Positions 1 through 64,000 of a DNA stretch of 64,000 nucleotides are shown piece after piece. Below the pieces are notes generated by a model, which had not been told where the DNA came from, made no database searches, and saw only the letters and a list, made by a program, of their open reading frames with translations. The DNA lies in NCBI GenBank assembly GCA_011523425.1, contig WTGU01000029.1, forward strand, positions 1 through 64,000, given 5' to 3'. A program made the position numbers and the translations under genes. Position 1 is the first letter of the stretch. Every line of letters starts with the position of its first letter. Source of the DNA: Alphaproteobacteria bacterium. Its GTDB lineage: Bacteria > Pseudomonadota > Alphaproteobacteria > UBA828.

Positions 1-1
1 C

Positions 2-958
2 TTCCACGGCGTGACCTGCGGCGCCGCCAGCGTCACCGGCATCCCGCAGATGCACACGGACTTCGACCTGCCGGTCAACGACCTCTTCCTCAAGACCGAC
101 TGCCCCCACTTCTACCGCTACGGCGAGCCGGGCGAGAGCGAGGAGGACTACGCCTCACGCCTCGCCGCCAACCTCGAGGAGCTGATCCAGCGCGAGGGGC
201 CGGAGACGGTCGCCGCCTTCTTCGCCGAGCCCGTGATGGGCGGCGGCGGCTGCATCGTGCCGCCCCGCACCTACTTCGAGAAGGTGCAGGCGGTGCTCGA
301 CAGGTACGAAATCCTCTTCTTCGCCGACGAGGTCATCACCGGCTCGGGGCGAACCGGCAACTGGCTGGGGTCGGAGACCTTCAACGTCAGGCCCGACGGC
401 CTCTCGCTCGCCAAGGGGCTGGCCAGCGCCTACCAGCCGATCTCGGCGGTGATGATCAACCAGAAGCTCTACGACGCCATGCTGGCCGAGAGCCGCAAGC
501 TCGGCTTCTTCGCCCACGCGTTCACCACCACCGGGCACCCGGTGGCGGTGGCGGTGGCGCTCCGCTGCCAGGAGCTGATGGAGGAGCGCGACGTGCTCGG
601 CAACGTGCGCCGCGTGGGCGCCCTGCTGCAGGAACGCATCCGGGGCTTCGCCGACCACCCGCTGGTGGGCACCACCCGCGGCGTCGGCATGATGGCCGCC
701 ATCGAGCTGGTGGCGGACAAGGAGACCCGGCGCTCGTTCGACCCGGCCTGCGGCGTGAAGGCTTTCGCCGTGGACCGCGCCCGCGAGCACGGGCTGATCA
801 TCAGGAGCGCGCTCGCCGGCGACAGCCTCGCCTTCGCGCCGCCCCTGGTGATGACCGAGGCAGAGGTGGACGAGATGATGCGGCGCTTCACCGCCGCGCT
901 CGACGACACCACCCGCTGGGTGGCCGAGAACGGGCTACAGGCCAAGCAGGCGGCGTAG
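2..958 (+). CDS. Class III PLP aminotransferase, C-terminal part (cut by window edge)
   Basis: The frame is open from the first bases, so the true start lies outside the window; about 318 residues are present. It begins at FHGVTCGA, the usual motif after the middle of the large domain. EPVMGGGGC, FADEVITGSGR and SLAKGLASAY follow, the last carrying the PLP-binding lysine. A C-terminal small domain closes it. This is the omega-aminotransferase branch of fold-type I PLP enzymes, which transfers an amino group from an amine or omega-amino acid to a keto acid. Two further paralogues lie at 2550-3959 and 17470-18873, so amine turnover is a theme of the region. The exact substrate cannot be read from sequence. 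Confidence 0.9.
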   Translation, partial: FHGVTCGAASVTGIPQMHTDFDLPVNDLFLKTDCPHFYRYGEPGESEEDYASRLAANLEELIQREGPETVAAFFAEPVMGGGGCIVPPRTYFEKVQAVLDRYEILFFADEVITGSGRTGNWLGSETFNVRPDGLSLAKGLASAYQPISAVMINQKLYDAMLAESRKLGFFAHAFTTTGHPVAVAVALRCQELMEERDVLGNVRRVGALLQERIRGFADHPLVGTTRGVGMMAAIELVADKETRRSFDPACGVKAFAVDRAREHGLIIRSALAGDSLAFAPPLVMTEAEVDEMMRRFTAALDDTTRWVAENGLQAKQAA

Positions 959-1151
959 GGGGCCTCTCTCGCCTAATCTTTCGCAATATCCTTAGGGAAG
1001 TATGTACGAGGCTAAGCAACAGGCCTGTGCCTCACGCTGAGCGGCCGCTGTTGGGCTGCTTAGGGTGGTACATGGGCAATTGCGTAGAAGGCGTATCGCT
1101 TCGCCCAAATCCGAATAGGGAAACCATCTGAAGCCTAACTGGCCATTGGCT

Positions 1152-2489
1152 CTAACGATCACCTCCAAACGCAGCGTCTAAGTCATCGCGTCGCAAGGTG
1201 CCACCCATGCTCTCGTGAGACTGGCCGAAGAAGGCTCCGGTGATGACACCGTCGTCACCACTAACCTCACGAAACACGTTGCCTCGTACGGCGATCGCGT
1301 AAGCGAGGTCGCCATCGCCCCACATTGAACCCGTCCCCTTGATACCAGGTGGGCCAGACGACCAGGTTTCCAATTGGTCGAACAGGGCATTACCCTGTAG
1401 CGTGGAGAGTTCAACAACGAGCTGTGCATCACCCGCTACAGTGGCGGATTGCGGCGTGAAGCCCAAAAGATCGCCGTCCCATATGACTTCACCGCTCAAC
1501 GGACTATCGGCCAAGTCCGTATCAGGCGCTTTCCCATAGGCCCAAGACTCAGTGAACCCGTTGCGGTGAGCCACTCCGAAAGACAGGGCTTCAGTTTGGG
1601 CCATGAGATGTGTCGACGTGTCCTCCCAGTCTCCGAGCTTGCGGTAGATCTCTGTCGGTGTGTCCGTCGGCTCTAGGTGGCGGTAGGCTGCCATGAGCCC
1701 CTCACGGTCTACCGGATAGATCGCTGTGCGGCTGAGGGACCAGAAGACTCGCCCGCTTTGGGGCATGATCGTATCCAGGCGATTGATGTGGGCGGCTAGG
1801 CCAAGCGCATGGATCATCTCATGCACAACCACTTTGAGCATGTGCTTGTCGGTGACGCGCGCCGGTTCAATCCAGACGTGTGAGGCGCGCCTTGCACCAT
1901 CGTGAAGCAGGAAACCCTCGGCTACCCCCCCGACTTCATCATAAGGTGGCCTCCAAGACGGCCAGTCCCTCCACAGTGCAAAGTCCACGTAGATCTTCCC
2001 ATCCGGAACTTCCGAACTCAGAGCGGGAGCGTCCTGACCGATACGAAGACGCCAAGCGTGCGGCAGGACCTCATTGAGGAGTTGGACAGCCCGAACAACG
2101 TATGCAACGTGCCTGGTCGCCGTCCCTTCAGCGATGTGAACCGTGGGAGGTGTACGGAACGTCTCAAGGCCCTCAAAGGATTTGTACGCGCCGATTCCGG
2201 CGTGAGCAGCCAAGTACGTGGAAACGCTGCGGCGCCCTTCGCCGTCACGCAACCGGCCATACGACACCCCGGGACGTCCTTCAACCTCCATCAGAGGTCT
2301 CTTCGGTGAAACATCCGTACCGATATGTAGTGTCGCACCGCGGTGATAGACCGGCGCTAATTCGGCATCAGAGGTCGTTAAGGGCGGGCCTGCCCCTGAA
2401 TCAATATAGAACAGACCATCACCATTGCCCCCGCCACCGCATGCAGCGAGCACCAGCGCAACAGCTACGATCGCCAAGAGTCGATTCAT
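1152..2489 (-). CDS. Metzincin-like zinc metalloprotease lipoprotein with a TbpB-like C-terminal barrel
   Basis: A 445-residue protein starting MNRLLAIVAVALVLAACGGG: a short signal peptide with a lipobox ending in Cys17, so probably a lipoprotein. The middle carries HEMIHALGLAAH, which matches the zinc-binding HExxHxxGxxH signature of metzincin peptidases, followed by a Met-turn-like DTIM. The last 130 residues (GEVIWDGDLLGFTP, GTGSMWGDGDLAYAIAVRG, GAFFGQSHESMGGTL) look like the small beta-barrel of transferrin-binding-protein-B-type surface lipoproteins. I infer a surface or periplasmic protease. Base composition of the gene and its flanks is visibly less GC-rich than its neighbours, and the gene stands alone between two aminotransferases, so recent transfer is likely. 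The substrate is unknown. Confidence 0.75.
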   Translation of the reverse strand: MNRLLAIVAVALVLAACGGGGNGDGLFYIDSGAGPPLTTSDAELAPVYHRGATLHIGTDVSPKRPLMEVEGRPGVSYGRLRDGEGRRSVSTYLAAHAGIGAYKSFEGLETFRTPPTVHIAEGTATRHVAYVVRAVQLLNEVLPHAWRLRIGQDAPALSSEVPDGKIYVDFALWRDWPSWRPPYDEVGGVAEGFLLHDGARRASHVWIEPARVTDKHMLKVVVHEMIHALGLAAHINRLDTIMPQSGRVFWSLSRTAIYPVDREGLMAAYRHLEPTDTPTEIYRKLGDWEDTSTHLMAQTEALSFGVAHRNGFTESWAYGKAPDTDLADSPLSGEVIWDGDLLGFTPQSATVAGDAQLVVELSTLQGNALFDQLETWSSGPPGIKGTGSMWGDGDLAYAIAVRGNVFREVSGDDGVITGAFFGQSHESMGGTLRRDDLDAAFGGDR

Positions 2490-2549
2490 GCCGCCTCTCT
2501 ACTGCTCATTACCGTGCACCCTCCTGGGGTAAACACGGCCGGCGGCCTT

Positions 2550-3959
2550 TCAGGCCGGGCTGAAGCCGTACTCCGACTTGAGATCGGCAGTGAGCCTGTC
2601 GAGGCCGCGGGAGAAGCGGTCGATCACATCGTCCACCTGGTCCCGCGTGATCGTCAGCGGCGGCGCGAACGAGGTCGAGTTGTGGCCGAAGAAGCCGCGC
2701 GTGATGAGCTTCTCCTCCAGGCAGAGGTCGAAGAGCCGGTGCGAGCAGTCCCACTCCAGGTTGAGCTCTTCCTTCGTCTCCTTGTTCGCCACCAGCTCGA
2801 TCGCGAGCATCAGGCCATCGCCCCTGATCTCGCCCATCAGCGGGTGCGGGCCGCAGCGCTCCTCGAGCTGCTGCTTGAAGTAGGCGCCGGTGGAGGCTGC
2901 GTTCCCCACCATGTCCTCCTGCTCCATCAGCGCGAGGTTGGCGTTGGCGGCGGCGCAGGCGAGCGGATGGGCGCTCGCCGTGTGCCCGTGGGCGAAGATC
3001 GGGATGTCCTTCGAGCCCTCGTGCAGCACCTCCCAGACCCGGTCCGAGATCACCGAGACGGAGAGCGGCACGTAGGCGCTGGTGATGCCCTTCGACAGCG
3101 TCATCAGGTCGGGGTCGAGGCCGTACTTCTCGGTCGCGAACCAGGTGCCGAGGCGGCCGAAGCCGGTGATCACCTCGTCGGCGATGAAGAGCACGTCGTG
3201 GCGCTTGCAGACCGCCTGGATCTCCTCGAAGTAGCCCTCCGCCGGTGCCACGCAGGCGGACGCGCCCATCACGGGCTCGGCGATGAAGGCGCAGACCGTC
3301 TCCGGCCCTTCGCGCACGATCATCTCCTCCAGCGCGGCAGCCATGCGCTTGGAGAAATCGCGCTCGCTCTCGCCGGGCGCACCCTCCCAGAAATAGTGGC
3401 CCTTCTTCGTGTGCAGGAAGCCCGGCAGCGGCAGGCCGAAGGCCTCGTGCATCAGCGGCAGGCCGGAGAGGTTGGTCGCGATCCCGGTGACGCCGTGATA
3501 GCCCATGCTGCGCGCGATGATCTTGCGCTTCTCGGGCTTGCCGCGGCAGCGCTGGTACATCCAGGCGAGCTTGACGTTGGCGTCGTTCGCCTCGGAGCCG
3601 GAGCTCGCGTAGAGCAGCCGGCTCATGGAATCGGGCAGGATGTCGAGCAGGCGGTCGCTGAGCCTGATCTGCTGCTCGTTGGCATGGCCCGCCATGGTGT
3701 GGAAGTAGGGGAAGCTCCGCGCCTGCTCGGCGATCGCCTCGCCGATCTCCTTCCGCCCGTAGCCCGCGTTGACGCAGAAGAGCGAGGCCATCGCGTCGAT
3801 GTAGGTGTCGCCCTTGTTGTCGGTGACGTAGATGCCGTCGCCGTTGGTGATGATGTGCGGGCCGGACTTCTCGTGCTCGTGGATGGGTGTGAAGGCGTGG
3901 AGAGTCGTCTCCACGTCCATCTGCTCGAGGCTGAGATTGGTTACGGCATGGCCTTCCAT
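2550..3959 (-). CDS. Class III PLP aminotransferase (omega-amino acid type)
   Basis: 469 residues, full family length. The N-terminus carries GDGIYVTDNKGDTYID and the glycine-rich CVNAGYGR; GYHGVTGIAT, EPVMGASACVAP, FIADEVITGFGR and TLSKGITSAY follow, the last with the PLP lysine. The family moves amino groups from omega-amino acids or amines, usually to pyruvate. It is monocistronic and divergent from the acetamidase gene at 4112, with about 150 bp between them that could hold both promoters. It is a paralogue of the genes at 2 and 17470 but not a close duplicate. The substrate is unresolved. Confidence 0.93.
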   Translation of the reverse strand: MEGHAVTNLSLEQMDVETTLHAFTPIHEHEKSGPHIITNGDGIYVTDNKGDTYIDAMASLFCVNAGYGRKEIGEAIAEQARSFPYFHTMAGHANEQQIRLSDRLLDILPDSMSRLLYASSGSEANDANVKLAWMYQRCRGKPEKRKIIARSMGYHGVTGIATNLSGLPLMHEAFGLPLPGFLHTKKGHYFWEGAPGESERDFSKRMAAALEEMIVREGPETVCAFIAEPVMGASACVAPAEGYFEEIQAVCKRHDVLFIADEVITGFGRLGTWFATEKYGLDPDLMTLSKGITSAYVPLSVSVISDRVWEVLHEGSKDIPIFAHGHTASAHPLACAAANANLALMEQEDMVGNAASTGAYFKQQLEERCGPHPLMGEIRGDGLMLAIELVANKETKEELNLEWDCSHRLFDLCLEEKLITRGFFGHNSTSFAPPLTITRDQVDDVIDRFSRGLDRLTADLKSEYGFSPA

Positions 3960-4111
3960 CGCGCTCTCCCTTCCGCGCTCGGCGCCCGTCCTGCGCGGGG
4001 GCCTCGGCCGATGCTAGCCCAGCGGCGGCGGCAAGTCATGGCGCGGCCGATAGTGCGCGCACGGAGGCGCGTGTACCATCGGCGCCGATCCGACGCGGCA
4101 GGGAGGCCACG

Positions 4112-5227
4112 ATGGCGGCACACGAGATTCGCATCGACCAGTCCAGGAGGCTCGCCGACGAGCCGGGCACCGGCCACAACCGCTGGCACCCCGACATTCC
4201 GCCCATCCTCACCGTCGACCCGGGCGACGAGGTGCTCATGGAGACGCGCGACGGGGGCGATGCGCTGATCTCGCGCGAATCCACCCTCGACGACCTGCTG
4301 CGCCTGGACCTCAATCTCGTGCATCCCCTGACCGGCCCGGTCTACGTCCGGGGCGCCGAGCCCGGCGACCTGCTGGTCGTCGACGTCCTCGACGTGATCC
4401 CTGGCGACTACGGCTTCACCCTCGCGCTCCCCGGCTTCGGCTACCTGCGCGACGTGTTCGACGAGCCCTTCTGCGCGAAGTGGGAGCAACACGCGGGCGG
4501 CGCCGTCTGCGAGGAGATACCGGGCGTGCGGATCCCCGGCGCACCCTTCATGGGGGTGATGGGCGTGGCGCCCTCGCACGAGATGATCGGCCGGATCGCC
4601 GCGCGGGAGAACGACCTCATCGCCGCCGGCGGCATGGCGCTGCCGCCGGCTGCCGACGGCGCGATCACGCGCAACCCGGCCATCGACGGCGAGGCGCTCA
4701 GGACCATGCCGCCGCGCGAGCATGGCGGCAACTTCGACACCAAGCAGATGATCGCCGGCACCACGGTCTACTTCCCGGTGTGGACCGAGGGCGCGCTCTT
4801 CTCCGCGGGCGACGGCCACTTCGCCCAGGGCAGCAGCGAGTGCTGCGGCACGGCCATCGAGACCAGCACGACGCTGCGGGCGCGCTTCGACCTGCGGAAG
4901 GGTCTCGCCGCCGAGCGCGGCATCCGCGACATCCACTATTCGCGCAGCGACGCGGCGCCGGCGAGGCACGCGCTCGACCGCGGCGGCTATTACGCCACCA
5001 CCGGGCTCTGCATCGAGCGCGAGGGCGCGAACCGGCAGGAGGACATCAACCTCGCGACCAGGAACGCGCTGCTCAACATCATCGACCATCTCGTCCAGGA
5101 GCGCGGCTTCTCCCGCATCCAGGCCTACGTGATCGCGAGCGTCGGGGTCGACGTCACCGTGGACGGCATCGCGGCGGTGCCCAACACCGTGGTCTCGGCG
5201 ATCCTGCCGGACGACATCTTCGTCTGA
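4112..5227 (+). CDS. Acetamidase/formamidase family amide hydrolase
   Basis: 371 residues matching the FmdA/AmdA family along its length: GTGHNRWHPDIPPILTVDPG near the N-terminus, TGPVYVRGAEPGDLLVVDV, then GFGYLRDVF, and GDGHFAQG in the second half, which is the conserved metal and substrate region. The family hydrolyses short amides (formamide, acetamide) to ammonium and the acid in the cytoplasm. The start follows GCAGGGAGGCC. It heads a plus-strand group with the MmcQ/YjbR gene 22 bp downstream and hydantoinase B after it. The neighbours suggest a role in amide nitrogen use, but the in vivo amide is unknown. Confidence 0.9.
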   Translation: MAAHEIRIDQSRRLADEPGTGHNRWHPDIPPILTVDPGDEVLMETRDGGDALISRESTLDDLLRLDLNLVHPLTGPVYVRGAEPGDLLVVDVLDVIPGDYGFTLALPGFGYLRDVFDEPFCAKWEQHAGGAVCEEIPGVRIPGAPFMGVMGVAPSHEMIGRIAARENDLIAAGGMALPPAADGAITRNPAIDGEALRTMPPREHGGNFDTKQMIAGTTVYFPVWTEGALFSAGDGHFAQGSSECCGTAIETSTTLRARFDLRKGLAAERGIRDIHYSRSDAAPARHALDRGGYYATTGLCIEREGANRQEDINLATRNALLNIIDHLVQERGFSRIQAYVIASVGVDVTVDGIAAVPNTVVSAILPDDIFV

Positions 5228-5249
5228 TGGGCCGGGGAGCGGGCGAGAG

Positions 5250-5594
5250 ATGAGCCGCGACACGGTCAACGCGATCTGCCGCACCTTCCCCGGCGCCGAG
5301 CAGTCGGACCCCTGGGGTGGCGGTCACGACGCCTGGAAGGTGGGCGGCAAGATGTTCGCCTGCATCGGCTCGAAGCTGCCGGGCGTCGCGATCAAGACCG
5401 ACAGCGTCGAGACCGCCACGATGCTGATCGAGATGGGCGTCGGCCGCAGGGCGCCCTACTTCCACCGCTCCTGGATCAACCTCCCCTGGGAGATGCCGGA
5501 GGACGAGCTGCGCCTGCGGCTGGCGGACTCCTACCGCATCGTGCGAAAGGGCCTGACACGCAAGGCGCAGGCGAGCCTCCCGCTCTTCGACTGA
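5250..5594 (+). CDS. MmcQ/YjbR family protein
   Basis: 114 residues, the normal size for this small family. It opens with a helical segment ending in FPGAEQSDPWG. A strand with WKVGGKMFACIG follows, then the GVAIKTDS and PYFHRSWINL motifs, and an amphipathic C-terminal helix. The fold is a CyaY-like double-wing usually annotated as DNA-binding; the biochemical role of the family is poorly defined. It lies 22 bp after the acetamidase stop and is probably cotranscribed with it. Confidence 0.85.
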   Translation: MSRDTVNAICRTFPGAEQSDPWGGGHDAWKVGGKMFACIGSKLPGVAIKTDSVETATMLIEMGVGRRAPYFHRSWINLPWEMPEDELRLRLADSYRIVRKGLTRKAQASLPLFD

Positions 5595-5712
5595 CGGCCC
5601 GGCAACCGCGGCAAGGCGCCCCTCCCCCCGCTTGCGGCCGGGTGCGCGCTCGGCCACTGTGGCCGCCGCCGCGCCGGCGGCGCGCGTGAGGCGGGAAGAG
5701 GAGGTCCCCTCC

Positions 5713-7401
5713 ATGGACATGGTCACCATGAACATCATCGATTCGACGATGGTGTCCATCTGCCGCGAGATGGGCATCACGATGATGAAGACTTCGTACT
5801 CGACCATCTTCAACGAGGGCCTGGACTTCACCTGCGGCCTCGGCAACACGCGGGGCGAGCTGATCGGCGTCGCCGAGTTCAACCCCTCGCAGATCGGCGG
5901 CCTGCCGCTGGTGCTGCAGACCTCGGTCCAGGAGATTCCGCACGACGAGATCGAGGAAGGGGACGTCATCGTCCACAACGACCCCTACCGCGGCGGCATG
6001 CACACGCCCGAGCACACCTTCATCAAGCCGGTCTTCCACCGGGGCGAGCTGATGGGCTTCGCCGTCGCCATCGGCCATGTAGCCGAGGTGGGCGGCATGG
6101 TGCCGGGCGGCTTCGCCGGCGAGGCCACCGAGATCTTCCACGAGGGCCTGCGCGTGCCCCCGGTCAAGATCAAGGAGCGCGGCGAGGACGTGGTCGAGGT
6201 GTGGAAGCTGATGCTCGCGAACTACCGCACCCCGCGCGCCAACTATGGCGACTTCCGCGCCCTCATCAGCGCGGTCGACGTGGGCGCGGCGAGGCTGACC
6301 GCGCTGATCGAGAAGTACGGGCCCGAGACCTTCCGCCGGACCGCCGACGACCTGATGGACTATGCCGAGTCGCGCATGCGGGCGGAGCTCTCCGCCTTTC
6401 GAGACGGCGTCTACAGCTTCGAGGACTACATGGAGGACGACGGCATCGAGGACCGGCCGTACAGGATCCACGTCGATGTCCACGTCCAGGGCGACGAGGT
6501 GGTGGTCGACTACGGCGGCTCGGATTCCCAGGCGCGGGGGCCGATCAACGCCGTGCTCTCGGTCGCCTGGTCATCGGCCTACAACGCGATCCTGCACCTC
6601 ACCGACCCGTCGATCCCCAAGAACTCCGGCTGCTTCCGGCCGATCAAGATCGTGGCGCCGGCGGGCTCCATGGTGAATGCCAACTATCCGGCGACCTGCG
6701 TCGGCGGCAACACCGAGACCCATATCCGCATCGCCTACACCATTATCGCCGCCCTCTCGCAATGCGTGCCGGAGCGCGCCTTCGCCACCGACGCCGGCAC
6801 CCACAGCAACTTCCTGTTCGGCGCGACCGATCCGCGCTCGGGCGACTACGTGGTCTGCTACGACTTCACCTGCGCGGCCTGGGGCGGGCGACCCTTCGCC
6901 GACGGCAACGAGGTGATCAACTGCATCAACGGCAACTCGCGGATGGTGCCGATCGAGGTGTTCGAGGTGCGCTACCCGTGGCAGGTCGAGGAATATGCGC
7001 TGCAGCCGGACACCGCCGGCCCCGGCCGCTTCCGGGGCGCCCACGCGCTGGCCAAGGTGCTGCGCTGCGTCGACACCGAGATCACCGTGAGCTCGGTCTC
7101 GGACCGCCACAAGATGCGCCCCTGGGGGCTGCTGGGCGGCGGGCCGGGGGCCGTCGGCGGGCTCCTCTACCAGGCCGCGGGCAGCGACGAGTGGCGCCCC
7201 TTCACCGAGGCCTTCGGCAAGACCTCGCCCAGCAAGTTCGCCAACGCCACCATCGGGCCGGGCGACCGCATCCGGCTGATCGCGCCGGGCGCCGGCGGCT
7301 ACGGCGATGCCGCCGAGCGCGACCCCGCCATGATCGCCGAAGACCTACGCGAGGGCTGGATCACGCCGGAAGGCGCGCGGCGCGACTACGGCTACGGCTG
7401 A
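5713..7401 (+). CDS. Hydantoinase B/oxoprolinase family protein, unpaired
   Basis: 562 residues from ATG 5713, chosen because AGAGGAGG ends 8 bases upstream; an in-frame TTG further upstream has no such site. Typical HyuB motifs are present: ICREMGITMMKTSYSTIFNE near the start, NDPYRGGMHTPEH, an ACVGGNTE-like YPATCVGGNTET, and GPGDRIRLIAPGAGGYGDA at the C-terminus. HyuB normally works with an ATPase-fold HyuA subunit to open hydantoin or oxoproline rings. No separate hyuA is adjacent; the nearest A domain is in the fused gene at 8760-12404 on the other strand. The C-terminal codons overlap the convergent methyltransferase gene by 10 bp. Confidence 0.9.
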   Translation: MDMVTMNIIDSTMVSICREMGITMMKTSYSTIFNEGLDFTCGLGNTRGELIGVAEFNPSQIGGLPLVLQTSVQEIPHDEIEEGDVIVHNDPYRGGMHTPEHTFIKPVFHRGELMGFAVAIGHVAEVGGMVPGGFAGEATEIFHEGLRVPPVKIKERGEDVVEVWKLMLANYRTPRANYGDFRALISAVDVGAARLTALIEKYGPETFRRTADDLMDYAESRMRAELSAFRDGVYSFEDYMEDDGIEDRPYRIHVDVHVQGDEVVVDYGGSDSQARGPINAVLSVAWSSAYNAILHLTDPSIPKNSGCFRPIKIVAPAGSMVNANYPATCVGGNTETHIRIAYTIIAALSQCVPERAFATDAGTHSNFLFGATDPRSGDYVVCYDFTCAAWGGRPFADGNEVINCINGNSRMVPIEVFEVRYPWQVEEYALQPDTAGPGRFRGAHALAKVLRCVDTEITVSSVSDRHKMRPWGLLGGGPGAVGGLLYQAAGSDEWRPFTEAFGKTSPSKFANATIGPGDRIRLIAPGAGGYGDAAERDPAMIAEDLREGWITPEGARRDYGYG

Positions 7402-8288
7402 GCGGCGGCGCGCTCGGCCAGGCGCCGCAGCTCTGCGATCGGCGGGTTCTCGGCGTCGGCCTCGGGCCGCACCAGCGTCACCTCCACCAGCAGGTAGCCG
7501 TCGCGCCTGACGGCCCCGTCCGGCCTGCCGAGCGCCCGGGTGCGGCGAAGCACGTCCGCCCACTCCCGCTCTCCCGAGAGCTTGCGGTAGCGCGCCGGCA
7601 CCGCTCCGAGAGCCTCGATCCGAAAGCCGCGCTCAACCCACAATCCGTTCAGCGACGCCGCGTCCACGTCGGGACGAAGGCCGTAGAGGAACCAGGGCCC
7701 GCGCGCCGCGCCCCCGCAATCGAGAATGCGCCGGAAGGCCTCCGGCAGCAGGTGGCCCAGGGCGCCGCTCTCGACGACCAGGTCGACACCCTGAAGAAAG
7801 CGCGTCAGCCCGTCACCGGGGGCGCGCTCGACGAGGTCCTCGCGAAAGGCTCGATCGACGAACCCCACGGCAGCCGCGTACGCCAGCGCAGCCCCGGCAA
7901 CGTCGACGCCGGCGATCTCGAACCCCGGCGTCTCCCTGCGACGGGCGCCGAAGAAAGCCCTGTCCGCCTCCCAGTAGCGCCGCGCCTCCTCAGGCCGCCA
8001 ACGCCGCTCGCCGTAGCGCGCGTAGAGCTGCGGCAGGGTGAGCGCGTGACGCAGCAGGGCGCCGATGGCGCCGTAGCCGCAGGCGAAGTCCAGCACCTTC
8101 AGGACATCGCCCGCACCGCGCGCCGCGCGCAACGGAGTCGTCATGGCCTCGAGCGCGCCTGCCAGCACCGCAGGCATGCGGTAATCGAGCGGCCGCAACG
8201 CCGTGAAGTAGGGGCTGGGGTCGTCCAGATCGTAGAGGCGGTCGAAGTCGCTCCCACGCGGGTGCTGGCCGGCGGCGGGATCGCTCAT
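7392..8288 (-). CDS. Class I SAM-dependent methyltransferase
   Basis: 298 residues. VLKVLDFACGYGAIGALLRH is the glycine-rich SAM-binding motif I of a Rossmann-fold methyltransferase, at about residues 62-81. A later acidic strand (VDLVVESGALGHL) fits motif IV, and the N-terminal LYDLDDPSPYFTALRPLDY is shared by a group of uncharacterised methyltransferases that act on small molecules or carrier-bound substrates. The substrate cannot be named. It converges on, and overlaps by 10 bp, the hydantoinase B gene; the GlcG-like gene lies 40 bp upstream on the same strand. Confidence 0.8.
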   Translation of the reverse strand: MSDPAAGQHPRGSDFDRLYDLDDPSPYFTALRPLDYRMPAVLAGALEAMTTPLRAARGAGDVLKVLDFACGYGAIGALLRHALTLPQLYARYGERRWRPEEARRYWEADRAFFGARRRETPGFEIAGVDVAGAALAYAAAVGFVDRAFREDLVERAPGDGLTRFLQGVDLVVESGALGHLLPEAFRRILDCGGAARGPWFLYGLRPDVDAASLNGLWVERGFRIEALGAVPARYRKLSGEREWADVLRRTRALGRPDGAVRRDGYLLVEVTLVRPEADAENPPIAELRRLAERAAAQP

Positions 8289-8328
8289 CCGGCGCTCGCA
8301 CTAAGTAGAAGGCGCGCGACGCTCCGGG

Positions 8329-8724
8329 TCAGAGGCGCGCGACGCCGGCCGCGGCGCACTCCTCGTCCTCCTCGCCGGTGCCGCCGCCGACCCCGCAGGC
8401 GCCGATGACCTGGCCGTTGCGCACGATCGGCACGGCGCCCCGGCCGAGGATCATGTGACCGCCGTCTTTCGCCACGATGCCGCGGAAGGTGGGGTGGTCG
8501 GCCCGCTCGGTAAGGTCGCCGCTCGGCCGGCCGAAGGCGGCGGACGCCGCGGCCTTGCCCTGGGAGCCGTAGACGGCGGCCCAGATGGCGCCGTCCATCC
8601 GATGGAACGAGATCAGACGCCCGCCCGCATCGCAGACCGCGACGCAAACCTTAATGTCGAGGCTCTCCGCGTGTTTGATCGCATCACCGGCGATTTGGTT
8701 GGCTTCAAAGAGCGTGAGCGTCAT
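8329..8724 (-). CDS. GlcG/HbpS family heme-binding-like protein
   Basis: 131 residues from the ATG at 8724, which is preceded by CCAGGAGGAG at good spacing. Family features are clear: VCVAVCDAGGRLISFHRMDG, an AASAAFGRPSG segment, and the glycine-rich end VIGACGVGGGTGEEDEEC. HbpS and GlcG proteins are small alpha/beta proteins, some of which bind heme or corrinoid cofactors; members are often found beside catabolic operons as accessory factors. It lies 35 bp downstream of the fused hydantoinase/oxoprolinase gene and is probably cotranscribed with it. Direct activity is unknown. Confidence 0.85.
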   Translation of the reverse strand: MTLTLFEANQIAGDAIKHAESLDIKVCVAVCDAGGRLISFHRMDGAIWAAVYGSQGKAAASAAFGRPSGDLTERADHPTFRGIVAKDGGHMILGRGAVPIVRNGQVIGACGVGGGTGEEDEECAAAGVARL

Positions 8725-8759
8725 GGCGGTCTCCTCCTGGATGTCTGTCGGGCCCGTCG

Positions 8760-12404
<3,645 letters not shown>

Positions 12405-12453
12405 GGCGCGATGCTCTCCGTCGTCTCCGGGCGCAGGTGCCCGGCGCCCGCCC

Positions 12454-13233
12454 TCAGTCCACGAGCGCGATCTCGTCGCCGGCCCTGACGGGCCCTTCCT
12501 TGATGACCGCCGCATAGACGCCGGCGAAGCCGTCGCGCGTCCTGTTGACGTGCTTGAGCAGCGCCGGCGCGGTCTCGGCGGTCTCCGGGTGGATGGTGAT
12601 GAACTTGCAGCGGGGGTCGCGCTCCACGACCATCAGCTCCACCGCATCGCCCACCGTGACCCGACGGCCCACCAGCTCGTCCTCGTAGAAGCCGCCCTGC
12701 TCGCTCCAGTCGACGTAGAGGTTGGCGCGGAACTGCAGCTTGTGGACGTCGATGCCGGTCTCGTCTGCAAGCTGGCCCACGGTCTGCAGGGAGAAGAGGG
12801 TGACGGGCCGGCAGTCGACCAGGCTGCGCTGGGTGAAGCGGAGCGAGAGCGCGCCCTTGGACCTGTCCTTGATCCCCTCCAGGAAGGCCGGGTCCTCGAT
12901 GTCCACCACCGAGCCGTCGGGGCGCTCGACCTCGACCGCGAACGCGTCCGCCTCGGGGAACGGCGCGTGGATGTTGGCGGGGTGGCCCATCGCCTCTTCC
13001 ATGTTGTCGGGCTTGAGCGTGCCGTCACGCTGCTTGAAGCGCGCCTGGTAGAGCACCAGGTCCTCCTGCTCCCGCGCGGTGTGCCAGGGGAAGGCAGGGT
13101 CCGCGGCGCTCGACGAGATGGCGTAGACCCGGTCGCCCATCAGCCCGGTGAAGGCGACGAAGATCTCGTCCACCTCCTCGCCGCGCATGCTCTTCACGGG
13201 ATAGCGCCAGATGCTCTCCACCGTTCCCAACAT
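12454..13233 (-). CDS. MOSC domain-containing protein
   Basis: 259 residues from ATG 13233, preceded by GAGGGAG; an 11-codon upstream extension exists but lacks a ribosome site. The first 110 residues are the MOSC N-terminal beta-barrel ([27 protein letters not shown]). The C-terminal MOSC domain follows, with RANLYVDW and the conserved cysteine in [15 protein letters not shown], as in molybdenum-cofactor sulfurase C-terminal and mARC/YcbX-type proteins. Such proteins bind molybdopterin or transfer sulfur to it. No molybdoenzyme is adjacent. It is on the same strand as, and 49 bp upstream of, the fused oxoprolinase. Confidence 0.9.
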
Positions 13234-13317
13234 CGCTCCCTCGCTTCTCGCTGCTCGAGTCCGCACTCCGCCGACGATAGCACCGCCGCCCGCGCCGGGC
13301 TTCCCCTACTCAGCTCC

Positions 13318-14778
13318 CTACCCCGCCCACGGGTCCTCCACCCTGGGCCAGTAGGGCGTCGCCAGCTTCGTGTAGGGAATCGCTGCGAAGTCGGGTGCGA
13401 TCGCACCGGGCGCCGCGACGTAGAGGATGTCCTTCGCGATCGGCGCAAAGCCGGCGTGGAAGTGCTGGGTGGACTTCACCACCACGATCTTGCGGGCGGC
13501 GGGATCGAGGCCCACGGCCGTGAACGCGTCCGGGTGGAAGACCTGGGTGCGCAGGGTGTTGAGCACGAGATCGAGACCGCCCTCGCCGCGCACCCATACG
13601 GCGTCGCCGATCCCGTTGCGGGCCGAGCCGAAGGTCTGGGCGGCGTTCTCGACGATGCGCTCGACGGTGACGGCGAGGTCCACCGGATCGCCGGAATCGG
13701 GTCCGCACTTGCCGCCGATGCGGAGCCTGAGCCGGGCCCCCTCGCCCGCCTCCATGCAGAAGCGCACCGCCACCGGGTCCCAGTAGAGCCCGCTGGCCGC
13801 ATCGCGCACGCCGCGCGCGATCAGGCGCTCCAGGATGAAGGTGGAATCGCTCGGCGCGCCGCCGCCGGCGTTGTCAGAGACGTCGGCCAGCACGACCGGC
13901 CCGCCGTCGCTCGCGAGCGCCCGGTCGATGGCCTCGTCGATGCCGATGGCGGTCGGCCGGGTCTCCTCGCGCATCGCCCAGAGCCGGTCCGCGAGATCGG
14001 CCGCGAGCGCCGCCGCCTTCTCCTCGTCGCCGTCGGCCACCACCAGCGTCTTCGCGCCGACCGCGGCCACGTCGCCCCAGGGGAAGCCGTGGCCGAAGGA
14101 GACGGCGAGGATGCCGTCGCTCCCCTCGCGCGCCTTCATGTCGGCGACGAAGCCCCGCATCGGCTCTGCCGTGGTGCGCCACATGCTGATCATGCGGCAG
14201 TCGTGGGCGGCCATCACCGGCGCCGAGCGGCCGAGGGCCGCGTCGTGGCAGAGCCTGAACAGGTCGTCGGCCCGCTCGCCGATGTCGACGTGGGGGTATT
14301 CCTTGTAGGTCACGAGCACGGTCGCCGCCTCCAGCATCGCGGGCGTGATGTGGCAGTGGAGGTCGAGCTCGCCGCCGATGACCGTGTCAGGACCGACGAC
14401 CGCGCGCAGGCGGGTCAGCAGGTCGCCCTCGCAGTCGTCGTAGCCCTCGGCCACCATGGCGCCGTGCATGTTGACGAGCACGAGGTCGAGCGGCAGCGCG
14501 GCCTCGGCCTGCGCCAGGATGCGGTCGCGATAGTCCTCGTAGACCCGCCGGATCGTCCGCCCTCCCGGCTGGGCGAAGGCGCAGAGGCCTTCCGTGACCT
14601 CGTGCCCCTGCTCCTCGGCCCGCGCCCGCCAGATGTGGAGCGGCTGGCTGAAGGGGGTGGGCTCGTGGCGGGTGGCGTCGCCGTCGAAGAGGGCGGTGTC
14701 GCGATAGGTCTGCTCGCCCGTCGGCAGCGACGAGAAGGTGTTGGTCTCGGTTCCGAGACAGGCGATGAAGACCCGCAT
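13318..14778 (-). CDS. M81 family metallopeptidase (MlrC-like)
   Basis: 486 residues. The N-terminus VFIACLGTETNTFSSLPTG is the signature of the M81/MlrC family. LVNMHGAMVAEGYDDCEGD and GGELDLHCHIT give the metal-binding Asp and His cluster, and YKEYPHVDIGERA follows. The C-terminal MlrC domain has LADVSDNAGGGAPSD and VVVKSTQHF. MlrC of Sphingomonas cleaves linear microcystin products; most family members have other, unknown peptide or amide substrates. Nothing nearby suggests microcystin degradation (no MlrA or MlrB), so the name is structural only. Confidence 0.92.
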   Translation of the reverse strand: MRVFIACLGTETNTFSSLPTGEQTYRDTALFDGDATRHEPTPFSQPLHIWRARAEEQGHEVTEGLCAFAQPGGRTIRRVYEDYRDRILAQAEAALPLDLVLVNMHGAMVAEGYDDCEGDLLTRLRAVVGPDTVIGGELDLHCHITPAMLEAATVLVTYKEYPHVDIGERADDLFRLCHDAALGRSAPVMAAHDCRMISMWRTTAEPMRGFVADMKAREGSDGILAVSFGHGFPWGDVAAVGAKTLVVADGDEEKAAALAADLADRLWAMREETRPTAIGIDEAIDRALASDGGPVVLADVSDNAGGGAPSDSTFILERLIARGVRDAASGLYWDPVAVRFCMEAGEGARLRLRIGGKCGPDSGDPVDLAVTVERIVENAAQTFGSARNGIGDAVWVRGEGGLDLVLNTLRTQVFHPDAFTAVGLDPAARKIVVVKSTQHFHAGFAPIAKDILYVAAPGAIAPDFAAIPYTKLATPYWPRVEDPWAG

Positions 14779-14925
14779 GGCCGCTCCCCCACGTGACCGT
14801 TCGGCGCCGCGAGGCTAGCCCGCATTTCTCACCAGGGCCATGGTCTGCGCGGCGCTTCCAGCCAGCCGGCGCGGGCGGCATAATCCCGGCGCGCCAGCGC
14901 CTGCGCCAACGAAGGGGACAGCATC

Positions 14926-15957
14926 ATGGAAGTCGGGCTTTACGGAAACACGCACGGTCAGTCCTATCGCGACGACGTGAACATGTTCCTCCACCACACG
15001 CCGGTGGAGCAGATGGACCCGATCAGGGTGGCCGAGACCGCGGAGCGCGCGGGCATCCACTCCATCTGGTATCCCGACCATGTCTGCATGCCCTACGATT
15101 CGGAGAGCCACCACACCGCGAACGTCTCCGGCCAGCGCGCCTACCAGCGCCGCCACAACATGCTGGACGCCGCCGTCGTCATGGGCGCGGTGGCGGTGAA
15201 GACCACGACGCTGAAGCTCGCCACCAGCGTGCTCATCGCGCCCTACCGCCACCCGCTCTCCGACGCGCGCCAGTTCATGACCGTGGACCAGCTCTCCGGC
15301 GGCCGGCTCATGCTCGGCGTCGGCGTCGGCTGGATGGTCGAGGAGTTCGACGCCGTCGGCATCGACTACGAGGAGCGCAACCGGCGCACCGAGGAGTGCA
15401 TCCAGATCTACAAGGCGTCGTGGACCGGCGACCTCGCCACCTTCGAGGGCGACTACTACAGCTTCAGGAACGTCTCCCAGGACCCGAAGCCGGCGCAGCA
15501 GGACCCGCACCCGCCCATCGTCTTCGGCGGCAACACGATCCGCGGCGCCCGGCGCGCGGCGCGCTTCTGCGACGGCCTCTATCCGCTCTTCCTCGATTCC
15601 CACGTCGACGCCGGCCGCTTCACCCCCCTGCAGGACGAGGTGCGCCGCGAGCTGGAGGCGCAGGGCCGCGGCCCGTCCGACTTCATGATGATGTGCGCGG
15701 CCACCGCGCGCATCACCGACGCCGGCGATCCGGCCTCGGAGGCTACGCCCCGCCGCACCTGCACCGGCACCGCCGAGCAGATTGTCGAGGACCTCGCCGA
15801 GATCGCCGCAGCCGGCTTCTCGATGGCGGTCTGCATGCTGGAGTGCCCCTCGGGCGAACTCTCCGAGCAGCTCGACCAGATCGAGCGCTTCGGCGCCGAG
15901 GTGATCCCCGAGGCGAAGAAGCTCACGCCCGGCGGCGAGTGGAAGCCCGTTACCTGA
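14926..15957 (+). CDS. LLM class flavin-dependent oxidoreductase
   Basis: 343 residues with a clear AAGGGGAC ribosome site before the ATG. It is a luciferase-like (beta/alpha)8 monooxygenase: EVGLYGNTHGQSY at strand 1, GIHSIWYPDHVCMPY, LKLATSVLIAPYRHP, and LSGGRLMLGVGVGWMVEEF, the typical LLM glycine motif. The segment PPIVFGGNTIRGARRAARF closes the cofactor pocket. The family uses reduced FMN or F420 to oxidise or reduce small organic substrates. It is divergent from the M81 peptidase gene. The substrate is not evident. Confidence 0.92.
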   Translation: MEVGLYGNTHGQSYRDDVNMFLHHTPVEQMDPIRVAETAERAGIHSIWYPDHVCMPYDSESHHTANVSGQRAYQRRHNMLDAAVVMGAVAVKTTTLKLATSVLIAPYRHPLSDARQFMTVDQLSGGRLMLGVGVGWMVEEFDAVGIDYEERNRRTEECIQIYKASWTGDLATFEGDYYSFRNVSQDPKPAQQDPHPPIVFGGNTIRGARRAARFCDGLYPLFLDSHVDAGRFTPLQDEVRRELEAQGRGPSDFMMMCAATARITDAGDPASEATPRRTCTGTAEQIVEDLAEIAAAGFSMAVCMLECPSGELSEQLDQIERFGAEVIPEAKKLTPGGEWKPVT

Positions 15958-15990
15958 CCGGCGCTCGGAGGACGCGGGCGGCGGAGAACA

Positions 15991-16713
15991 TCACCCCGGC
16001 GCGGGCCTGGCGCGCTGGTTGTAGAGGAGCGCGTGGCGGCGCTGCTTCTCGTCCTCCGGGATCGTGTCGGGGTCTTCGGGCAGGTCTTCGCCCGCCGCCA
16101 TGCCGCGCTGCACGGCGTCCCGCGCCGACAGCTCCTCGAACCAGCGCTTGAAGTGCCTGAACTCCTCGATGTCCTGGCCCTGCGATTCCCAGTAGACGGC
16201 CCAGGGATAGGAGATCATGTCGGCGATGGTGTAGTCCTCGCCCGCGAGATAGGCCCGGTCGTAGAGCCGGTTGTTCATCACGCCGTAGAGCCGGTTCACC
16301 TCGTTGCCGAAGCGGGTGATGGCGTAGCTCTGGTCGCCCTCCTTGTCGCCGAGCCGGCGGAAATGGCCGAACTCGCCGAACTTCGGGCCCTGGTTCGCCA
16401 TCTGCCACATGATCCACTGGTTGACCTCGTAGCGGCCGTGCAGGTCCTGCGGATAGAAGCGGCCGGCCTTCTCGGCGATGTACATCATCATCGCGCCGGA
16501 CTCGAAGACGCTGACCGGCGCGCCGCCGCCCGCCGGCTCATGGTCCACCATCGCGGGCATGCGGTTGTTGGGGCTGATGCCGAGGAACGAGTCCTCGAAC
16601 TGATCGCCCTTGCCGATGTGGCAGGGGACGAGGCGATAGGGCATCCCGCATTCCTCCAGCAGGATGGTCACCTTCTTGCCGTTGGGCGTCGGCCAGTAGT
16701 GCAGGTCGATCAT
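15991..16713 (-). CDS. Glutathione S-transferase family protein (YfcG/Nu-class-like)
   Basis: 240 residues from ATG 16713, which follows GGAGGACCATCC. The thioredoxin-like N domain starts with IDLHYWPTPNGKKVTILLEE and contains SPNNRMPAMVDHEP and SVFESGAMMMYIAEKAG. These are the sequences that mark YfcG/YghU (Nu-class) proteins, which act as disulfide reductases with glutathione. The all-helical C domain follows, with ADMISYPWAVYWESQG. It sits 20 bp downstream of a second transferase gene and is likely cotranscribed with it. The physiological substrate is unknown. Confidence 0.9.
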   Translation of the reverse strand: MIDLHYWPTPNGKKVTILLEECGMPYRLVPCHIGKGDQFEDSFLGISPNNRMPAMVDHEPAGGGAPVSVFESGAMMMYIAEKAGRFYPQDLHGRYEVNQWIMWQMANQGPKFGEFGHFRRLGDKEGDQSYAITRFGNEVNRLYGVMNNRLYDRAYLAGEDYTIADMISYPWAVYWESQGQDIEEFRHFKRWFEELSARDAVQRGMAAGEDLPEDPDTIPEDEKQRRHALLYNQRARPAPG

Positions 16714-16733
16714 GGATGGTCCTCCTGCCGGGT

Positions 16734-17321
16734 TCAGTCGGTGGGCTGCGTCGCGGCCACGCTCGGCCGGCCCTGGATGCCCTCGTACCACGCCGTGAGC
16801 CGGGGGCAGTCCGCCCGCCATGCCGCATCGTGACGAAACTCCAGGTGGCCGATGCCGCAGATCACCGCGACATGGTCGATGCGGAAGGGCGCGGCCGAAA
16901 GCATGTCGGCTTCCGCGTCGAGGGCTGCCGTGATGCGCCGCATCCGCTTCTCGTAGTGGGTCTTGAGGTTCCCGCTCTGCTGGTCCGCCGGCTGGCGCTT
17001 CTGGAAGAGCCAGAGGACGCTCGTCTCCGTCAGCGCCGTGCCCAGCGTCATGCGCCGCTGCCAGTCCAGCCGGTCGGCCTGCGGGTAGAGAGTGGGGCCG
17101 CCGCCCGTCTCGTCGAGATGGGCGCAGATGACGTGGCTGTCGTAGAGCACGCGGCCGTCGTCCAGCACCAGCACGGGAATGAGCTTGATCGGGTTGAGCC
17201 GCTCCAGCTCGTCCGAGGTGAACGGGTTAACGTTCACGACGTCGAGCGCGATGCCGTGCTCGTGCGCGACGATCGCCGCCTTGCGGCCGAACGGCGTGGC
17301 CGGGCTGGAATAGAGCTTCAT
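16734..17321 (-). CDS. Glutathione S-transferase family protein
   Basis: 195 residues, a little short for the family. The N domain (MKLYSSPATPFGRKAAIVAH, NPIKLIPVLVLDDGRVLYDS) has the cis-proline and the Asp-Ser that binds the glutamyl part of glutathione. The C-terminal helical domain ends at LTAWYEGIQGRPS. It resembles the YibF-like bacterial group. It is the first gene of a two-gene unit with the transferase at 15991-16713. The function beyond glutathione-dependent conjugation or reduction is not predictable. Confidence 0.88.
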   Translation of the reverse strand: MKLYSSPATPFGRKAAIVAHEHGIALDVVNVNPFTSDELERLNPIKLIPVLVLDDGRVLYDSHVICAHLDETGGGPTLYPQADRLDWQRRMTLGTALTETSVLWLFQKRQPADQQSGNLKTHYEKRMRRITAALDAEADMLSAAPFRIDHVAVICGIGHLEFRHDAAWRADCPRLTAWYEGIQGRPSVAATQPTD

Positions 17322-17469
17322 GGGTGTCCTCCGCGCTGGCGTGGGGGTCTTAGACCGGCCGTGCGCCGATGTACAGCGCGGGCGCCGTGGCTAGCCGTGG
17401 CGCACGCGCCGCGATAGGCTCCGGGATCGTTCAGGCTCCCGGTGCCGCGTGGAGCGATAGGAGGGCGCG

Positions 17470-18873
17470 ATGAGGGCGAATTTCACCCAGTACGACAACG
17501 AGGACCTTCGGCAGAAGGACCTGCACCACAACATCCATCCCTGGACGGACTTCTCGACCTTCAAGCAGGAAGGCTCGGAGGTCATGGCGGAGGCTGACGG
17601 GGTCTACGTCTACAACGCCGAGGGCGAGCGCTACATGGACGGCATCGGCGGGCTGTGGTGCGTCAACATCGGCTACGGCCGCGACGAGATGGCCCAGGCG
17701 ATGGCCGATCAGGTGCGTCGCATCCCCTACTACTCGACCTTCACGCATCTGACGACGCCGCCGGCGGCGGAGCTCGCGGCGAAGCTCGCCGAGCTCGCGC
17801 CCGCCTCCATCAACCACGTCTTCTACGGCACCGGCGGATCGATGGCGAACGACACCGCCGTCCGCGTCATCCACTTCTACTTCAACCGGCTCGGCAAGCC
17901 GGAGAAGAAGAAGATCATCTCCCGCGTCGACGCCTACCACGGCTCGACCTACCTCGCGATGACCATGACCGGGGTGAAGTTCGATCATGACGGCTTCGAC
18001 CTCGCGCCCGACCTGGTGCACCACATCCCGGCGCCCCACACCTACCGCCGCCCGGCCGGCATGAGCGTGGAGGAGTTCTGCGACGAGAAGGTCGCCGACC
18101 TCGAGAACAAGATCCTCGAGCTGGGGCCGGAGAACGTCGCCTGCTTCATCGCCGAGCCGATCATGGGCGGCGGCGGCGTGATCGTGCCCCCGCCGGGCTA
18201 CCACGCCCGCACCAAGGCGGTGTGCGAGAAGTACGAGGTGCTCTACATCTCGGACGAGGTGGTGACGGGCTTCGGACGGCTCGGGCACTTCTTTGCCTCG
18301 GAGCCCGTGTTCGACATCACCCCCGACATCATCACCTCGGCCAAGGGGCTGACGTCGGGCTACATCCCGCACGCGGCGACGCTCTTCTCCGATGCCATCT
18401 ACGAGGTCATCAGCGTGCCCCAGTCCAAGGGCGCGCTCTTCACCCACGGCTTCACCTATGCCGGGCACCCGGTCTCTTGCGCTGCGGCGCTGAAGAACAT
18501 CGAGATCATGGAGCGCGAGGACCTGTGCGGCCACGTGCGCGAGGTCGGCCCCTATTTCGAGGAGAGGCTGGGCGAGCTGCTGACGCTGCCGCTCATCGGC
18601 GACGTGCGCGGCAACAAGTTCATGATGTGCGTCGAGGCGGTGAAGGACAAGGAGACGCGGGAGGTCTTCGACCTCGATGCCAAGATCGGCGCGCGGATCA
18701 CGCACCACTGCCGGGAGCGCGGCCTGCTGGTGCGCCCGCTCGGCCACATGAACGTGCTCTCGCCGCCGCTGACGCTCACCCGCGACCAGATCGACCAGCT
18801 CGTCGAGACCCTGCGGGAGAGCATCATCGCGACCCAGAACGACCTCGTCCGCGAGAACGTCTGGGCCGGCTGA
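17470..18873 (+). CDS. Class III PLP aminotransferase (omega-type)
   Basis: 467 residues, full length; ATG 17470 follows GATAGGAGGGCG. The motifs are GVYVYNAEGERYMDGIGGLW, GSMANDTAVR, AYHGSTYLA, EPIMGGGGVIVPP, YISDEVVTGFGR and TSAKGLTSGYIP, the last containing the PLP lysine. The sequence fits beta-alanine:pyruvate or amine:pyruvate transaminases, with which it shares the aromatic GGLWCVNIGYGR segment. It stands between the transferase pair and the xylanase gene. It is the third paralogue of this family in 19 kb. Confidence 0.93.
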   Translation: MRANFTQYDNEDLRQKDLHHNIHPWTDFSTFKQEGSEVMAEADGVYVYNAEGERYMDGIGGLWCVNIGYGRDEMAQAMADQVRRIPYYSTFTHLTTPPAAELAAKLAELAPASINHVFYGTGGSMANDTAVRVIHFYFNRLGKPEKKKIISRVDAYHGSTYLAMTMTGVKFDHDGFDLAPDLVHHIPAPHTYRRPAGMSVEEFCDEKVADLENKILELGPENVACFIAEPIMGGGGVIVPPPGYHARTKAVCEKYEVLYISDEVVTGFGRLGHFFASEPVFDITPDIITSAKGLTSGYIPHAATLFSDAIYEVISVPQSKGALFTHGFTYAGHPVSCAAALKNIEIMEREDLCGHVREVGPYFEERLGELLTLPLIGDVRGNKFMMCVEAVKDKETREVFDLDAKIGARITHHCRERGLLVRPLGHMNVLSPPLTLTRDQIDQLVETLRESIIATQNDLVRENVWAG

Positions 18874-18955
18874 GGCGCAATCGGGACGCGGGCGGCGGGT
18901 CGCAGCAGGGCCGCGCCCGCCCGCGCCGCCCGAACACGCCAGGGAGGACATGGCC

Positions 18956-20113
18956 ATGACCCGCACAGTACGTCCCCTGCCGGCCCTGGCCGCGGTCGTG
19001 GCTATCGTCCTGGGAGCCTGGGCCGCATTCTCACCCTTGGCAGCTGACGATCAGGCAATGTCCGATCAGGGGCCGACGTTGCGTGACCTCGCGGACCAGC
19101 GTGGCCTCAAGATCGGCACGGCAGTATCCCCGGGCGGGTTCTACGATACCCCGTACATGGCGCTAGTGGATCGCCACTTCTCGCTGGTGGTGCCGGAGTA
19201 CGGCGCCTACATGACCGACATCCGGCCGACGCCGGAGCATTGGGACTTCTGGGCGCTCGACCAGGTTGTCGCCGCCGCGCAAAAGCACGGTCAGCAGGTG
19301 CGCGGGCATACCTTGGTCTACGGGGTGTCTTCCGGTCACGACACGTATGGCGGCTGGACACCTACCCCGGCGTGGGTGCACGAAAAGGACATGTCGCGCG
19401 AGGAAGCGGTCGCCCTGCTGCAGGAGTACATCGAGACCGTCATGTCGCGTTACGCCGGCACGATCAACGAGTGGATCGTGGTGAACGAACCGATGGGTTC
19501 GCAGTTCGGTGCCCGTAGAGTCGATGGGGTGCTCTTCTCCCCGAACGTGTGGTTCGAGAAGATCGGGCCGGACTACGTCAAGCTCGCCTTCGAGCACGCG
19601 CGCCGCGTGGACCCGAATGCCAAGCTGATCATCAATGAATGGGGTGCCGACTTTCTGGGTCAGGATTACAACAAATACGACCGGCTCAAGGAATACTACA
19701 AGTTGGTCGCCTACCTGATTAAGCAGGGCACGCCGATCGATGGGGTGGGTTTCCAATTTCACCTGCAACCCGGCCTGGATTACCCGAAGTCGCAGGCGGT
19801 GGTTGAGAACTTTGAACGCTTCGCCGCCCTCGGCCTCAGCACCCACATCACCGAGTTGGACGTGCGCGTACGCGAGCCGGTAACGGCGAAGAAGCTCAAG
19901 AAACAGGCGGCTCTGTTCAGCAATGTATTCTTCGGTGCGCTGAAAAGCCCATCGACCGAAGACGTGGTGCTCTGGGGCTTCACCGACCGCTACTCCTGGA
20001 TCACCGCAGGTACATCGTTCCGAGGCTACGGCGCCGGTACGATCATGAGCAAAGACTTGCGCCTCTATCCTTCTTTCGAGGCCATTCGGAAGCGACTCGC
20101 CGGATCAGGATAG
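18956..20113 (+). CDS. Glycoside hydrolase family 10 endo-1,4-beta-xylanase, secreted
   Basis: 385 residues from ATG 18956, 8 bases after AGGGAGG; another ATG 6 bases earlier is too close to that site. A signal peptide of about 30 residues (LPALAAVVAIVLGAWAAF) leads into a GH10 catalytic barrel. VRGHTLVYG, the acid/base glutamate in EWIVVNEP (about E178) and the nucleophile glutamate in THITELD (about E300) are all intact, as is LIINEWG. Family members cleave xylan backbones outside the cytoplasm. No other polysaccharide gene is nearby, and codon use is clearly less GC-biased than in neighbours (AAG, AAT and GAT are common), so it is probably acquired. Confidence 0.92.
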   Translation: MTRTVRPLPALAAVVAIVLGAWAAFSPLAADDQAMSDQGPTLRDLADQRGLKIGTAVSPGGFYDTPYMALVDRHFSLVVPEYGAYMTDIRPTPEHWDFWALDQVVAAAQKHGQQVRGHTLVYGVSSGHDTYGGWTPTPAWVHEKDMSREEAVALLQEYIETVMSRYAGTINEWIVVNEPMGSQFGARRVDGVLFSPNVWFEKIGPDYVKLAFEHARRVDPNAKLIINEWGADFLGQDYNKYDRLKEYYKLVAYLIKQGTPIDGVGFQFHLQPGLDYPKSQAVVENFERFAALGLSTHITELDVRVREPVTAKKLKKQAALFSNVFFGALKSPSTEDVVLWGFTDRYSWITAGTSFRGYGAGTIMSKDLRLYPSFEAIRKRLAGSG

Positions 20114-20140
20114 CCAGACCACACGCAGGGAGTGAGAGAC

Positions 20141-20818
20141 ATGGCGCTGCCGCTTGCACCGCAACTGATCGTCAATTCCCGCATGCTCTACTTCTGCTGG
20201 GTGCCCGAGGATCCGGCGGCCGCGGCCGCGCTGCTGCCGGCGGGGCTCACGCCGGCCGAGGATCGGGCGATCTTCATCAACCAGTACGTCGTCGACAGGG
20301 ACGAGCAGACCTCGCACTTCGGCGCCTATTCGCTGACCTACGCGGGTCTCGATCTCGCCGGGCTCGACCTCGAGGACGGAACGCCGGGGCGCTGGTGGAC
20401 CCACTACCTGAACTCGAGCCTGGTGATGCGCGACTATGCCGCGAAGCGCGGCGTGCCGGCGACGCCCGGCCGCACCACGCTCGATCTCGACGGCGACCGG
20501 CTGACCGCCATCACCTATGCGGAGGACGATCGGCCGATCATCCGCAGCGTCGCCCGCGTGGGCGCCGGCATCGGCGAGACCGCGCGTGGCCACCTGCGCT
20601 ACATCACGGCCGTCGACGGCCGCCTGACGAGCGGCAACTACGCCTATGTGGGCGAGCCCGTGGACGACTTCGAGCTTCTCTCGCTCGAATTCCTGGCGCC
20701 GGACCACTCGTGCCACGCGCTGCGGCCGAAATCGCCGCTGGAGATCACCTTCGGCTTCTACGCGCCTCGGGCGTCCTTCTGCTATCCCGGCGGAGAGGCG
20801 CCGCTCGACGCGGACTGA
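20141..20818 (+). CDS. Acetoacetate decarboxylase-like fold protein (tentative)
   Basis: 225 residues from ATG 20141, 8 bases after CAGGGAG; a GTG three codons earlier is the alternative. The opening VNSRMLYFCWVPEDPAAAAALLPAGLTPAED resembles the first part of acetoacetate-decarboxylase superfamily proteins, in which bulky esters or keto acids sit in a beta-cone. FGAYSLTYAGLDLAG and the long strand region from LDGDRLTAITYAEDD to FLAPDHSCHALRP agree with that fold. I cannot locate the catalytic Lys-Lys pair with certainty. It follows the xylanase by 27 bp but differs from it in base composition, so I do not infer a joint role. Confidence 0.5.
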   Translation: MALPLAPQLIVNSRMLYFCWVPEDPAAAAALLPAGLTPAEDRAIFINQYVVDRDEQTSHFGAYSLTYAGLDLAGLDLEDGTPGRWWTHYLNSSLVMRDYAAKRGVPATPGRTTLDLDGDRLTAITYAEDDRPIIRSVARVGAGIGETARGHLRYITAVDGRLTSGNYAYVGEPVDDFELLSLEFLAPDHSCHALRPKSPLEITFGFYAPRASFCYPGGEAPLDAD

Positions 20819-20836
20819 CCCGCCCGGCGCGGCGGC

Positions 20837-21691
20837 TCACTCCCCGGCGTAGCCGGGGCAGATCACGTACTTGGGCTCCGTGCAGCCGCCGGTGAGCTCG
20901 CGCTGGCGCTGCTGATACTCCCAGGCGCGCACCGCCTCGTAGTGATCGACGGCATACTCGATCAGGAAGTCGACCGGGTCGATCAGCTCCTCGCGGCGCA
21001 CCACGCCCTCGCCGGCATAAAGCATGACGAGGGGCGCGGGGTCGAGCACGTAGGGGCGCGCATCGAGCAGGGCATCGACGCCGAGGCCCGCGGCATCGCG
21101 CGCCGTGAAGGAGCCGAAGACCGGCAGCACGAGATAGGGGCCGTCGGCGATCCCGTAGTGGTGGAGGGTCTGGCCGAAGTCCGTGTCGTCCGCCTCCAGG
21201 CCGAAGTCGGTCGCGACGTCGAAGAGCCCCGCCACGCCGAGAGTGCTGTTGACCAGGAAGCGCCCGACGCTCGTGGCGGCGCGCTCGCCATCGGACTGCA
21301 GCAGGTGGTTCGCCGCGACGACCGGCTCCGTCAGGTTGGTGAAGGCGCGGCTCACCGCGTGCCGCGCCTCGGTCGGCATCATGCCGCGATAGAACCGCGC
21401 GAGCGGGTCGAAGAAGAGGAAGTCCAGCGCGCCGTTGAAGTAGAAGAAAACACGGTTGATCCCCTCGAAGGGGTCGTCATAGCCGTCCTCGCCGCCCTCG
21501 CGCGGCAGCACCGGCCAGTCGGCGCCGCGGCTCTCGATGGGCGGCGCCCCGTCGAGCGCCGGGGGGGCTCCCCGGTTCATCCGGTCGAGCACCGCGCAGC
21601 CCGAGATCAACGGGAGCGCGAGGAGGAGCGCGGCCACCGCCGCCGCGAGACGGCCGCGCAGGCCCCGCGACCGCGCGCGGCTAAGCGGCAC
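20837..21691 (-). CDS. mlaA: MlaA family phospholipid-transport lipoprotein
   Basis: 284 residues from GTG 21691. The ATG at 21742 would add 17 residues and overlap the upstream gene by 62 bp. A signal peptide ends in the lipobox LISGC. The mature protein has the MlaA/VacJ core: DPFEGINRVFFYFNGALD, NLTEPVVAANHLLQ, FLVNSTLGVAGLFDVA, DFGQTLHHYGIADGPYLVLP and GSFTARDAAGLG. MlaA sits in the outer membrane with a porin and passes mislocalised phospholipids to MlaC for return to the inner membrane. The rest of the mla system is not in the window. It is the last gene of a three-gene minus-strand run. Confidence 0.93.
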   Translation of the reverse strand: MPLSRARSRGLRGRLAAAVAALLLALPLISGCAVLDRMNRGAPPALDGAPPIESRGADWPVLPREGGEDGYDDPFEGINRVFFYFNGALDFLFFDPLARFYRGMMPTEARHAVSRAFTNLTEPVVAANHLLQSDGERAATSVGRFLVNSTLGVAGLFDVATDFGLEADDTDFGQTLHHYGIADGPYLVLPVFGSFTARDAAGLGVDALLDARPYVLDPAPLVMLYAGEGVVRREELIDPVDFLIEYAVDHYEAVRAWEYQQRQRELTGGCTEPKYVICPGYAGE

Positions 21692-22721
21692 CTGGACCGT
21701 CGCCCTGCTCGAGCACCGCGCGGAAGGTGGCGGGGTCGACATTGCCGCCGGAGAGGACCGCGACCACGGTGCGCCCCGCCGTCTCGACCCTGCCCGCGAG
21801 CAGCGCCGCCAGCGCCACGGCGCCCCCCGGCTCGACGACGAGCTTGAGATGGGCGAAAGCCGCGCGCATGGCGGCGCCGACCTCGCGGTCGCTCACGGCG
21901 ACGCCGCTGTGCACGCGCCCGGCGTTGATCGCGAAGGTGAGCTCGCCCGGAATCGGTGCGAGAAGCGCGTCGCAGAAGCTACCGGCCTGCGCGCCGGGCG
22001 CGCCGACGCGGCGGCCACGTTCGAGCGACATCGCGTGGTCATGGTAGCCGTCGGGTTCCGCGGTGTGAAGGCGGGTCCCCGGCCACGCGTCGGCGATGGC
22101 GAGTCCGGTGCCGGCCATCAGGCCGCCGCCGCCGGCCGGCACGACGACCGCATCGGGCCGGCAGCCGAGGGCCTCGCACTGGCGCACGACCTCGTGCCCG
22201 ACCGTCCCCTGGCCGGCGATGACGTGAAAGTCGTCATAGGGCTTGACCAGCACGGCACCGCGTTCGGCCGCGATGCGCGCGCCCAGCGCCTCGCGCGCCT
22301 GGCTGGAGCGGTCGTAGAGCACCACCTCCGCGCCGTGGCGGCGCGTGCCTGCGATCTTCACTTCCGGCGCGTCCCTCGGCATGACGATGACCGCCGGCAC
22401 GCCGACGAGCCTGGCGGCAGCCGCGACGGCCTGGGCGTGGTTGCCCGAGGAATACGCCACCACCCCGCCCTCGCCGGCGCCGGCGGGGAGCTGCGACAGC
22501 CGGTTGTAGGCGCCGCGGAACTTGAACGAGCCGGTGCGCTGCAACGGCTCGGCCTTGAGCAGCAGCCGCCCGCCGATCCGCTCGTCGAGGGCATCCGCCC
22601 TGAGCAGCGGCGTCTCGACGGCCTGCCCCGCCAGCCGCTCCGCCGCCGCGCGCACATCGGCCGGCGTGGGCAGCGGTGCCGGCGCGGCCGCTGCGGGTGC
22701 GTCGTCGCGGTCGTCGCTCAC
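21681..22721 (-). CDS. Threonine/serine dehydratase-like PLP enzyme
   Basis: 346 residues from GTG 22721, which overlaps the stop of the upstream transglycosylase gene as GTGA; the coupling decides this start against longer in-frame options. This is a fold-type II PLP enzyme: GSFKFRGAYNRL holds the PLP lysine, YSSGNHAQAVA is the asparagine loop, VVVPAGGGGLMAGTGLA is the phosphate-binding glycine loop, and VLSGGNVD lies near the end. It lacks the C-terminal regulatory ACT domain of biosynthetic IlvA, so it fits a catabolic threonine/serine dehydratase or serine racemase. Confidence 0.9.
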   Translation of the reverse strand: MSDDRDDAPAAAAPAPLPTPADVRAAAERLAGQAVETPLLRADALDERIGGRLLLKAEPLQRTGSFKFRGAYNRLSQLPAGAGEGGVVAYSSGNHAQAVAAAARLVGVPAVIVMPRDAPEVKIAGTRRHGAEVVLYDRSSQAREALGARIAAERGAVLVKPYDDFHVIAGQGTVGHEVVRQCEALGCRPDAVVVPAGGGGLMAGTGLAIADAWPGTRLHTAEPDGYHDHAMSLERGRRVGAPGAQAGSFCDALLAPIPGELTFAINAGRVHSGVAVSDREVGAAMRAAFAHLKLVVEPGGAVALAALLAGRVETAGRTVVAVLSGGNVDPATFRAVLEQGDGPGAA

Positions 22722-24943
22722 GGGCGCAACCGGCTCCGGCCCCAGCGCCGGCCCCGGTCCGCGCGCCGCTTCCCGGCAGGCGCCGGACGGTCCGCAGGCG
22801 CGACGGCGTCGCCGATGCGTCCCCGCGCCGGCCGGCACAGAGCCCGGAAGTCGGCCCGGCCATGGCGCGCGGCGTCACTCCCCTGCCCGCAGCGGGCCGC
22901 CAGCGACCGGGCGGACATGCCGCGCGCGAGATCGTGCTCCAGACTGGACGCCGTCGGTCGCGCGCCGAGCTGCCAGCGATAGACCTGGGTCCCCTCGAGG
23001 ACCCGCTGCACGTAGTTTCGCGTCTCCGAGAGGGGGATCATCTCGATCCAGTCGATCACGTCCACGTCGGGGTCGTGGCGGGGGTCGCCGTTGGCCGCGA
23101 TCCAGCGGCGCACGTTTCGCGGCCCGCCATTGTAGGCGGCGATCGCCAGCAGGTACGAGCCGTCGAAGCGCGCCACCAGGTCGCGGAGATAGCGACTGCC
23201 GAGCGCGACGTTGTGGGCACGACTGGTCGTGAGCCGGGTGCGGGAGTCGCTCACGCCCATCTGGCGGGCGAGGTCGCGCGCGGTGCGCGGCATGAGCTGC
23301 ATCAGGCCGAGTGCGCCGGAGGCGCTCCGCGCCTTCCGGTCGAAGCGGCTCTCCTGCCGGATCAGCGCAAGCACCAGCGCGTGCTCGAGAGAGGCGTCCT
23401 CCTGCGCAAACGGCACGTCCACCAGGGGGAACAGACGGCCCACCGAGACATAGCCGTTCCGCGCGGCCCGCTGGGCGGAGCGAATCGCCTGGTCGGCCCG
23501 TCCGATCGAGTGCGCGAGCGCCGATATCAGGCCGTGGTCCGCCTCGTTGCGGGCGAGAGCGCTGAGGCGGTTGAAGAACGGCGCCAGCAGCTCGTCGCGG
23601 CCGAGAAACTCGAGGATACGGACCGCGGCGACCAGGGCGTGGCCGCCGAGCGTGGCCTCGCCCGGGTCCTCGCGTGCGGCGATCAGCGGCGCGTCCGGCG
23701 CGGCGATACGGCCGACGGCGAGCTGACCGTAGAAGGTGCCCGGATAGGCGGCGGCCGTGTCGTACCAGAAGGCCGCGCCCACCGCATCGCCCTGCGCGTC
23801 CGCCGCCCGGCCCGCCCAGTAGGCCGCCCGCGCCCGGCTGATCGGCATGGACACCGCGTCGTGCATGCGGAGGAAGTGGGAGAAGGCGCGCGGCGCGTCG
23901 TCGAGAAATCGGAGAGCGATCCACCCGGCCAGCCACTCGGCGGCGGAGAAGGAGGAGGTCGATGTCTGCCGGTGACCGGCGACGAGCGCGTAGGCCTCGG
24001 CGCTCAGGCCGTCCTCGAGCGCGCGGCGCGCCAGGATCGCCCGCTCGTGCCACCAGAGCTTGGGGCGGGGGCCGAGGCGCTCGGGAAGCTCCTGCAGGAG
24101 CGCGCGGGCATGCTCGTCGCGCCCCTTCGCGCGCCGCCAGCGCAGCCGCTCGTAGACGAGCCCGGCATCGTCGCGAAGCGCCTCCGGCACCTGCGCGATC
24201 GCCCAGTCCACGCCGCCGGCGCGCGCGCGCAGCGCGAGCCGCGCCTGCGCCAGACGCTGCTGGCCCTCGTCGACGTAGCGGAACGTGCGGCGCGCGGCGC
24301 TCCGCTGGTTGGTCCACACCAGGCGGTCGAGGCGGGCGACATGGTCCTCCGGCCGCAGCATCGAGCGATAGCGGCGATAGGCCTCGCGCAGCTCGCGCCG
24401 GGTGAACGAGCCCTCGATCCACGCAGCACGGACGAGCGTCACCGCGCGCTCCTTCTCGCCGGCCCCGAGCAGGGCGTCGGCATAGCGCAGGCGGCCCCGG
24501 CTGCTGACCGGATCGCGCCAGCGGTACCAGGCAAGCACCTCCTCGTCGGAAACGCCCGCCGTCATCGCCTTCTCGGCATTGGCCTGCAACGCGTCGGGAG
24601 ACGGCCAGTCCGGATGCTCGTCGATGAACTCCGCGATCTCGGCGAACGAGGCGCGCGTTTCCGGACGGCTGTAGTCCCACCAGCGCAGGATCGTCGCGCC
24701 GAGCGGGTCGAGGGCTCTCGCGGCGAGCCGGTGGGCCCGGCGCCAGTTGTCGTTCTTCGCCGCCCTGAAGGCCTCCACGTAGAAGGTGATGTCCACCTGC
24801 GACACGGGCGGCGGCAGCGGCGGCCCGGCATCCGCACGGGCGGGGACGCTTGCGACGGCGCAGACGATCGCCACCAACACGGCAAACGCCACCCCGCGGA
24901 CGCGGCCCGGCAGGGCCTGCTCTCGTCGCGGCCTTGTTCCCAT
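22718..24943 (-). CDS. slt: Soluble lytic murein transglycosylase (Slt70-like)
   Basis: 741 residues. An N-terminal signal peptide ([18 protein letters not shown]) leads into a long alpha-helical ring domain. The catalytic C-terminal SLT domain has the glutamate in [16 protein letters not shown] (about E531), then [11 protein letters not shown] and [15 protein letters not shown]. Enzymes of this type cleave peptidoglycan glycan strands with formation of 1,6-anhydro ends in the periplasm. The C-terminal 60 residues are Arg-rich and low in complexity, longer than usual. The gene is divergent from dapA with about 55 bp between the starts, and its stop overlaps the next gene. Confidence 0.93.
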
Positions 24944-24998
24944 TATGATGCCAACCTATTCTCGCTCACGAGGCAATGCACGACCGTGGGAGCGTGGC

Positions 24999-25874
24999 AT
25001 GTTCCGTGGATATCTGACTGCCCTGATCACGCCGTTCCGCGATGGCAAGGTGGATGAGGACGCATACCGTGACTTCGTCGAGTGGCAAATCGAGGAGGGC
25101 GCCGCCGGGCTCGTGCCCTGCGGCACCACGGGTGAATCGCCGACCCTCAGCCACGAGGAACACCACCGGGTGACCGAGATCTGCATCGAGGTCGCTGCGG
25201 GGCGGGTTCCGGTCGTGGCCGGCACGGGCTCGAACTCGACCGAGGAGGCGATCAGCCTGACCCGCCACGCCAGAGACTCCGGCGCAGACGGCGCGCTGCT
25301 GGTCATGCCCTATTACAACAAGCCGACGCAAGAGGGCATGTACGCCCACTACAAGGCCGTCAACGACGCCGTGGACATCCCGCAGATCATCTACAACATC
25401 CCCGGACGCAGCGTCGTCGACATGTCGGTGGAGACGATGGCGCGCTGCGCCGAGCTCCCCAACGTCGTCGGCGTCAAGGACGCCACCGCCGACGTCGGCA
25501 GGCCCACCCGCACGAGGACGGCCATCGGCGAGGAGTTCTGCCAGCTCTCGGGCGAGGACGGCACCATCCTGGGCTTCCTCGCGCAGGGGGGGGACGGCTG
25601 CATCTCGGTGACCGCGAACGTGGCGCCGCGCCAGTGCGCGGGCTTCTTCGCCGCGTGGGCCGACGGCGATACCGCCGGCGCGCTCGACCGGCACACGAGG
25701 CTGATGCCGCTTCACGACGCGCTCTTCGTCGAGAGCAACCCGATCCCGGTCAAGTACGCCGCGTCGCTGCTGGGCAAGTGCGGGCCGGAGGTGCGGCTGC
25801 CGCTGACGCCCCCGAGCGAGAGCAACTGCACGCGGATCGAGGCGGCGATGCGCCAGGTCGGCCTCCTCAACTGA
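24999..25874 (+). CDS. dapA: 4-hydroxy-tetrahydrodipicolinate synthase
   Basis: 291 residues from ATG 24999, preceded by GGGAGC; the longer in-frame ORF runs antisense through slt and was rejected. Motifs: [62 protein letters not shown] with the proton-relay tyrosine, and the Schiff-base lysine in [10 protein letters not shown] (about K160). It condenses pyruvate with aspartate semialdehyde in the first committed step of lysine and diaminopimelate synthesis. smpB follows after 31 bp, a common alphaproteobacterial order. Confidence 0.96.
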
Positions 25875-25905
25875 GCCGGGCGCCGGACCGGCGACGGCCC
25901 GCGCG

Positions 25906-26382
25906 GTGAGCGGAAAGGCCGCCGCCCCCGGCGGCAAGCGCATCGCGCAGAATCGCAAGGCGCGCCGCGACTACCACCTGGAGCGCCCCTTCGAGGTCGG
26001 CATCCGGCTCACCGGCACCGAGGTCAAGTCGCTGCGCGCGGGCCGCGCCAACATCAACGATGCCTACGCCGTCGAGCGCGGCGGCGAGGTGTATCTGCTG
26101 AACGCGCACATCTCGCAGTACGACGGCGCCGGCCCCTTCAACCACGATCCGCTCAGGCCGCGAAAGCTGCTGCTGCACAAGCGCGAGATCCGCAAGCTCG
26201 TGGGCGCTCTCAGGCGCGGCGGCGTGACCCTGGTGCCGCTCACCCTCTATTTCAACGCGCGCGGGATCGCCAAGCTCTCGCTCGCCATGGCGTCCGGCAA
26301 GCGCCAGTACGACAAGCGTCAGGCGGAGAAGCAGCGCGACTGGCAGCGTCAGAAGGCGCGGCTGGTGCGCGAGCGCGGGTAG
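25906..26382 (+). CDS. smpB: SsrA-binding protein
   Basis: 158 residues from a GTG start. KRIAQNRKARRDYHLE, the family motif near the N-terminus, is followed by GIRLTGTEVKSLRAGRANI, AYAVERGGEVYLLNAHIS and the basic tail KRQYDKRQAEKQRDWQRQKA. SmpB binds the tRNA-like domain of tmRNA and brings it to stalled ribosomes for trans-translation. It lies 31 bp after dapA and is probably cotranscribed with it. The tmRNA gene itself was not seen in the window. Confidence 0.96.
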   Translation: MSGKAAAPGGKRIAQNRKARRDYHLERPFEVGIRLTGTEVKSLRAGRANINDAYAVERGGEVYLLNAHISQYDGAGPFNHDPLRPRKLLLHKREIRKLVGALRRGGVTLVPLTLYFNARGIAKLSLAMASGKRQYDKRQAEKQRDWQRQKARLVRERG

Positions 26383-26410
26383 CCCCTCTCCGGGTCAGGC
26401 AGTCAGGCAG

Positions 26411-27082
26411 TCAGGCGGGCGGGGCGTCGAGCGCCTCCCGGATCGTCCGGAACACGTCGGCGAACATCGCGGGCGTGAGACGGCCCGTGTTCGTATTCAG
26501 CCGCGAGCAGTGGTAGCTGTCGACCAGCAGACGCGCTGCGTCGAGGCGATGGACCGCGCCGTGGGCGAAGCGGCAGGCGCCGGCCCGTCGCCCCAGCGCC
26601 CTCAGCACCGCGCCGTGGGCGACCTGGCCCAGCGCGAGGATCGCGCGAAGCCGCGACATGGCGGCGATCTCGGCGGCGAGGAAGTCGCGGCAGGCGGCGA
26701 TCTCGGCCGCCGTCGGCTTGTTCTTGGGCGGAACGCAGCGCACCGCGTTGGTGATCCGGCAGTCGCGGAGGGCGAGGCCGTCCTCCGGCCGGGCGCCATA
26801 GGTGCCGGCGGCGAAGCCGCAATCGCCGAGAGTCGCGTAGAGCAGGTCGCCGGCATGGTCGCCGGTGAAGGGCCGGCCGCTGCGATTGGCCCCGCGCAGG
26901 CCGGGGGCGAGGCCGACGATCAGGAGCCGCGCATCGAGGCCGCCGAAGCTCTGCACCGGCGCGTTGTGCCAGCCGGGCTCGACAGCGCGCCATTCCTCGC
27001 GAAAGGCGACGAGCCTGGGGCAGCCGCCGCAGTCCCGGTCCGGTCCGGCCGGCGCGGACGGAGCGGACACCGGCGGGCTCAC
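26411..27082 (-). CDS. Family 5 (UdgB-like) uracil-DNA glycosylase
   Basis: 223 residues from GTG 27082, overlapping the NYN gene stop as GTGA. CGGCPRL near the N-terminus supplies two of the four iron-sulfur cysteines; a third is in ITNAVRCVPPKNKP. The catalytic region VGLAPGLRGANRSGRPFTGD is the family 5 form, which lacks the Asp of family 1 in this motif. A second motif, DSYHCSRLNTNTGRLT, contains a further cysteine and the substrate-binding His-Cys region. The enzyme removes uracil and some other deaminated bases from DNA. Confidence 0.9.
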   Translation of the reverse strand: MSPPVSAPSAPAGPDRDCGGCPRLVAFREEWRAVEPGWHNAPVQSFGGLDARLLIVGLAPGLRGANRSGRPFTGDHAGDLLYATLGDCGFAAGTYGARPEDGLALRDCRITNAVRCVPPKNKPTAAEIAACRDFLAAEIAAMSRLRAILALGQVAHGAVLRALGRRAGACRFAHGAVHRLDAARLLVDSYHCSRLNTNTGRLTPAMFADVFRTIREALDAPPA

Positions 27083-27729
27083 GCCGAGTGCGACACCTCG
27101 TCGACCATCTCGCCCCCGTCACCGTCGCCGTCGTCCTCGTACTCGTCGTACTCGCCGTCCATCGGCTCCCTCACGGCGCGGGGACGCTCGTTGCGCCACT
27201 TGGGCTCGCGCGCGATCAGGGGCTCGAGCTCCTGCAGCTCGATGAAGCTGTCGGCCTGGCGGCGCAGCTCGTCGGCGATCATGGGCGGCTGGGAGCGAAG
27301 GGTGCTGACCACGGATACCCGCACGCCCCGGTGCTGCACCGCCTCGACCACCCGGCGAAAATCGCCGTCGCCGGAAAACAGCACGATATGGTCGAGCGCC
27401 TCCGCCATGATCATCATGTCGACGGCGATCTCGATGTCCATGTCGCCCTTGACCTTGCGCCGGCCCATGGAATCGGTGAACTCCTTGGTCGGCTTCGTGA
27501 CCAGCGTGTAGCCGTTGTAGTCGAGCCAGTCGACCAGCGGCCGGATGGGCGAATACTCCTGGTCCTCGACGAGAGCGGTGTAATAGAGGGCGCGGATGAG
27601 GCGGCCCTTGTCCGCGAATTCCTCGCGCAAGCGCTTGTAGTCTATGTCGAAACCGAGCGAACGCGCGGCGGCATACAAATTCGCGCCGTCGATGAAGAGG
27701 CCGATTCGCTCTTGCGAATTGAAGTCCAT
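27079..27729 (-). CDS. NYN domain protein (LabA/DUF88 family)
   Basis: 216 residues. The PIN-like NYN nuclease fold is shown by IGLFIDGANLYAAARSLGF with the first acidic residue, KGDMDIEIAVDMMIMAE, and IVLFSGDGDFRRVVEAVQHRG, which hold the remaining metal-binding aspartates. The C-terminal 35 residues are very acidic (EYDEYEDDGDGDGGE). Members are likely RNases or RNA-processing factors; LabA proteins act in clock output in cyanobacteria, but the alphaproteobacterial role is not known. The gene is translationally coupled to the downstream glycosylase by a 4-bp overlap. Confidence 0.9.
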   Translation of the reverse strand: MDFNSQERIGLFIDGANLYAAARSLGFDIDYKRLREEFADKGRLIRALYYTALVEDQEYSPIRPLVDWLDYNGYTLVTKPTKEFTDSMGRRKVKGDMDIEIAVDMMIMAEALDHIVLFSGDGDFRRVVEAVQHRGVRVSVVSTLRSQPPMIADELRRQADSFIELQELEPLIAREPKWRNERPRAVREPMDGEYDEYEDDGDGDGGEMVDEVSHSA

Positions 27730-27889
27730 GCAGCTCTATCCTTCCTCGTTCGATCGGGCAGGACGCCTGGCAGGGACGGCGTGGAGCAATCTCCGCGCCG
27801 ATGGTTCGCCATGCCGAAGCTTCATGCCCCGACCCTATAACTAGGACTTACCGGAGACGGGAACAAGTGCAAGAGCACTTATCGCTGCG

Positions 27890-28417
27890 ATGATCCTGAT
27901 CGCGCTCGGTGCGAATCTCCCGACCGCGCGCTTCGGCGCGCCGGCCCAGGGGCTCGATGCCGCGCTCGGCGCGCTCGGTGACGCTCGCTTGCAGGTCGCG
28001 GCACGGTCGCGCTGGTATCGCAGCGCGCCGCTCCCGCCTGCAGACGGACCCTGGTTCGTCAATGGCGTGATCCGGGTCGAGACGGCACTCTCCCCCGTCG
28101 CCCTCATGGCGCGCCTGCTCGAGGTCGAAGCCGCATTCGGGCGCCGGCGCGGCGTGGACGGCGCTGCGCGGCCGCTCGATCTCGACCTGCTCGACTATCG
28201 CGGCCGCATCGTCCGGCGCGACCGCGACCGGGAGGGGCCGGCGCTCGTCCTCCCCCACCCGCGGCTCGGCGAGCGGGCGTTCGTGCTGGCTCCCCTGCTC
28301 GAGGTCGCCCCCGACTGGCGCCATCCCGAATCGGGCGCCCCGGCCACGGCCCTGCTCGCGGCGGTGGCGGCGACGCAGGTCGTCGAGCCGCTGCCCCCTG
28401 CCCCGCAGCGGGAATGA
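27890..28417 (+). CDS. folK: 2-amino-4-hydroxy-6-hydroxymethyldihydropteridine diphosphokinase
   Basis: 175 residues. It begins ILIALGANLP. The HPPK core is present: WYRSAPLPPADGPWFVNGV, LLEVEAAFGRRRG, the metal-binding RPLDLDLLDYRG, and LPHPRLGERAFVLAPLLEV. The enzyme transfers pyrophosphate from ATP to the pterin in folate synthesis. It is divergent from the NYN gene. No rpoZ follows, although a gene of that kind often sits here in related bacteria. Confidence 0.93.
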   Translation: MILIALGANLPTARFGAPAQGLDAALGALGDARLQVAARSRWYRSAPLPPADGPWFVNGVIRVETALSPVALMARLLEVEAAFGRRRGVDGAARPLDLDLLDYRGRIVRRDRDREGPALVLPHPRLGERAFVLAPLLEVAPDWRHPESGAPATALLAAVAATQVVEPLPPAPQRE

Positions 28418-28562
28418 GGGCGGACCGGCTCGGGCAGAAGCGCGTGCAGATGCTGCAGCGGATACGGCGCTGCAGGGACGCGCTGGTTGATCATCTTCGT
28501 CGGCGAGAGATATCATGGCCCGCGCTGACAGCGGACAGCCGGCGCTACGGTCGAAGGACAGG

Positions 28563-29852
28563 ATGAAACGAGTTCTCGCAGCCGGCATCGCCGGCCTGAT
28601 GATGGCTAGCCTCCCGGCCCTGGCACCGGCTCAGGAGGCTGCGGAAACCTACGAGCAGCTCGACCTGTTCGGCGACATTCTCGAGCATATCCGCGACGAC
28701 TACGTCGAGGACGTGGACACCTCGGAGCTGATCGAGGCCGCCATCGACGGCATGATCGCCTCGCTCGACCCGCACTCCAAGTACCACGATCCCAAGAGCT
28801 TCAGGGAAGTCCAGGTCCAGGCCCGCGGTGAGTTCGGCGGCCTCGGCATCGAGGTGACGATGGAGAACGGCCTGGTCAAGGTGATCGCGCCGATCGACGA
28901 CACCCCCGCCCAGCGCGCCGGCATCGAGCCGGGCGACCTGGTGACCCATCTCGACGGCGAGCCGGTGCAGGGCCTCACCCTCCAGCAGGCGGTCGACAAG
29001 ATGCGCGGCCCGGCCGATTCCGAGATCAGGCTGACCATCCGCCGCAGCGGCCTGGATGAAGCCCTCGAGGTCCCGATCACGCGCGCGATCATCAAGATCC
29101 GTTCGGTACGCGCGCGGCTGGTGGACGACGACGTCATCCTCGCGCGGATCTCGACGTTCTCCGAGCGCACTGCCGACGATCTCGAGGAGATCGTCGGCGG
29201 TCTGTGGGACGAGACCGGCGAGCGGGCGCTCGGTGCCGTGCTCGACCTGCGGAACAATCCGGGCGGTCTCCTCGAACAGGCGATCGCCGTCTCGGATGCG
29301 TTCCTGGAGCGCGGCGAGATCGTCTCGACGCGGGGGCGCCGGGCCGACAGCGCGCAGCGCTTCAGCGCCGAGGGTGGCGACATCATCGACGGCGCGCCAA
29401 TGGTGGTGCTGATCAACGGCGGATCGGCATCGGCGTCGGAGATCGTCGCCGGCGCGCTGCAGGACCACCGGCGCGCGGTCATTCTCGGTACCCGCTCCTT
29501 CGGCAAGGGCTCGGTGCAGACGGTTCTCCCCCTTCCCAGCGGGCGCGGGGCGCTGCGTCTCACCACCGCGCACTACTTCACGCCGGCCGGCCGCGACATC
29601 CAGGCGAACGGGATCGAGCCGGACATCGTCGTCGAACGGATCCGGCCGCAGCAGGAGCCGGAGCCCGAGCACCGCGAGGGGGACCTGAGGGGGCAGCTCG
29701 ACAATACCGGCCGGGACGACGCCGGGACCGACGGGGACACCGCGCCGGAAGAGGCGGCGGACGACCCGGCGGAGAACGACTATCAGCTCGCCCGCGCCAT
29801 CGACCTGCTGCGCGGCTTCCACCTGCTCTCGGGCGACGCGGTCCTGAACTGA
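28563..29852 (+). CDS. S41 family carboxy-terminal processing protease
   Basis: 429 residues from ATG 28563 after GAAGGACAGG; a 16-codon extension upstream would precede the signal peptide and was rejected. A signal peptide ([19 protein letters not shown]) is followed by an N-terminal helical cap, a PDZ domain (about residues 90-165, with [10 protein letters not shown] and [13 protein letters not shown]), and the catalytic domain. [12 protein letters not shown] and [10 protein letters not shown] hold the Ser-Lys dyad (about S290 and K315). CtpA-type enzymes trim or degrade periplasmic proteins. An acidic low-complexity tail precedes the last helix. rppH follows after 31 bp. Confidence 0.94.
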
Positions 29853-29883
29853 GCGGGGAGCGGCGGCCTGCCCGGCCGGCGGC

Positions 29884-30396
29884 ATGACGAGCCCGGACGA
29901 TCTTCCCTACCGGCCCTGCGTCGGCGTGCTGCTGTTCAACGCCCGGGGACTGGTCTTCGTCGGCAGGCGCATCGACATGGTGCAGGAGGCCTGGCAGATG
30001 CCGCAGGGCGGAATCGACCGGGGCGAGAGCCCCCGCGACGCGGCCCTGCGCGAGCTCGAGGAAGAGACCGGCGTCGCGCCTGACCGGGTGGAGCTGCTCG
30101 CGGAAACCCGCGCGTGGCTGCGCTACGACCTGCCGCCGAAGATGGTCCGCCGGGTCTGGCGGGGGCGCTACCGGGGCCAGGAGCAGAAGTGGTTCGCCGC
30201 GCGCTTCCTCGGCACCGACGCCGACATCGACGTCAGGACGGCGCACCCGGAGTTCAGCGACTGGCGCTGGTCGCCCGTCGACGAGCTCGCCGTCAACGCG
30301 GTGTCGTTCAAGCAGGCGCTCTACGAAGCGGTGATTGCCGAGTTTCGTCCGCTTCTCGCGCCATCGCCCGCGCGAGGCGGCGGGCATAGAGGCTGA
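29884..30396 (+). CDS. rppH: RNA pyrophosphohydrolase
   Basis: 170 residues. [20 protein letters not shown] opens the Nudix fold. [12 protein letters not shown] and REAA-like [14 protein letters not shown] give the Nudix box with its metal-binding glutamates, and [20 protein letters not shown] is the RppH-specific segment. RppH removes pyrophosphate from mRNA 5' ends and so opens them to decay. The last 89 bp overlap the convergent ferritin-like gene; both stops are genuine in their own frames. Confidence 0.94.
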
Positions 30397-31201
30397 ACCC
30401 GCGCCACACCAGGCTCTCGACGATTCTGCCGAGCCGCCCGTGCGGCTTGATGCCGATCGCCTTCAGCGTCATGCCCACGCCACGCTGGACGTGGTCGCGC
30501 CGGTAGAGCGGCAGCGTGCGCGCCGCATAGGCGCGGCTCGCGCGGCGGCGGATATAGGGGTCCGGCTCGCCGGCGCCGCAGTGGTACGCGTAGGAGAGCT
30601 CGTCGTCGGTCGATTCGAACAGCCGGCCGAGCGCCACACTGGCGCGCGCGAGCAGGCCGAGCCCCTCGCTGTCCCGATAGCGCTTCATGGCGGTGTAGAA
30701 GAGCTTGTAGTGACGGAACTCGTCGCCGGCGATGCGCGTGCAGATCGCCTTGAAGACGGGCTCCTCGGCGGCATCGCGGAGCGCGCTGTAATAGGCGGAG
30801 GTGCCGACCTCGACGATGCAGCGCGCCACCAGCTCGCCGCAGCGCGAGCCGCGAATCGATTCGCTCGCGTCCACGTCGATGGGATGGCCGGCGACGAAGC
30901 GCGCGAAGGCGGCGTCGAAATCGAACGAGGGATCCGCGAGCTCGGCATAGCGCCTGAGCACGGCGCCGTGCTGGACCTCCTCCTCCGCCCAGGCGAGCGC
31001 ATCGGCGCAGAAGGCGGGATCGTCGTGGAAGACGCCGCAGAGATACTTGCCGTAGTCGGCGCTGTGGTGCTCGACCATGCACGCCGCCTTGGCGACCTTG
31101 ACCATCTCGGGGTCGAGCTTGGACCGATCGAAGCGGTCCCACGGGATGTCGTCGAGGGTCCAGGTTCCCATCTTCCGATACCCGCTCTGCGACGAGTTCA
31201 C
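30308..31201 (-). CDS. Ferritin-like diiron domain protein
   Basis: 297 residues from GTG 31201; ATG 31171, ten codons later, is an alternative start. Four helices carry a diiron ligand pattern: [41 protein letters not shown] and [14 protein letters not shown], that is, E..H pairs on helices 1, 2 and 4 and E on helix 3. This is the ferritin-like superfamily of rubrerythrin-type and oxygenase-type proteins. The C-terminal 100 residues are basic and may contact membrane or a partner. The reaction is unknown. It lies upstream of atpC in the genome but is transcribed as its own unit, converging on rppH. Confidence 0.75.
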
Positions 31202-31297
31202 GGCTCCGCATTCTAAACCGATTCCGCTCGATGCGGAATCGCGCCGGCACTTTGTCGCTCACGGCAGCCGGCCGGAGGCCCGGCCGGCCCGTCCGGC

Positions 31298-31699
31298 TCA
31301 GCCGACGTTGGCGGCCAGAAGCTCGGCCAGCTCCACCTCGCGCTCGTACTTCGCGCGCTCCTCGTCGCCGTCGGCGTCGCGCAGGCCGAGCTGCGCCCGC
31401 TCCAGCCTCGCCTCGGCCTCGGCCCGGTCGATGGCGCCGGTCTCGAACGCCTCGGTGGAGAGCACCGTGCAGCGCTCGCCGGTCACCTCGGCGAAGCCCT
31501 CGGCCACCACGTAGCGGTCCTTCGGCTTCTCGTTCTCGTAGATCTCGATCACGCCCGGCCGGAGCGTGGAGAGCAGGAGCGAGTGGCCCGGCAGCACGCC
31601 GAAGTCGCCCTCGGCGCCGGGCACCACGACCATTTCCACCTCGCCGGAGAAGATCAGCCGCTCCGGCGCCACCAGCTCGAATTGCAGGGTGTCGGCCAT
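31298..31699 (-). CDS. atpC: F1 ATP synthase epsilon subunit
   Basis: 133 residues. The N-terminal beta-sandwich has LQFELVAPERLIFSGEVEMV, VPGAEGDFGVLPGHSLLLST and RPGVIEIYENE; the C-terminal helical hairpin with the AEARLERAQLGL segment can inhibit the enzyme. The subunit forms part of the central stalk. It is the last gene of the atpHAGDC operon and starts 27 bp after the atpD stop. Confidence 0.96.
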   Translation of the reverse strand: MADTLQFELVAPERLIFSGEVEMVVVPGAEGDFGVLPGHSLLLSTLRPGVIEIYENEKPKDRYVVAEGFAEVTGERCTVLSTEAFETGAIDRAEAEARLERAQLGLRDADGDEERAKYEREVELAELLAANVG

Positions 31700-31726
31700 G
31701 GTGCTGCCCCGCTGCCCCCGTGCCCC

Positions 31727-33193
<1,467 letters not shown>

Positions 33194-34087
33194 CTAGAGC
33201 GCTTCCGCGCCGGAGATGATCTCGATCAGCTCCTTGGTGATCTGCGCCTGTCGCGTCCGGTTGTAGTGAAGGGTCAGCTTGTCGATCATCTCGCCGGCGT
33301 TGCGCGTCGCGCTGTCCATCGCCGTCATCCGCGCGCCCTGCTCGCTCGCCGCGTTCTCCAGCAGGGAGCGGAAGATCTGGATCGAGAGATTGCGCGGCAG
33401 GAGATCGGAGAGGATCATCTCCTCGTCAGGCTCGAACTCGTAGATCGCGCCGCCGGTATCCTCGACCTCCTCGGCCGCCGCCTGCTCCGGCGGGCTGAAG
33501 GGAATGAGCTGCTGGAAGGTGACGACCTGGCTCATCACCGTCCTGAAGCGGTTGTAGACCACGGTGCAGGTGTCGAACTCGCCGTCCTCGAAGCGCCTGG
33601 CGAGGCCGCGGCCGATCTCGTCCGCCTCCTCGAAGGAGGGGCCGCCGGAGCGCCCGATCCCGTCGGTGTGGTCGACGATCATCGCGCCGAACTCGCGGCG
33701 GAGCTGCTCGCGCCCCTTGCGGCCGACGCAGATGATCTTGGTCGTCTTGCCCTGCTCGCCGAGCTCCTTGAGGCGCGCGCGCGTCGCCCGCGTGATCGAG
33801 CTGTTGAAGCCGCCGCAGAGCCCCCGGTCGGCGGTCGCGACCACGAAGAGGTGGGTCTCGTCCCGGCCGGTGCCGCGCAGCATCGCCGGCGCGTCCTCGC
33901 GCTCGCCCATGATCTGCGCGAGCGAGCCCACCATCCGCTCCATCCGCTCGGAGAAGGGCCGCGCGGCTTCGGCGGCCTCCTGCGCGCGGCGCAGCTTCGA
34001 CGCCGCCACGAGCTTCATCGCCGAGGTGATCTTCTGGGTCTGGCGCACGCTGTTGATGCGCACCCGGAGGTCCTTGAGGCTCGCCAT
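33194..34087 (-). CDS. atpG: F1 ATP synthase gamma subunit
   Basis: 297 residues. The N-terminal helix [19 protein letters not shown] and the C-terminal helix [20 protein letters not shown] with [20 protein letters not shown] form the coiled coil that turns inside the hexamer. [15 protein letters not shown] is the conserved Rossmann-like centre. The subunit forms the rotor shaft. It starts 33 bp after atpA. Confidence 0.97.
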
Positions 34088-34120
34088 GGCGGAGGCCCGT
34101 TTCTCCCTTACCGCAGAGAG

Positions 34121-35650
34121 TTAGGCGAACTTCTTGGAGAAGTCGTCGAGGATCGCCGCGAGCGCCTTCTCGCTGTCCCCGCTCATCTCCTGCGAGCTGC
34201 GAATCTCGTCGAGCAGGCCCGCGTGACTGGCCCGCATCTCGCCCAGGAACTCGCTCTCGAAGCGGCCGATGTCGGTCACCTCGATGCCGTCGAGATAACC
34301 GCGCACGCCGGCGAAGATGGAGACCACCTGCTCCTCCACCGCCATCGGCGAGAACTGGTCCTGCTTGAGCAGCTCGGTGAGCCGCGCGCCGCGGTTGAGC
34401 AGGCGCTGGGTCGCCGCGTCGAGGTCGGAGCCGAACTGCGCGAAGGCCGCCATCTCGCGATACTGGGCGAGCTCCAGCTTGATCCGGCCCGCCACCTGCC
34501 GCATCGCCTTCACCTGGGCGGCCGAGCCCACCCGGCTGACCGAGAGGCCGACGTTAATCGCCGGCCGGATGCCCTGGTAGAAGAGATCGGTCTCGAGGAA
34601 GATCTGGCCGTCGGTGATGGAGATGACGTTGGTGGGGATGTAGGCCGAGACGTCGTTGGCCTGGGTCTCGATCACCGGCATGGCGGTGAGCGAGCCGGAG
34701 CCGTTCTGCTCGTTCATCTTGGCCGCGCGCTCGAGCAGGCGCGAGTGCAGGTAGAAGACGTCGCCCGGATACGCCTCGCGCCCCGGCGGGCGGCGGAGCA
34801 ACAGCGACATCTGGCGGTAGGCCACGGCCTGCTTGGAGAGGTCGTCGTAGAAGATGACCGCGTGCATGCCGTTGTCCCGGAAGTACTCGCCCATGGTGCA
34901 GCCCGCGTAGGGGGCGAGGAACTGCAGCGGCGCGGGCTCCGAGGCCGACGCGGAAACGACGATGGAATAGTCGAGCGCGCCGTTCTCCTCCAGCGTCTTG
35001 ACGATCTGCGCCACGGTCGAGCGCTTCTGCCCCACCGCGACGTAGATGCAGTAGAGCTTGCGCGATTCGTCGTCGCCGGCGTTCACGTCCTTCTGGTTGA
35101 TGATGGTGTCGATGGCGACGGCAGTCTTGCCGGTCTGGCGGTCGCCGATGATGAGCTCGCGCTGGCCGCGGCCGATGGGCACCAGCGCGTCGAGCGCCTT
35201 CAGCCCGGTCTGCACCGGCTCGTGCACCGAGCGGCGCGGGATGATGCTGGGCGCCTTGACCTCGACCCGCCGGCGCTCGTCGCTCTCGATCGGGCCCTTG
35301 CCGTCGAGCGGATTGCCGAGCGGGTCGACGACGCGGCCGAGCAGCCCCTTGCCCACCGGCACGTCGACGATGGTGCCGGTGCGCTTGACGATATCGCCTT
35401 CCTTGATGTCGCGGTCTTCGCCGAAGATCACGATGCCGACATTGTCGGTCTCAAGGTTGAGCGCCATGCCCCTGATGCCGCCGGGGAACTCGACCATCTC
35501 GCCGGCCTGGACATTGTCGAGCCCGTAGACGCGGGCCACGCCGTCGCCGACGGAGAGCACCTGGCCCACCTCGGCGACATCGGCCTCGGAGCCGAAATTG
35601 GCGATCTGCTCCTTCAGGATTGCCGAAATTTCGGCGGCGCCGATATCCAT
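34121..35650 (-). CDS. atpA: F1 ATP synthase alpha subunit
   Basis: 509 residues. An N-terminal barrel ([20 protein letters not shown]) precedes the nucleotide-binding domain with Walker [51 protein letters not shown], and the arginine finger region FSVSR-like [16 protein letters not shown]. Alpha subunits bind nucleotide without turning it over. It starts one base after the atpH stop. Confidence 0.98.
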
Positions 35651-35651
35651 C

Positions 35652-36209
35652 TCAGATTCCCTTCATCGCCAACTCCAGATTCTGGAGCTTCGTTCTGATC
35701 GAGTTGTCGAGCATGCGCGAGCCGACGCGCACCGTGAGCCCGCCGATCAACGCCGGATCGACCCGGGTCTCGAGCGCCACGTCGCGGCCGACGATGGCGC
35801 GGAGCGCCTCGTTCACCGCCTCAACGTGGGCGGGCTTGAGCGGCACTGCCGAGGTCACCTCGGCCGAGACCTCGCCGCGATGCTCGGCGAGCTTCGCCTG
35901 GAACGCGGCGATCATGTCCGTCAGCAGGAAGACGCGCCGGTTGCGCGCCAGCAGGGCCACGAAGTTGCGGACGTACTGGCCGGTGCCCAGCCGCTCCAGC
36001 ACGGCGTCGAGCGCCTGGCCCTGCTCCGCGCGGGAGAGCGTCAGGCTCCGCACCACGCGCCCGAGGTCGTCGCTGCCGGCGACCAGCGTGCGGATGGCGT
36101 CGAGGTCGCCCTCGACCGCTTCGAGCGCGTCCCTCTCGAGAGCAAGCTCGAAGAGCGCAGTCGCATAGCGATCCGCCAGACCGGCTCCGCCGACCGATTG
36201 ACCAGCCAC
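35652..36209 (-). CDS. atpH: F1 ATP synthase delta subunit
   Basis: 185 residues from GTG 36209, preceded by TGAGGAGTAGCG. The helical N domain has [44 protein letters not shown] follows in the middle, and the C-terminal [20 protein letters not shown] is the family signature. Delta joins the F1 head to the peripheral stalk. It is the first gene of atpHAGDC. The gene upstream on the same strand is the last prophage gene, 239 bp away, so the operon promoter must lie in that gap. Confidence 0.96.
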
Positions 36210-36282
36210 CGCTACTCCTCAGGTCCGCTTGAGTGTGCTCCGGATGCGCCGCCACGCGCGGCCTATCCGGCGGCGCGGCCGC

Positions 36283-36328
36283 AAAAAAAGCCTCGCGGGC
36301 GCCCGTCCCGGACAAGGCGGCAGAGTGG
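36283..36328 (-). terminator. Candidate intrinsic terminator between prophage late genes and atpH
   Basis: Read on the minus strand, a GC-rich segment with GCCT/AGGC arms enclosing CGGGCGCCCG runs straight into seven T residues (T run at 36289-36283). It lies between the stop of the last phage-side gene (36449) and the atpH start (36209). The outer stem is only four pairs, so the call is tentative. If real, it would limit read-through from the phage operon into the ATP synthase genes. Confidence 0.35.
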
Positions 36329-36448
36329 TATCACACTCACCGGGCCGGCGCAACCGGCCGCGCGGGCTGAGGAGCCGGCCGGGCCGGCGCAGGCCGGGCG
36401 CCGCTCAGGCCGCGATTGCGGGGATGAAGGTGCGCCCGGCGCCGGCCG

Positions 36449-36697
36449 TCAGCGGCCGCCCTTGGGCGCCCTGCGGGCGGCCCTGGCGGCGCGCTCGTGG
36501 ACGCGGCGCATGAGCCTGGCCGCCTCGCGCACCTCGTCGCGGGCGACCTCGATCATGGTGAGATCGTGGCGGCCGGGGCGCTCGGTGTCTTCCAGCCCCG
36601 CCACCCGTTCGCTCGCCTGCGCCAGATAGGCGCGCGCGCCCTCGATCAGCTCGGCCAGGGTGAGGGTCTGCGGCCTGGCCGCATTCCTGCTCGCCAT
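36449..36697 (-). CDS. Small phage-operon protein of unknown function
   Basis: 82 residues with a strong GAGGAGG ribosome site before ATG 36697. The sequence is helical and charged (LAELIEGARAYLAQASERVA, then VREAARLMRRVHERAARAARR) with a basic C-terminus. There is no recognisable domain. It follows the preceding phage gene by 30 bp and is the last gene of the minus-strand late operon. Confidence 0.6.
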   Translation of the reverse strand: MASRNAARPQTLTLAELIEGARAYLAQASERVAGLEDTERPGRHDLTMIEVARDEVREAARLMRRVHERAARAARRAPKGGR

Positions 36698-36727
36698 CTC
36701 ATCCTCCTCGTCGTGTCGCCTCGCCCG

Positions 36728-37279
36728 TCACGCTGCGGGCGCCGTGAGCCATGCCCAGCCGCGCGTGAGCGTGACCGTCGCGCTCTCGTCCGTGCGCAGG
36801 ACGAAGGTGCCGTCTGCGGCGTTGGTCTCGCCGCCGATCACGGCGAGCAGGCCGCCCGCCGGCAGGGCGATCGTCGCCGGGGCCCCGTGGACGGACTGCA
36901 CCGCCCGCGACGGCGCCAGCCATGACTGGTGGAAGCAGCGCCAGCGGGTGCCGGCATGGGCCTCGTAGGTCACCGGCGCGCCCGCCGGCCAGGTCTCGCG
37001 GTCGTCGTGGTTGAAGCCGCCCGCCGCGACCGTCTCGACGTGCGCCGCTCCGCTGGCGCTGCCGCCTGTGCCCACGGTGGCGCGGTAGGAGCCGGCCAGC
37101 ACGTAGGCGGTCGAGAAGCCGCTCGGCGGGTTCGGGTGCGCCATCGCGGCCGCCGCGCCGGCCGGCGCGGCGCACTCGATCAGCACGGCGTCCTGGTAGG
37201 CCCAGAGGACGCGCACCGCGATCTCCTCCGCCGTCGGCTCCCGATCGGCGACGATCTCGTGGCTGCGCAGCACCTCCAT
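36728..37279 (-). CDS. Phage tail-region protein of unknown function
   Basis: 183 residues from ATG 37279, whose A is the last base of the tail-tip gene stop (TGATG); GAGAGGGCGAG precedes it. ATG 37297 is an alternative that adds six codons. The N-terminal part is helical (ADREPTAEEIAVRVLWAY). A beta-rich domain follows, with SYRATVGTGGSASGAAHVE and a C-terminal barrel-like region ending TLTRGWAWL. I do not recognise a family. Position right after the tail-tip gene suggests a tail-fibre-associated or receptor-binding accessory role, which is inference only. Confidence 0.6.
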   Translation of the reverse strand: MEVLRSHEIVADREPTAEEIAVRVLWAYQDAVLIECAAPAGAAAAMAHPNPPSGFSTAYVLAGSYRATVGTGGSASGAAHVETVAAGGFNHDDRETWPAGAPVTYEAHAGTRWRCFHQSWLAPSRAVQSVHGAPATIALPAGGLLAVIGGETNAADGTFVLRTDESATVTLTRGWAWLTAPAA

Positions 37280-40200
37280 CAGCTCGCCCTCTCCCATGCG
37301 CTCTCGCCGTCGTCGGTCTCGGCCCGAATATCGACGGCGATGCCGCTGCTGTTGGCGGTGAAGCTCCACGAGGTGTCGTTCGTGTCGCTCTGCTCGCCGC
37401 CGGGGGTCCGGCGCCGGCCGTAGCGGTGGCTCGCGCCGCTGCCCCAGTCGGCGGGCGCGTCCCAGGTGACGGCGTAGCTGAACTGGCCCTTGCCGGCGTT
37501 GGTGACGGTGACATCGACGTTGCGCGGGGCGCCGGGCGCCGTCCGCACGACGTTGACGGTGAAGGCCTCGGTATCGCTCGCCGTGTCGCTCGTCTGATCT
37601 GCGGCGTTCGTGCCGGTGCCACGCGCGGTGACCTCACAGCGCACGACGACGGCGGTGGCGGCGGTCACGTCCGGCGGCTCGTAGGTAACGTCCGCCCCGG
37701 AGCCCGAGATCGAGCCGCCGCCCGAGACCACGCTCCAGTCATAGCCGAGCTCGTCGTAGGTGCCGCCCGAGACCGAGGCCGCGAGCGCCTGCGTCGCGTC
37801 TTCGTCCACCGAGCCCACGGCGGCGATGGTGACCGCCGGCGCATCGGCAGCGGGCAGCACCACGTTGACGGTGAAGCCCTCGGTATCGCTCGCCGTGTCG
37901 GACGTGCCGTCCTTGGCGTTCGTGCCGGTGCCGCGCGCGGTGACGGTGCAGCGCACGACGACGGCGGTATCTGCCGCCACGTCCGACGGCTCGTAGGTGA
38001 CGCTCGCGCCGGAGCCGGTGATCGAGCCGCCGCCGGATTCGACATCCCAGGCGTAGTCGAGCGTATCGTAGGTGCCGCCGCTCACTGAAGCCGAGAGCGC
38101 CTGCGTTTCGTCCTCGTCCACCGAGCCCACGGCGGCGACGGTGACCCTGGGCGCAGCGGCGTCCGGCAGCATCGGCGGCGGTGGCGGCGGCGGAACGGTG
38201 ACGACGTTGACGGTGAAGCCCTCGGTATCCGTGGCCGTGTCGCTCGTGTTGTCATTGGCGTTCGTGCCGGTGCCACGCGCGGTGACGGTGCAGCGCACGG
38301 TGACGGCGGTGTCGGCGGTCACGTCCGGCGGGTTGTAGGTCACGCCCGACCCGGAGCCGGTGATCGAGCCGCCGCCCGAGACCACGCTCCAGGCATAGCT
38401 CAGCTCGTCGTAGGTGCCGCCCGAGACGCTGGCCGAGAGCGCCTGCGTCGCGTCCTCGTCCACCGAGCCCACGGCGGCGATGGTGACCGCCGGCGCAGCG
38501 GCGTCGGGCAGCATCGGCGGGTCGGGCGGGTCCGGCATGTCCTCGACGTGGTTGACGGTGAAGCCCTCGGTATCGCTGTCCTGGTCGCTGGTGCCGCTTG
38601 CGGCGTTCGTGCCGGTACCGCGCGCGGTGACGGTGCAGCTCACGACGACGGCGGTATCGGCCGCCACGTCCGGCGGCGCGTAGGTCACGCTCGCGCCGGA
38701 GCCGGTGATCGAGCCGCCGCCGGACTCGACATTCCAGGCATAGCCGAGCGTGTCGTAGGTGCCACCCGAGACGCTGGCCGAGAGGCTGAGCGTCGCGTCC
38801 TCGTCCACCGAGGTCACGGCGGCGATGGTGACCCTGGGCGCAGCGGCGTCGGGCAGGGACGGTGGCGGGGGCGGCGGCGCGCTCGTCGTCCCGCGGAAGC
38901 CGATGATGCCCATGACGGTGACGCTGATCGAGGCGTTGGGCACGCGGAGCGTCAAGTCGCCGCCCGACGCGCCGGCGGTGACGCCGTTGGACTGGCCCGC
39001 GCGCCCGGTGAAGCCGTGCATGCCGGCGCTGGAATAGACGAGGAAGGCGCCGAAGGCGGACGCCGGCTCCGCCAGCGCGAACGCCCGCGCGCTGGTGCCG
39101 AGGGCCTGGCTCCCGGTCCACAGCAGGCGCGCGCCGCGAAGCTGCCCGCCCTCCTCCGCCAGGCCCTCGCCGAGATCGAGGTTGGCCGCGCTGAAGGTGC
39201 CGGTGACGTTGAGATCACGGAAGTCGCCGCTGATCGCGCGGATGTTCACCGCGTCGATGTCGGCGGCGCCGATCCAGTTTTCGGCCTTGCGCCAGGCGCT
39301 CGCGGCCGCCCCCCAGCTCCACCAGGCGTTGAAGCCGGGGCGCCAGAAGCGAATCCAGTCGCCGTCCACGTTGTCGCCGACTGTCTCGCCGTCGGCGATC
39401 GCCACGAAGGCCGCCGGCAGCACGCTCCCGGCCGCTTCGAGCTGCGCCCGCTCCAGCGCCGAGACGAGGTAGTGGTAGACGTTCGGCCCCCGGCTCGCGG
39501 GATCGCCCTGCTCGCCGGTGAGGTCGCGCTGGAAGGTCCAGGTGGCCGGGCCGGTCTTGAGGTAGACGAAGCCGTTGTCGGTGCGGAAGTACCAGTCACC
39601 GACGGCGCCGAGGGTGGCCGGCGGCGGGCCTGAGCCGCCGTGCCAGGTGGCGCCGTCGGCGCCGTCGATGTCGAGCTCGAAGGCCCAGGCGCCGGCGATC
39701 TTGCGATAGATGCCGGCGTTGGTCGTGCGGAAGTACCAGTCGCCGTCCTCGCCGAGGGAGGCGGGCGGCTCGGCCGCGCCGGTGTGCCAGGTGGCGCCGT
39801 CGGCGCCGGCGAGGCTCGCGACCTCCGCCCAGGCCCCGCCCGCCTTGCGCCAGACCGAGGCATCGTCCTCGTCGAGGTAGAAGTCGCCGTCCTCGCCGAG
39901 GCCGGCAGCCGGCGCGCCCGAGCCGGAGAGCCACGTCGCGCCGGCGATGCCCTGCGGCCCGGTGACGTCGCGGCGGAAGGTCCAGGTGGCGGCGCCGGTC
40001 TTCTCGTAGACGAAGCCGTTGTCGGTGCGGAAGTACCAGTCGCCGATCCGGCCCAAGCCCGCCGCCGGTGCGCCGATGCCGCCGTGCCAGGTCGCGCCGT
40101 CGGCGCCGTCGATGTCGAGCTGGAAGGCCCAGGCGCCGCCGGCCTTGCGATAGATGCCGGCGTTCGACGTGCGGAAGTACCAGTCGCCGTCCGCGCCGAG

Positions 40201-43200
40201 GGTATCGGGCGGCGCGCCGGCGCCGACATACCAGCGCGCGCCGTCGGCGCCGGAGAGATCGGCGATCTCGACCCAGGCGCCCGCCCGCTTCTCGTAGACG
40301 GTGTTCGTGTCGGTGCTGAGCGCGAAGTCGCCGTCGGCGCCGAGGGAGGCCGGCGGCAGGCCGGCGACGATGTGCCAGCGCTGCCCGCCGATGCGCTGGC
40401 CGCCGAAGGTGACGCGCACCGAGACCGATTCCGATTCGAGGCCCGCGGTCGAGACCGCGCGGGCCGCCACCGTCCAGGTGCCGGGGCCGGGCTCCAGCGC
40501 CTCCAGCGGCGAGGCGGTGAGGAAGCCCGCATGCAGCGGCGTCATGTCCGCCCACGCGGCCGCCGCATCCGCGGCGTAGCGCAGCACCACGCCCTCCAGG
40601 TCCGGCGCTTCGGGCGGCGTCCAGCTATAGATGCGGGTGCCGTCCTCGTGCTCGCGCACCGCGAGGTCGCGCGGCGGCGCCGGCGCGAGACCGGCCTCCA
40701 GCATCCAGGTCGTGCGGAAGCGCGGGCCGGCGGGCGCAGCCTCCGAGCCCGGCACGATCTCGACCGCCTGACCGGTCTCCGGCGGCACCAGCCAGCGCGC
40801 CACGGTGGCGCCGTCCACCAGGCGAGCGACGACCGCGAGCTCGGCGAAGCTCGGCCCGGCCCGCACCGTGGCGCCGCGCCAGTCGCCGGCGACGGTGAGC
40901 GTCGCCTCCAGCTCGGTCATGGTGCCGCGCCCGACCTGCACCCGGCGGGGCGCGAAGGCCACGGCGAGCACGCGGGGTGTGCGCGATACGATATCCGGGA
41001 AGGGCGCGCTGAGATCGCTCGTCGCGAGGGCGTAGTAGGCCTCGACCTCGTCGATCGCGACGAAGCGGACGTGTCGGTCGCCGCGCGGCTGCACCGCGAT
41101 GATGCGGGCGCGCACCGGCGGCAGCGCCTCGTCGTAGAAGCGCCAGAGGATATCGAGCGGGCTGGCGCCGTCGGCATCGGGGGCTGCCGGCAGCGGGTCC
41201 GCCAGCACCAGCTCTGCGGTCTCGCCGGGGATGCCCGGCGGCCGCGTCACCGCCGTCTGGTGCAGCGTGCCGTCGGGCAGCCTGAGCAGCAGGCGCGGAT
41301 CGGCGCCGGGATCGACCGGGCGATTGAGGGTCACACGGCCTGCCGTGCCGCCCGTGAGCCGGCCGGCGGCGCCGCCGTCGATCAGCGAGTGCGTGATATG
41401 CACCACGTCGCCGCGCGCGAGCGCCAAGCCCTCGGCCGCCATCTCCCACATGAGCCGGCGCCGGTGGTAGACCTGGCGCGCGACCTGGAGGTTGCAGGCC
41501 ATCGCCGCCTGGTCGCGGCCGGTGACGCCGGGCAGCGTGACCGTGGCGCTGGAGGCGGGCGCGCCGATGAGCCCCGGCACCGAGCGGCGCAGCGTGTTGT
41601 ACTGCCAGTCGAGCGCCGGCTCGCGGTAGCGGACCACGACCTCCTCGGCCGCCTTGCCGGTGGCGTACTCGACCCGGAAGGAGCCGGCGACGATGTTGCC
41701 GGGCGTGACCAGCGCCGTCGCCGGGCGACCCTCCGCATCCCAGATCACGCCGAGCCGGCCGCTCTGCCAGGTGACGGCGGCGCGGCCGCAGCGGGCGATC
41801 AGCGCCAGCACCTCGGCATGGGAGACCGCGCGGTCGATCACGTGATCGCAGCGGAGCCCCTGAGCGGTGCACCATGCGCCCCAGGCGACGAGCGCCGCGT
41901 CGTCGATCCGCTCCGGCGCGAGGCCGGCACCGGCGACGAGGCGGCCGCCGATGAAGACGCCCCGCGCGTACCAGCGGAATATCCAGGCGGGGTTGGAGGA
42001 GGGTTGCGGCTGCGTCCAGTGGGCGCCGTCCCAGGTCGGCACCTTCTGGCGCACCACGGCCGAGAGGCGTTGCAGGCGGCCGGCGAGCTGACCCGAGGCG
42101 CGGATGCGAACGCCGAGGCGGGTCTGGCCGGCATAGTCGGCCTCGTCCGGCTGGTAGGAGCGGAGCGCCGCCCAGGTGAGATCGTCGTAGATGCGCTCGT
42201 CGTCGGGCGGCGGGGCGGTCCGCCGCACCCGCACGGTCCACTGCGCCTCGGCGCCGAGCTCGTAGGTGAGTGTGCGGCGCAGGGCGCTCTGGCTCGCGTT
42301 CGTGAGCTCGACCGTGCGCCGCTCGACCGCGTGCCCCGGCGCCTCCCACTCGATCTCGATCTCGACGGCCTGCTCCTCGACCCCGCCCCGGTCGGTGACG
42401 CGGAAGAGCCGGCCGACGATGTCGATGCCGATGCGCCGCGTCCGCGTCCCGGTGACGCGGGCGACGAAGGCGGTATCGTCAAGCGCCGCGCCGGCCTCGG
42501 TGTCCACGTTGCCGGCGACCAGGGCGATGCGGCCGGCCGCGTCGGCCCACTCGGTCTCGACCTCCTCGTAGTCGTCGAGGGCGGCCTCGCCGAGCCTGAG
42601 CGGGTCCACGTCGAGATCGCCGAGGCCGAAGTTGAACATCTGGTGGAGGTACTGGTCCTCGCCGTCGATCTCGGTGTATTCGGCCGCGCCGAGGTCGGGG
42701 AAGACCCGGTGCTCGCCCAGCACCAGCAGCAGCGGCTCATAAGCGCGCACCCGGTTGGCGCCGCCGGTGAGGCTGTAGAGCGGCTCGGGCTGCGCCGCCG
42801 CCTCCGGCACAGGCAGCTCCAGCGGCGCGATGGCGTTGATGACGAGGCCGCCGCCGACGGCGATGGCGGCGCCGATCGCCGCCTGCCCGAGCAGACTGGA
42901 GGTGACCAGCGGCGGCACGTAGATGGTGGCGACGATCAGCGCGAGCTGGAGGACGGTGCGGAGCGGGTTCTTCTCGCCGCCGCCGTCGCCGGCGGCAGCC
43001 CGCAGGGTGACGATCTGCCCCGGCCGGAGCCGGGTCTCGCCCCAGTCCGCGCGCGCCACCGGCCGGCCGTCGATCGTGGCGTCGATCATGGGCGCGTCCG
43101 CGCTACCGCTTCGCTGCTTGAGCGCGGACGCGCCTGGGATGTCTGCGCCGAGCACGTCTTGGATCAGATCGGCGAGCGTCGTCTCCGGCCCGATCGCGGC

Positions 43201-43383
43201 AACCCGCGTCGCGCGGCCAGCAGCCGTCAGCGGATGCGGCCAGAGATCGGTGGTGATGAGCGCCGGGCCGCCAGGTCCGGACGGCGCGACCGCGCGTCGC
43301 ACGTCCGCGTGCGCAGGCGCACGATGCGCCGAATGGCGCGTAGCCAAGCTCGCAGAGCGAGCGCCCGGCGACTGAGGGATCAT
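37279..43383 (-). CDS. Phage tail-tip/host specificity protein with internal repeat arrays
   Basis: 2034 residues from ATG 43383, 10 bases after the peptidase stop. Residues 2-40 are encoded by a stem-loop repeat (see 43264-43380). Residues 40-900 resemble lambda J-type central tail proteins: TLADLIQDVLGADIPG, a hydrophobic glycine-rich stretch (LALIVATIYVPPLV), SLTGGANRVRAYEPLLLVLG, and a tail-tip core with NLQVARQVYHRRRLMWEM. A fibronectin-like unit follows near 900. Six GDWYF-type units span about 995-1295, four near-identical Ig-like domains about 1508-1945, and a last Fn3-like domain closes the chain. It is likely the receptor-contacting tip of the tail. Confidence 0.85.
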   Translation of the reverse strand: MIPQSPGARSASLATRHSAHRAPAHADVRRAVAPSGPGGPALITTDLWPHPLTAAGRATRVAAIGPETTLADLIQDVLGADIPGASALKQRSGSADAPMIDATIDGRPVARADWGETRLRPGQIVTLRAAAGDGGGEKNPLRTVLQLALIVATIYVPPLVTSSLLGQAAIGAAIAVGGGLVINAIAPLELPVPEAAAQPEPLYSLTGGANRVRAYEPLLLVLGEHRVFPDLGAAEYTEIDGEDQYLHQMFNFGLGDLDVDPLRLGEAALDDYEEVETEWADAAGRIALVAGNVDTEAGAALDDTAFVARVTGTRTRRIGIDIVGRLFRVTDRGGVEEQAVEIEIEWEAPGHAVERRTVELTNASQSALRRTLTYELGAEAQWTVRVRRTAPPPDDERIYDDLTWAALRSYQPDEADYAGQTRLGVRIRASGQLAGRLQRLSAVVRQKVPTWDGAHWTQPQPSSNPAWIFRWYARGVFIGGRLVAGAGLAPERIDDAALVAWGAWCTAQGLRCDHVIDRAVSHAEVLALIARCGRAAVTWQSGRLGVIWDAEGRPATALVTPGNIVAGSFRVEYATGKAAEEVVVRYREPALDWQYNTLRRSVPGLIGAPASSATVTLPGVTGRDQAAMACNLQVARQVYHRRRLMWEMAAEGLALARGDVVHITHSLIDGGAAGRLTGGTAGRVTLNRPVDPGADPRLLLRLPDGTLHQTAVTRPPGIPGETAELVLADPLPAAPDADGASPLDILWRFYDEALPPVRARIIAVQPRGDRHVRFVAIDEVEAYYALATSDLSAPFPDIVSRTPRVLAVAFAPRRVQVGRGTMTELEATLTVAGDWRGATVRAGPSFAELAVVARLVDGATVARWLVPPETGQAVEIVPGSEAAPAGPRFRTTWMLEAGLAPAPPRDLAVREHEDGTRIYSWTPPEAPDLEGVVLRYAADAAAAWADMTPLHAGFLTASPLEALEPGPGTWTVAARAVSTAGLESESVSVRVTFGGQRIGGQRWHIVAGLPPASLGADGDFALSTDTNTVYEKRAGAWVEIADLSGADGARWYVGAGAPPDTLGADGDWYFRTSNAGIYRKAGGAWAFQLDIDGADGATWHGGIGAPAAGLGRIGDWYFRTDNGFVYEKTGAATWTFRRDVTGPQGIAGATWLSGSGAPAAGLGEDGDFYLDEDDASVWRKAGGAWAEVASLAGADGATWHTGAAEPPASLGEDGDWYFRTTNAGIYRKIAGAWAFELDIDGADGATWHGGSGPPPATLGAVGDWYFRTDNGFVYLKTGPATWTFQRDLTGEQGDPASRGPNVYHYLVSALERAQLEAAGSVLPAAFVAIADGETVGDNVDGDWIRFWRPGFNAWWSWGAAASAWRKAENWIGAADIDAVNIRAISGDFRDLNVTGTFSAANLDLGEGLAEEGGQLRGARLLWTGSQALGTSARAFALAEPASAFGAFLVYSSAGMHGFTGRAGQSNGVTAGASGGDLTLRVPNASISVTVMGIIGFRGTTSAPPPPPPSLPDAAAPRVTIAAVTSVDEDATLSLSASVSGGTYDTLGYAWNVESGGGSITGSGASVTYAPPDVAADTAVVVSCTVTARGTGTNAASGTSDQDSDTEGFTVNHVEDMPDPPDPPMLPDAAAPAVTIAAVGSVDEDATQALSASVSGGTYDELSYAWSVVSGGGSITGSGSGVTYNPPDVTADTAVTVRCTVTARGTGTNANDNTSDTATDTEGFTVNVVTVPPPPPPPMLPDAAAPRVTVAAVGSVDEDETQALSASVSGGTYDTLDYAWDVESGGGSITGSGASVTYEPSDVAADTAVVVRCTVTARGTGTNAKDGTSDTASDTEGFTVNVVLPAADAPAVTIAAVGSVDEDATQALAASVSGGTYDELGYDWSVVSGGGSISGSGADVTYEPPDVTAATAVVVRCEVTARGTGTNAADQTSDTASDTEAFTVNVVRTAPGAPRNVDVTVTNAGKGQFSYAVTWDAPADWGSGASHRYGRRRTPGGEQSDTNDTSWSFTANSSGIAVDIRAETDDGESAWERAS
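37549..38855 (-). repeat. Four tandem Ig-like repeat units in the tail-tip gene
   Basis: Four units of roughly 95 residues each contain, in order, VTIAAVGSVDEDATQAL, SVSGGTYDEL, SGGGSITGSG, VTYEPPDV, TAVVVRCTVTARGTGTNA and SDTEGFTVN. They differ at few positions and are joined by proline-rich linkers (PPPPPPPMLPDAAAP, DPPDPPMLPDAAAP, PPPPPSLPDAAAP). Spacing is about 290-345 bp. The high similarity suggests recent duplication or gene conversion and would allow unit number to change by recombination. Confidence 0.9.
39500..40400 (-). repeat. Six GDWYF-type repeat units in the tail-tip gene
   Basis: Units of about 45-50 residues share the pattern ADGATWH.G...P...LG..GDWYFRT.NAGIYRK.G.W. From the N-terminal side, the cores are GDFALSTDTNTVYEK, GDWYFRTSNAGIYRK, GDWYFRTDNGFVYEK, GDFYLDEDDASVWRK, GDWYFRTTNAGIYRK and GDWYFRTDNGFVYLK. 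Units 2-3 match units 5-6, so a three-unit block has been duplicated. Similar units occur in phage tail fibre proteins next to collagen-like GADGA stretches. Confidence 0.85.
43264..43380 (-). repeat. Stem-loop repeat copy A, translated at the N-terminus of the tail-tip gene
   Basis: Read on the minus strand it begins ATCCCTCAGTCGCCGGGCGC directly after the ATG and continues through CTTGGCTACGCGC to GCGCCGTCCGG. The middle is expanded compared with copies B and C. It encodes the peptide start IPQSPGARSASLATR in the same reading frame as copy D. Confidence 0.85.
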
Positions 43384-43393
43384 CGAGAGAGCC

Positions 43394-43795
43394 CTATCGC
43401 CACCGATAAACCCCCTCCAGCGCGAGGCCGCGCTGGCCGAGGTCGCGGATAGGATGGAGGATCGAGCCGGCCGCTTCCTGGCAGTGCAACACATGCGCCT
43501 CGCCCTCGATCCCGGCCCAAAGCCCGAGGTGATAGCGGCGCAGCCGCCGCGCGCCGCGCGCGTGCATGAGCACGCCGTCTCCGTCGCGGGGCGAGATCGT
43601 CGGCAGCGCGTAGTCGCCCTTGAGCGTCGCGATCTGGCGGTCCCACCCGCGCGCGCTCGCGGCGTGGGCCGGCAGGTCGAGGGCGATGCCAAACTGCTCG
43701 CGTAGCACGGCGACCACGAAGTCGGCGCAGTCGTGCTCGCCGGCCTTCCACGGCCGCCCGAGCCATGCCTCGGTCCAGTGGTGGGGACTCGTCAT
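43394..43795 (-). CDS. Phage NlpC/P60-type cell-wall peptidase
   Basis: 133 residues. EHDCADFVVAVLREQFGIAL has the catalytic cysteine of the NlpC/P60 fold, and YHLGLWAGIEGEAHVLHC has the histidine. This is the family of tail-tip peptidases (lambda K-like and GTA-type) that open peptidoglycan during DNA entry. It lies between the DUF1833-containing protein and the tail-tip gene, as in many siphovirus tail modules. Copy B of the stem-loop repeat fills the 106 bp before its start. Confidence 0.85.
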   Translation of the reverse strand: MTSPHHWTEAWLGRPWKAGEHDCADFVVAVLREQFGIALDLPAHAASARGWDRQIATLKGDYALPTISPRDGDGVLMHARGARRLRRYHLGLWAGIEGEAHVLHCQEAAGSILHPIRDLGQRGLALEGVYRWR

Positions 43796-43807
43796 CTGCC
43801 CATGCCT

Positions 43808-43898
43808 GGACCGGGCCGCAGGCCCGGACGGCGCGATAGCGCCGCGCGCGCAAGCGCGAAAGCCAAGCGAACGGAGTGAGCGCCCGGCGATTGAGGGA
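43808..43898 (-). repeat. Stem-loop repeat copy B, upstream of the NlpC/P60 gene
   Basis: About 91 bp on the minus strand, from TTCCCTCAATCGCCGGGCGC to GGCCTGCGGCCCGGTCC. It contains the stems CGCGC/GCGCG, GGCGC/GCGCC and CCGGGCC/GGCCCGG. It fills almost the whole gap between the DUF1833 gene stop (43902) and the peptidase start (43795). Confidence 0.85.
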
Positions 43899-43901
43899 AC
43901 A

Positions 43902-45584
43902 TCAGAAGAGTCCCGGACTCGTCTGCGGATCGTGGCGCAGCGTCACCGCCGCGCGCCCGAGCAGCGGGTCGAAGCCGAGCCGCGCGGTGATGCGCTCGGC
44001 GTCGAGCTGCACCCCGGCGAGGTCCATGGTGAGCTCCCACTCGATCGGCGGGTCGTCGATGGCGAGCACCTGGATGACGCGCACCGTGGCGCCGGCGCCG
44101 CCGCCCGCCGCCTCGATCCACTGCGTGAGGTCGCGCCCGACATTGTCGAGCGCGATGACCGCCTGCGGCGCCTGGCCGTCCACGTCGTCGGCGAGGCCGG
44201 CGTCGAAGCGGAGCGCGATATAGCGCTCGCCCTCGATCACGCGGTCCTCGGTATCGTTCACCACGCGCACCGGGGCGCCGACGGCGGGATGGCTGATCTC
44301 CAGCGCCGTCAAGAGCCGCTCCGCCGGCGCGCTCTCGCGCAGGGTTTGGGCGAACCGTTCCGAGACCGGCGGCACCCGCAGGAGGCGGACGAGCGCATCC
44401 GGCATCCCTGCAATGGCGCTGCCGTGAAGCATCCAGGTCCGCACCAGGCGGAGCGCGAGGCGGGCCTCGGGCGCGCCCGAAGCGGCGCGGCCACCCACCA
44501 TGCGCACCGGGATCGGCCGCAGGCGGGCGCGGGCCTCCGCCGGCCCGGCCGCCGCGAGCCCGGCGAGCGCACGGACGGGCGGCGTGACGGCCAGAACGTG
44601 CGCGCGCGCTTCCGCCGCGCCGGCGGCCGCCCGGCCCGCGATCCCGTGCACCGGGCGCGCCGGGCGGGTGAAGGCGACGATGAAGAGGTCGCCCTGGGCG
44701 ATGCCGTCGAGGAGCGCCTGGAAGGCGACGTCGACCGGGCCGAACTGGACGAAGTTGCCGCCCGCGCTCCCGAACGTGGACGCGGGCAGCGAGGCGCGGC
44801 CGTCGCGGGTCTGGACGGTCAGCGTGAGGTCGGCGCCGGCGCCGCCCGGCCCGAAGTAGTCCGCGAGCGAGAGCGGGTCGTTGTCGTTGAAGGCGAGCAT
44901 CGCGCCGTTGCGCCGCCTGATCCGGGTGATCGCTACCTCGCCGTCGCCGAGGCCGAGCTCGCCCGCGACCAGCGCGCCCACCGTGCCGCGCGGCGGCGCG
45001 GCGTAGATGATGCCGTTCGCACCGGCGCCGGCGCGGATCAGCGCCAGCACGTCGGGCACCAGCCCTTCCGCGTCGAAGTCGGCGAGGGAGAGCGCCAGCA
45101 CCAGGTCGACGCCGGCTCTCGCCTCCGCCGGGCCGGCGACCGCAGCGCCGCGCAGCGCAATCGCCTCGATCCCGTCATCGAGGGTGAGCGTGACCTCGCC
45201 TTCGCCGAGCGCGCCGAGCCAGTTGCGCCAGAGATTGCCGCGCGGCGTCCAGAAGTAGGGCTCGGTCGGGTCGACGAAGGCGTTGCTCGCATGGCCGGGG
45301 CCGGGCAGCGTGACGCTCGCCCCGCCCGCCTCGGCGAAGGTGAGCGCGCCGGCCGCACTCTCCAGCGCGGCTGTCCACTCCGGTCCGGCGGCGGTGCCGT
45401 CGCCGCTCGCGGTCGCATCGAGCCGGATGCGGATGCTGCCGCCGATGTTGTCGATCTCGACCAGCCAGGCCTCCCCGCCGCCGGCGACCAGCGCCGGGTC
45501 GAGCAGGACGGCTCCACTCCATTCGCCGCTGACGGGCACGGACCCGAAAGCCCGGACGCCGAGGGAGATGACCTGGCGCGTCAT
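43902..45584 (-). CDS. Phage tail protein with C-terminal DUF1833 domain
   Basis: 560 residues. The first third is beta-rich (MTRQVISLGVRAFGSVPVSG, GNIGGSIRIRL-like DNIGGSIRIRLDA). The centre has degenerate repeats around AGRAAAGAAEARAHVLAV, AGLAAAGPAEARARLRPI and GGRAASGAPEARLALRLV. The last 150 residues (LLTALEISHPAVGAPVRVVN, YIALRFDAGL, VIALDNVGRDLTQWIE, LGFDPLLGRAAVTLRHDP) match DUF1833, found next to tail-tip peptidases in phages. It is probably part of the distal tail. Confidence 0.75.
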   Translation of the reverse strand: MTRQVISLGVRAFGSVPVSGEWSGAVLLDPALVAGGGEAWLVEIDNIGGSIRIRLDATASGDGTAAGPEWTAALESAAGALTFAEAGGASVTLPGPGHASNAFVDPTEPYFWTPRGNLWRNWLGALGEGEVTLTLDDGIEAIALRGAAVAGPAEARAGVDLVLALSLADFDAEGLVPDVLALIRAGAGANGIIYAAPPRGTVGALVAGELGLGDGEVAITRIRRRNGAMLAFNDNDPLSLADYFGPGGAGADLTLTVQTRDGRASLPASTFGSAGGNFVQFGPVDVAFQALLDGIAQGDLFIVAFTRPARPVHGIAGRAAAGAAEARAHVLAVTPPVRALAGLAAAGPAEARARLRPIPVRMVGGRAASGAPEARLALRLVRTWMLHGSAIAGMPDALVRLLRVPPVSERFAQTLRESAPAERLLTALEISHPAVGAPVRVVNDTEDRVIEGERYIALRFDAGLADDVDGQAPQAVIALDNVGRDLTQWIEAAGGGAGATVRVIQVLAIDDPPIEWELTMDLAGVQLDAERITARLGFDPLLGRAAVTLRHDPQTSPGLF

Positions 45585-45616
45585 CTATCGCCCCCTGCGA
45601 TACGCGACGCTACGGC

Positions 45617-46009
45617 TCAGACGCCGGACGGAATCCGCACCACGACGGCGCCGGCCGGCACCCGCAGGATGTCGTCCTCGGTGGCCTGGGAGACCGTCGT
45701 GTCCTGCGCCGCGTCGTCGACCAGCCGACCCCAGGCGCGCACGTTGCCGCCGACCGCGGCATCCATGATCGCGAAGTGCGTGGCGTTCTGCACCAGGCCC
45801 GTCGGCGCGAAGTCCACCGCCGCGAGGTTCTTCACCTCGCCCGCCGGGTCGGCGTTCTCCCGCCCGAGGTCGATGGCGACGCGGCCGGCGGCCGCGATCA
45901 GGTTGGCGCCGTTCGCGCCGGAGTCGGCGCTGGCGAGCGCCAGGAAGTCGTCGCCGGCGTTCGCGATGGCGAGCACCGCGCGGTTCTGTTCCGCTGCTGC
46001 GATCGGCAT
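45617..46009 (-). CDS. Phage tail-region protein of unknown function
   Basis: 130 residues, largely beta with small side chains (LAIANAGDDFLALASADSG, GLVQNATHFAIMDAAVGGNV) and a hydrophobic C-terminus RVPAGAVVVRIPSGV. There is no recognised domain. It lies in the tight late operon between the 124-residue gene (18 bp upstream) and the DUF1833 gene (32 bp downstream). Size and position fit a minor tail component. Confidence 0.6.
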   Translation of the reverse strand: MPIAAAEQNRAVLAIANAGDDFLALASADSGANGANLIAAAGRVAIDLGRENADPAGEVKNLAAVDFAPTGLVQNATHFAIMDAAVGGNVRAWGRLVDDAAQDTTVSQATEDDILRVPAGAVVVRIPSGV

Positions 46010-46027
46010 GGTCTGTCCTTTCCGTTG

Positions 46028-46402
46028 CTAGAGCCCCACGCCTTCGAGCGTGAGCGTTGCCTCCCAGGCGCGACGACCGTCGCCGCCGATGCGCGCGGTG
46101 TACGCGATCCCGCCGGCGCCGCCGCGCACGCGCACCCGGTGCTGCACGCCCGTCTCCGGCGCCGTCCAGGCAAACCAGCGGTGGGCGCAGTCGCGCGCCC
46201 AGGCGCGGAAGCGCCCATAATCGTCGTCGCTCGCGATCAGCGCCGTCACGCCGAGCGCCGTGAGCGCGCTCGCGTAGCGCCGCTCCTGGCGCACCAGCCC
46301 GTCGTCGAAGGGCGAGCGCTCGACATGCGCATCGTCGGCGACGGCGTAGCCCTCCGCCTCGACCGCCACATAGTCGGGCCAGACCAACCCTGTCTGACTC
46401 AT
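46028..46402 (-). CDS. Phage minor tail-region protein of unknown function
   Basis: 124 residues (GLVWPDYVAVEAEGYAVADD, HVERSPFDDGLVRQERRYAS, then FRAWARDCAHRWFAWTAPETG). The pattern of an early tryptophan strand and a DDG-containing loop is shared with small proteins found after the tape measure in siphovirus-type prophages, but I cannot place it in a named family. Copy C of the stem-loop repeat fills the gap before it. Confidence 0.6.
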   Translation of the reverse strand: MSQTGLVWPDYVAVEAEGYAVADDAHVERSPFDDGLVRQERRYASALTALGVTALIASDDDYGRFRAWARDCAHRWFAWTAPETGVQHRVRVRGGAGGIAYTARIGGDGRRAWEATLTLEGVGL

Positions 46403-46426
46403 CGCCCCGCTCCCCTGCGACAGTGG

Positions 46427-46515
46427 GACCGGGCCGCAGGCCCGGACGGCGCGACTGCGCCGCGCGCGAAGCGCGTAGCCAAGCGAGCGGAGCGAGCGCC
46501 CGGCGCCTGAGGGAT
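46427..46515 (-). repeat. Stem-loop repeat copy C, between tape measure and the next tail gene
   Basis: About 89 bp on the minus strand, from TATCCCTCAGGCGCCGGGCG to GGCCTGCGGCCCGGTCCC. It is the cleanest copy: CGCGC-TTC-GCGCG, CGGCGC-AGTC-GCGCCG and CCGGGCC-TGC-GGCCCGG form three successive hairpins. It begins 12 bases after the tape-measure stop and ends about 25 bases before ATG 46402. Confidence 0.9.
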
Positions 46516-46526
46516 AGGAACAAGAC

Positions 46527-47303
46527 TCATGGGCGGGCCCCGCCCATGCTGCGCCGGAGCGTCTGGGCGATCGGCCCGCCCCGGTCGAGATCGTCGGTCA
46601 CGATCGAGACGACCAGGCCGCGCGGGTCCAGCTCGACGCGGCGGCTCACCTCGCGCTGGGGCGTGCCCCGATTGACGAAGCGGATGTCGACCTGCGGCGG
46701 CGCGATCTGCGCCCCGCGCGGCAGCACGGTCTCGCCGGCCTGGGCGATGATCGGCACCTCGTCCGGCCTGAGCCCGGCGATGCCGCCGCCGTGATAGCGC
46801 GCCGCGCCGACGAAGACGGCGGGCGTCACGCCGTGGCGGCGCACACCGCCGGGTGCGTCGACCGTGCCGCCGGCGTGCAGGAGCAGCGGTGCGTTGGCGT
46901 GAGCGGACGACGGCACGCCGCCGCCGCCGAGCGCGCCGAAGAACGTCCCCGCCAGCGGCTCCGTGATGGCGCGCTGCACCGCGAGGCGGGCGAGATCGGC
47001 GATCACCGAATCGACGAAGCCGGAGAAGGAGAGCTTGCCGGTGTTCACGAACTGGAGAAGCGCGCCCTCGATGCCGTGGAACACGCTCTCGGCCGCCGCC
47101 TGCGCCCGACCCAGGGCGGCGCCGGTCTGCTGGCCGAGGGCGCCGAGCGCCTGCGCCGCCCCGGCCGCACTCTCCAGCGCCCTGCCCGCCTCGCCGCCTT
47201 GGCGCGTGGTATCGCCGAGGGAGCGGTTGAGCGCCCCCATCCCGCTCAGCGCCTCGCGCATGTCGGCGCGGACGCGGAGGGCGAGCTCGAGATCACCGGG
47301 CAC
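46527..47303 (-). CDS. Short phage tail tape-measure-like protein
   Basis: 258 residues from GTG 47303; TGAGGA, overlapping the chaperone stop, serves as ribosome site. The first 110 residues are helical (MREALSGMGALNRSLGDTTR, LGALGQQTGAALGRAQAAAE). GALLQFVNTGKLSFSGFVDS and VIADLARLAVQRAITEPL match the C-terminal domain of lambda-type tape measure proteins. The last 100 residues are a glycine-rich beta region. Tape measures span the tail tube and set its length; this one is far shorter than the roughly 850 residues of lambda. It may instead be a member that keeps mainly the C-terminal part. Confidence 0.75.
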   Translation of the reverse strand: MPGDLELALRVRADMREALSGMGALNRSLGDTTRQGGEAGRALESAAGAAQALGALGQQTGAALGRAQAAAESVFHGIEGALLQFVNTGKLSFSGFVDSVIADLARLAVQRAITEPLAGTFFGALGGGGVPSSAHANAPLLLHAGGTVDAPGGVRRHGVTPAVFVGAARYHGGGIAGLRPDEVPIIAQAGETVLPRGAQIAPPQVDIRFVNRGTPQREVSRRVELDPRGLVVSIVTDDLDRGGPIAQTLRRSMGGARP

Positions 47304-47315
47304 GGGTCGTGGTCC

Positions 47316-47874
47316 TCACGGCGCGGCTCCCCGGGCCTCGGCGGTGCGGTAGAAGAGGACGATCTGGCGCCATGTCAGGCGCTCGCCGAGGTCGAAGTGG
47401 CCGCGTCCGTGGCCGGCCCGGACGAGGGTGTCGAGCACCCTTGCGAGCGCCACGGGTTCGTTTCCCGCGTCGCCATCTGCGCCACGACACGGCGCAAAAA
47501 AATCCGCCGTTCGCCGCCCACATCGCCTCCGACAGCGCGCGGCCGTCGGCGTCGTCCAGGCGCGCGAGCCAGGCGGCCTCGCGGTCGCAGGCACGGGCGA
47601 CCAGCTCCAGCCAGAGCGCCGCGTGGGCGGCGAGCGCCGCCTCGACCGCGAGCGCATCCGGCCCGCCCTCCGCATCGGCGTCGGCGTCCCCGTCACGGCT
47701 CGGCACCAGCGCCGCGAGCGCGGCGATCAGCGGACGCGCGAGCGCCGTCGCCTCCAACCCCTCGCGGAAGCGGAACTCCCGCACGGTGAGCGTCAGCGGC
47801 GCGCCCGTCTCCGGATCCCGCACCGGCACCGCGCGGTCGGGGAACAGCACCTCGAGCTCGCCGGCCGCGTCCAT
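47316..47874 (-). CDS. Phage tail assembly chaperone with a frame change at a T7 run
   Basis: ATG 47874 shares its A with the tail tube stop (TGATG). Frame 0 reads MDAAGELEVLFPDRAVPVRD and on to MWAANGGFF (126 residues). At TTTTTTT (47502-47496) plausible coding moves to the +1 frame, giving 59 more residues with ARVLDTLVRAGHG and FDLGERLTWRQIVLFYRT and a stop at 47316, for a 185-residue product. Without the shift, frame 0 runs to 193 residues, ends at 47293 and is Arg-rich throughout its last part. Lambda-type chaperones (G and GT) use programmed frameshifts at this position in the operon, between tube and tape measure. A real or artefactual 1-nt indel in the homopolymer would explain the same pattern. 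Confidence 0.7.
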
Positions 47875-48764
47875 CACACGGCCCGCCCGTCGATGTAGAG
47901 CGCGGGCCTGCCGCTGCCCGGCTCCAGCAGCGAGACGGCGAGCCGGATCTGCTGTTCCGAGGAGCGTCCGTCGAGCAGGGTCAGCGGGCCGGCGGGCTGA
48001 ATCGAGCAGCGCGGCGCGTAGATGTTGCGCCCCCGGCCCTCGGCCGCATCCTCGATGTAGCGGAAGGCGCCGACCACCTGCGTGAGCGCGCCCTGCACCT
48101 GGGGGCGGGCCTCGTCGGCGGGCGTGTAGTCGACGGTGAGCGCAGTGCCCGCCTCGATGCCGGCCTGGGCCTCGTGGAGAGGGTGATCCGCCGGCAGCCA
48201 GTAGAGGCGGGCACGCTCGTAGTCGACGATGAACTGGCCCGCCTGGCCGGTCTCCGTCGCGCCCTGGGCGAAGCGGCCGGCCTCTATGGCCTGAACCGCC
48301 GCCACCGGCTGCGGCGCCGTGGATGCGACGGTGACGGCCGCGATCGCCGCCGCCTGGTCCGCCGGCCGAGCCAGCCCGAGCACGCCGGCGGGGCGCGCCG
48401 CGCCGCCAAGCTGATGCCAGCGGCCGGGACGGAAGACGGCGGGCTCTCCCTGCGCCGCGTTGGCGGGATCGAGTCGCTTCACCGCGCCCACGGAGAACAG
48501 CGCCAGGTTCTCCAGGCTGATGTCGTGCAGCGTGAGCGTGACCGTGCGGGCGACGCTGCGGGCGATGCGCGCGAGCTCCGTCGCCACCGGGCCGGAGCCG
48601 GAGAAGACCGTCGTCTCCTCCGTCGTAATCTCCAGCGCGGCGCCGACCGCATCGCCCAGATAGCGCTCGCCCGTGGACGCGCCCCCCTCGTGGAGATCGA
48701 GATAGACCTCGCCGGCGCCGATCACGATGTTGTCCGTGCGCCTGTCGATGCTTCGCGCCGTCAT
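47874..48764 (-). CDS. Phage tail tube protein
   Basis: 296 residues from ATG 48764 after AAGGAGG; a longer frame upstream overlaps the previous gene too far. It begins TARSIDRRTDNIVIGAGEVY and contains LEITTEETTVFSGSGPVATE and ARTVTLTLHDISLENLALFS, the pattern of major tail tube proteins. It also has FIVDYERARLYWLPADHPL and a beta-rich C-terminal region. The start overlaps the previous stop (ATGA) and its own stop overlaps the chaperone start (TGATG). Confidence 0.75.
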   Translation of the reverse strand: MTARSIDRRTDNIVIGAGEVYLDLHEGGASTGERYLGDAVGAALEITTEETTVFSGSGPVATELARIARSVARTVTLTLHDISLENLALFSVGAVKRLDPANAAQGEPAVFRPGRWHQLGGAARPAGVLGLARPADQAAAIAAVTVASTAPQPVAAVQAIEAGRFAQGATETGQAGQFIVDYERARLYWLPADHPLHEAQAGIEAGTALTVDYTPADEARPQVQGALTQVVGAFRYIEDAAEGRGRNIYAPRCSIQPAGPLTLLDGRSSEQQIRLAVSLLEPGSGRPALYIDGRAV

Positions 48765-49261
48765 AGGGCAGCCTCCTTGCTCGTTGCGTCCCCCACCTCC
48801 ACCACGCCGGCGCGGGCGACACGGCGTATCTCGTACTCGTCCAGCCACTGCAGGCGGGCATCCTCGAGGGAGACCAGACGCCCGCGCCGGAAGGACAGCA
48901 CCTCGCGCTGGCCCGGCGGCGTCCAGCCGGCAAGCCCCCGACGGGCACGGGCTAGCAGCGGGGATAGTCGCTCCCGCCCGCGCGCGCCGGTGCGGTCGTT
49001 GGGCGCCGCCAGCATCAGCGAGACGCCGATGCGCACCACGTGCTGCACCGGCGCGTTCTCCACGCGCCGCGTCGTGCTCTCCTCGGCCTCGTCGGAGACC
49101 GGCAGCACCAGCGCCGCCGGCGTCTTCGGCCAGGCGGTGAGCGCCGCGGCATCGAGGGCGCTCAGCACCGCGGCGAAGAGCGGCGCACCACCCTCGCCCT
49201 CGAGCCCCGCCAAGCGCGCGGCCATGGCGTCGGCGACGTGGATTTCGAGGGCCGCGAGCAT
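48761..49261 (-). CDS. Phage tail terminator-like protein
   Basis: 166 residues from ATG 49261, which shares a base with the previous stop (TGATG). The N-terminal helix MLAALEIHVADAMAARLAGL, the strand VQHVVRIGVSLMLAA and the helix LSPLLARARRGLAGWTP fit the alpha/beta tail terminator or Gp37-like fold, small proteins that cap the tail tube. Position between the gpG-like gene and the tube gene agrees with this. Identity at family level is uncertain. Confidence 0.55.
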   Translation of the reverse strand: MLAALEIHVADAMAARLAGLEGEGGAPLFAAVLSALDAAALTAWPKTPAALVLPVSDEAEESTTRRVENAPVQHVVRIGVSLMLAAPNDRTGARGRERLSPLLARARRGLAGWTPPGQREVLSFRRGRLVSLEDARLQWLDEYEIRRVARAGVVEVGDATSKEAAL

Positions 49262-49710
49262 CAACCCGCCGCCCCTTCGAGCGCGCGCGAGAGGATGCGG
49301 GCGATGTCGCTCCGGTCGCGGTCGTCGATACCGAGGAAGGGCCGGGCCGGGAGCGTCACCCTGCGCCCCTTGCCGGTCCGGCCGCCGAACTGGTGAGCGG
49401 CGGCATGGGCGACGCTCGATCCCACCTCGACGCCGCGGCCATCGGCCGCGACCGTGTGGGAGATCGAAGCGCGCAGCCGCCCGCTCGCGACGAGCGTCCG
49501 CCCGCCGTCGGCCAGCGCCCGGGCGCTCTTCAGCCAGGGCGCGCCGTCGGGCCCGCGCTGCTGCGCGAAGCGCCGCAGCGTCGACGCGACCAGATGGCGG
49601 CCGATCTCGTCCATCACAGGGCGGGGCCGGGCCAGCGGTGCCGCGATGCGCGCAAGCTGCGCCGCGGCCGCCTCGGCGCCGATCTCGATGCCTGTTGCCT
49701 GCCCGGGCAT
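49261..49710 (-). CDS. Phage virion morphogenesis protein (Mu gpG-like)
   Basis: 149 residues. IGRHLVASTLRRFAQQRGPD followed by GAPWLKSARAL and GRTLVASGRLRASISHTVAA is the typical sequence of the phage virion morphogenesis/tail completion family that includes Mu gpG. VAHAAAHQFGGRTGKGRRV, ARPFLGIDDRD and a helical end complete it. Its ATG follows directly after the TAA of the 40-codon gene upstream. Confidence 0.85.
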   Translation of the reverse strand: MPGQATGIEIGAEAAAAQLARIAAPLARPRPVMDEIGRHLVASTLRRFAQQRGPDGAPWLKSARALADGGRTLVASGRLRASISHTVAADGRGVEVGSSVAHAAAHQFGGRTGKGRRVTLPARPFLGIDDRDRSDIARILSRALEGAAG

Positions 49711-49833
49711 TTATAAAGCCCTACCGCTGCGATCTTCTGCCGCGAGCCTGCCGGCGCGACGCTTGAGGGTGGGGATCTCTGCCCCCTTATCGATCCGCGC
49801 GCCTTTGGCGCGACGCTGCTTGAGGGCAATCAT
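49711..49833 (-). CDS. 40-residue basic protein in the phage operon
   Basis: ATG 49833 shares a base with the TAA stop of the DUF1320 gene (TAATG), and the TAA at 49713-49711 is directly followed by the ATG of the gpG-like gene. The peptide runs MIALKQRRAKGARIDKGAEI and ends RRAGRLAAEDRSGRAL, with 11 Arg or Lys residues in 40. GGCGGGG lies upstream as a possible ribosome site. No family is recognised. The exact packing matches the other junctions in this operon and is the main argument that it is translated. Confidence 0.5.
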   Translation of the reverse strand: MIALKQRRAKGARIDKGAEIPTLKRRAGRLAAEDRSGRAL

Positions 49834-50234
49834 TACAACCCCGCCAGGTTGTCGGGCGTCATGGCGGGGGCGGGGCCGGCGTGCGCCGCGCGCTGCAGGC
49901 GGGCCGCCGGCCGGCCGGCGGCATCGAGCAGGGCATCGCTGCCGGCGGCAAGCCGTGCGAGCGCTGCCCGCGCCTCGTCGGCGCGCGCGCTCACTTCGGC
50001 CGACGCCGCATCGTCGTAGAGCGCGCGGCGCGCCAGATCGCAGGCGATGCCCACGAGGCGCGGCCAGGGGCCGCCCTGCAGCGGCAGGCGATAGGCGGCG
50101 GCGAGCGCCGCATCGACCTCGGCCGCGGCGTCCGCCAGCGCGACATCGATCCGGCCCGCCTGCAGCCCGGCGAGATCCAGCGCCTCGTCCGTGCCGAAGC
50201 GGGTTTCCAGGTCCGCGCGCGTGGCGTAGGTCAT
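49833..50234 (-). CDS. DUF1320 family phage protein (Mu gp36-like)
   Basis: 133 residues from ATG 50234. TYATRADLETRFGTDEALDL at the start and VDAALAAAYRLPLQGGPWPR with LVGIACDLARRALYDDAA in the middle are the hallmark of DUF1320, found in Mu-type phages between head and tail genes. The role is probably head-tail joining. It overlaps the upstream gene by 4 bp (ATGA) and the downstream small gene by one base. Confidence 0.85.
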   Translation of the reverse strand: MTYATRADLETRFGTDEALDLAGLQAGRIDVALADAAAEVDAALAAAYRLPLQGGPWPRLVGIACDLARRALYDDAASAEVSARADEARAALARLAAGSDALLDAAGRPAARLQRAAHAGPAPAMTPDNLAGL

Positions 50235-51142
50235 GCGCCGCGCTCCGACGAGACCAGCCGCCAGAGCCGGTTGCGCTCGGCCCGCGCGATGTCGCCGAGG
50301 CCCGTCGCACGGCGCAGCGCGCGCAGGTAGGGTGCGCCGCGGTGGCGCCCGTGCTTCAGGCGCGGCCCCGTCCAGGCGCGCATGGCGGCGAGGATGGCCT
50401 GTGTGCGCGCGCCCTCCCGCACCGCCGCGTCCAGCACCGGCGCGGCGCGGGTTGCGGCCGGCTCCTCCAGCGGCCCGCCGTCCGGATCGAGCCCGGCTTC
50501 GGTCAGCACCCTCTCCCGCTCGCGCGCATAGAGGGCGATGCGCGCCTCGACGCGGGCGGTGGCGGCGGCAGCCTCCTCGGGCGTCTCGGTCACGCCGTGC
50601 TCGGCCATGGCGCGTTGGCGCCGGACCTCCTCCTCGCGCTCGCGCTCGATGGCATCCGCCATGCGGGCGGCGTAGGCGCGGGCACCGGCGCGGCGGGCGG
50701 CGAGCGCCGCCACGTCGGCATCGGCCTCCATCCGCGCGCACGCCTCGCGCACCTCGTCCGAAAGCCGCGGCTGCGGATGGTCGATGCCGAGCGGCGTGTA
50801 CTGCGGCACCGCCCGGCGCGCGCGCCCGGCGTAGTCGAGCACCGTGAGCAGCGTGACCGAGGGCTCCTCCACGATGCGCCGCTCGGCGCGCTGGAGGTCG
50901 CGCATCTCCGGCACGAGCCGCTCGCGCAGCGTGCGGCCCATGGCGCCCGGGCGCAGCCATCCGGTCCACGAATCCCTGATCTCGCAGTAGGCGTGGACCA
51001 AGTTGAGCATGCGCTCTGCGTGCCGGCAGACCTCGTTCTCGGCCGCGCTCTGGCGCGCATCGCTCGGCGAATAGCCGACGCCGCAGAGGTGGTCGGGGGG
51101 TCGCGCCGGAAGGCGCGCGGACGAATCGCGTGAGGGTGCCAT
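50231..51142 (-). CDS. Phage head-region protein of unknown function
   Basis: 303 residues. The N-terminal half has two cysteines close to the start (CGVGYSPSDARQSAAENEVC) and helical segments. ADAIEREREEEVRRQRAMAE and a long charged helix around residues 170-220 suggest a coiled coil. The C-terminus is basic (ARAERNRLWRLVSSERGA). There is no recognised family and it does not resemble a portal. It starts 3 bases after the capsid gene stop and overlaps DUF1320 by ATGA. Confidence 0.65.
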   Translation of the reverse strand: MAPSRDSSARLPARPPDHLCGVGYSPSDARQSAAENEVCRHAERMLNLVHAYCEIRDSWTGWLRPGAMGRTLRERLVPEMRDLQRAERRIVEEPSVTLLTVLDYAGRARRAVPQYTPLGIDHPQPRLSDEVREACARMEADADVAALAARRAGARAYAARMADAIEREREEEVRRQRAMAEHGVTETPEEAAAATARVEARIALYARERERVLTEAGLDPDGGPLEEPAATRAAPVLDAAVREGARTQAILAAMRAWTGPRLKHGRHRGAPYLRALRRATGLGDIARAERNRLWRLVSSERGA

Positions 51143-51145
51143 GGG

Positions 51146-52120
51146 CTACGCCACGGCGTTGCGCCAGAGGTAGCCGGCGCGGCCGTAGGCCACCAGCTCC
51201 CTGACGCATTCGCTGACCTTGACGACGGTCGAGCCCCGATTCACGCCGCGCGCCGGCGCCTCGTAGGTGCCGACCTGGAGCCCGCCGAGGGCATCGGCGG
51301 TCCAGCAGAACTTGGGCATCCGGTCGCGGGCGGACGCCATGTCGGGCCGGACGTGGATGGCGCAGGCGTGGCGCCCCCAGAGGCGGGCGAAGGAGTCCTC
51401 CTGACCGCGCCTCGCGCTCTGGTACCAGGCCATGCCGACCAGCACGCGGTCGACCTCGAAGAGCTCGGCGACCGCCTCCTTCATCACGATGCCGGAGGCC
51501 TGGTCGCCCGCGCCGGTGGCGGACACCGCCTCGACGATCTTCGGATGCTGGCGCAGCGCGGTCCACACCTTCTGGCCGAAGACCAGCGTGTTGGGGCGCA
51601 CCAGCGGCACGTCGAGGGCTTCCAGGATCGCCTTGCGCGGATTGGCGTTGGCGTGGCTCCACTGCGCGTTGCCGTTGAGCGTGGCGGAGTGACCGTCGGC
51701 GTAGTTGTCCGCGGTCGTCACCAGGTCGGCGACGCGCCGCTCGCGGGCGAGCCTCACCAGCTCGGCGGTGGAGATCGCCGCCTGCTCCAGCGGGTCGTAG
51801 GCGATCTCCTGCGCCTGCGCCTCCTCGATGTCGCGGGAGGGGACCGGGTCCTCGAGACCGTAGTCGACGACGCTCTCGGTGGTGTCGGTCGCGCCGAACT
51901 CCACCTGGTTGAGGTGCCCGGCCCGGCTCGCGCGCACGTCCGGAATGGTCAGCAGGTCCTCTTCGCTGAGCGTGGTGTAGGTGAACTTGAAGCCGGTGCG
52001 GACGCGCGGGCAGACCTCGTCGGCGATCAGGCCCGAGGGCATCGCCGCCTGCGCGATCTGCGTCAGTCGGGTCTGGACCTCGTAGGGGCCGGAAGCGAGT
52101 TGGGCGGTGTCGTGTTCCAT
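51146..52120 (-). CDS. Putative phage major capsid protein
   Basis: 324 residues from ATG 52120; the in-frame extension upstream is antisense to the decoration gene. It begins MEHDTAQLASGPYEVQTRLT and has an extended N-terminal arm. FKFTYTTLSEEDLLTIPD, the loop VEFGATDTTESVVDYGLEDP, then NTLVFGQKVWTALRQHPKI and ELFEVDRVLVG follow. This is the pattern of HK97-fold major capsid proteins in phage of this kind. Position after protease/scaffold and the small decoration gene supports the assignment. Confidence 0.8.
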   Translation of the reverse strand: MEHDTAQLASGPYEVQTRLTQIAQAAMPSGLIADEVCPRVRTGFKFTYTTLSEEDLLTIPDVRASRAGHLNQVEFGATDTTESVVDYGLEDPVPSRDIEEAQAQEIAYDPLEQAAISTAELVRLARERRVADLVTTADNYADGHSATLNGNAQWSHANANPRKAILEALDVPLVRPNTLVFGQKVWTALRQHPKIVEAVSATGAGDQASGIVMKEAVAELFEVDRVLVGMAWYQSARRGQEDSFARLWGRHACAIHVRPDMASARDRMPKFCWTADALGGLQVGTYEAPARGVNRGSTVVKVSECVRELVAYGRAGYLWRNAVA

Positions 52121-52130
52121 GGTGTTTCCC

Positions 52131-52487
52131 CTAGTGGAGGCTGGGTACGAGCAGCACCTGGCCGATATCGCCGGCGACGCCGGAGACCTCGGCGATGCCG
52201 ATGACGCGATTGCCGCCGGCGGCGGTGACGGCCTTGCCGTCGCCGTCGGCGGTGAGCAGCGCTCCCCGCGCGACCGTGCCGCCATATTCGATGTCCGCGA
52301 TGCCGACGCGGGCGATCTCGACGCGACCGCCCGAGGCCGCCGCCGCCCGGCCGGAAACCCCGACATGGGCATCCGCCGCGGCGGACGACTGCACCACCTT
52401 GCCGTCGGCATCGTCGTACTTGACGATCCGGCGCGGGGCGACGGCGCCGCCGGCGTCCGCCGCCCGCCACATCAGTACATGACTCAT
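52131..52487 (-). CDS. Phage capsid decoration (DUF2190-like) protein
   Basis: 118 residues. It is beta-rich: RRIVKYDDADGKVVQSSAAA, GIADIEYGGTVARGALLTAD and GNRVIGIAEVSGVAGDIGQV. The pattern of a small barrel with GARLTADGDGKAV-type turns fits capsid cement proteins of the DUF2190 type that bind the outer capsid. It lies between protease and capsid genes, where such genes normally are, and overlaps the protease stop by ATGA. Confidence 0.75.
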   Translation of the reverse strand: MSHVLMWRAADAGGAVAPRRIVKYDDADGKVVQSSAAADAHVGVSGRAAAASGGRVEIARVGIADIEYGGTVARGALLTADGDGKAVTAAGGNRVIGIAEVSGVAGDIGQVLLVPSLH

Positions 52488-53578
52488 TGAGCTCCTCCTC
52501 CGGTGCCGAGCCCGCGCCTCGCGCGCGCCCGATCCACTGCTTCTGCTGGTGTGAGGGTTGCGCCCCTCTCCGCCTCCGCCGCCATCAGGGCGCGGGCTTC
52601 GGCGGCGATTCGGCCGCTGTCCTCTTGGGCGGCCTCGCGGGTGTCCGCCGGGCCCGAATCGCCCGGCAGCGGGCCGCCCGCGAGCGTGCGGTAGTCCACG
52701 CGCCGGGGCAGGCCCTCGAGAAACCGTTCCAGGAGGGCGGCAGGCTGCGCCCGTTCCTCGCCGCCGTCAGCCGAGGCGAAGACGATGGCGGTCTCCTCGC
52801 CTTCCGCCACCTCGTGACCCACGAGGGCCGCGAGCAGCGCCGCGAGGCCAGCGCGCTCGGCCGGAAGGACCCGGCCGGCCTCGACATGGCGAGCGAGCGC
52901 GGCCTCCGCCTGGCGTCGCCTCTCGTCCGCTGCGAGCGCCGCCTCCCGCATGGCGAGCTGCGCCTCGCGCTCGTCGAGAGCGGTTGCTTTCTCGGCCAGC
53001 GCGATGTCGTCACCGTCATCCCCTCCCCGCCCCGCGGGCGCGGAGAGGGGAACGAGGCTGTCGCCGTCTTCGTCCCCTGTCGCCCCGCGGGTGCGGAGAG
53101 GGTCCGGGTGTGGCGGGCGCGGGTCGCCGGGCGAGTCCACCCCGCCGTCGTCCGTGGCGCCGTGCGCGCCGTCCTCGAAGGCAAGCACCGCCTCCGGCTC
53201 GGCGGCGAAGCGCGTCGGCACGAGACCCGGCACCGCCGGCGCACGCCCGCCGAGAAAGCCGACATGGCGCAGCGTGTCGCCCTGCAGCGCGATCGAGCGG
53301 CCGGCGTAGAGCCCGGCCTCCACCGCCTCGCGGAAGGCCGGCGCGATGTCGCGCAGGGTCGCCTGCAGCCGGTCGCCGACGCGGCGCAGGCCCTCGATCC
53401 AGGCGTAGGCCGGCGCGTCGGTCTCGGGATGGCCGACCACGACGGGCGCCGGGTCGGCGGCGGCATGGGCCGCGACGATCCGGTCGAGCCGGTCGACGTC
53501 GAGGCGGACGGCGCGGCCGGCCAGGTCCTGCCAGGTGCCGGCGCGGCAGATATCGATCCAGCCGTCGAGGGCGCTCAT
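52484..53578 (-). CDS. Phage prohead protease/scaffold (Mu gpI-like)
   Basis: 364 residues from ATG 53578, preceded by GGAGGCGC. Residues 1-140 match the Mu-type I protein (IDICRAGTWQD, VVVGHPETDAPAYAWIEGLR, AFREAVEAGLYAGRSIAL, GRAPAVPGLVP). Residues about 156-187 come from a palindromic repeat (53019-53113). Residues 190-260 are a coiled coil rich in Glu and Ala (AEKATALDEREAQLAMREAA), which serves as scaffold. The protein would assemble the prohead and cut itself and partners. The neighbour upstream should be portal or gpF but is an unrelated plus-strand gene. Confidence 0.8.
   Translation of the reverse strand: MSALDGWIDICRAGTWQDLAGRAVRLDVDRLDRIVAAHAAADPAPVVVGHPETDAPAYAWIEGLRRVGDRLQATLRDIAPAFREAVEAGLYAGRSIALQGDTLRHVGFLGGRAPAVPGLVPTRFAAEPEAVLAFEDGAHGATDDGGVDSPGDPRPPHPDPLRTRGATGDEDGDSLVPLSAPAGRGGDDGDDIALAEKATALDEREAQLAMREAALAADERRRQAEAALARHVEAGRVLPAERAGLAALLAALVGHEVAEGEETAIVFASADGGEERAQPAALLERFLEGLPRRVDYRTLAGGPLPGDSGPADTREAAQEDSGRIAAEARALMAAEAERGATLTPAEAVDRARARRGLGTGGGAQ
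53019..53113 (-). repeat. Palindromic REP-like repeat translated inside the protease/scaffold gene
   Basis: On the minus strand it reads CCGGACCCTCTCCGCACCCG, then a central GACGAAGACGGCGACAGC and CCCTCTCCGCGCCCGCGG. It encodes the peptide start PHPDPLRTRGATGDEDGDS. The same pattern of two hairpins with a GACGGCGAC-like spacer occurs outside genes at 61631-61744. Confidence 0.8.
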
Positions 53579-53850
53579 CTCGCGCCTCCGCGGGCTAGGC
53601 AGCGATGAGTGGTGCCCCGGATGGGGCGGTGGGCGGGTGCCGAAGCGGTCAGTGCGTTCATGGCGCGGACAATGCCTCGGCGCGCACGGCCTGTGCATCG
53701 CACCATGGTCCGGGGTGTTAACCCTCCGCTTCGCGCTGCGGCACCGCCCGGCCGGCCCGCTCCGCGCTGGACAGAAAGCGAGCCGGGCTGTGAGATGGCC
53801 CGGAGTCTTCCGGCCTCCGGCCGGCCTCTCGGCGGAACGGAGATGCGGCC

Positions 53851-54777
53851 ATGTCGGCAGAAGAACGGGGAAAGCGCGTCGTCCTCCTGGACGGCGGCGT
53901 GGGGCAGGAGCTGCACAAGCGGGGCACCGGGCCGGCTGCGCCTCTCTGGTCCGTGCAGGTGATGATGGACGAGCCGCACCTCGTCGAATCAGTGCATCGC
54001 GACTTCATCGAGGCGGGCGCCCGCATCATCACGGTCAACGCCTACACCGCGACGCCGCACCGGCTGGCGCGCGCCGGCAAGGGCGACATGTTCGATGCGC
54101 TGCAGGCCGCCGCCGTCGCCGCAGCGAAGGCCGCGCGCGATGCCAGCGGTCGGACGGTCAGGATCGCCGGCTGCCTGCCGCCTCTGGTGGGGAGCTACCG
54201 GCCCGACCTGACGCCGCCGGAGGACGTCCTCCGCGCGGACTACGGCAGGATCGTCTCGGCGCAGGCCGACCACGTGGACCTCTTCCTGTGCGAGACCATG
54301 CTGTCGGCGGCGGAGGCGTGCGCGGCGACGCGCGCCGCGCGCGCGAGCGGCAGGGCCGTCTGGACGGCGTTCTCGGTCGACGATGCGGACGGCACCCGGC
54401 TGCGCTCGGGCGAGCCGGTGGCGGACGGCGCGCGCGCGGCCATCGACACCGGCGCCGAGGCGGTGCTGATCAACTGCTCGAGTCCGGAGGCGGTCACCGC
54501 CGCCATGCCCATCCTGGCCGAGCTCGGGGTGCCGTTCGGCGCCTACGCCAACGGCTTCGTCTCCATCGGAGCCCTGCAGCCGGGCAGGACCGTCGACGTG
54601 CTGGAGGCGCGCGACGATCTGGACCCGGCGCGCTACGCGGACCACGCCATGCAATGGATCGCGGCAGGCGCCACCATCGTCGGCGGCTGCTGCGAGATCG
54701 AACCCGCCCACATCGCCGCAATCGGGCGCCGCCTGGAAGCGGAGGGCTACGACCTCGCGGCCGATCCTCGGCCTTGA
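53851..54777 (+). CDS. Homocysteine S-methyltransferase family protein
   Basis: 308 residues. LLDGGVGQELHKRG opens the barrel, then IITVNAYTATPHRLARAG. INCSSPEAV supplies the first zinc cysteine, and VGGCCEIEPAHIAAIG the Cys-Cys pair. Members move a methyl group from S-methylmethionine or a related donor to homocysteine. It is complete and points opposite to the phage operon in which it is placed, between terminase and protease. The hydrolase gene follows after 110 bp. It is probably chromosomal cargo rather than a phage gene. Confidence 0.88.
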   Translation: MSAEERGKRVVLLDGGVGQELHKRGTGPAAPLWSVQVMMDEPHLVESVHRDFIEAGARIITVNAYTATPHRLARAGKGDMFDALQAAAVAAAKAARDASGRTVRIAGCLPPLVGSYRPDLTPPEDVLRADYGRIVSAQADHVDLFLCETMLSAAEACAATRAARASGRAVWTAFSVDDADGTRLRSGEPVADGARAAIDTGAEAVLINCSSPEAVTAAMPILAELGVPFGAYANGFVSIGALQPGRTVDVLEARDDLDPARYADHAMQWIAAGATIVGGCCEIEPAHIAAIGRRLEAEGYDLAADPRP

Positions 54778-54887
54778 CCCGGCGGCACCGGGCAGGCGCC
54801 CGCCTGAGGAGCCGGGCGCTCGCTCCGGGCAGGCGGAGCAACTATTCTCGGCCCGCGACGCGCCGACCGACGACGGGTGATACAGGC

Positions 54888-55775
54888 ATGTTCGAAGGCT
54901 TCACCGGAACCCGCATCGAGACCTCGTCCGCCGCCATCAATCTGGTCACCGGCGGCGCGGGTCCTCCACTCCTCCTGCTCCACGGCTATCCGCAGAACCA
55001 CGTGATGTGGCACAAGGCGGCGCCCGCTCTCGCCGCGCACTACACGGTCGTGGCGCCCGACCTGCGCGGCTACGGCGACAGCAGCAAGCCGGCCTCCGAC
55101 GAGTTGGAAGACCACTGCAAGCGCGCCTCGGCGCGGGACCAGGTGGAGGTGATGGCGGCGCTGGGCTTCGATCGCTTCCACGTCGTCGGCCACGACCGCG
55201 GCGCCCGCGTGGGCCATCGCATGGCGCTCGACCACCCCGCGCAAGTCCGCACCTTCACCTCGCTCGACGTGGTGGCCTCCCAGGCGGTCTTCGAGAACAT
55301 GGACCGCGACCTCGCGTTCTCGTTCTTCCACTGGCACCTGATGCGCCAGCCGGCGCCCTTCCCGGAGACGCTGATCGGCAACAGCCCGAAGCTCTTCCTG
55401 GACTTCCTGCTGGCGCAGTGGTGCGCCGTCGCCGGCGCGATCACGCCCGAGGCCTACGCCGACTATCTCCGATGCTTCAGCGATCCCGAGACGCTGCGCT
55501 GCATGTGCCTGGACTACCGCGCCATCCAGCTCGATCTCGTCCACGACGAGGCGGACCGGGGCCGGCGCATCGCCTGCCCGATGCTGGTGCTCTGGGCCGG
55601 CGACATGGCCCGGCGGCCGGGCTGGCAGACCGGCGGGTCGCTCGACGTGCTGGAGAGCTGGCGCGAGCGCGCCGAGGACGTGCAGGGCCGCGCGCTGCCG
55701 TGCGGCCACTTCCTGCCCGAGGAAGCGCCCGAGGAGACGGTTCGCGAGATCCTGGCCTTCCTCGCCGATCGCTGA
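54888..55775 (+). CDS. Alpha/beta hydrolase, haloacetate dehalogenase-like
   Basis: 295 residues from ATG 54888. LLLLHGYPQNHVMWHKAAP is the oxyanion segment, VVAPDLRGYGDSSKPASDE the next strand, and FHVVGHDRGARVGHRMALDH has an aspartate as nucleophile in place of serine. FHWHLMRQPAPFPETLIG matches the His-Trp halide-binding region of fluoroacetate dehalogenases, and CGHFLPEEAPEE holds the catalytic histidine. It could cleave a haloacid or an epoxide. It is the second of two plus-strand genes inside the phage late region and converges on the terminase gene, 19 bp away. Confidence 0.82.
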   Translation: MFEGFTGTRIETSSAAINLVTGGAGPPLLLLHGYPQNHVMWHKAAPALAAHYTVVAPDLRGYGDSSKPASDELEDHCKRASARDQVEVMAALGFDRFHVVGHDRGARVGHRMALDHPAQVRTFTSLDVVASQAVFENMDRDLAFSFFHWHLMRQPAPFPETLIGNSPKLFLDFLLAQWCAVAGAITPEAYADYLRCFSDPETLRCMCLDYRAIQLDLVHDEADRGRRIACPMLVLWAGDMARRPGWQTGGSLDVLESWRERAEDVQGRALPCGHFLPEEAPEETVREILAFLADR

Positions 55776-55794
55776 GGCGACCGACAACCCTCTC

Positions 55795-57147
55795 TCAGAA
55801 GAAGTCGACGAGTCCGCTCGCACGGCGGCGGGCGGCGATGCCTTCGATCCTCGGGCTGCCGGTGCGGGCGGCGGCGCAGGCGAGCGCGAGCGCCCAGAAG
55901 CGATCGGCGTGACCGTCCGTGGCGGAACGCTCCGCCATCAGCCGGGGCGCGCCCGTCGGCCCCGCTTCGGCGCGGACCGCATGCAGGTCGCGCCTGAGAT
56001 CGGCGTCCGCCGGGAGGCGCAGCCTGCGGTCCTCCACCGCCTCGCGCAGCGCCGTCGCCGCGTCGAGACGGCGCGGCCCGGTCATCAGCACGCCGTCGAC
56101 CGTTGCGCTGCCGAGCTCCTCCTGAAGCTGCTCCACCACCGCCTCGCCCATGCCGGTCTGATCGACGGCGATGCGCGCCGGGCGGTAGCGGGCGGCGAGC
56201 ACGCCGACCAGCGCCCGCTGCGCGCTGAAGGGAATGGCGCGCCGGGTCACCAGCTCGCGCAGCCACAGCACGTCGCCCACCTGCTCGAGCACGGCCGCCA
56301 CCCAGAGGTCGCGGCGCCGCGCCACGTCCACGCCGATGGTCGCGGTGCCGCCGGCGAAGGCGGCGGGATCGCCCGCCGCCGCATGCTCGCAGGCGCGGAT
56401 CGCGTCCCAGCCGAGCCAGGCGCCGGCGCCGGCGGCGGGGATGCAGTCGAGTTCCTCGCCCGCATGGGTTCCGTACTCCGTCCTGAGCGCCGCCTCCCAC
56501 GCGGCTTCGGCGCGTGTGGACCAGGGCTGCACCCTCTCCTCGCAGATGCGGCGGAAGAGCCCCTCGGCCAGCGCCTCCTTCAGCGTGACGCGGTGGAGCG
56601 AGCCAGGCCGCCTGCCCTCGCGCAGGTCATGGCAGAGGACGGCGAAGGGGTTGGCCTCGCCGTTGTGGGTGCTGATGACGTGCGCCCGCCCGCCCCAGAC
56701 CCGGAACGCCATCGCCGCCTTGAGCACCTGGCCGAGATCGTCGACGAAGGCCGCCTCGTCGACGATGGCGAGATCGCCGGGCCGGCCCCTGGAGCGGAAG
56801 GCCCGGGGCGCGCTCGTCATGGCGAGGATCTCGCGGCCCGAGGCCAGCGCGATGCGGAAGGCCCGGAGGCTGCGCGGGCCGTCCGCGATCAGGGTCTCGC
56901 CGAGGCGGGTGGCGCCGATCTCCAGCGCCTTCGCCCAGCGGGCGCAGTCCTCGATGAAGCCGCGCGTCATCTCCAGGTTGTAGGCCTGGTAGTAGACGTT
57001 GCCGCCGCCGCGATTGCCCGCGTGCACCACGGCGCCGTAGGCCTCGGCCCAGGAGATGCCGATACGGCGCGCCTTCTCGATCACCTTGAACCCGGCATCG
57101 TCCGAGACCCAGCGCGTCTGATAGGGAAGCAGGCTGAACCTGCTCAT
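55795..57147 (-). CDS. Phage terminase large subunit (Mu gp28-like)
   Basis: 450 residues. SLLPYQTRWVSDDAGFKVIE and KARRIGISWAEAYGAVVHAG form the ATPase entry; the usual GK(S/T) of Walker A is GIS here, as in several gp28-type proteins. RPGDLAIVDEAAFVDD is Walker B. The C-terminal nuclease has TATIGVDVARRRD, ARIAVDQTGMGEAVVEQL and TDGHADRFWALALACAA with the metal-binding aspartates. It cuts and pumps phage DNA into proheads. The portal gene that should follow is absent. Confidence 0.85.
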   Translation of the reverse strand: MSRFSLLPYQTRWVSDDAGFKVIEKARRIGISWAEAYGAVVHAGNRGGGNVYYQAYNLEMTRGFIEDCARWAKALEIGATRLGETLIADGPRSLRAFRIALASGREILAMTSAPRAFRSRGRPGDLAIVDEAAFVDDLGQVLKAAMAFRVWGGRAHVISTHNGEANPFAVLCHDLREGRRPGSLHRVTLKEALAEGLFRRICEERVQPWSTRAEAAWEAALRTEYGTHAGEELDCIPAAGAGAWLGWDAIRACEHAAAGDPAAFAGGTATIGVDVARRRDLWVAAVLEQVGDVLWLRELVTRRAIPFSAQRALVGVLAARYRPARIAVDQTGMGEAVVEQLQEELGSATVDGVLMTGPRRLDAATALREAVEDRRLRLPADADLRRDLHAVRAEAGPTGAPRLMAERSATDGHADRFWALALACAAARTGSPRIEGIAARRRASGLVDFF

Positions 57148-57300
57148 CGTCCCCTGCCCCGCCGCGGCTCCTGCCGCGACGTTGAGCGGAGACGGGCATG
57201 CTTGCCGGCCGACGCGTGACGCATGACGCCATGGTGCCGGCGACCGTCGGCGCCGGCCACCGGACCATGGTGCGCCGGGACCGCCCGTGCGCCGGCGTCG

Positions 57301-57864
57301 CTACGGGTCGATCCCGAAGATGAAGTTGAGCCCGAACAGGCCGATTTCCAGGCCGTCGCCGTCCGTCTGGTAGGTCGAGCCCAGCGCCGGGCGCGCCCCC
57401 GTGCTCGCCGCGAGCGAGCCGGCGCCCTCCCAGGGCAGCGGGCCCTGCCAGACGATGTTCGACCTGATCGCATAGAGGGCGCAGTCGGGCCGGGCGCCGG
57501 GATGAGCCGCCGCGACCTCCGCACGGCAGAGCTGGAGAGCGTGGTGCTTGTAGTAGACGTCCTTGACCGAGCGGGACCAGGGATTGGCCAGGCTCTGGCA
57601 GCGGCCGGGAGCGCAGTAGACGTACCAGCCACCCAGCCCATTGCGGTCGAGGGCGAGCACGGCATAGCCGCGCCGCGCCTGGCGCAGATATTTTTCCCAC
57701 CAGTCCGAGAACCACGCCGGCGCGCCCGCGTGCAGATCGTCGGCACGCAGCGCCGGCCCGGCGCCGGGCCCTTCGACCGCGCGTATGCGGTGGCCCTCGA
57801 TGTAGGCGGGCGCGGCGCAGGCGGCGAGCGCGGCGAGCGCGACGCCGACGATCAATGCTCGCAT
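57301..57864 (-). CDS. Small lipoprotein downstream of the phage repressor
   Basis: 187 residues starting MRALIVGVALAALAACAAPA, a short signal peptide with a lipobox cysteine at 16. The mature part has GWYVYCAPGRCQSL, a paired-cysteine loop, then HHALQLCRAEVAAAHPG, CALYAIRSNIVWQGPLP and a hydrophobic end LEIGLFGLNFIFGID. A pattern of Cys followed by lya...iVW is seen in uncharacterised secreted alphaproteobacterial proteins. It starts 35 bp after the repressor stop and is likely transcribed with it, so it would be made in the lysogen. The role is unknown; a superinfection exclusion lipoprotein is one possibility. Confidence 0.65.
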   Translation of the reverse strand: MRALIVGVALAALAACAAPAYIEGHRIRAVEGPGAGPALRADDLHAGAPAWFSDWWEKYLRQARRGYAVLALDRNGLGGWYVYCAPGRCQSLANPWSRSVKDVYYKHHALQLCRAEVAAAHPGARPDCALYAIRSNIVWQGPLPWEGAGSLAASTGARPALGSTYQTDGDGLEIGLFGLNFIFGIDP

Positions 57865-57899
57865 GACGCTCCTCCCTGCCGATGCCGGCCCGCGCCGGC

Positions 57900-58823
57900 T
57901 CATTCGAAGGTGCGGGAGGCCCAGCGCACCTCGCCGATCACCTCCGCCTCGCGCGGCCAGGGAACCTCCGCCCAGGACGGGTGATCGCTGACAAGAAACC
58001 ACTGCCGCCCGCGCCGGTCCAGCCGCTTGACCACCAGGCCCTCGCCGGTGCTGACGACGAAGATGCGCCCGGCGCGGCGACGGGTGCGATCCCGATCCAC
58101 CAGGATCTTGGTGCCGGCGGGCAGGGTCGGCTCCATGGATTCGCCCCGCACGGAAATTACCACACAGCGCGTCGGGTCCATGCCGTGGTCGTCGAGCCAG
58201 TCGCGCCTGAACCAGACCGGCCCCTTGACCGGCGCCTCGTCGAGATTGACCGCCCCGCCGCCGGCCGCAGCCTCGACCTCGCGCGTCCCCACCGAGCGTG
58301 CGGCAGGCGGCACGCTGTCCTCGTTCGCCGCCGCGACCGGCCGCGCGTCGGAACCGCCGAAGCTGGCACCCGGCGCCGGCCGCAGCTCGTCCGGAATCGG
58401 ATCGCCGCCGGCACCGGTGACGAGCCGGTTCAGGGCCTGCGCGCCCGCCTCCAGATCGCGCAGCGCGGCGGGCGAGAGGCCGCCTCGCGCGGCAGCACCC
58501 GCCTTGGGCGGAGCGCCGGACGGATCGTCGACACGGGGCTCGTGCAACGCCCTCACGCCGGTTGCGGGCGGCAGGGGTGACGGAGCGGATGCGCGCGCCT
58601 CCCCGGGCGGGCCGATGGAAAGCGAGAGCCCGAGAGCGGCGCAGATCTCGGCCGCACGGTCCACCGACGGCGCCTGCCGGCGGGTCGGGTCGAGAATGCC
58701 GCGCAGCGCCCAGGGCCGCAGACCATGCGCGGCCTCGAAGCGCCGCGCGCCCACGCCCGCCGCCTCCAGCGCGTCGCGCACGGCGCGGCGGATCTGCTCG
58801 CTCGGTCGGGGCCGACTCGACAT
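57900..58823 (-). CDS. Phage repressor, LexA-like S24 peptidase type
   Basis: 307 residues from ATG 58823. The N-terminal part (SEQIRRAVRDALEAAGVGAR, AHGLRPWALRGILDP) is a helix-turn-helix domain, then an Ala/Pro-rich linker of about 110 residues. The C-terminal S24 domain has VVISVRGESMEPTLPAG with the serine (about S229) and GEGLVVKRLD with the lysine (about K266). The self-cleavage AG or CG site is not obvious. Such repressors bind operators as dimers and are removed by RecA-stimulated cleavage. It faces the Ner-like gene across a dyad-rich intergenic region. Confidence 0.85.
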   Translation of the reverse strand: MSSRPRPSEQIRRAVRDALEAAGVGARRFEAAHGLRPWALRGILDPTRRQAPSVDRAAEICAALGLSLSIGPPGEARASAPSPLPPATGVRALHEPRVDDPSGAPPKAGAAARGGLSPAALRDLEAGAQALNRLVTGAGGDPIPDELRPAPGASFGGSDARPVAAANEDSVPPAARSVGTREVEAAAGGGAVNLDEAPVKGPVWFRRDWLDDHGMDPTRCVVISVRGESMEPTLPAGTKILVDRDRTRRRAGRIFVVSTGEGLVVKRLDRRGRQWFLVSDHPSWAEVPWPREAEVIGEVRWASRTFE

Positions 58824-58914
58824 GTGCACAATATAGCACAAACGATCGTGCAGAAAAGTGCTTGATTCGACTATGCGTGATCGTGCATATATGTTTAATG
58901 GTGCACAGCGATCA
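58822..58914. promoter_or_regulatory. Divergent operator/promoter region of the phage switch
   Basis: This short, AT-richer segment has repeated GTGC/GCAC half-sites: TGTGC-N8-GCACA at 58823-58840, CGTGC-N5-GTGC around 58847-58861, and TGATCG ... CGATCA with inner GTGCA ... TGCAC at 58878-58914. A rightward promoter TTGATT-N17-GCATAT (58862-58890) and a leftward TATATT 6 bases from the repressor ATG can be seen. Both start codons fall about where transcripts would begin, so one or both mRNAs may be leaderless. Confidence 0.6.
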
Positions 58915-59158
58915 ACTCCTCGTCACCCTCATCCGCACATATGCGGCGGCCCGCGGCATCTCCGTCTCCTACGCCTCGCGCCTGCTCACCGGCAGCGGCG
59001 ACACGGTGGACCGCATCGCTGCCGGGATGAGCGTCACCGCGCGCCGGGCCGAGGCCATCCTGGGCCGCGCGTCCGAGCGTTGGCCCGCCGGCCTCCCCTG
59101 GCCCGCCGGCATTCCCCGCCCGGCCGCGCGCGCCGACGACGACCGGGGCGCGGCATGA
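58898..59158 (+). CDS. Small DNA-binding phage regulator (Ner/Cro position)
   Basis: 86 residues from ATG 58898 (GTG 58901 is the next choice). HSDQLLVTLIRTYAAARGIS, then VSYASRLLTGSGDTVDRI and MSVTARRAEAILGRASERWP, is all helical and fits a small helix-turn-helix regulator. No Shine-Dalgarno motif precedes the start. The position opposite the repressor is that of ner or cro in Mu-type phages. In Mu the next genes would be transposase A and B, but here the Gam-like gene comes directly after. Confidence 0.6.
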   Translation: MVHSDQLLVTLIRTYAAARGISVSYASRLLTGSGDTVDRIAAGMSVTARRAEAILGRASERWPAGLPWPAGIPRPAARADDDRGAA

Positions 59159-59207
59159 CCGGTCCGCGCCGGCCCTCGGGAACGCGAGGCGCGAGAAGGA
59201 GGATCAG

Positions 59208-59753
59208 ATGACCCGACCGTCCCCGCAGTTGCCGGGCCCCATGCAAGAGATCGTCGCTCTCGCCCGCGCCTTCGCGGCCGCGCGGGAGGCGACGGAGACG
59301 TTGGCGGACGACATCCGGGCGCTGCAGCGCAAGGCGCTCAGCGGCAGGCTGCGTGCGCTCCGCAGCCGCATCGCCGAGCAGGCGGCGGCCGAGGAGGCGC
59401 TGCGCGAGGCGATCCGGGCCCGGCCCGATCTCTTCATCCGCCCGCGCACGGTCGCCATCGACGGCGTCAGGTTCGGTCTGCGCAAGCAGCCGGGCGCCGT
59501 CGCGCTCGGCGACGAGGCGCAGGCGATCAGGCGGCTTCGCGCCCGCTTCCCCGAACGGGCCGAGGCACTGATCCGGGTGCGGGAGACACTCGACCGCCAG
59601 GCGCTGCGCCGGCTCACCGCCGCGGAGCTCGCGCAGATCGGCGTCACCGTCGAGAAGGCGACGGACGAGGTGACCATCGCGACGGCACGGAGCGAGCTCG
59701 ACGGCATCCTCGTCGCCCTGCTCGACGACACGGGCCCGGCGGAGGCGGCATGA
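59208..59753 (+). CDS. Host-nuclease inhibitor Gam-like protein
   Basis: 181 residues after a strong AGAAGGAGGATCAG site. A long N-terminal coiled coil (REATETLADDIRALQRKALS, LRALRSRIAEQAAAEEALRE) leads into TVAIDGVRFGLRKQPGAVAL, ERAEALIRVRETLDRQALRR, and a C-terminal IGVTVEKATDEVTI. This is the order of Gam proteins of Mu-type phages: paired helices, a beta strand pair and the final EEF-like strand. Mu Gam protects linear DNA ends from host exonuclease. Assignment is by pattern and operon position. Confidence 0.55.
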   Translation: MTRPSPQLPGPMQEIVALARAFAAAREATETLADDIRALQRKALSGRLRALRSRIAEQAAAEEALREAIRARPDLFIRPRTVAIDGVRFGLRKQPGAVALGDEAQAIRRLRARFPERAEALIRVRETLDRQALRRLTAAELAQIGVTVEKATDEVTIATARSELDGILVALLDDTGPAEAA

Positions 59754-60451
59754 CGGAACGACTCATTCATATCCCTCAGGCGCCGGGCGCTCGCTCCGCG
59801 AGCTTGGCTACGCGCCTATCGGCGCGCGGCGCGGTCGCGCCGTCCGGGCCTGACGGCCCGGCCCTCCCCGCAGGGCCGGCCACGCGCAAGCTGCGGGCGC
59901 TCTGGATCAGCGCCTTCCATCTGGGTATCGCGCGCGAGCGCTCCGATGCGGCGCTCGCGGACTGGGTCTGCCGCCGAACGGGCCTCGACGCCGATACCGG
60001 CGCCGCGTCCGCCGATCTTGCCGGCGCCGCCCGCGCGCTCGAGGCCTGGCTCGCGCGTGCCGCGGGCGTCGACTGGCGGCCGCACCTCTCCCTCGGTCGC
60101 GACGGCCGGGTGCGGGAGACGCGCCACCCCCGGGCACGGGTGCTGGAAGCGCAGTGGCGCCTGCTCCATCGCCGCGGCCTGGTTCGCATCGGCAGCCTCG
60201 CCGCGCTCGGCGCCTATGCCGCCCGCCACGCCGGCCTCGAGCGCCTCGATTCGCACCTCGCGCTCACCGATTCCCAGGCCGATGCGCTGATCCGTCATCT
60301 CGGCAAGCGGCTGCGGGCGGCGCTCGACGCCTGCGACGAACGCGGGGCGAAGACGGCCGAAGCCCCCTGGAAGAAGCGCAGGAAGCGGCTCGGCCGTCGC
60401 GGGGCGCGGCCTGCGGCGTGCCCTCATCCGTTCGCCTCGACCGGTGAGTGA
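59750..60451 (+). CDS. GemA-like regulatory protein with a tandem domain
   Basis: 233 residues; the ATG overlaps the Gam-like stop as ATGA. The first seven codons (MTERLIH) are followed by about 33 residues from stem-loop repeat copy D. RKLRALWISAFHLGIARERS with DAALADWVCRRTGLD and ALEAWLARAAGVDW matches the DUF1018/GemA domain of Mu gp16-type proteins. A second copy follows: ARVLEAQWRLLHRRGLVRIG, ALGAYAARHAGLERLD and ADALIRHLGKRLRAALD. The C-terminus is basic. GemA alters host gene expression and DNA gyrase use in Mu; the effect here is unknown. Confidence 0.6.
   Translation: MTERLIHIPQAPGARSASLATRLSARGAVAPSGPDGPALPAGPATRKLRALWISAFHLGIARERSDAALADWVCRRTGLDADTGAASADLAGAARALEAWLARAAGVDWRPHLSLGRDGRVRETRHPRARVLEAQWRLLHRRGLVRIGSLAALGAYAARHAGLERLDSHLALTDSQADALIRHLGKRLRAALDACDERGAKTAEAPWKKRRKRLGRRGARPAACPHPFASTGE
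59770..59873 (+). repeat. Stem-loop repeat copy D, translated near the N-terminus of the GemA-like gene
   Basis: It reads ATATCCCTCAGGCGCCGGGC on the plus strand, through CTTGGCTACGCGCC, and ends GGCCTGACGGCCCGGCC. The orientation relative to the gene is the same as for copies A-C. It encodes IPQAPGARSASLATRLSARG in the reading frame also used by copy A. Confidence 0.88.
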
Positions 60452-60496
60452 CCCCCTCTACCGTCCGGGGCAGGGACGGCACGACCGGGCGCGCAC

Positions 60497-60877
60497 GTGA
60501 GCCGGGGCAGAGGCGGCATCGCTGACATGAATGCCTGCGACCGCGCCCTTCCCGGCGTCCTCGACGAGATCGCCGGCGTCGCCGGAAAGGCGACCGCCAT
60601 CAGGATGGCGCTGGCCTGGGGCGGCCGCGAGGTTCACATCCCCAAGCCGCGCCATCTCGCCCGCCATCCGGATCACCCGCTCGCCCGCCTGCTGGAGGCG
60701 GAGGGGACCGCGCTCAAGGTGGCGGACTATCTTGGCGGCTGCAGCGTCTACCTGCCCCGCGCCAGGCGTGCCTGCGCCATCCACCTCGCCGCCGCCGGCG
60801 CGACCCCGGCGGAGGTCGCCGCCCGCCTCGCCATCGCCCCCGGTGTCGCCCGCCGCTACGTCCGCGGCGCGCCCTGA
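60497..60877 (+). CDS. Mor-like middle/late transcription activator
   Basis: 126 residues from GTG 60497; ATG 60527, ten codons later, is equally possible, and neither has a good ribosome site. LPGVLDEIAGVAGKATAIRM with WGGREVHIPKP, the strand that dimerises Mor, is followed by LGGCSVYLPRARRA and a C-terminal helix-turn-helix GATPAEVAARLAIAPGVARR. This is the order of the Mor/C family of Mu, which turn on middle or late genes. It is the last phage-like gene on the right. Its target promoters would have to lie on the opposite arm. Confidence 0.65.
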   Translation: MSRGRGGIADMNACDRALPGVLDEIAGVAGKATAIRMALAWGGREVHIPKPRHLARHPDHPLARLLEAEGTALKVADYLGGCSVYLPRARRACAIHLAAAGATPAEVAARLAIAPGVARRYVRGAP

Positions 60878-61060
60878 GCGCCGGCCGCATGAGTGCTATG
60901 ATCGGGGAGCGGGTCTTGCGCCGTTGCACGCCCGGCGTGCGATGACCACATCATCCGTGGCGGCGCCCCTCCGTCGCCGCTCCGGCCACGGACGAGGATC
61001 GGGCGACCGGCTCATCCGGCGGCAGCCTCCGAGCGCAGGGAAACGAAAGGGTACGCCGTC

Positions 61061-61555
61061 ATGTCCCAGACACTGCACCCCACGAAGATCGACATCGCCG
61101 ACAACACGCGCCAAGCGATGGTCGGCCTCCTCAACGCCCGCCTGGCCGACGCGGTCGACTTAGCCACCCAGATGAAGCAGGCGCACTGGAACGTGAAGGG
61201 CCCCTCCTTTATCGCGCTGCACGAGCTCTTCGACGGCATCCACACCGCCGTCCAGGGTCACGTCGACAACCTGGCGGAACGCATCACCGCGCTCGGCGGC
61301 ACCGCGCGCGGCACGGCAGAGGTCGCGGCATCGGCATCCGCGCTCCCCGCCTATCCGCTGGACATCCACTCGGGCGCCGACCACGTGGAGGCGGTCAGCG
61401 CAGCGCTCGCCGCCTTCGGCACGGGCATCCGCGCCGCCATCGCCGAGGCCGGAGAGGCCGGCGACGCCGACACCGAGGATCTCTTCGTCGAGGTCTCGCG
61501 CGATATCGACAAGAACCTCTGGCTGGTGGAGGCCCACGCGCAGGAGCCGCGCTAG
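61061..61555 (+). CDS. dps: Dps family DNA-binding ferritin
   Basis: 164 residues. LADAVDLATQMKQAHWNVKG, then FIALHELFDGIHTAVQGHVD and LAERITALGGTARGT, gives the Dps ferroxidase site made between two subunits (H in KQAHW, and D and E in ELFDGIHTAV). Dps dodecamers store iron with peroxide and may bind DNA. It stands alone on the plus strand, 183 bp after the Mor-like gene, with no phage features. Confidence 0.94.
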   Translation: MSQTLHPTKIDIADNTRQAMVGLLNARLADAVDLATQMKQAHWNVKGPSFIALHELFDGIHTAVQGHVDNLAERITALGGTARGTAEVAASASALPAYPLDIHSGADHVEAVSAALAAFGTGIRAAIAEAGEAGDADTEDLFVEVSRDIDKNLWLVEAHAQEPR

Positions 61556-61630
61556 AGTACTATCCGAGCGAATGGGATCATCGCTGATTGGCGCACGGTT
61601 CAATTCTCTCGTGTACTAAGGCGCGAGAAT

Positions 61631-61744
61631 CCCCCCACCTCACCCCGACCCTCTCCGCCCCCAGGGGCGGAGAGGGAGAATTTGCCGTTGCCGTCTACGT
61701 TCCCCCTCCGCCTTCGGGGGAGGGGGACAGGGGGAGGTGGGAGT
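61631..61744 (+). repeat. Palindromic REP-like repeat downstream of dps
   Basis: An outer stem CCCACCTC (61634-61641)/GAGGTGGG (61734-61741) encloses two hairpins. One is CCCTCTCCGCCCC/GGGGCGGAGAGGG (61649-61676); the other is CCCCCTCC/GGAGGGGG (61702-61726). A TTGCCGTTGCCGTC-type spacer lies between them. It is related to the copy inside the phage protease gene. The rest of the gap 61556-61951 shows no ORF or RNA that I can support; the repeat could also act as a dps transcript end. Confidence 0.85.
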
Positions 61745-61951
61745 CTTCCGACCGCAGTGATCTGGTAAGATCGGAAAGTGCTGTAGACCGGATTGCCCCA
61801 GGGCGCTTGTCGTTGCACGGCAGGCGCCCTTCAAATCCCCCACACCGTCGATACCCGCAACGTCGTCGCCGCCGCCGTCGAAGACCGTTGACTCGCCTCC
61901 GCACGATGGGTCAGGATTTTACCCAGAGTGAAATGAGGGGCGCCCCGGGGA

Positions 61952-62572
61952 ATGGCAGAGACGTCTGGGACGGCACGGCCGGCGGAGACGGACGCCCCCC
62001 TGGGGAAGCGACTGCGCGACCGCCGCCGGCAGCTCGGGCTCACGCTCAAGGACGTCGCCGACGGTGCCGGCCTCTCGGTCGGCTTCATCTCCCAGATCGA
62101 ACGCGGGCTGAACGCGCCCTCGCTCTCGTCGCTCGCCGCCATTGCCGGCGTGCTGCGCACCCACGTCACCGAGTTCCTCGCCCCGCCCCGCCCCGATGCG
62201 CCCTTCACGCTGCACGGCGAGAGGCGCAGCTTCGCCATCGAGAAGCACGCGCTCCGCTACGAGCGCGTCTCGGCGTCCTTTCCCGGCAGCGTTCTCAACA
62301 GCGTCATCATCCACAAGCCGCCGGGGCACCGCTCCGAGTGGATCAGCCACGAGGGCGAGGAGCTTTTCTACGTGCTGGAAGGGGCGATTACCGTCGAGAC
62401 CGAGGACAAGAGCACCATCCTAGAGGCGGGCTCCTCCATCCATTTCAAGTCGACGCAGCGGCATTCGAGCTGGAACCACGGCACGGCGACGGCCGTGATC
62501 CTGCATGTCTGCACGTCGGACATTTTCGGCGACCACAGCAAGCGGCCGCAGGCGGCCGAGATCGAAGAGTGA
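61952..62572 (+). CDS. XRE family regulator with cupin domain
   Basis: 206 residues. LGKRLRDRRRQLGLTLKDVA with LSVGFISQIERGLNAPSLSS is an N-terminal XRE helix-turn-helix (about residues 15-75). The C-terminal cupin has PGHRSEWISHEGEELFYVLE and HFKSTQRHSSWNHGTATAVI with metal-type histidines. Regulators of this type (PuuR-like) sense small ligands, often amines or amino acids, and control nearby uptake or catabolic genes. The substrate-binding protein gene starts 19 bp downstream, so it may be the target or partner. Confidence 0.92.
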   Translation: MAETSGTARPAETDAPLGKRLRDRRRQLGLTLKDVADGAGLSVGFISQIERGLNAPSLSSLAAIAGVLRTHVTEFLAPPRPDAPFTLHGERRSFAIEKHALRYERVSASFPGSVLNSVIIHKPPGHRSEWISHEGEELFYVLEGAITVETEDKSTILEAGSSIHFKSTQRHSSWNHGTATAVILHVCTSDIFGDHSKRPQAAEIEE

Positions 62573-62591
62573 GACCAGGGAGAACCATGAC

Positions 62592-64000
62592 ATGAGAACA
62601 CTACTGAAACTGCTGTCGGCGGCCTCGCTGGTGGCAGCACTCGGGGCGATCCCCCAGATCGTCCAGGCCGGCGGCGTGCTGCGCCTGGACGAGGTCGCGG
62701 TCGGCGAGCTGGATCCCGCCAAGGCGTCCGACTACGCCGACTCCATCCTGATGTTCAACGTGTACGACACCCTCGTCATCCCGCAGCAGGGCGCGCCCGG
62801 CCACGATCCGCACCTGGCCGCGAGCTGGGAGGGCGAAGGCACGAGCTTCACCTTCACGCTCCGCGACGACGTGACGTTCCAGAGCGGCAACCCGCTGACC
62901 GCCGACGACGTGGTCTTCTCGCTCGACCGCATGCAGACGATCGGCCAGGGCCTCTCCTACCTGTTCGTGAGCGTCGAGGGTGCCGAGGCGGTGGACGCGA
63001 ACACCGTGCGCTTCACCCTCTCGCAGCCCTATGCGCCCTTCGTCTCGTCGCTGGTGCGGCTCCCCATCGTCGACAAGCAGCTCGTCATGGCCAACCTCGG
63101 CGAGGGCGAGGGCGAGATGGGGGACTGGGGCCAGGCCTTCCTTTCGGGCAACGGGGCCGGCACCGGCGCCTATCGCGTCGTCTCCCACAACCCGCAGGAA
63201 GAGACGGTGATGGAGAAGAACGCGGGCTACTTCCTGCCCATCGCCGAGTCTGCGCCGGACACCGTGCGGCTCCGCTACGGACTGGAGGCGGCCACGGTGC
63301 GCACCCTCATCGCCCAGGGCGAGCACGACATCTCCTCGCAGTGGGTGCCGCCGGAGGTGCTCGGCGCGCTTTCCGGGGGAGGCGCGCAGCTGCTCACCGA
63401 GGGCGGCGTGACCGGCTTCTACATGAAGCTGAACACGACCAAGCCGCCGCTCGACGACGTGCACTGCCGCCTCGCGCTGGCCAAGGCCTTCGACTACGAG
63501 GGCGGCGTCAAGATCATCGCGGTCACCGACGAGGTCTCGCAGGGGACACTCTCCACCGGCGCGATCCCGGCCGCGATGCTGGGCGCCAACCCGCGCGAGA
63601 AGGCGCAGACCCGCGATCTCGATGCGGCGCGCCAGCACCTGGCTGACTGCAAGTACTCGCCGGAGGACTTCGTGCTGGAGGTCACCTGGATCGGCGAGGT
63701 GCCGCTCGAGGAGCGGTTCGCGCTGCTCATGCAGGCGAACTTCGCGGAGATCGGCATCACCTCTGAAATCAGGAAGATCCCGTGGGCCTTGTTCGCGGAG
63801 CAGGTCTCGAACGCCGAGACCACGCCGAACGTCTCGCAGGTCTATGTCACGGCCGTGACCGGCGATACCGACACGCTGCTCTACGGCATGTACCACTCCA
63901 GCGCGGCCGGCACCTGGCAGTCGCCCGAGCACCTCAACGACGCCGAGGTGGACCGCCTGCTGGATGCCGGGCGCACGGGCGCGACGCCGGAAGCGCGGCA
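62592..64000 (+). CDS. ABC transporter substrate-binding protein, family 5 (cut by window edge)
   Basis: The frame starts at ATG 62592 after CAGGGAGAACC and stays open to the window end (about 469 residues present). An N-terminal signal peptide (LLKLLSAASLVAALGAIPQI, then VQA) leads to GGVLRLDEVAVGELDPAKAS, then MFNVYDTLVIP, FTLRDDVTFQSGNPLTADDV, FSLDRM and GTGAYRVVSHNPQEE. These are typical of the SBP_bac_5 group that binds peptides, opines, nickel or other solutes for ABC import. It probably leads a transporter operon that continues beyond the window. Confidence 0.93.
   Translation, partial: MRTLLKLLSAASLVAALGAIPQIVQAGGVLRLDEVAVGELDPAKASDYADSILMFNVYDTLVIPQQGAPGHDPHLAASWEGEGTSFTFTLRDDVTFQSGNPLTADDVVFSLDRMQTIGQGLSYLFVSVEGAEAVDANTVRFTLSQPYAPFVSSLVRLPIVDKQLVMANLGEGEGEMGDWGQAFLSGNGAGTGAYRVVSHNPQEETVMEKNAGYFLPIAESAPDTVRLRYGLEAATVRTLIAQGEHDISSQWVPPEVLGALSGGGAQLLTEGGVTGFYMKLNTTKPPLDDVHCRLALAKAFDYEGGVKIIAVTDEVSQGTLSTGAIPAAMLGANPREKAQTRDLDAARQHLADCKYSPEDFVLEVTWIGEVPLEERFALLMQANFAEIGITSEIRKIPWALFAEQVSNAETTPNVSQVYVTAVTGDTDTLLYGMYHSSAAGTWQSPEHLNDAEVDRLLDAGRTGATPEAR

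Follow-up and report, generated by a model that had tools for sequence, protein, structure and literature searches.

Only a small number of independent origins have been established for gene transfer agents (GTAs). GTAs are defined as particles that package host DNA for the most part and no more than a portion of their own genome, and their known origins are separate from one another (PMC9662315). Among the systems closest to the locus described here is RcGTA (Rhodogtaviriformidae), in which phage head-tail and packaging genes are kept in a bacterial lineage and inherited vertically, with parts at more than one locus, a short tape measure and common control. BaGTA of Bartonella and the Brachyspira GTA, which we compared by description and not by sequence, are likewise independently domesticated tailed-phage gene sets; to our knowledge, no Mu-type portal or terminase has been described in either. 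The Mu-type phages with siphovirus-like tails (viral contigs L095–L097, Pseudomonas phages such as JD18, Chromohalobacter phage YPCBV-1) carry MuA/MuB, gpF (which in known phages acts at the head) and one contiguous late operon. A recent GTA operon outside the classical lineages, FpGTA I of Faecalibacterium, is short-tailed-phage-like, belongs to a Firmicute host and has further structural genes outside the operon; the parts of that report consulted here mention neither a shared promoter family nor a multi-copy small terminase (PMC12946183).

The window (the whole stretch of 64,000 nt that was analysed) contains head, tail, packaging and regulatory genes of a Mu-derived element (Table 1). Judged from its sequence, it probably holds part of a domesticated, co-regulated, genus-wide system built like a GTA, and the system looks like a new, independently evolved one. 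The element, known from its genes alone, has all the features listed above for RcGTA, common control being predicted from a shared promoter; unlike RcGTA, its head and packaging genes are of Mu type, and copies of a promoter would control each module. The RcGTA marker gp12 (PF09343), taken as the criterion for Rhodogtaviriformidae, was found in none of 21 genomes of the family. In a Mu-type phage the late genes would form one uninterrupted operon in which portal and gpF adjoin the terminase; here the portal lies elsewhere and gpF is absent. In comparison with the siphovirus-tailed Mu-type phages the element is scattered, its portal is shortened and neither gpF nor gp26 is present at its loci. 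A tailocin would consist of tail genes only, whereas capsid, protease, portal and terminase are present and conserved.

Table 1. Coordinates of element genes, putative promoters and the two neighbouring metabolic genes in the window
Feature	Position	Strand	Basis
Tail tip protein J-like, 1936 aa	37279..43089	-	phrog_31 2e-97, PF13550
Tail-associated peptidase-like protein	43394..43795	-	Position, genus conservation; weak DUF6950 match only, PF22262 below cut-off
Minor tail protein, DUF1833	43902..45584	-	PF08875 2e-22
Two small virion proteins (45617-46009, 46028-46402)	45617..46402	-	phrog_240, phrog_384, PF23140
Short tape measure protein, 258 aa	46527..47303	-	PF09718 3e-18
Presumed tail tube protein	47874..48764	-	Lies between tail terminator and tape measure; kept in 6 genus genomes; no family match
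Tail terminator	48761..49261	-	PF23840 3e-18
gpG-like tail completion protein	49261..49710	-	PF05069 3e-29
Mu gp36-like head-tail adaptor	49833..50234	-	PF07030 2e-15
Conserved protein c6	50231..51010	-	Present in 7 genus genomes; no family match in profile searches
Major capsid protein, 324 aa	51146..52120	-	phrog_1005 7e-68
Decoration/cement-like head protein	52131..52487	-	phrog_673 2e-22
Head maturation protease (gpI-like)	52484..53578	-	phrog_976 1.9e-46
Promoter palindrome of head-tail operon (Mor-type, putative)	53696..53709	-	Kept at this place in 7 genomes
Homocysteine S-methyltransferase family gene; outside element	53851..54777	+	PF02574 5e-56
Alpha/beta hydrolase (haloacetate-dehalogenase-like); outside element	54888..55775	+	PF00561 5e-29
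Terminase large subunit (gp28-like)	55795..57147	-	PF17289 8e-20; phrog_2 2.5e-28
Promoter palindrome of terminase gene (Mor-type, putative)	57258..57271	-	Same palindrome as at the head-tail operon
Lipoprotein-like protein beside repressor	57301..57864	-	Conserved next to repressor in G002, G004, G006
S24-peptidase phage repressor	57900..58781	-	PF00717 5e-16, phrog_4 2e-27
Small conserved protein, first early gene	58898..59158	+	Conserved in G002, G004, G005
Mu Gam-like protein	59208..59753	+	PF07352 2e-5, below cut-off
GemA	59804..60451	+	PF06252 4e-17
Mor transcription activator	60527..60877	+	PF08765 6e-6, above cut-off

The first-pass annotation had drawn attention to the interval between terminase and protease, where two intact plus-strand metabolic genes stand in place of portal and gpF. 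Profile searches bear out this description: the identities of the flanking genes and of the metabolic pair were confirmed, and the stretch between terminase and protease yielded no recognisable portal or gpF. The search of the rest of the genome for a portal, which the annotation had proposed, proved decisive. Exactly one Mu-type portal (PF06074) was found, on contig C30 (2254-3156); it is 382 aa long and lacks ∼30 C-terminal residues kept by the other copies in the genus, a shortening that counts against the GTA-like reading. The place has thus been rearranged, as supposed, but the portal was not lost, and the reading of the interval as a replacement or as cargo is ruled out by the copy on C30. 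The absence of the portal from this place is genuine, yet it does not point to a broken prophage. Since a separate element portal is also present in six of the seven other genomes of the genus (7/8 counting its own genome), the expectation that no DNA would be packaged does not follow. The portal adjoins the terminase in five of these six sister genomes; in the sixth, G001, what lies beside it is no more than a fragment of terminase at the edge of a contig.

Comparison of gene order with relatives, also suggested earlier, showed the same separation of portal and head cluster in sister genomes, without the metabolic genes. The S-methyltransferase and hydrolase genes were seen neither at the protease nor at the terminase of any sister genome; they are therefore not conserved cargo and look like host genes brought in by rearrangement. 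The gpF gene is missing from the element throughout the genus, so a local swap does not account for its absence, and PF04233 was not found in the window's own genome. A hidden or degraded gpF at the portal or protease loci was also considered; tblastn with gpF of sister phages returned nothing there.

The head cluster is present in all seven same-genus genomes (8/8 with the window's own), and the major capsid protein is ∼90–93% identical across seven of the genus genomes. Host surroundings of head cluster and portal recur between species. Synonymous divergence of element genes equals that of host genes, and the distances of the two correlate (r = 0.80). The element has thus diverged together with its host and is inherited vertically with the host lineage. 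The structural and packaging genes are under purifying selection, with dN/dS of 0.105 for the capsid, 0.22 for the portal, 0.28 for the terminase and 0.31 for the protease; the values of 0.4–0.5 in several tail genes, at the upper end of the element's range (0.1–0.5), count against the GTA-like reading. In an alignment with intact Mu-type phages the Walker-B residues D130-E131 of the terminase and its aspartates D274, D329 and D415 are invariant.

The genes of the element are dispersed over at least four loci, with the same promoter at each. This palindromic promoter, ACCATGGTGCGGTG, is common to the protease-head-tail, terminase, portal and lysis modules (the site was located at protease, terminase, portal and DUF5675), the portal on C30 carrying a copy of its own. 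The start codon follows exactly 47 bases on in several modules, and in an intact Mu prophage of the same genus a like site directly follows mor. The promoter core occurs 8–50 times per genus genome and is absent from three relatives of other genera, while the reversed core, used as control, gave 0–1 occurrences. About 20 extra sites in the window's own genome might have marked a hidden family of proteins, but the ORFs that follow them are short and show no conservation. Because each module carries the same palindromic promoter, one phage-derived activator could switch the modules on jointly. This activator is most likely Mor, restrained by the S24 repressor, whose C-terminal domain is nearly invariant in three species. 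The Gam-like protein encoded nearby is 55–64% identical to the sister-phage gene product. Some observations on the regulatory and lysis genes count against the GTA-like reading: repressor and GemA were not found in G001, nor the repressor in G003, and no lysis genes have been located in the window's own genome. In G005 the repressor is split between two contigs without exact overlap, whose adjacency we infer.

Tracing of the promoter led to a dispersed, multi-copy family of small terminases of the Mu gp27 type. Loss of gp27 had been considered; it was overturned by these scattered copies, which show that gp27 was kept and multiplied behind the shared promoter. Full-length copies retain the N-terminal region, and some others only the C-terminal part; the failure to find a small terminase in G005 counts against the GTA-like reading. 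We know of no counterpart to such an amplified, scattered small-terminase family. It is a long shot that the dozens of scattered cassettes of promoter and small terminase, together with promoter-only relics, serve as packaging-start sites across the chromosome; with equally little confidence, and by analogy with some headful phages, the start site might lie in or beside the small-terminase gene. Were this so, the packaging origins of a GTA would multiply within the genome. A length-intact MuA/MuB cassette is present in the window's own genome (G000 C80:73538-76883), its link to the element being uncertain; its presence counts against the GTA-like reading. MuA/MuB copies in G001 are decayed, G005 gave no MuA-type match, and across the genus (G006 and G007 outside the search) only scattered cassettes or separate prophages were seen, with no conserved MuA/MuB accompanying the element. 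The idea that MuA/MuB on this contig belongs to the element as a conserved component is not supported, the pair being a multi-copy cassette decayed elsewhere.

The sequence of events that we propose would begin when a siphovirus-tailed Mu-type phage, related to viral contigs L095–L097, entered the ancestor of the genus. Selection would have kept the phage genes for head, tail, packaging, lysis and regulation, yet these would have become scattered over the chromosome, with loss of gpF and of a conserved transposase. Under DNA stress the repressor would cleave itself, Mor would rise and, on binding, all modules would be expressed together; the two terminase subunits and the portal would then load host DNA into heads, and particles able to transfer it would be set free by lysis. 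In the window's own lineage a rearrangement would have parted portal from terminase and set two unrelated host genes beside the latter.

Chance break-up and passive survival of a decaying Mu-type prophage, with the metabolic genes marking the damage, would agree with the loss of gpF and gp26, the shortened portal, the decay of MuA/MuB copies and a gene order that varies between species. We consider it fairly unlikely given the intact ORFs across species, the dN/dS of 0.1–0.3 in capsid, portal and terminase, whose synonymous divergence is like that of host genes, and the same promoter kept or gained by each module. Domestication for a use other than DNA transfer, such as DNA-free killing or signalling, is unlikely: a tail-only particle would need neither terminases, portal nor protease, and the element keeps the large terminase with invariant catalytic aspartates, portal, protease and several small-terminase copies, even though retained tail and tail-tip genes and the lost gpF would suit such a particle.

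An assembly artefact joining unrelated loci of an otherwise ordinary phage was raised by the first-pass annotation as well. The genome is a draft MAG, the joins at 53.6–57.2 kb are without read support and several of the promoter repeats are found close to the end of a contig, which shows that repeats do interrupt assembly. Misassembly cannot, however, explain the split of the portal, because in separately assembled sister MAGs the head cluster and the terminase-portal pair are each embedded among host genes on different contigs, some of them long (G007 C9, 63 kb, and C127, 144 kb; G006 C50, 112 kb); this explanation is very improbable.

If the GTA-like reading is true, a Mu-derived agent adds a phage lineage to the origins of GTAs, and does so in a family that seems to lack the agent usual in alphaproteobacteria. 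Trees of terminase and of portal place the element in one clade, with moderate support, beside L095–L097. A capsid-based scan of IMG/VR gave no matches. The portal is 40% identical to that of Chromohalobacter phage YPCBV-1, and the capsid ∼40% identical to that of Pseudomonas phage JD18. The ancestral gene order is visible in the related viral contigs (L097 has terminase and portal 74% identical to those of the element), and phages of the L095–L097 type share Mor, GemA, the Gam-like protein, DUF5675 and a membrane protein with it. These phages would allow a before-and-after view of domestication, both of what was dropped (gpF, gp26 and the portal C-terminus) and of what is kept, one operon having become many loci by promoter copying. 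The scattered small-terminase family would make the choice of DNA for packing in such systems directly testable.

Gene calls and family searches bore out the first-pass annotation of this interval, according to which a terminase and a head protease flank two plus-strand genes where portal and gpF would be expected; neither of the latter was recognized there. The window is bases 1-64000 of contig C80 of a draft genome (G000; 3.62 Mb, 159 contigs, 99% complete). The metabolic genes look like ordinary host genes, and what matters in the interval is its two promoters, one for the head genes and one for the terminase. A search of the remaining genome for a portal was successful, with exactly one match to the Mu portal family (PF06074), on contig C30.

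Coordinates of phage-derived and neighbouring features in G000 (window positions unless a contig is named)
Feature	Position	Strand	Evidence
Head protease	52484-53578	−	gene calls, family searches
Head promoter (protease–terminase interval)	53696-53709
S-methyltransferase	53851-54777	+	gene calls, family searches
Alpha/beta hydrolase	54888-55775	+	gene calls, family searches
Terminase	55795-57147	−	gene calls, family searches
Terminase promoter	57258-57271
Regulatory half	57301-60877
Tail-tip protein	37279-43089
MuA–MuB cassette (beyond window)	C80:73538-76883
MuA–MuB cassette	C52:18800-20800
gp27 match	C52:29712-30215		profile
gp27 match	C100:4662-5159		profile
gp27 match	C100:32276-32773		profile

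The portal stands apart from the head cluster in same-genus assemblies (G001–G007) too. Portals 84–87% identical to the G000 copy were found in each of G001–G003 and G005–G007; the only portal of G004 (62% complete) is that of a separate Mu prophage. The terminase adjoins the portal in G002, G005, G006 and G007 (in G001 a terminase fragment lies beside it at a contig edge), and in G002, G006 and G007 the pair is located between methionine-synthase-like and large biotin-carboxylase-like genes. The protease–capsid–tail cluster is at a different place, beside the ATP synthase operon in G000, G002 and G007 and beside a short-chain dehydrogenase block in G001, G003, G004 and G007; these neighbour names rest on sequence start and context and were profile-tested only in part. 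Since head cluster and terminase–portal pair are apart in separate assemblies, the split is a genus trait. In G000, whose portal is ∼30 residues shorter at the C-terminus, a further event separated terminase from portal, leaving host genes beside the terminase.

Upstream of the protease, regions of seven genomes have in common one strong block, CACCCCGGACCATGGTGCGGTGCACAGG, whose palindrome is also found ahead of terminase, portal and DUF5675. The promoter unit ends in a −10-like stretch and an ATG 47 bases past the core start. DUF5675 in three genomes and the G000 portal begin with this ATG, and so, probably, does the terminase in G002 and G007. Counts of the 14-base core in G000–G007 are 30, 32, 50, 18, 8, 9, 44 and 28, respectively, as against zero in three other-genus relatives; the reversed-core control gave 0–1 occurrences. 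A perfect palindrome, ATCGGACCATGGTCCGAT, directly follows mor in the intact Mu prophage of G002, and the stretch after mor in the sister phage L097 matches the palindrome in part; these observations make a Mor-type activator the likely, predicted reader. The promoter behind repressor and lipoprotein genes stands ahead of lysis genes in G006 and ahead of the terminase in G000, and plausibly modules were shuffled by recombination at promoter copies.

The closest relatives outside the genus are L095–L097, viral contigs of Mu-type phages; named genomes with a related capsid are, without exception, MAGs labelled Rhodospirillales or Alphaproteobacteria bacterium. L097 has the order MuA, MuB, Gam-like, GemA, Mor, DUF5675, membrane protein, DUF2730-like, gp26, gp27, terminase, portal and gpF, its terminase and portal each matching those of the element (the dispersed, genus-wide Mu-derived gene set) at 74%. 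In contrast to L097, element loci lack gpF and gp26, and element portals stop at least 100 residues sooner. Within the genus gpF (PF04233) was found only in separate Mu prophages, G002:C24 (L030) and G004:C628 (L026), not in the element; these prophages look intact, have terminase, portal and gpF side by side, and make a useful same-genus contrast set. At its C-terminus the L097 gpF (11615-13714) resembles an ADP-ribosyltransferase domain, with a match to PF01129 (2.5e-4) that falls below the cut-off.

A regulatory module with genes for an S24 repressor, a small protein, a Gam-like protein, GemA and Mor is present in G000, G002, G004 and G005. Genes for DUF5675, a membrane protein and DUF2730 adjoin this module in G002, G004 and G006 (in G006, at least repressor and Gam-like gene) and lie nearby in G005. 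The C-terminal S24 domain of the repressor is almost invariant in three species.

Element genes have genus-wide pS of 0.25–0.43, matching flanking host genes (0.22–0.40). Median dN/dS values are as follows: capsid 0.105, decoration 0.16, tail terminator 0.14, portal 0.22, terminase 0.28 and protease 0.31; the tape measure and the outer tail genes have 0.4–0.5, and most host genes fall at 0.05–0.25. Protein distances in the element are correlated with those in the host (r = 0.80; 17 non-independent genome pairs), and in the terminase and portal trees the element makes one clade beside L095–L097, with moderate support (86/88 and 79/91). These divergence, selection, distance and tree data are better explained by a single domestication in the genus ancestor followed by vertical descent than by repeated infection or by passive decay. 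That the element genes are selected, co-inherited and under a common promoter is very probable, and much firmer than a role as a gene transfer agent, which we rather favour; its main rivals are passive decay and some other use of the particle. From family knowledge and anatomy we propose a circuit in which cleavage of the S24 repressor would let Mor rise, scattered modules would fire jointly, host DNA would be packaged by the headful and lysis would end the sequence. Three independent origins of gene transfer agents are formally described (PMC9662315), and encoding of such agents by multiple dispersed operons has also been described (PMC12946183). The RcGTA marker PF09343 was absent from all 21 genomes of the family of G000, the search being positive in five other class members. 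Our literature search found no Mu-derived gene transfer agent; its coverage was partial, so this absence is weak evidence.

The tail-tip protein has 1936 aa in G000 versus 1128–1188 aa in G001, G002 and G007, where the gene that follows evolves fast (dN/dS 0.70; counted with the host genes in the dN/dS analysis) and may encode a tail fibre. MuA–MuB cassettes, 60–65% identical to L097, lie apart from other phage genes in G000 and on C170 of G001, and may be a mini-Mu-like transposon; the C80 MuA frame is length-intact (675 aa), the copies on C52 and in G001 decayed.

Examination of the extra promoter sites showed that some are followed by Mu gp27 small terminases (PF11985, E-values to 1.7e-27); the promoter is just 5′ of most copies examined. 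Profile matches, partial ones included, number three in G000 and 5, 10, 2, 4, 0, 10 and 4 in G001–G007 (one in G004 belongs to the Mu prophage there), with none in three other-genus genomes. One copy, between cutA and ispH, has an orthologous place in G000, G002 and G006. About 20 more G000 promoter sites have no recognizable gene and 200–450 bp of diverged sequence in common; they may be relics, RNAs or functional DNA sites. Two places link them to small-terminase cassettes: livF–site–hslU in G000 versus livF–site–terS and site–terS–hslU on two G007 contigs, and a small-terminase site on C100 of G000 versus the corresponding place in G006, where the site has no gene. These gene-less intergenic copies in G000, each beginning the diverged repeat and several near contig ends, are found on C5, C6, C22, C33, C37, C44, C46, C71 and other contigs (L135–L157).

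Follow-up and report, generated by a model that had tools for sequence, protein, structure and literature searches.

In the window, that is, the whole stretch of 64,000 nucleotides analysed here, which lies on contig C80 (84,574 bases), a cluster of early phage-type genes surrounds the place where transposase genes would be expected in Mu-type phages. This genome (G000) was compared with seven others of its genus (G014 to G020; n = 8 in all), and a family search over 21 genomes added 13 from outside the genus. The early cluster contains the following features:

57301 to 57864, minus strand: small protein conserved beside the repressor, no family match; 52-57% identity in four other genomes
57900 to 58841, minus strand: repressor, CI/LexA-like (phrog_4 transcriptional repressor, E 2e-27); orthologues in 6 of 8 genus genomes
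58898 to 59158, plus strand: Ner-like HTH protein (phrog_7669, E 2e-18, function not named); 73-77% identity in the other five of six genomes
59159 to 59207, no strand: ner-gam junction, the expected place of A and B in Mu-type phages; 49 bases
59208 to 59753, plus strand: Mu Gam-like end-protection protein (phrog_491 Mu Gam, E 3e-9); dN/dS 0.31
59750 to 60451, plus strand: GemA-like protein (Pfam GemA, 63.7 bits against a cut-off of 27)
60497 to 60877, plus strand: Mor-type activator (Pfam Mor, 26.8 bits, just over the cut-off of 24.9; phrog_836 late transcriptional activator, E 8e-12); dN/dS 0.17

The first-pass annotation, made from the letters of the window, had placed the end of the Ner-like gene at 59158 and the start of the Gam-like gene at 59208 with its own ribosome site, and the open reading frames and an AGGAGG preceding the ATG at 59208 agree with both. 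The family labels given at that stage held for GemA and Mor, which score above their Pfam cut-offs, and in part for Gam, which is recognised by PHROG and falls below its Pfam cut-off (25.0 bits against 28.3). The Ner-like protein has no Pfam family match, and no named family supports the label "Ner". AlphaFold predicts a four-helix fold of HTH type (pLDDT 83), for which Foldseek returned no significant PDB match (E <= 0.001), and the model of the Mor-type protein likewise gave no match at E <= 0.001. Because only 49 bases separate the Ner-like and Gam-like genes, there is no room for A and B at the junction. In each of the six early clusters of the genus, ner and gam lie -1 to 272 nt apart, and a Mor-family protein is encoded in every early cluster found. 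The gap between repressor and ner (58842-58897) contains several GTGCA/TGCAC half-sites, which are likely the operators that the earlier annotation named "dyads". In one relative (G016, contig C106), the gam-gemA spacing reaches 1531 nt, longer than in the other five genomes, and neither A nor B lies there.

Late genes and their promoter elements occupy the stretch between the early cluster and atpH:

57231 to 57275, minus strand: late-promoter element upstream of TerL, a weaker copy, aligned with 23 other sites
55795 to 57147, minus strand: large terminase TerL, Mu gp28 type (phrog_2, E 3e-28; Terminase_6C); about 80% identity in five other genus genomes
53851 to 55775, plus strand: two host-type genes, homocysteine S-methyltransferase and alpha/beta hydrolase (Pfam), occupying the expected portal/head place
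53669 to 53714, minus strand: late-promoter element of the head-tail operon (dyad 53698-53713; -10-like box 53669-53674)
52484 to 53578, minus strand: head maturation protease/scaffold (phrog_976, E 2e-46); start conserved in seven genomes
52131 to 52487, minus strand: head cement/decoration protein (Phage_cement_2, 22.0 against a cut-off of 24); 85-90% identity, 8 of 8 genomes
51146 to 52120, minus strand: major capsid protein (phrog_1005, E 7e-68); 90-93% identity, 8 of 8 genomes; dN/dS 0.10
50231 to 51142, minus strand: conserved head-region protein, no family match; in 7 of 8 genomes
49833 to 50234, minus strand: adaptor candidate, which we take to be Mu gp36-like; orthologues in 7 of 8 genomes, 69-89% identity to the G014 protein
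49261 to 49710, minus strand: Mu G-like neck protein (Phage_tail_S, 102 bits; phrog_26)
48761 to 49264, minus strand: tail terminator (Phage_tail_terminator, E 3e-18)
47874 to 48848, minus strand: major tail protein (phrog_807, E 2e-28)
47316 to 47696, minus strand: tail assembly protein; 80% identity, over part, to a G015 protein matching DUF6631
46527 to 47303, minus strand: short tape measure protein, 258 aa (Tape_meas_lam_C, E 3e-18); 239-280 aa in six genomes
46028 to 46402, minus strand: virion structural protein (phrog_384, E 2e-12)
45617 to 46009, minus strand: head/fibre-like small protein (phrog_240; Gp80)
43902 to 45584, minus strand: minor tail protein (phrog_396, E 6e-25; DUF1833)
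37279 to 43692, minus strand: central tail fibre J-like ORF beside atpH (phrog_31, E 1e-98); same atp-operon position in G016 and G019

Homologues of tailed-phage structural and packaging genes, a mark of gene transfer agents (GTAs), are thus present, and Mu-type head, portal and terminase genes were confirmed by Portal_Mu (302 bits), Phage_Mu_Gp27 and a B3-like capsid. The portal gene lies outside the window on contig C30, as do the Gp27-type small terminase (TerS) genes on C52 (one) and C100 (two). A capsid start at 52411 was rejected as a spurious 5′ extension, together with the stops flagged there, the true start being 52120. The opposed strands of early and late genes were considered as a sign of inversion, a view dropped since phage B3 has the same layout. 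The element loci of the other genomes did not yield the homocysteine S-methyltransferase and alpha/beta hydrolase pair.

The central claim of the first-pass annotation, that A and B are absent between the Ner-like and Gam-like genes, was confirmed by tblastn, which found no A/B remnant in the window or in 17 other cluster contigs. The queries were A and B of phage B3, an A/B pair of contig C80 and A of a same-genus prophage (G016:C24), and the same search recovered real A/B copies on C80 (outside the window), on C52 and in the prophage, where B lies near 3097-3936. That A and B belong between ner and gam is supported too, as they precede gam-gemA-mor in that prophage and lie in the early operon of B3, which ends with gemA-mor. 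The prophage itself (G016:C24, 836-17680), which served as a control, is Mu-like and truncated-looking and keeps the canonical order A, B, gam, gemA, mor, TerS, TerL, portal, MuF. The proposed whole-genome profile search gave two Mu-transpos_C matches, both outside the window (C80:75209-75364 and C52:18932-19090); PF02914 (DDE_2) had no match in this genome and none in its controls, hence it is uninformative. Mu-transpos_C has no match in G015 and G019 (estimated 93% and 96% complete), and its matches in the remaining genus genomes lie in a prophage or in the two-copy transposon described below, or are unassigned.

The finding named beforehand as fatal to the claim, A and B just outside the window, formally exists at C80:73538-76882:

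C80:73538 to 74512, minus strand, outside the window: B, phage-type transposition protein
C80:74858 to 76882, minus strand, outside the window: A, phage-type transposition protein

However, this pair is a separate two-copy transposon and not part of the early cluster, because it starts 12.7 kb past the end of mor with Dps, XRE-cupin, a transporter and other host-type genes between, has a copy on C52 with the same outer end, and shows low GC3 and no phage neighbours. The two copies share 85% DNA identity across 2.1 kb up to the common outer end (C80:73351 and C52:20955), B on C52 being 93% identical and A reduced to its C-terminal part. G014 shows synteny from Dps up to the gene at 69742-71643, there without A or B. 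The transposon (C80:73351-84574, beyond the window, and C52:18806-20955) stands beside low-GC3 genes resembling sugar catabolism and transport (a ROK regulator by Pfam, ABC genes by eye), and it may be a Mu-like transposon carrying cargo.

The capsid gene was found in all eight genus genomes and in none of the 13 other family genomes. The portal has a match in 8 of 8 genomes, reduced to 7 because that of G017 is prophage-type (36%), and TerL in 7 of 8, reduced to 6 for the same reason, one of these being cut by a contig end. The early cluster (gam with ner, gemA, mor and Dps nearby) is present in 6 of 8. Gaps occur in G017 and G020, which are 62% and 67% complete, and in G018 (92% complete) the early cluster is missing from the assembly. 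TerL and portal adjoin each other, apart from the head-tail operon; in G014, a 14-kb stretch of host genes separates them from the early cluster, in G015 they lie 6 kb past mor, and in G016, G018 and G019 their contigs yielded no other element gene. The two true prophages, G016:C24 and G017:C628, are the only places where MuF occurs, and none of the clusters has it. The head-tail-terminase-portal set is present in most genomes, with MuF absent from the clusters, no Gp27 TerS found in G015, and G016 missing the DUF1320-gp80 part of the operon along with most of its protease. This last genome is 99% complete, and its lineage looks decayed. At that locus (G016:C87), part of the head-tail operon is deleted from within and the protease is truncated; a small gene pair nearby resembles a toxin-antitoxin system (by eye). 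All assemblies are drafts with contamination of up to 7%, so that gene absence and locus separation are partly uncertain. A scan of viral_contigs with the capsid alignment yielded no relative. Co-occurrence in related strains next to atpH had been suggested as a check: the transposase-less set recurs genus-wide, and the head-tail operon lies next to atp in G000, G016 and G019, the genomes whose contigs reach that far.

Selection was estimated as the median dN/dS over species pairs (Nei-Gojobori), using only orthologues that cover at least half of the reference and leaving out the G016 protease, the G017 major tail protein, the G018 TerL and the DUF1833 proteins of G015 and G016. The ratio was below 1 in all 29 gene sets tested (0.07-0.67), three of which were host genes serving as controls (atpA 0.07, Dps 0.12, XRE-cupin 0.16). 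The most constrained element genes were capsid (0.10), terminator (0.14), cement (0.16), Mor (0.17), portal (0.18) and the holin-like gene (0.19), followed by major tail (0.23), TerL (0.27), repressor (0.29), Gam (0.31) and tape measure (0.36), with J (0.44), DUF1833 (0.50) and collar (0.67) evolving faster. The pS values of element genes (0.25-0.46) are like or slightly above those of host genes (0.25-0.32); therefore there is no sign of recent horizontal spread. Vertical inheritance together with purifying selection, a further mark of GTAs, was found over the eight genus genomes, and the spread of the genes over several loci, with no A or B in the clusters, agrees with what is expected of a GTA, which has no self-mobility genes and is unable to carry its full gene set. 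The set lacks the A/B transposase and ATPase that define a Mu/B3-type transposable phage.

Since the ner-gam spacing is so short in six of six clusters, A and B were evidently already gone in the ancestor of the genus, or lost very early, and the head gene MuF appears to have shared this fate. The repressor-ner-gam-gemA-mor circuit and most particle and packaging genes, judged by their substitution patterns, evidently stayed under purifying selection over several loci. Domestication shows itself in the loss of A and B. The suggestion of the first-pass annotation that the cluster kept its regulatory circuit and lost its mobility is borne out by ner and gam abutting in 6 of 6 clusters and by the lack of Mu-transpos_C in G015 and G019. 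Beyond that suggestion, the loss is not a local one: the set is genus-wide and vertical, with head, tail, terminase and portal genes kept.

The late operons share an element made of a 16-bp near-palindrome, CCGSACCATGGTGCGG, and a -10-like NATNNT that starts 31 bp after its centre, at a fixed spacing over 24 aligned sites. These sites precede the protease in seven genomes, TerL in five, the portal in seven and a DUF5675/holin-like pair in five; each copy has 0 to 3 palindrome mismatches, and the -10 is atypical in the TerL copy of this genome and in one other. The element is also found before the DUF5675/holin-like pair of this genome (C124) and before the collar fibre of G015. If the hexamer is taken as -12 to -7, an assumption of this geometry, the dyad centre falls at -43.5. 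The Mor dimer of Mu is described as binding two inverted 5-bp repeats in a 16-bp element centred at -43.5, which replaces the -35 box (PMC4390567). The element thus appears to match the geometry of a Mor-dependent promoter, with a dyad centred at -43.5, a -10 box of assumed identity and no -35 box, and by analogy the Mor-type activator would bind the dyad.

At up to two mismatches, the element has 34, 37, 9, 43, 10, 24, 23 and 19 copies in G000 and G014 to G020, respectively, against a total of four in the 13 other family genomes and 0-1 per genome for a reversed-pattern control. At one mismatch, two of 288 other genomes of the class have one match each, compared with 16 in this genome. Among the 34 copies of this genome, three precede structural genes (protease, portal and the DUF5675 pair), two precede small terminases and 29 have neither kind of gene. 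The view of the element as a pure late promoter of structural genes was dropped, since the genome-wide count gave many more copies. Two gene-less sites of this genome have flanking genes in common with element sites in G015. In the latter, the sole genome without Gp27 TerS, copies on C99, C39 and C18 have in common a different, AT-rich stretch downstream (about TGCAAAACgAACCCAATTTCGCATA).

Gp27-family TerS genes, fragments included, number 3, 9, 0, 7, 3, 4, 3 and 2 in G000 and G014 to G020, none having been found in G015. Two lie in the prophages G016:C24 and G017:C628, and a third, G020:C37, is near a Mu-transpos_C match. The element lies upstream of TerS at 23 of the 30 loci examined (of 31), and the seven without it include both prophages, one locus cut by a contig start and two C-terminal fragments. 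A 10-bp self-match over the final 150 bases of the gene or the 400 after it reached p <= 0.05 at 15 of the 26 TerS genes with downstream sequence, these p-values being slightly too favourable as 550-bp stretches were set against a 400-bp background. The prophage TerS genes (G016:C24 and G017:C628) have neither element nor array (p 0.66 and 0.78). In this genome, an RTCCC-type array follows TerS1 (C52) and TTGTGCC-type arrays follow both C100 copies. Duplicated TerS cassettes mostly start at the dyad or a few bases before it, with two pairs extending further upstream, and mostly end about 690-870 bp on and 60-250 bp past TerS.

Similar arrays accompany copies of the element that have no gene. 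Forty of these were tested, 26 from G000, where three more ended at contig edges, and 14 from G014, where 16 element loci of 37 places were taken in. RTCCC occurs 254 times in the 400 bases downstream of the 40 elements, against 18 upstream (39 stretches) and 56 on the other strand, and pairs are spaced 10 bp apart in 83 cases, 9 in 33, 11 in 15 and 12 in 9, with none at 6-8 or 13-17. This spacing test is better than the lag-10 self-match, but the word RTCCC was chosen after inspecting the arrays. The self-match, a weak test for RTCCC arrays, gave p <= 0.01 in 10 of 26 and p <= 0.05 in 15 of 26 copies of G000, and in 4 and 6 of 14 copies of G014. One or both kinds of array were seen in 36 of the 40 gene-less copies and neither in four. 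A clear 10-bp array is missing from the four other element copies of G015, of which one reaches p <= 0.05. Rfam had no match in nine array loci and the window. Ring-shaped small terminases are described as presenting adjacent HTH motifs about one B-DNA turn apart, a single such motif having little sequence preference, and the SPP1 pac site as containing direct repeats and reaching across the start of the small terminase gene (PMC4737164). The phase and strand of the arrays, their linkage to TerS and their absence from prophage TerS fit packaging sites, and that they are such sites is quite possible, if short of probable.

The best reading of the whole set is a domesticated B3-type transposable phage, probably a GTA, with dispersed particle genes under a shared switch. 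The existence in the genus of a selected, transposase-less B3-type system is very likely, and that this system makes gene-transfer particles is somewhat favoured. The Mor-type activator of the early cluster would turn on all the scattered late operons together through the 16-bp dyad, whose centre lies about 43.5 bp upstream of the start site, and the operons so switched on would yield short-tailed particles. Because there is no transposition and no phage genome to replicate, host DNA would be packaged and the particles would work as a GTA. With less certainty, the Gp27 small terminases may start packaging at the direct-repeat arrays of about 10 bp that lie 3′ of them, and the gene-less promoter-plus-array copies across the chromosome may be further packaging start sites. 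A GTA of transposable-phage origin that, instead of losing sequence-specific packaging, multiplied it, TerS and phased arrays having been copied so that about 30 cassettes serve as switchable start sites fired by one Mor-type activator, is put forward tentatively.

The same genes could be those of a decaying B3-like prophage, a single ancient insertion, now eroding, from which A and B disappeared and which rearrangement broke apart, its conservation reflecting slow decay. The absence of about half of the head-tail operon from G016, the host genes between TerL and protease in this genome, and the separate contigs of portal and TerL would all be expected of such a remnant. However, median dN/dS well below 1 in 29 of 29 gene sets (capsid 0.10) and the same promoter element retained by late genes at separate loci make decay unlikely. 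A phage-tail-like bacteriocin (tailocin) that carries no DNA would explain the retention of a tail module that includes J-like fibre and collar proteins, but not that of capsid, cement, portal and TerL, with capsid and portal more constrained than most tail genes, and it is highly improbable. Nearly as improbable is a phage satellite or helper-dependent phage that obtains its transposase in trans from other Mu-type elements, for instance the A/B pair at a distance of 12.7 kb. That pair is intact-looking and on the same contig, but it belongs to a separate element, G015 and G019 have no Mu-transpos_C match at all, and the loci are dispersed at fixed places.

For the promoter-plus-array copies, a more substantial alternative, possible if somewhat doubtful, is a non-autonomous repeat family (MITE- or REP-like) that has taken the phage late promoter as its left end and is unrelated to packaging. 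Duplicated TerS cassettes with largely consistent ends, at or just before the dyad and 60-250 bp after TerS, would suit such a family, as would the copy number of 9 to 43 per genome and the gene-less, intergenic position of most copies. Its weakness lies in the arrays, whose repeats keep a phase of about 10 bp on a single strand. They occur after many TerS genes, though not after prophage TerS, and are of two kinds that track different TerS paralogues of this genome; some copies also occupy orthologous positions in G015.

Among known systems, the domesticated B3-type phage proposed here is closest to phage B3 of Pseudomonas (Beetrevirus; AF232233.1), with which it shares early (mor-gemA...) and late genes on divergent strands to either side of the repressor, and the gene order TerS-TerL-portal followed by protease-cement-capsid. 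B3-type capsids are among the closest matches, at 38.7-39.7% identity in the best 20 of 52 matches, which are mostly to B3-type phages. In contrast, a single 38-kb block of B3 carries A, B, gp30/MuF and a tape measure of 1099 aa, whereas the genus set is dispersed, lacks A, B and MuF, and has a tape measure of 239-280 aa. The promoter element resembles the Mu middle promoter Pm, described with a 16-bp dyad centred at -43.5, a -10-like box and no -35 box (PMC4390567), and a Mor-family gene is in the cluster. The likeness is one of geometry, and the element stands before many dispersed operons instead of one. SPP1/SF6-type pac sites likewise have direct repeats beside the small terminase gene with a spacing of about one turn for HTH motifs (PMC4737164), but the putative sites of the genus sit at the 3′ terminus of terS and number in the tens across the chromosome.

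RcGTA and RcGTA-like elements (Rhodogtaviriformidae) are also described as domesticated tailed-phage genes at several loci, vertically inherited in Alphaproteobacteria (PMC9662315, PMC11841831). In contrast to RcGTA, the genus set derives from a transposable phage, its late operons carry an element like a Mor site, and its Gp27 TerS is multicopy instead of single. The RcGTA small terminase is described as having no N-terminal DNA-binding domain, and GTAs as having, as of 2019, no known packaging start site (PMC6854486); passages of a 2024 review ask how the chromosome is recognised for packaging and state that GTAs appear to need no packaging initiation site (PMC11841831). Three independently exapted GTA groups were formally recognised in 2022 (PMC9662315), in a text where the term "Mu-like" does not occur, and among titles and abstract openings of the open-access literature we found no GTA derived from a transposable phage and none with dispersed packaging sites. 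If the reading is true, a transposable phage tamed by the loss of its transposase would represent another origin of GTAs and a new kind of GTA, and, were the arrays packaging sites, the first with dedicated, genome-wide packaging start sites. Because the TerS-array cassettes over the chromosome supply both a named DNA sequence and a named protein, they open the packaging question to direct testing.
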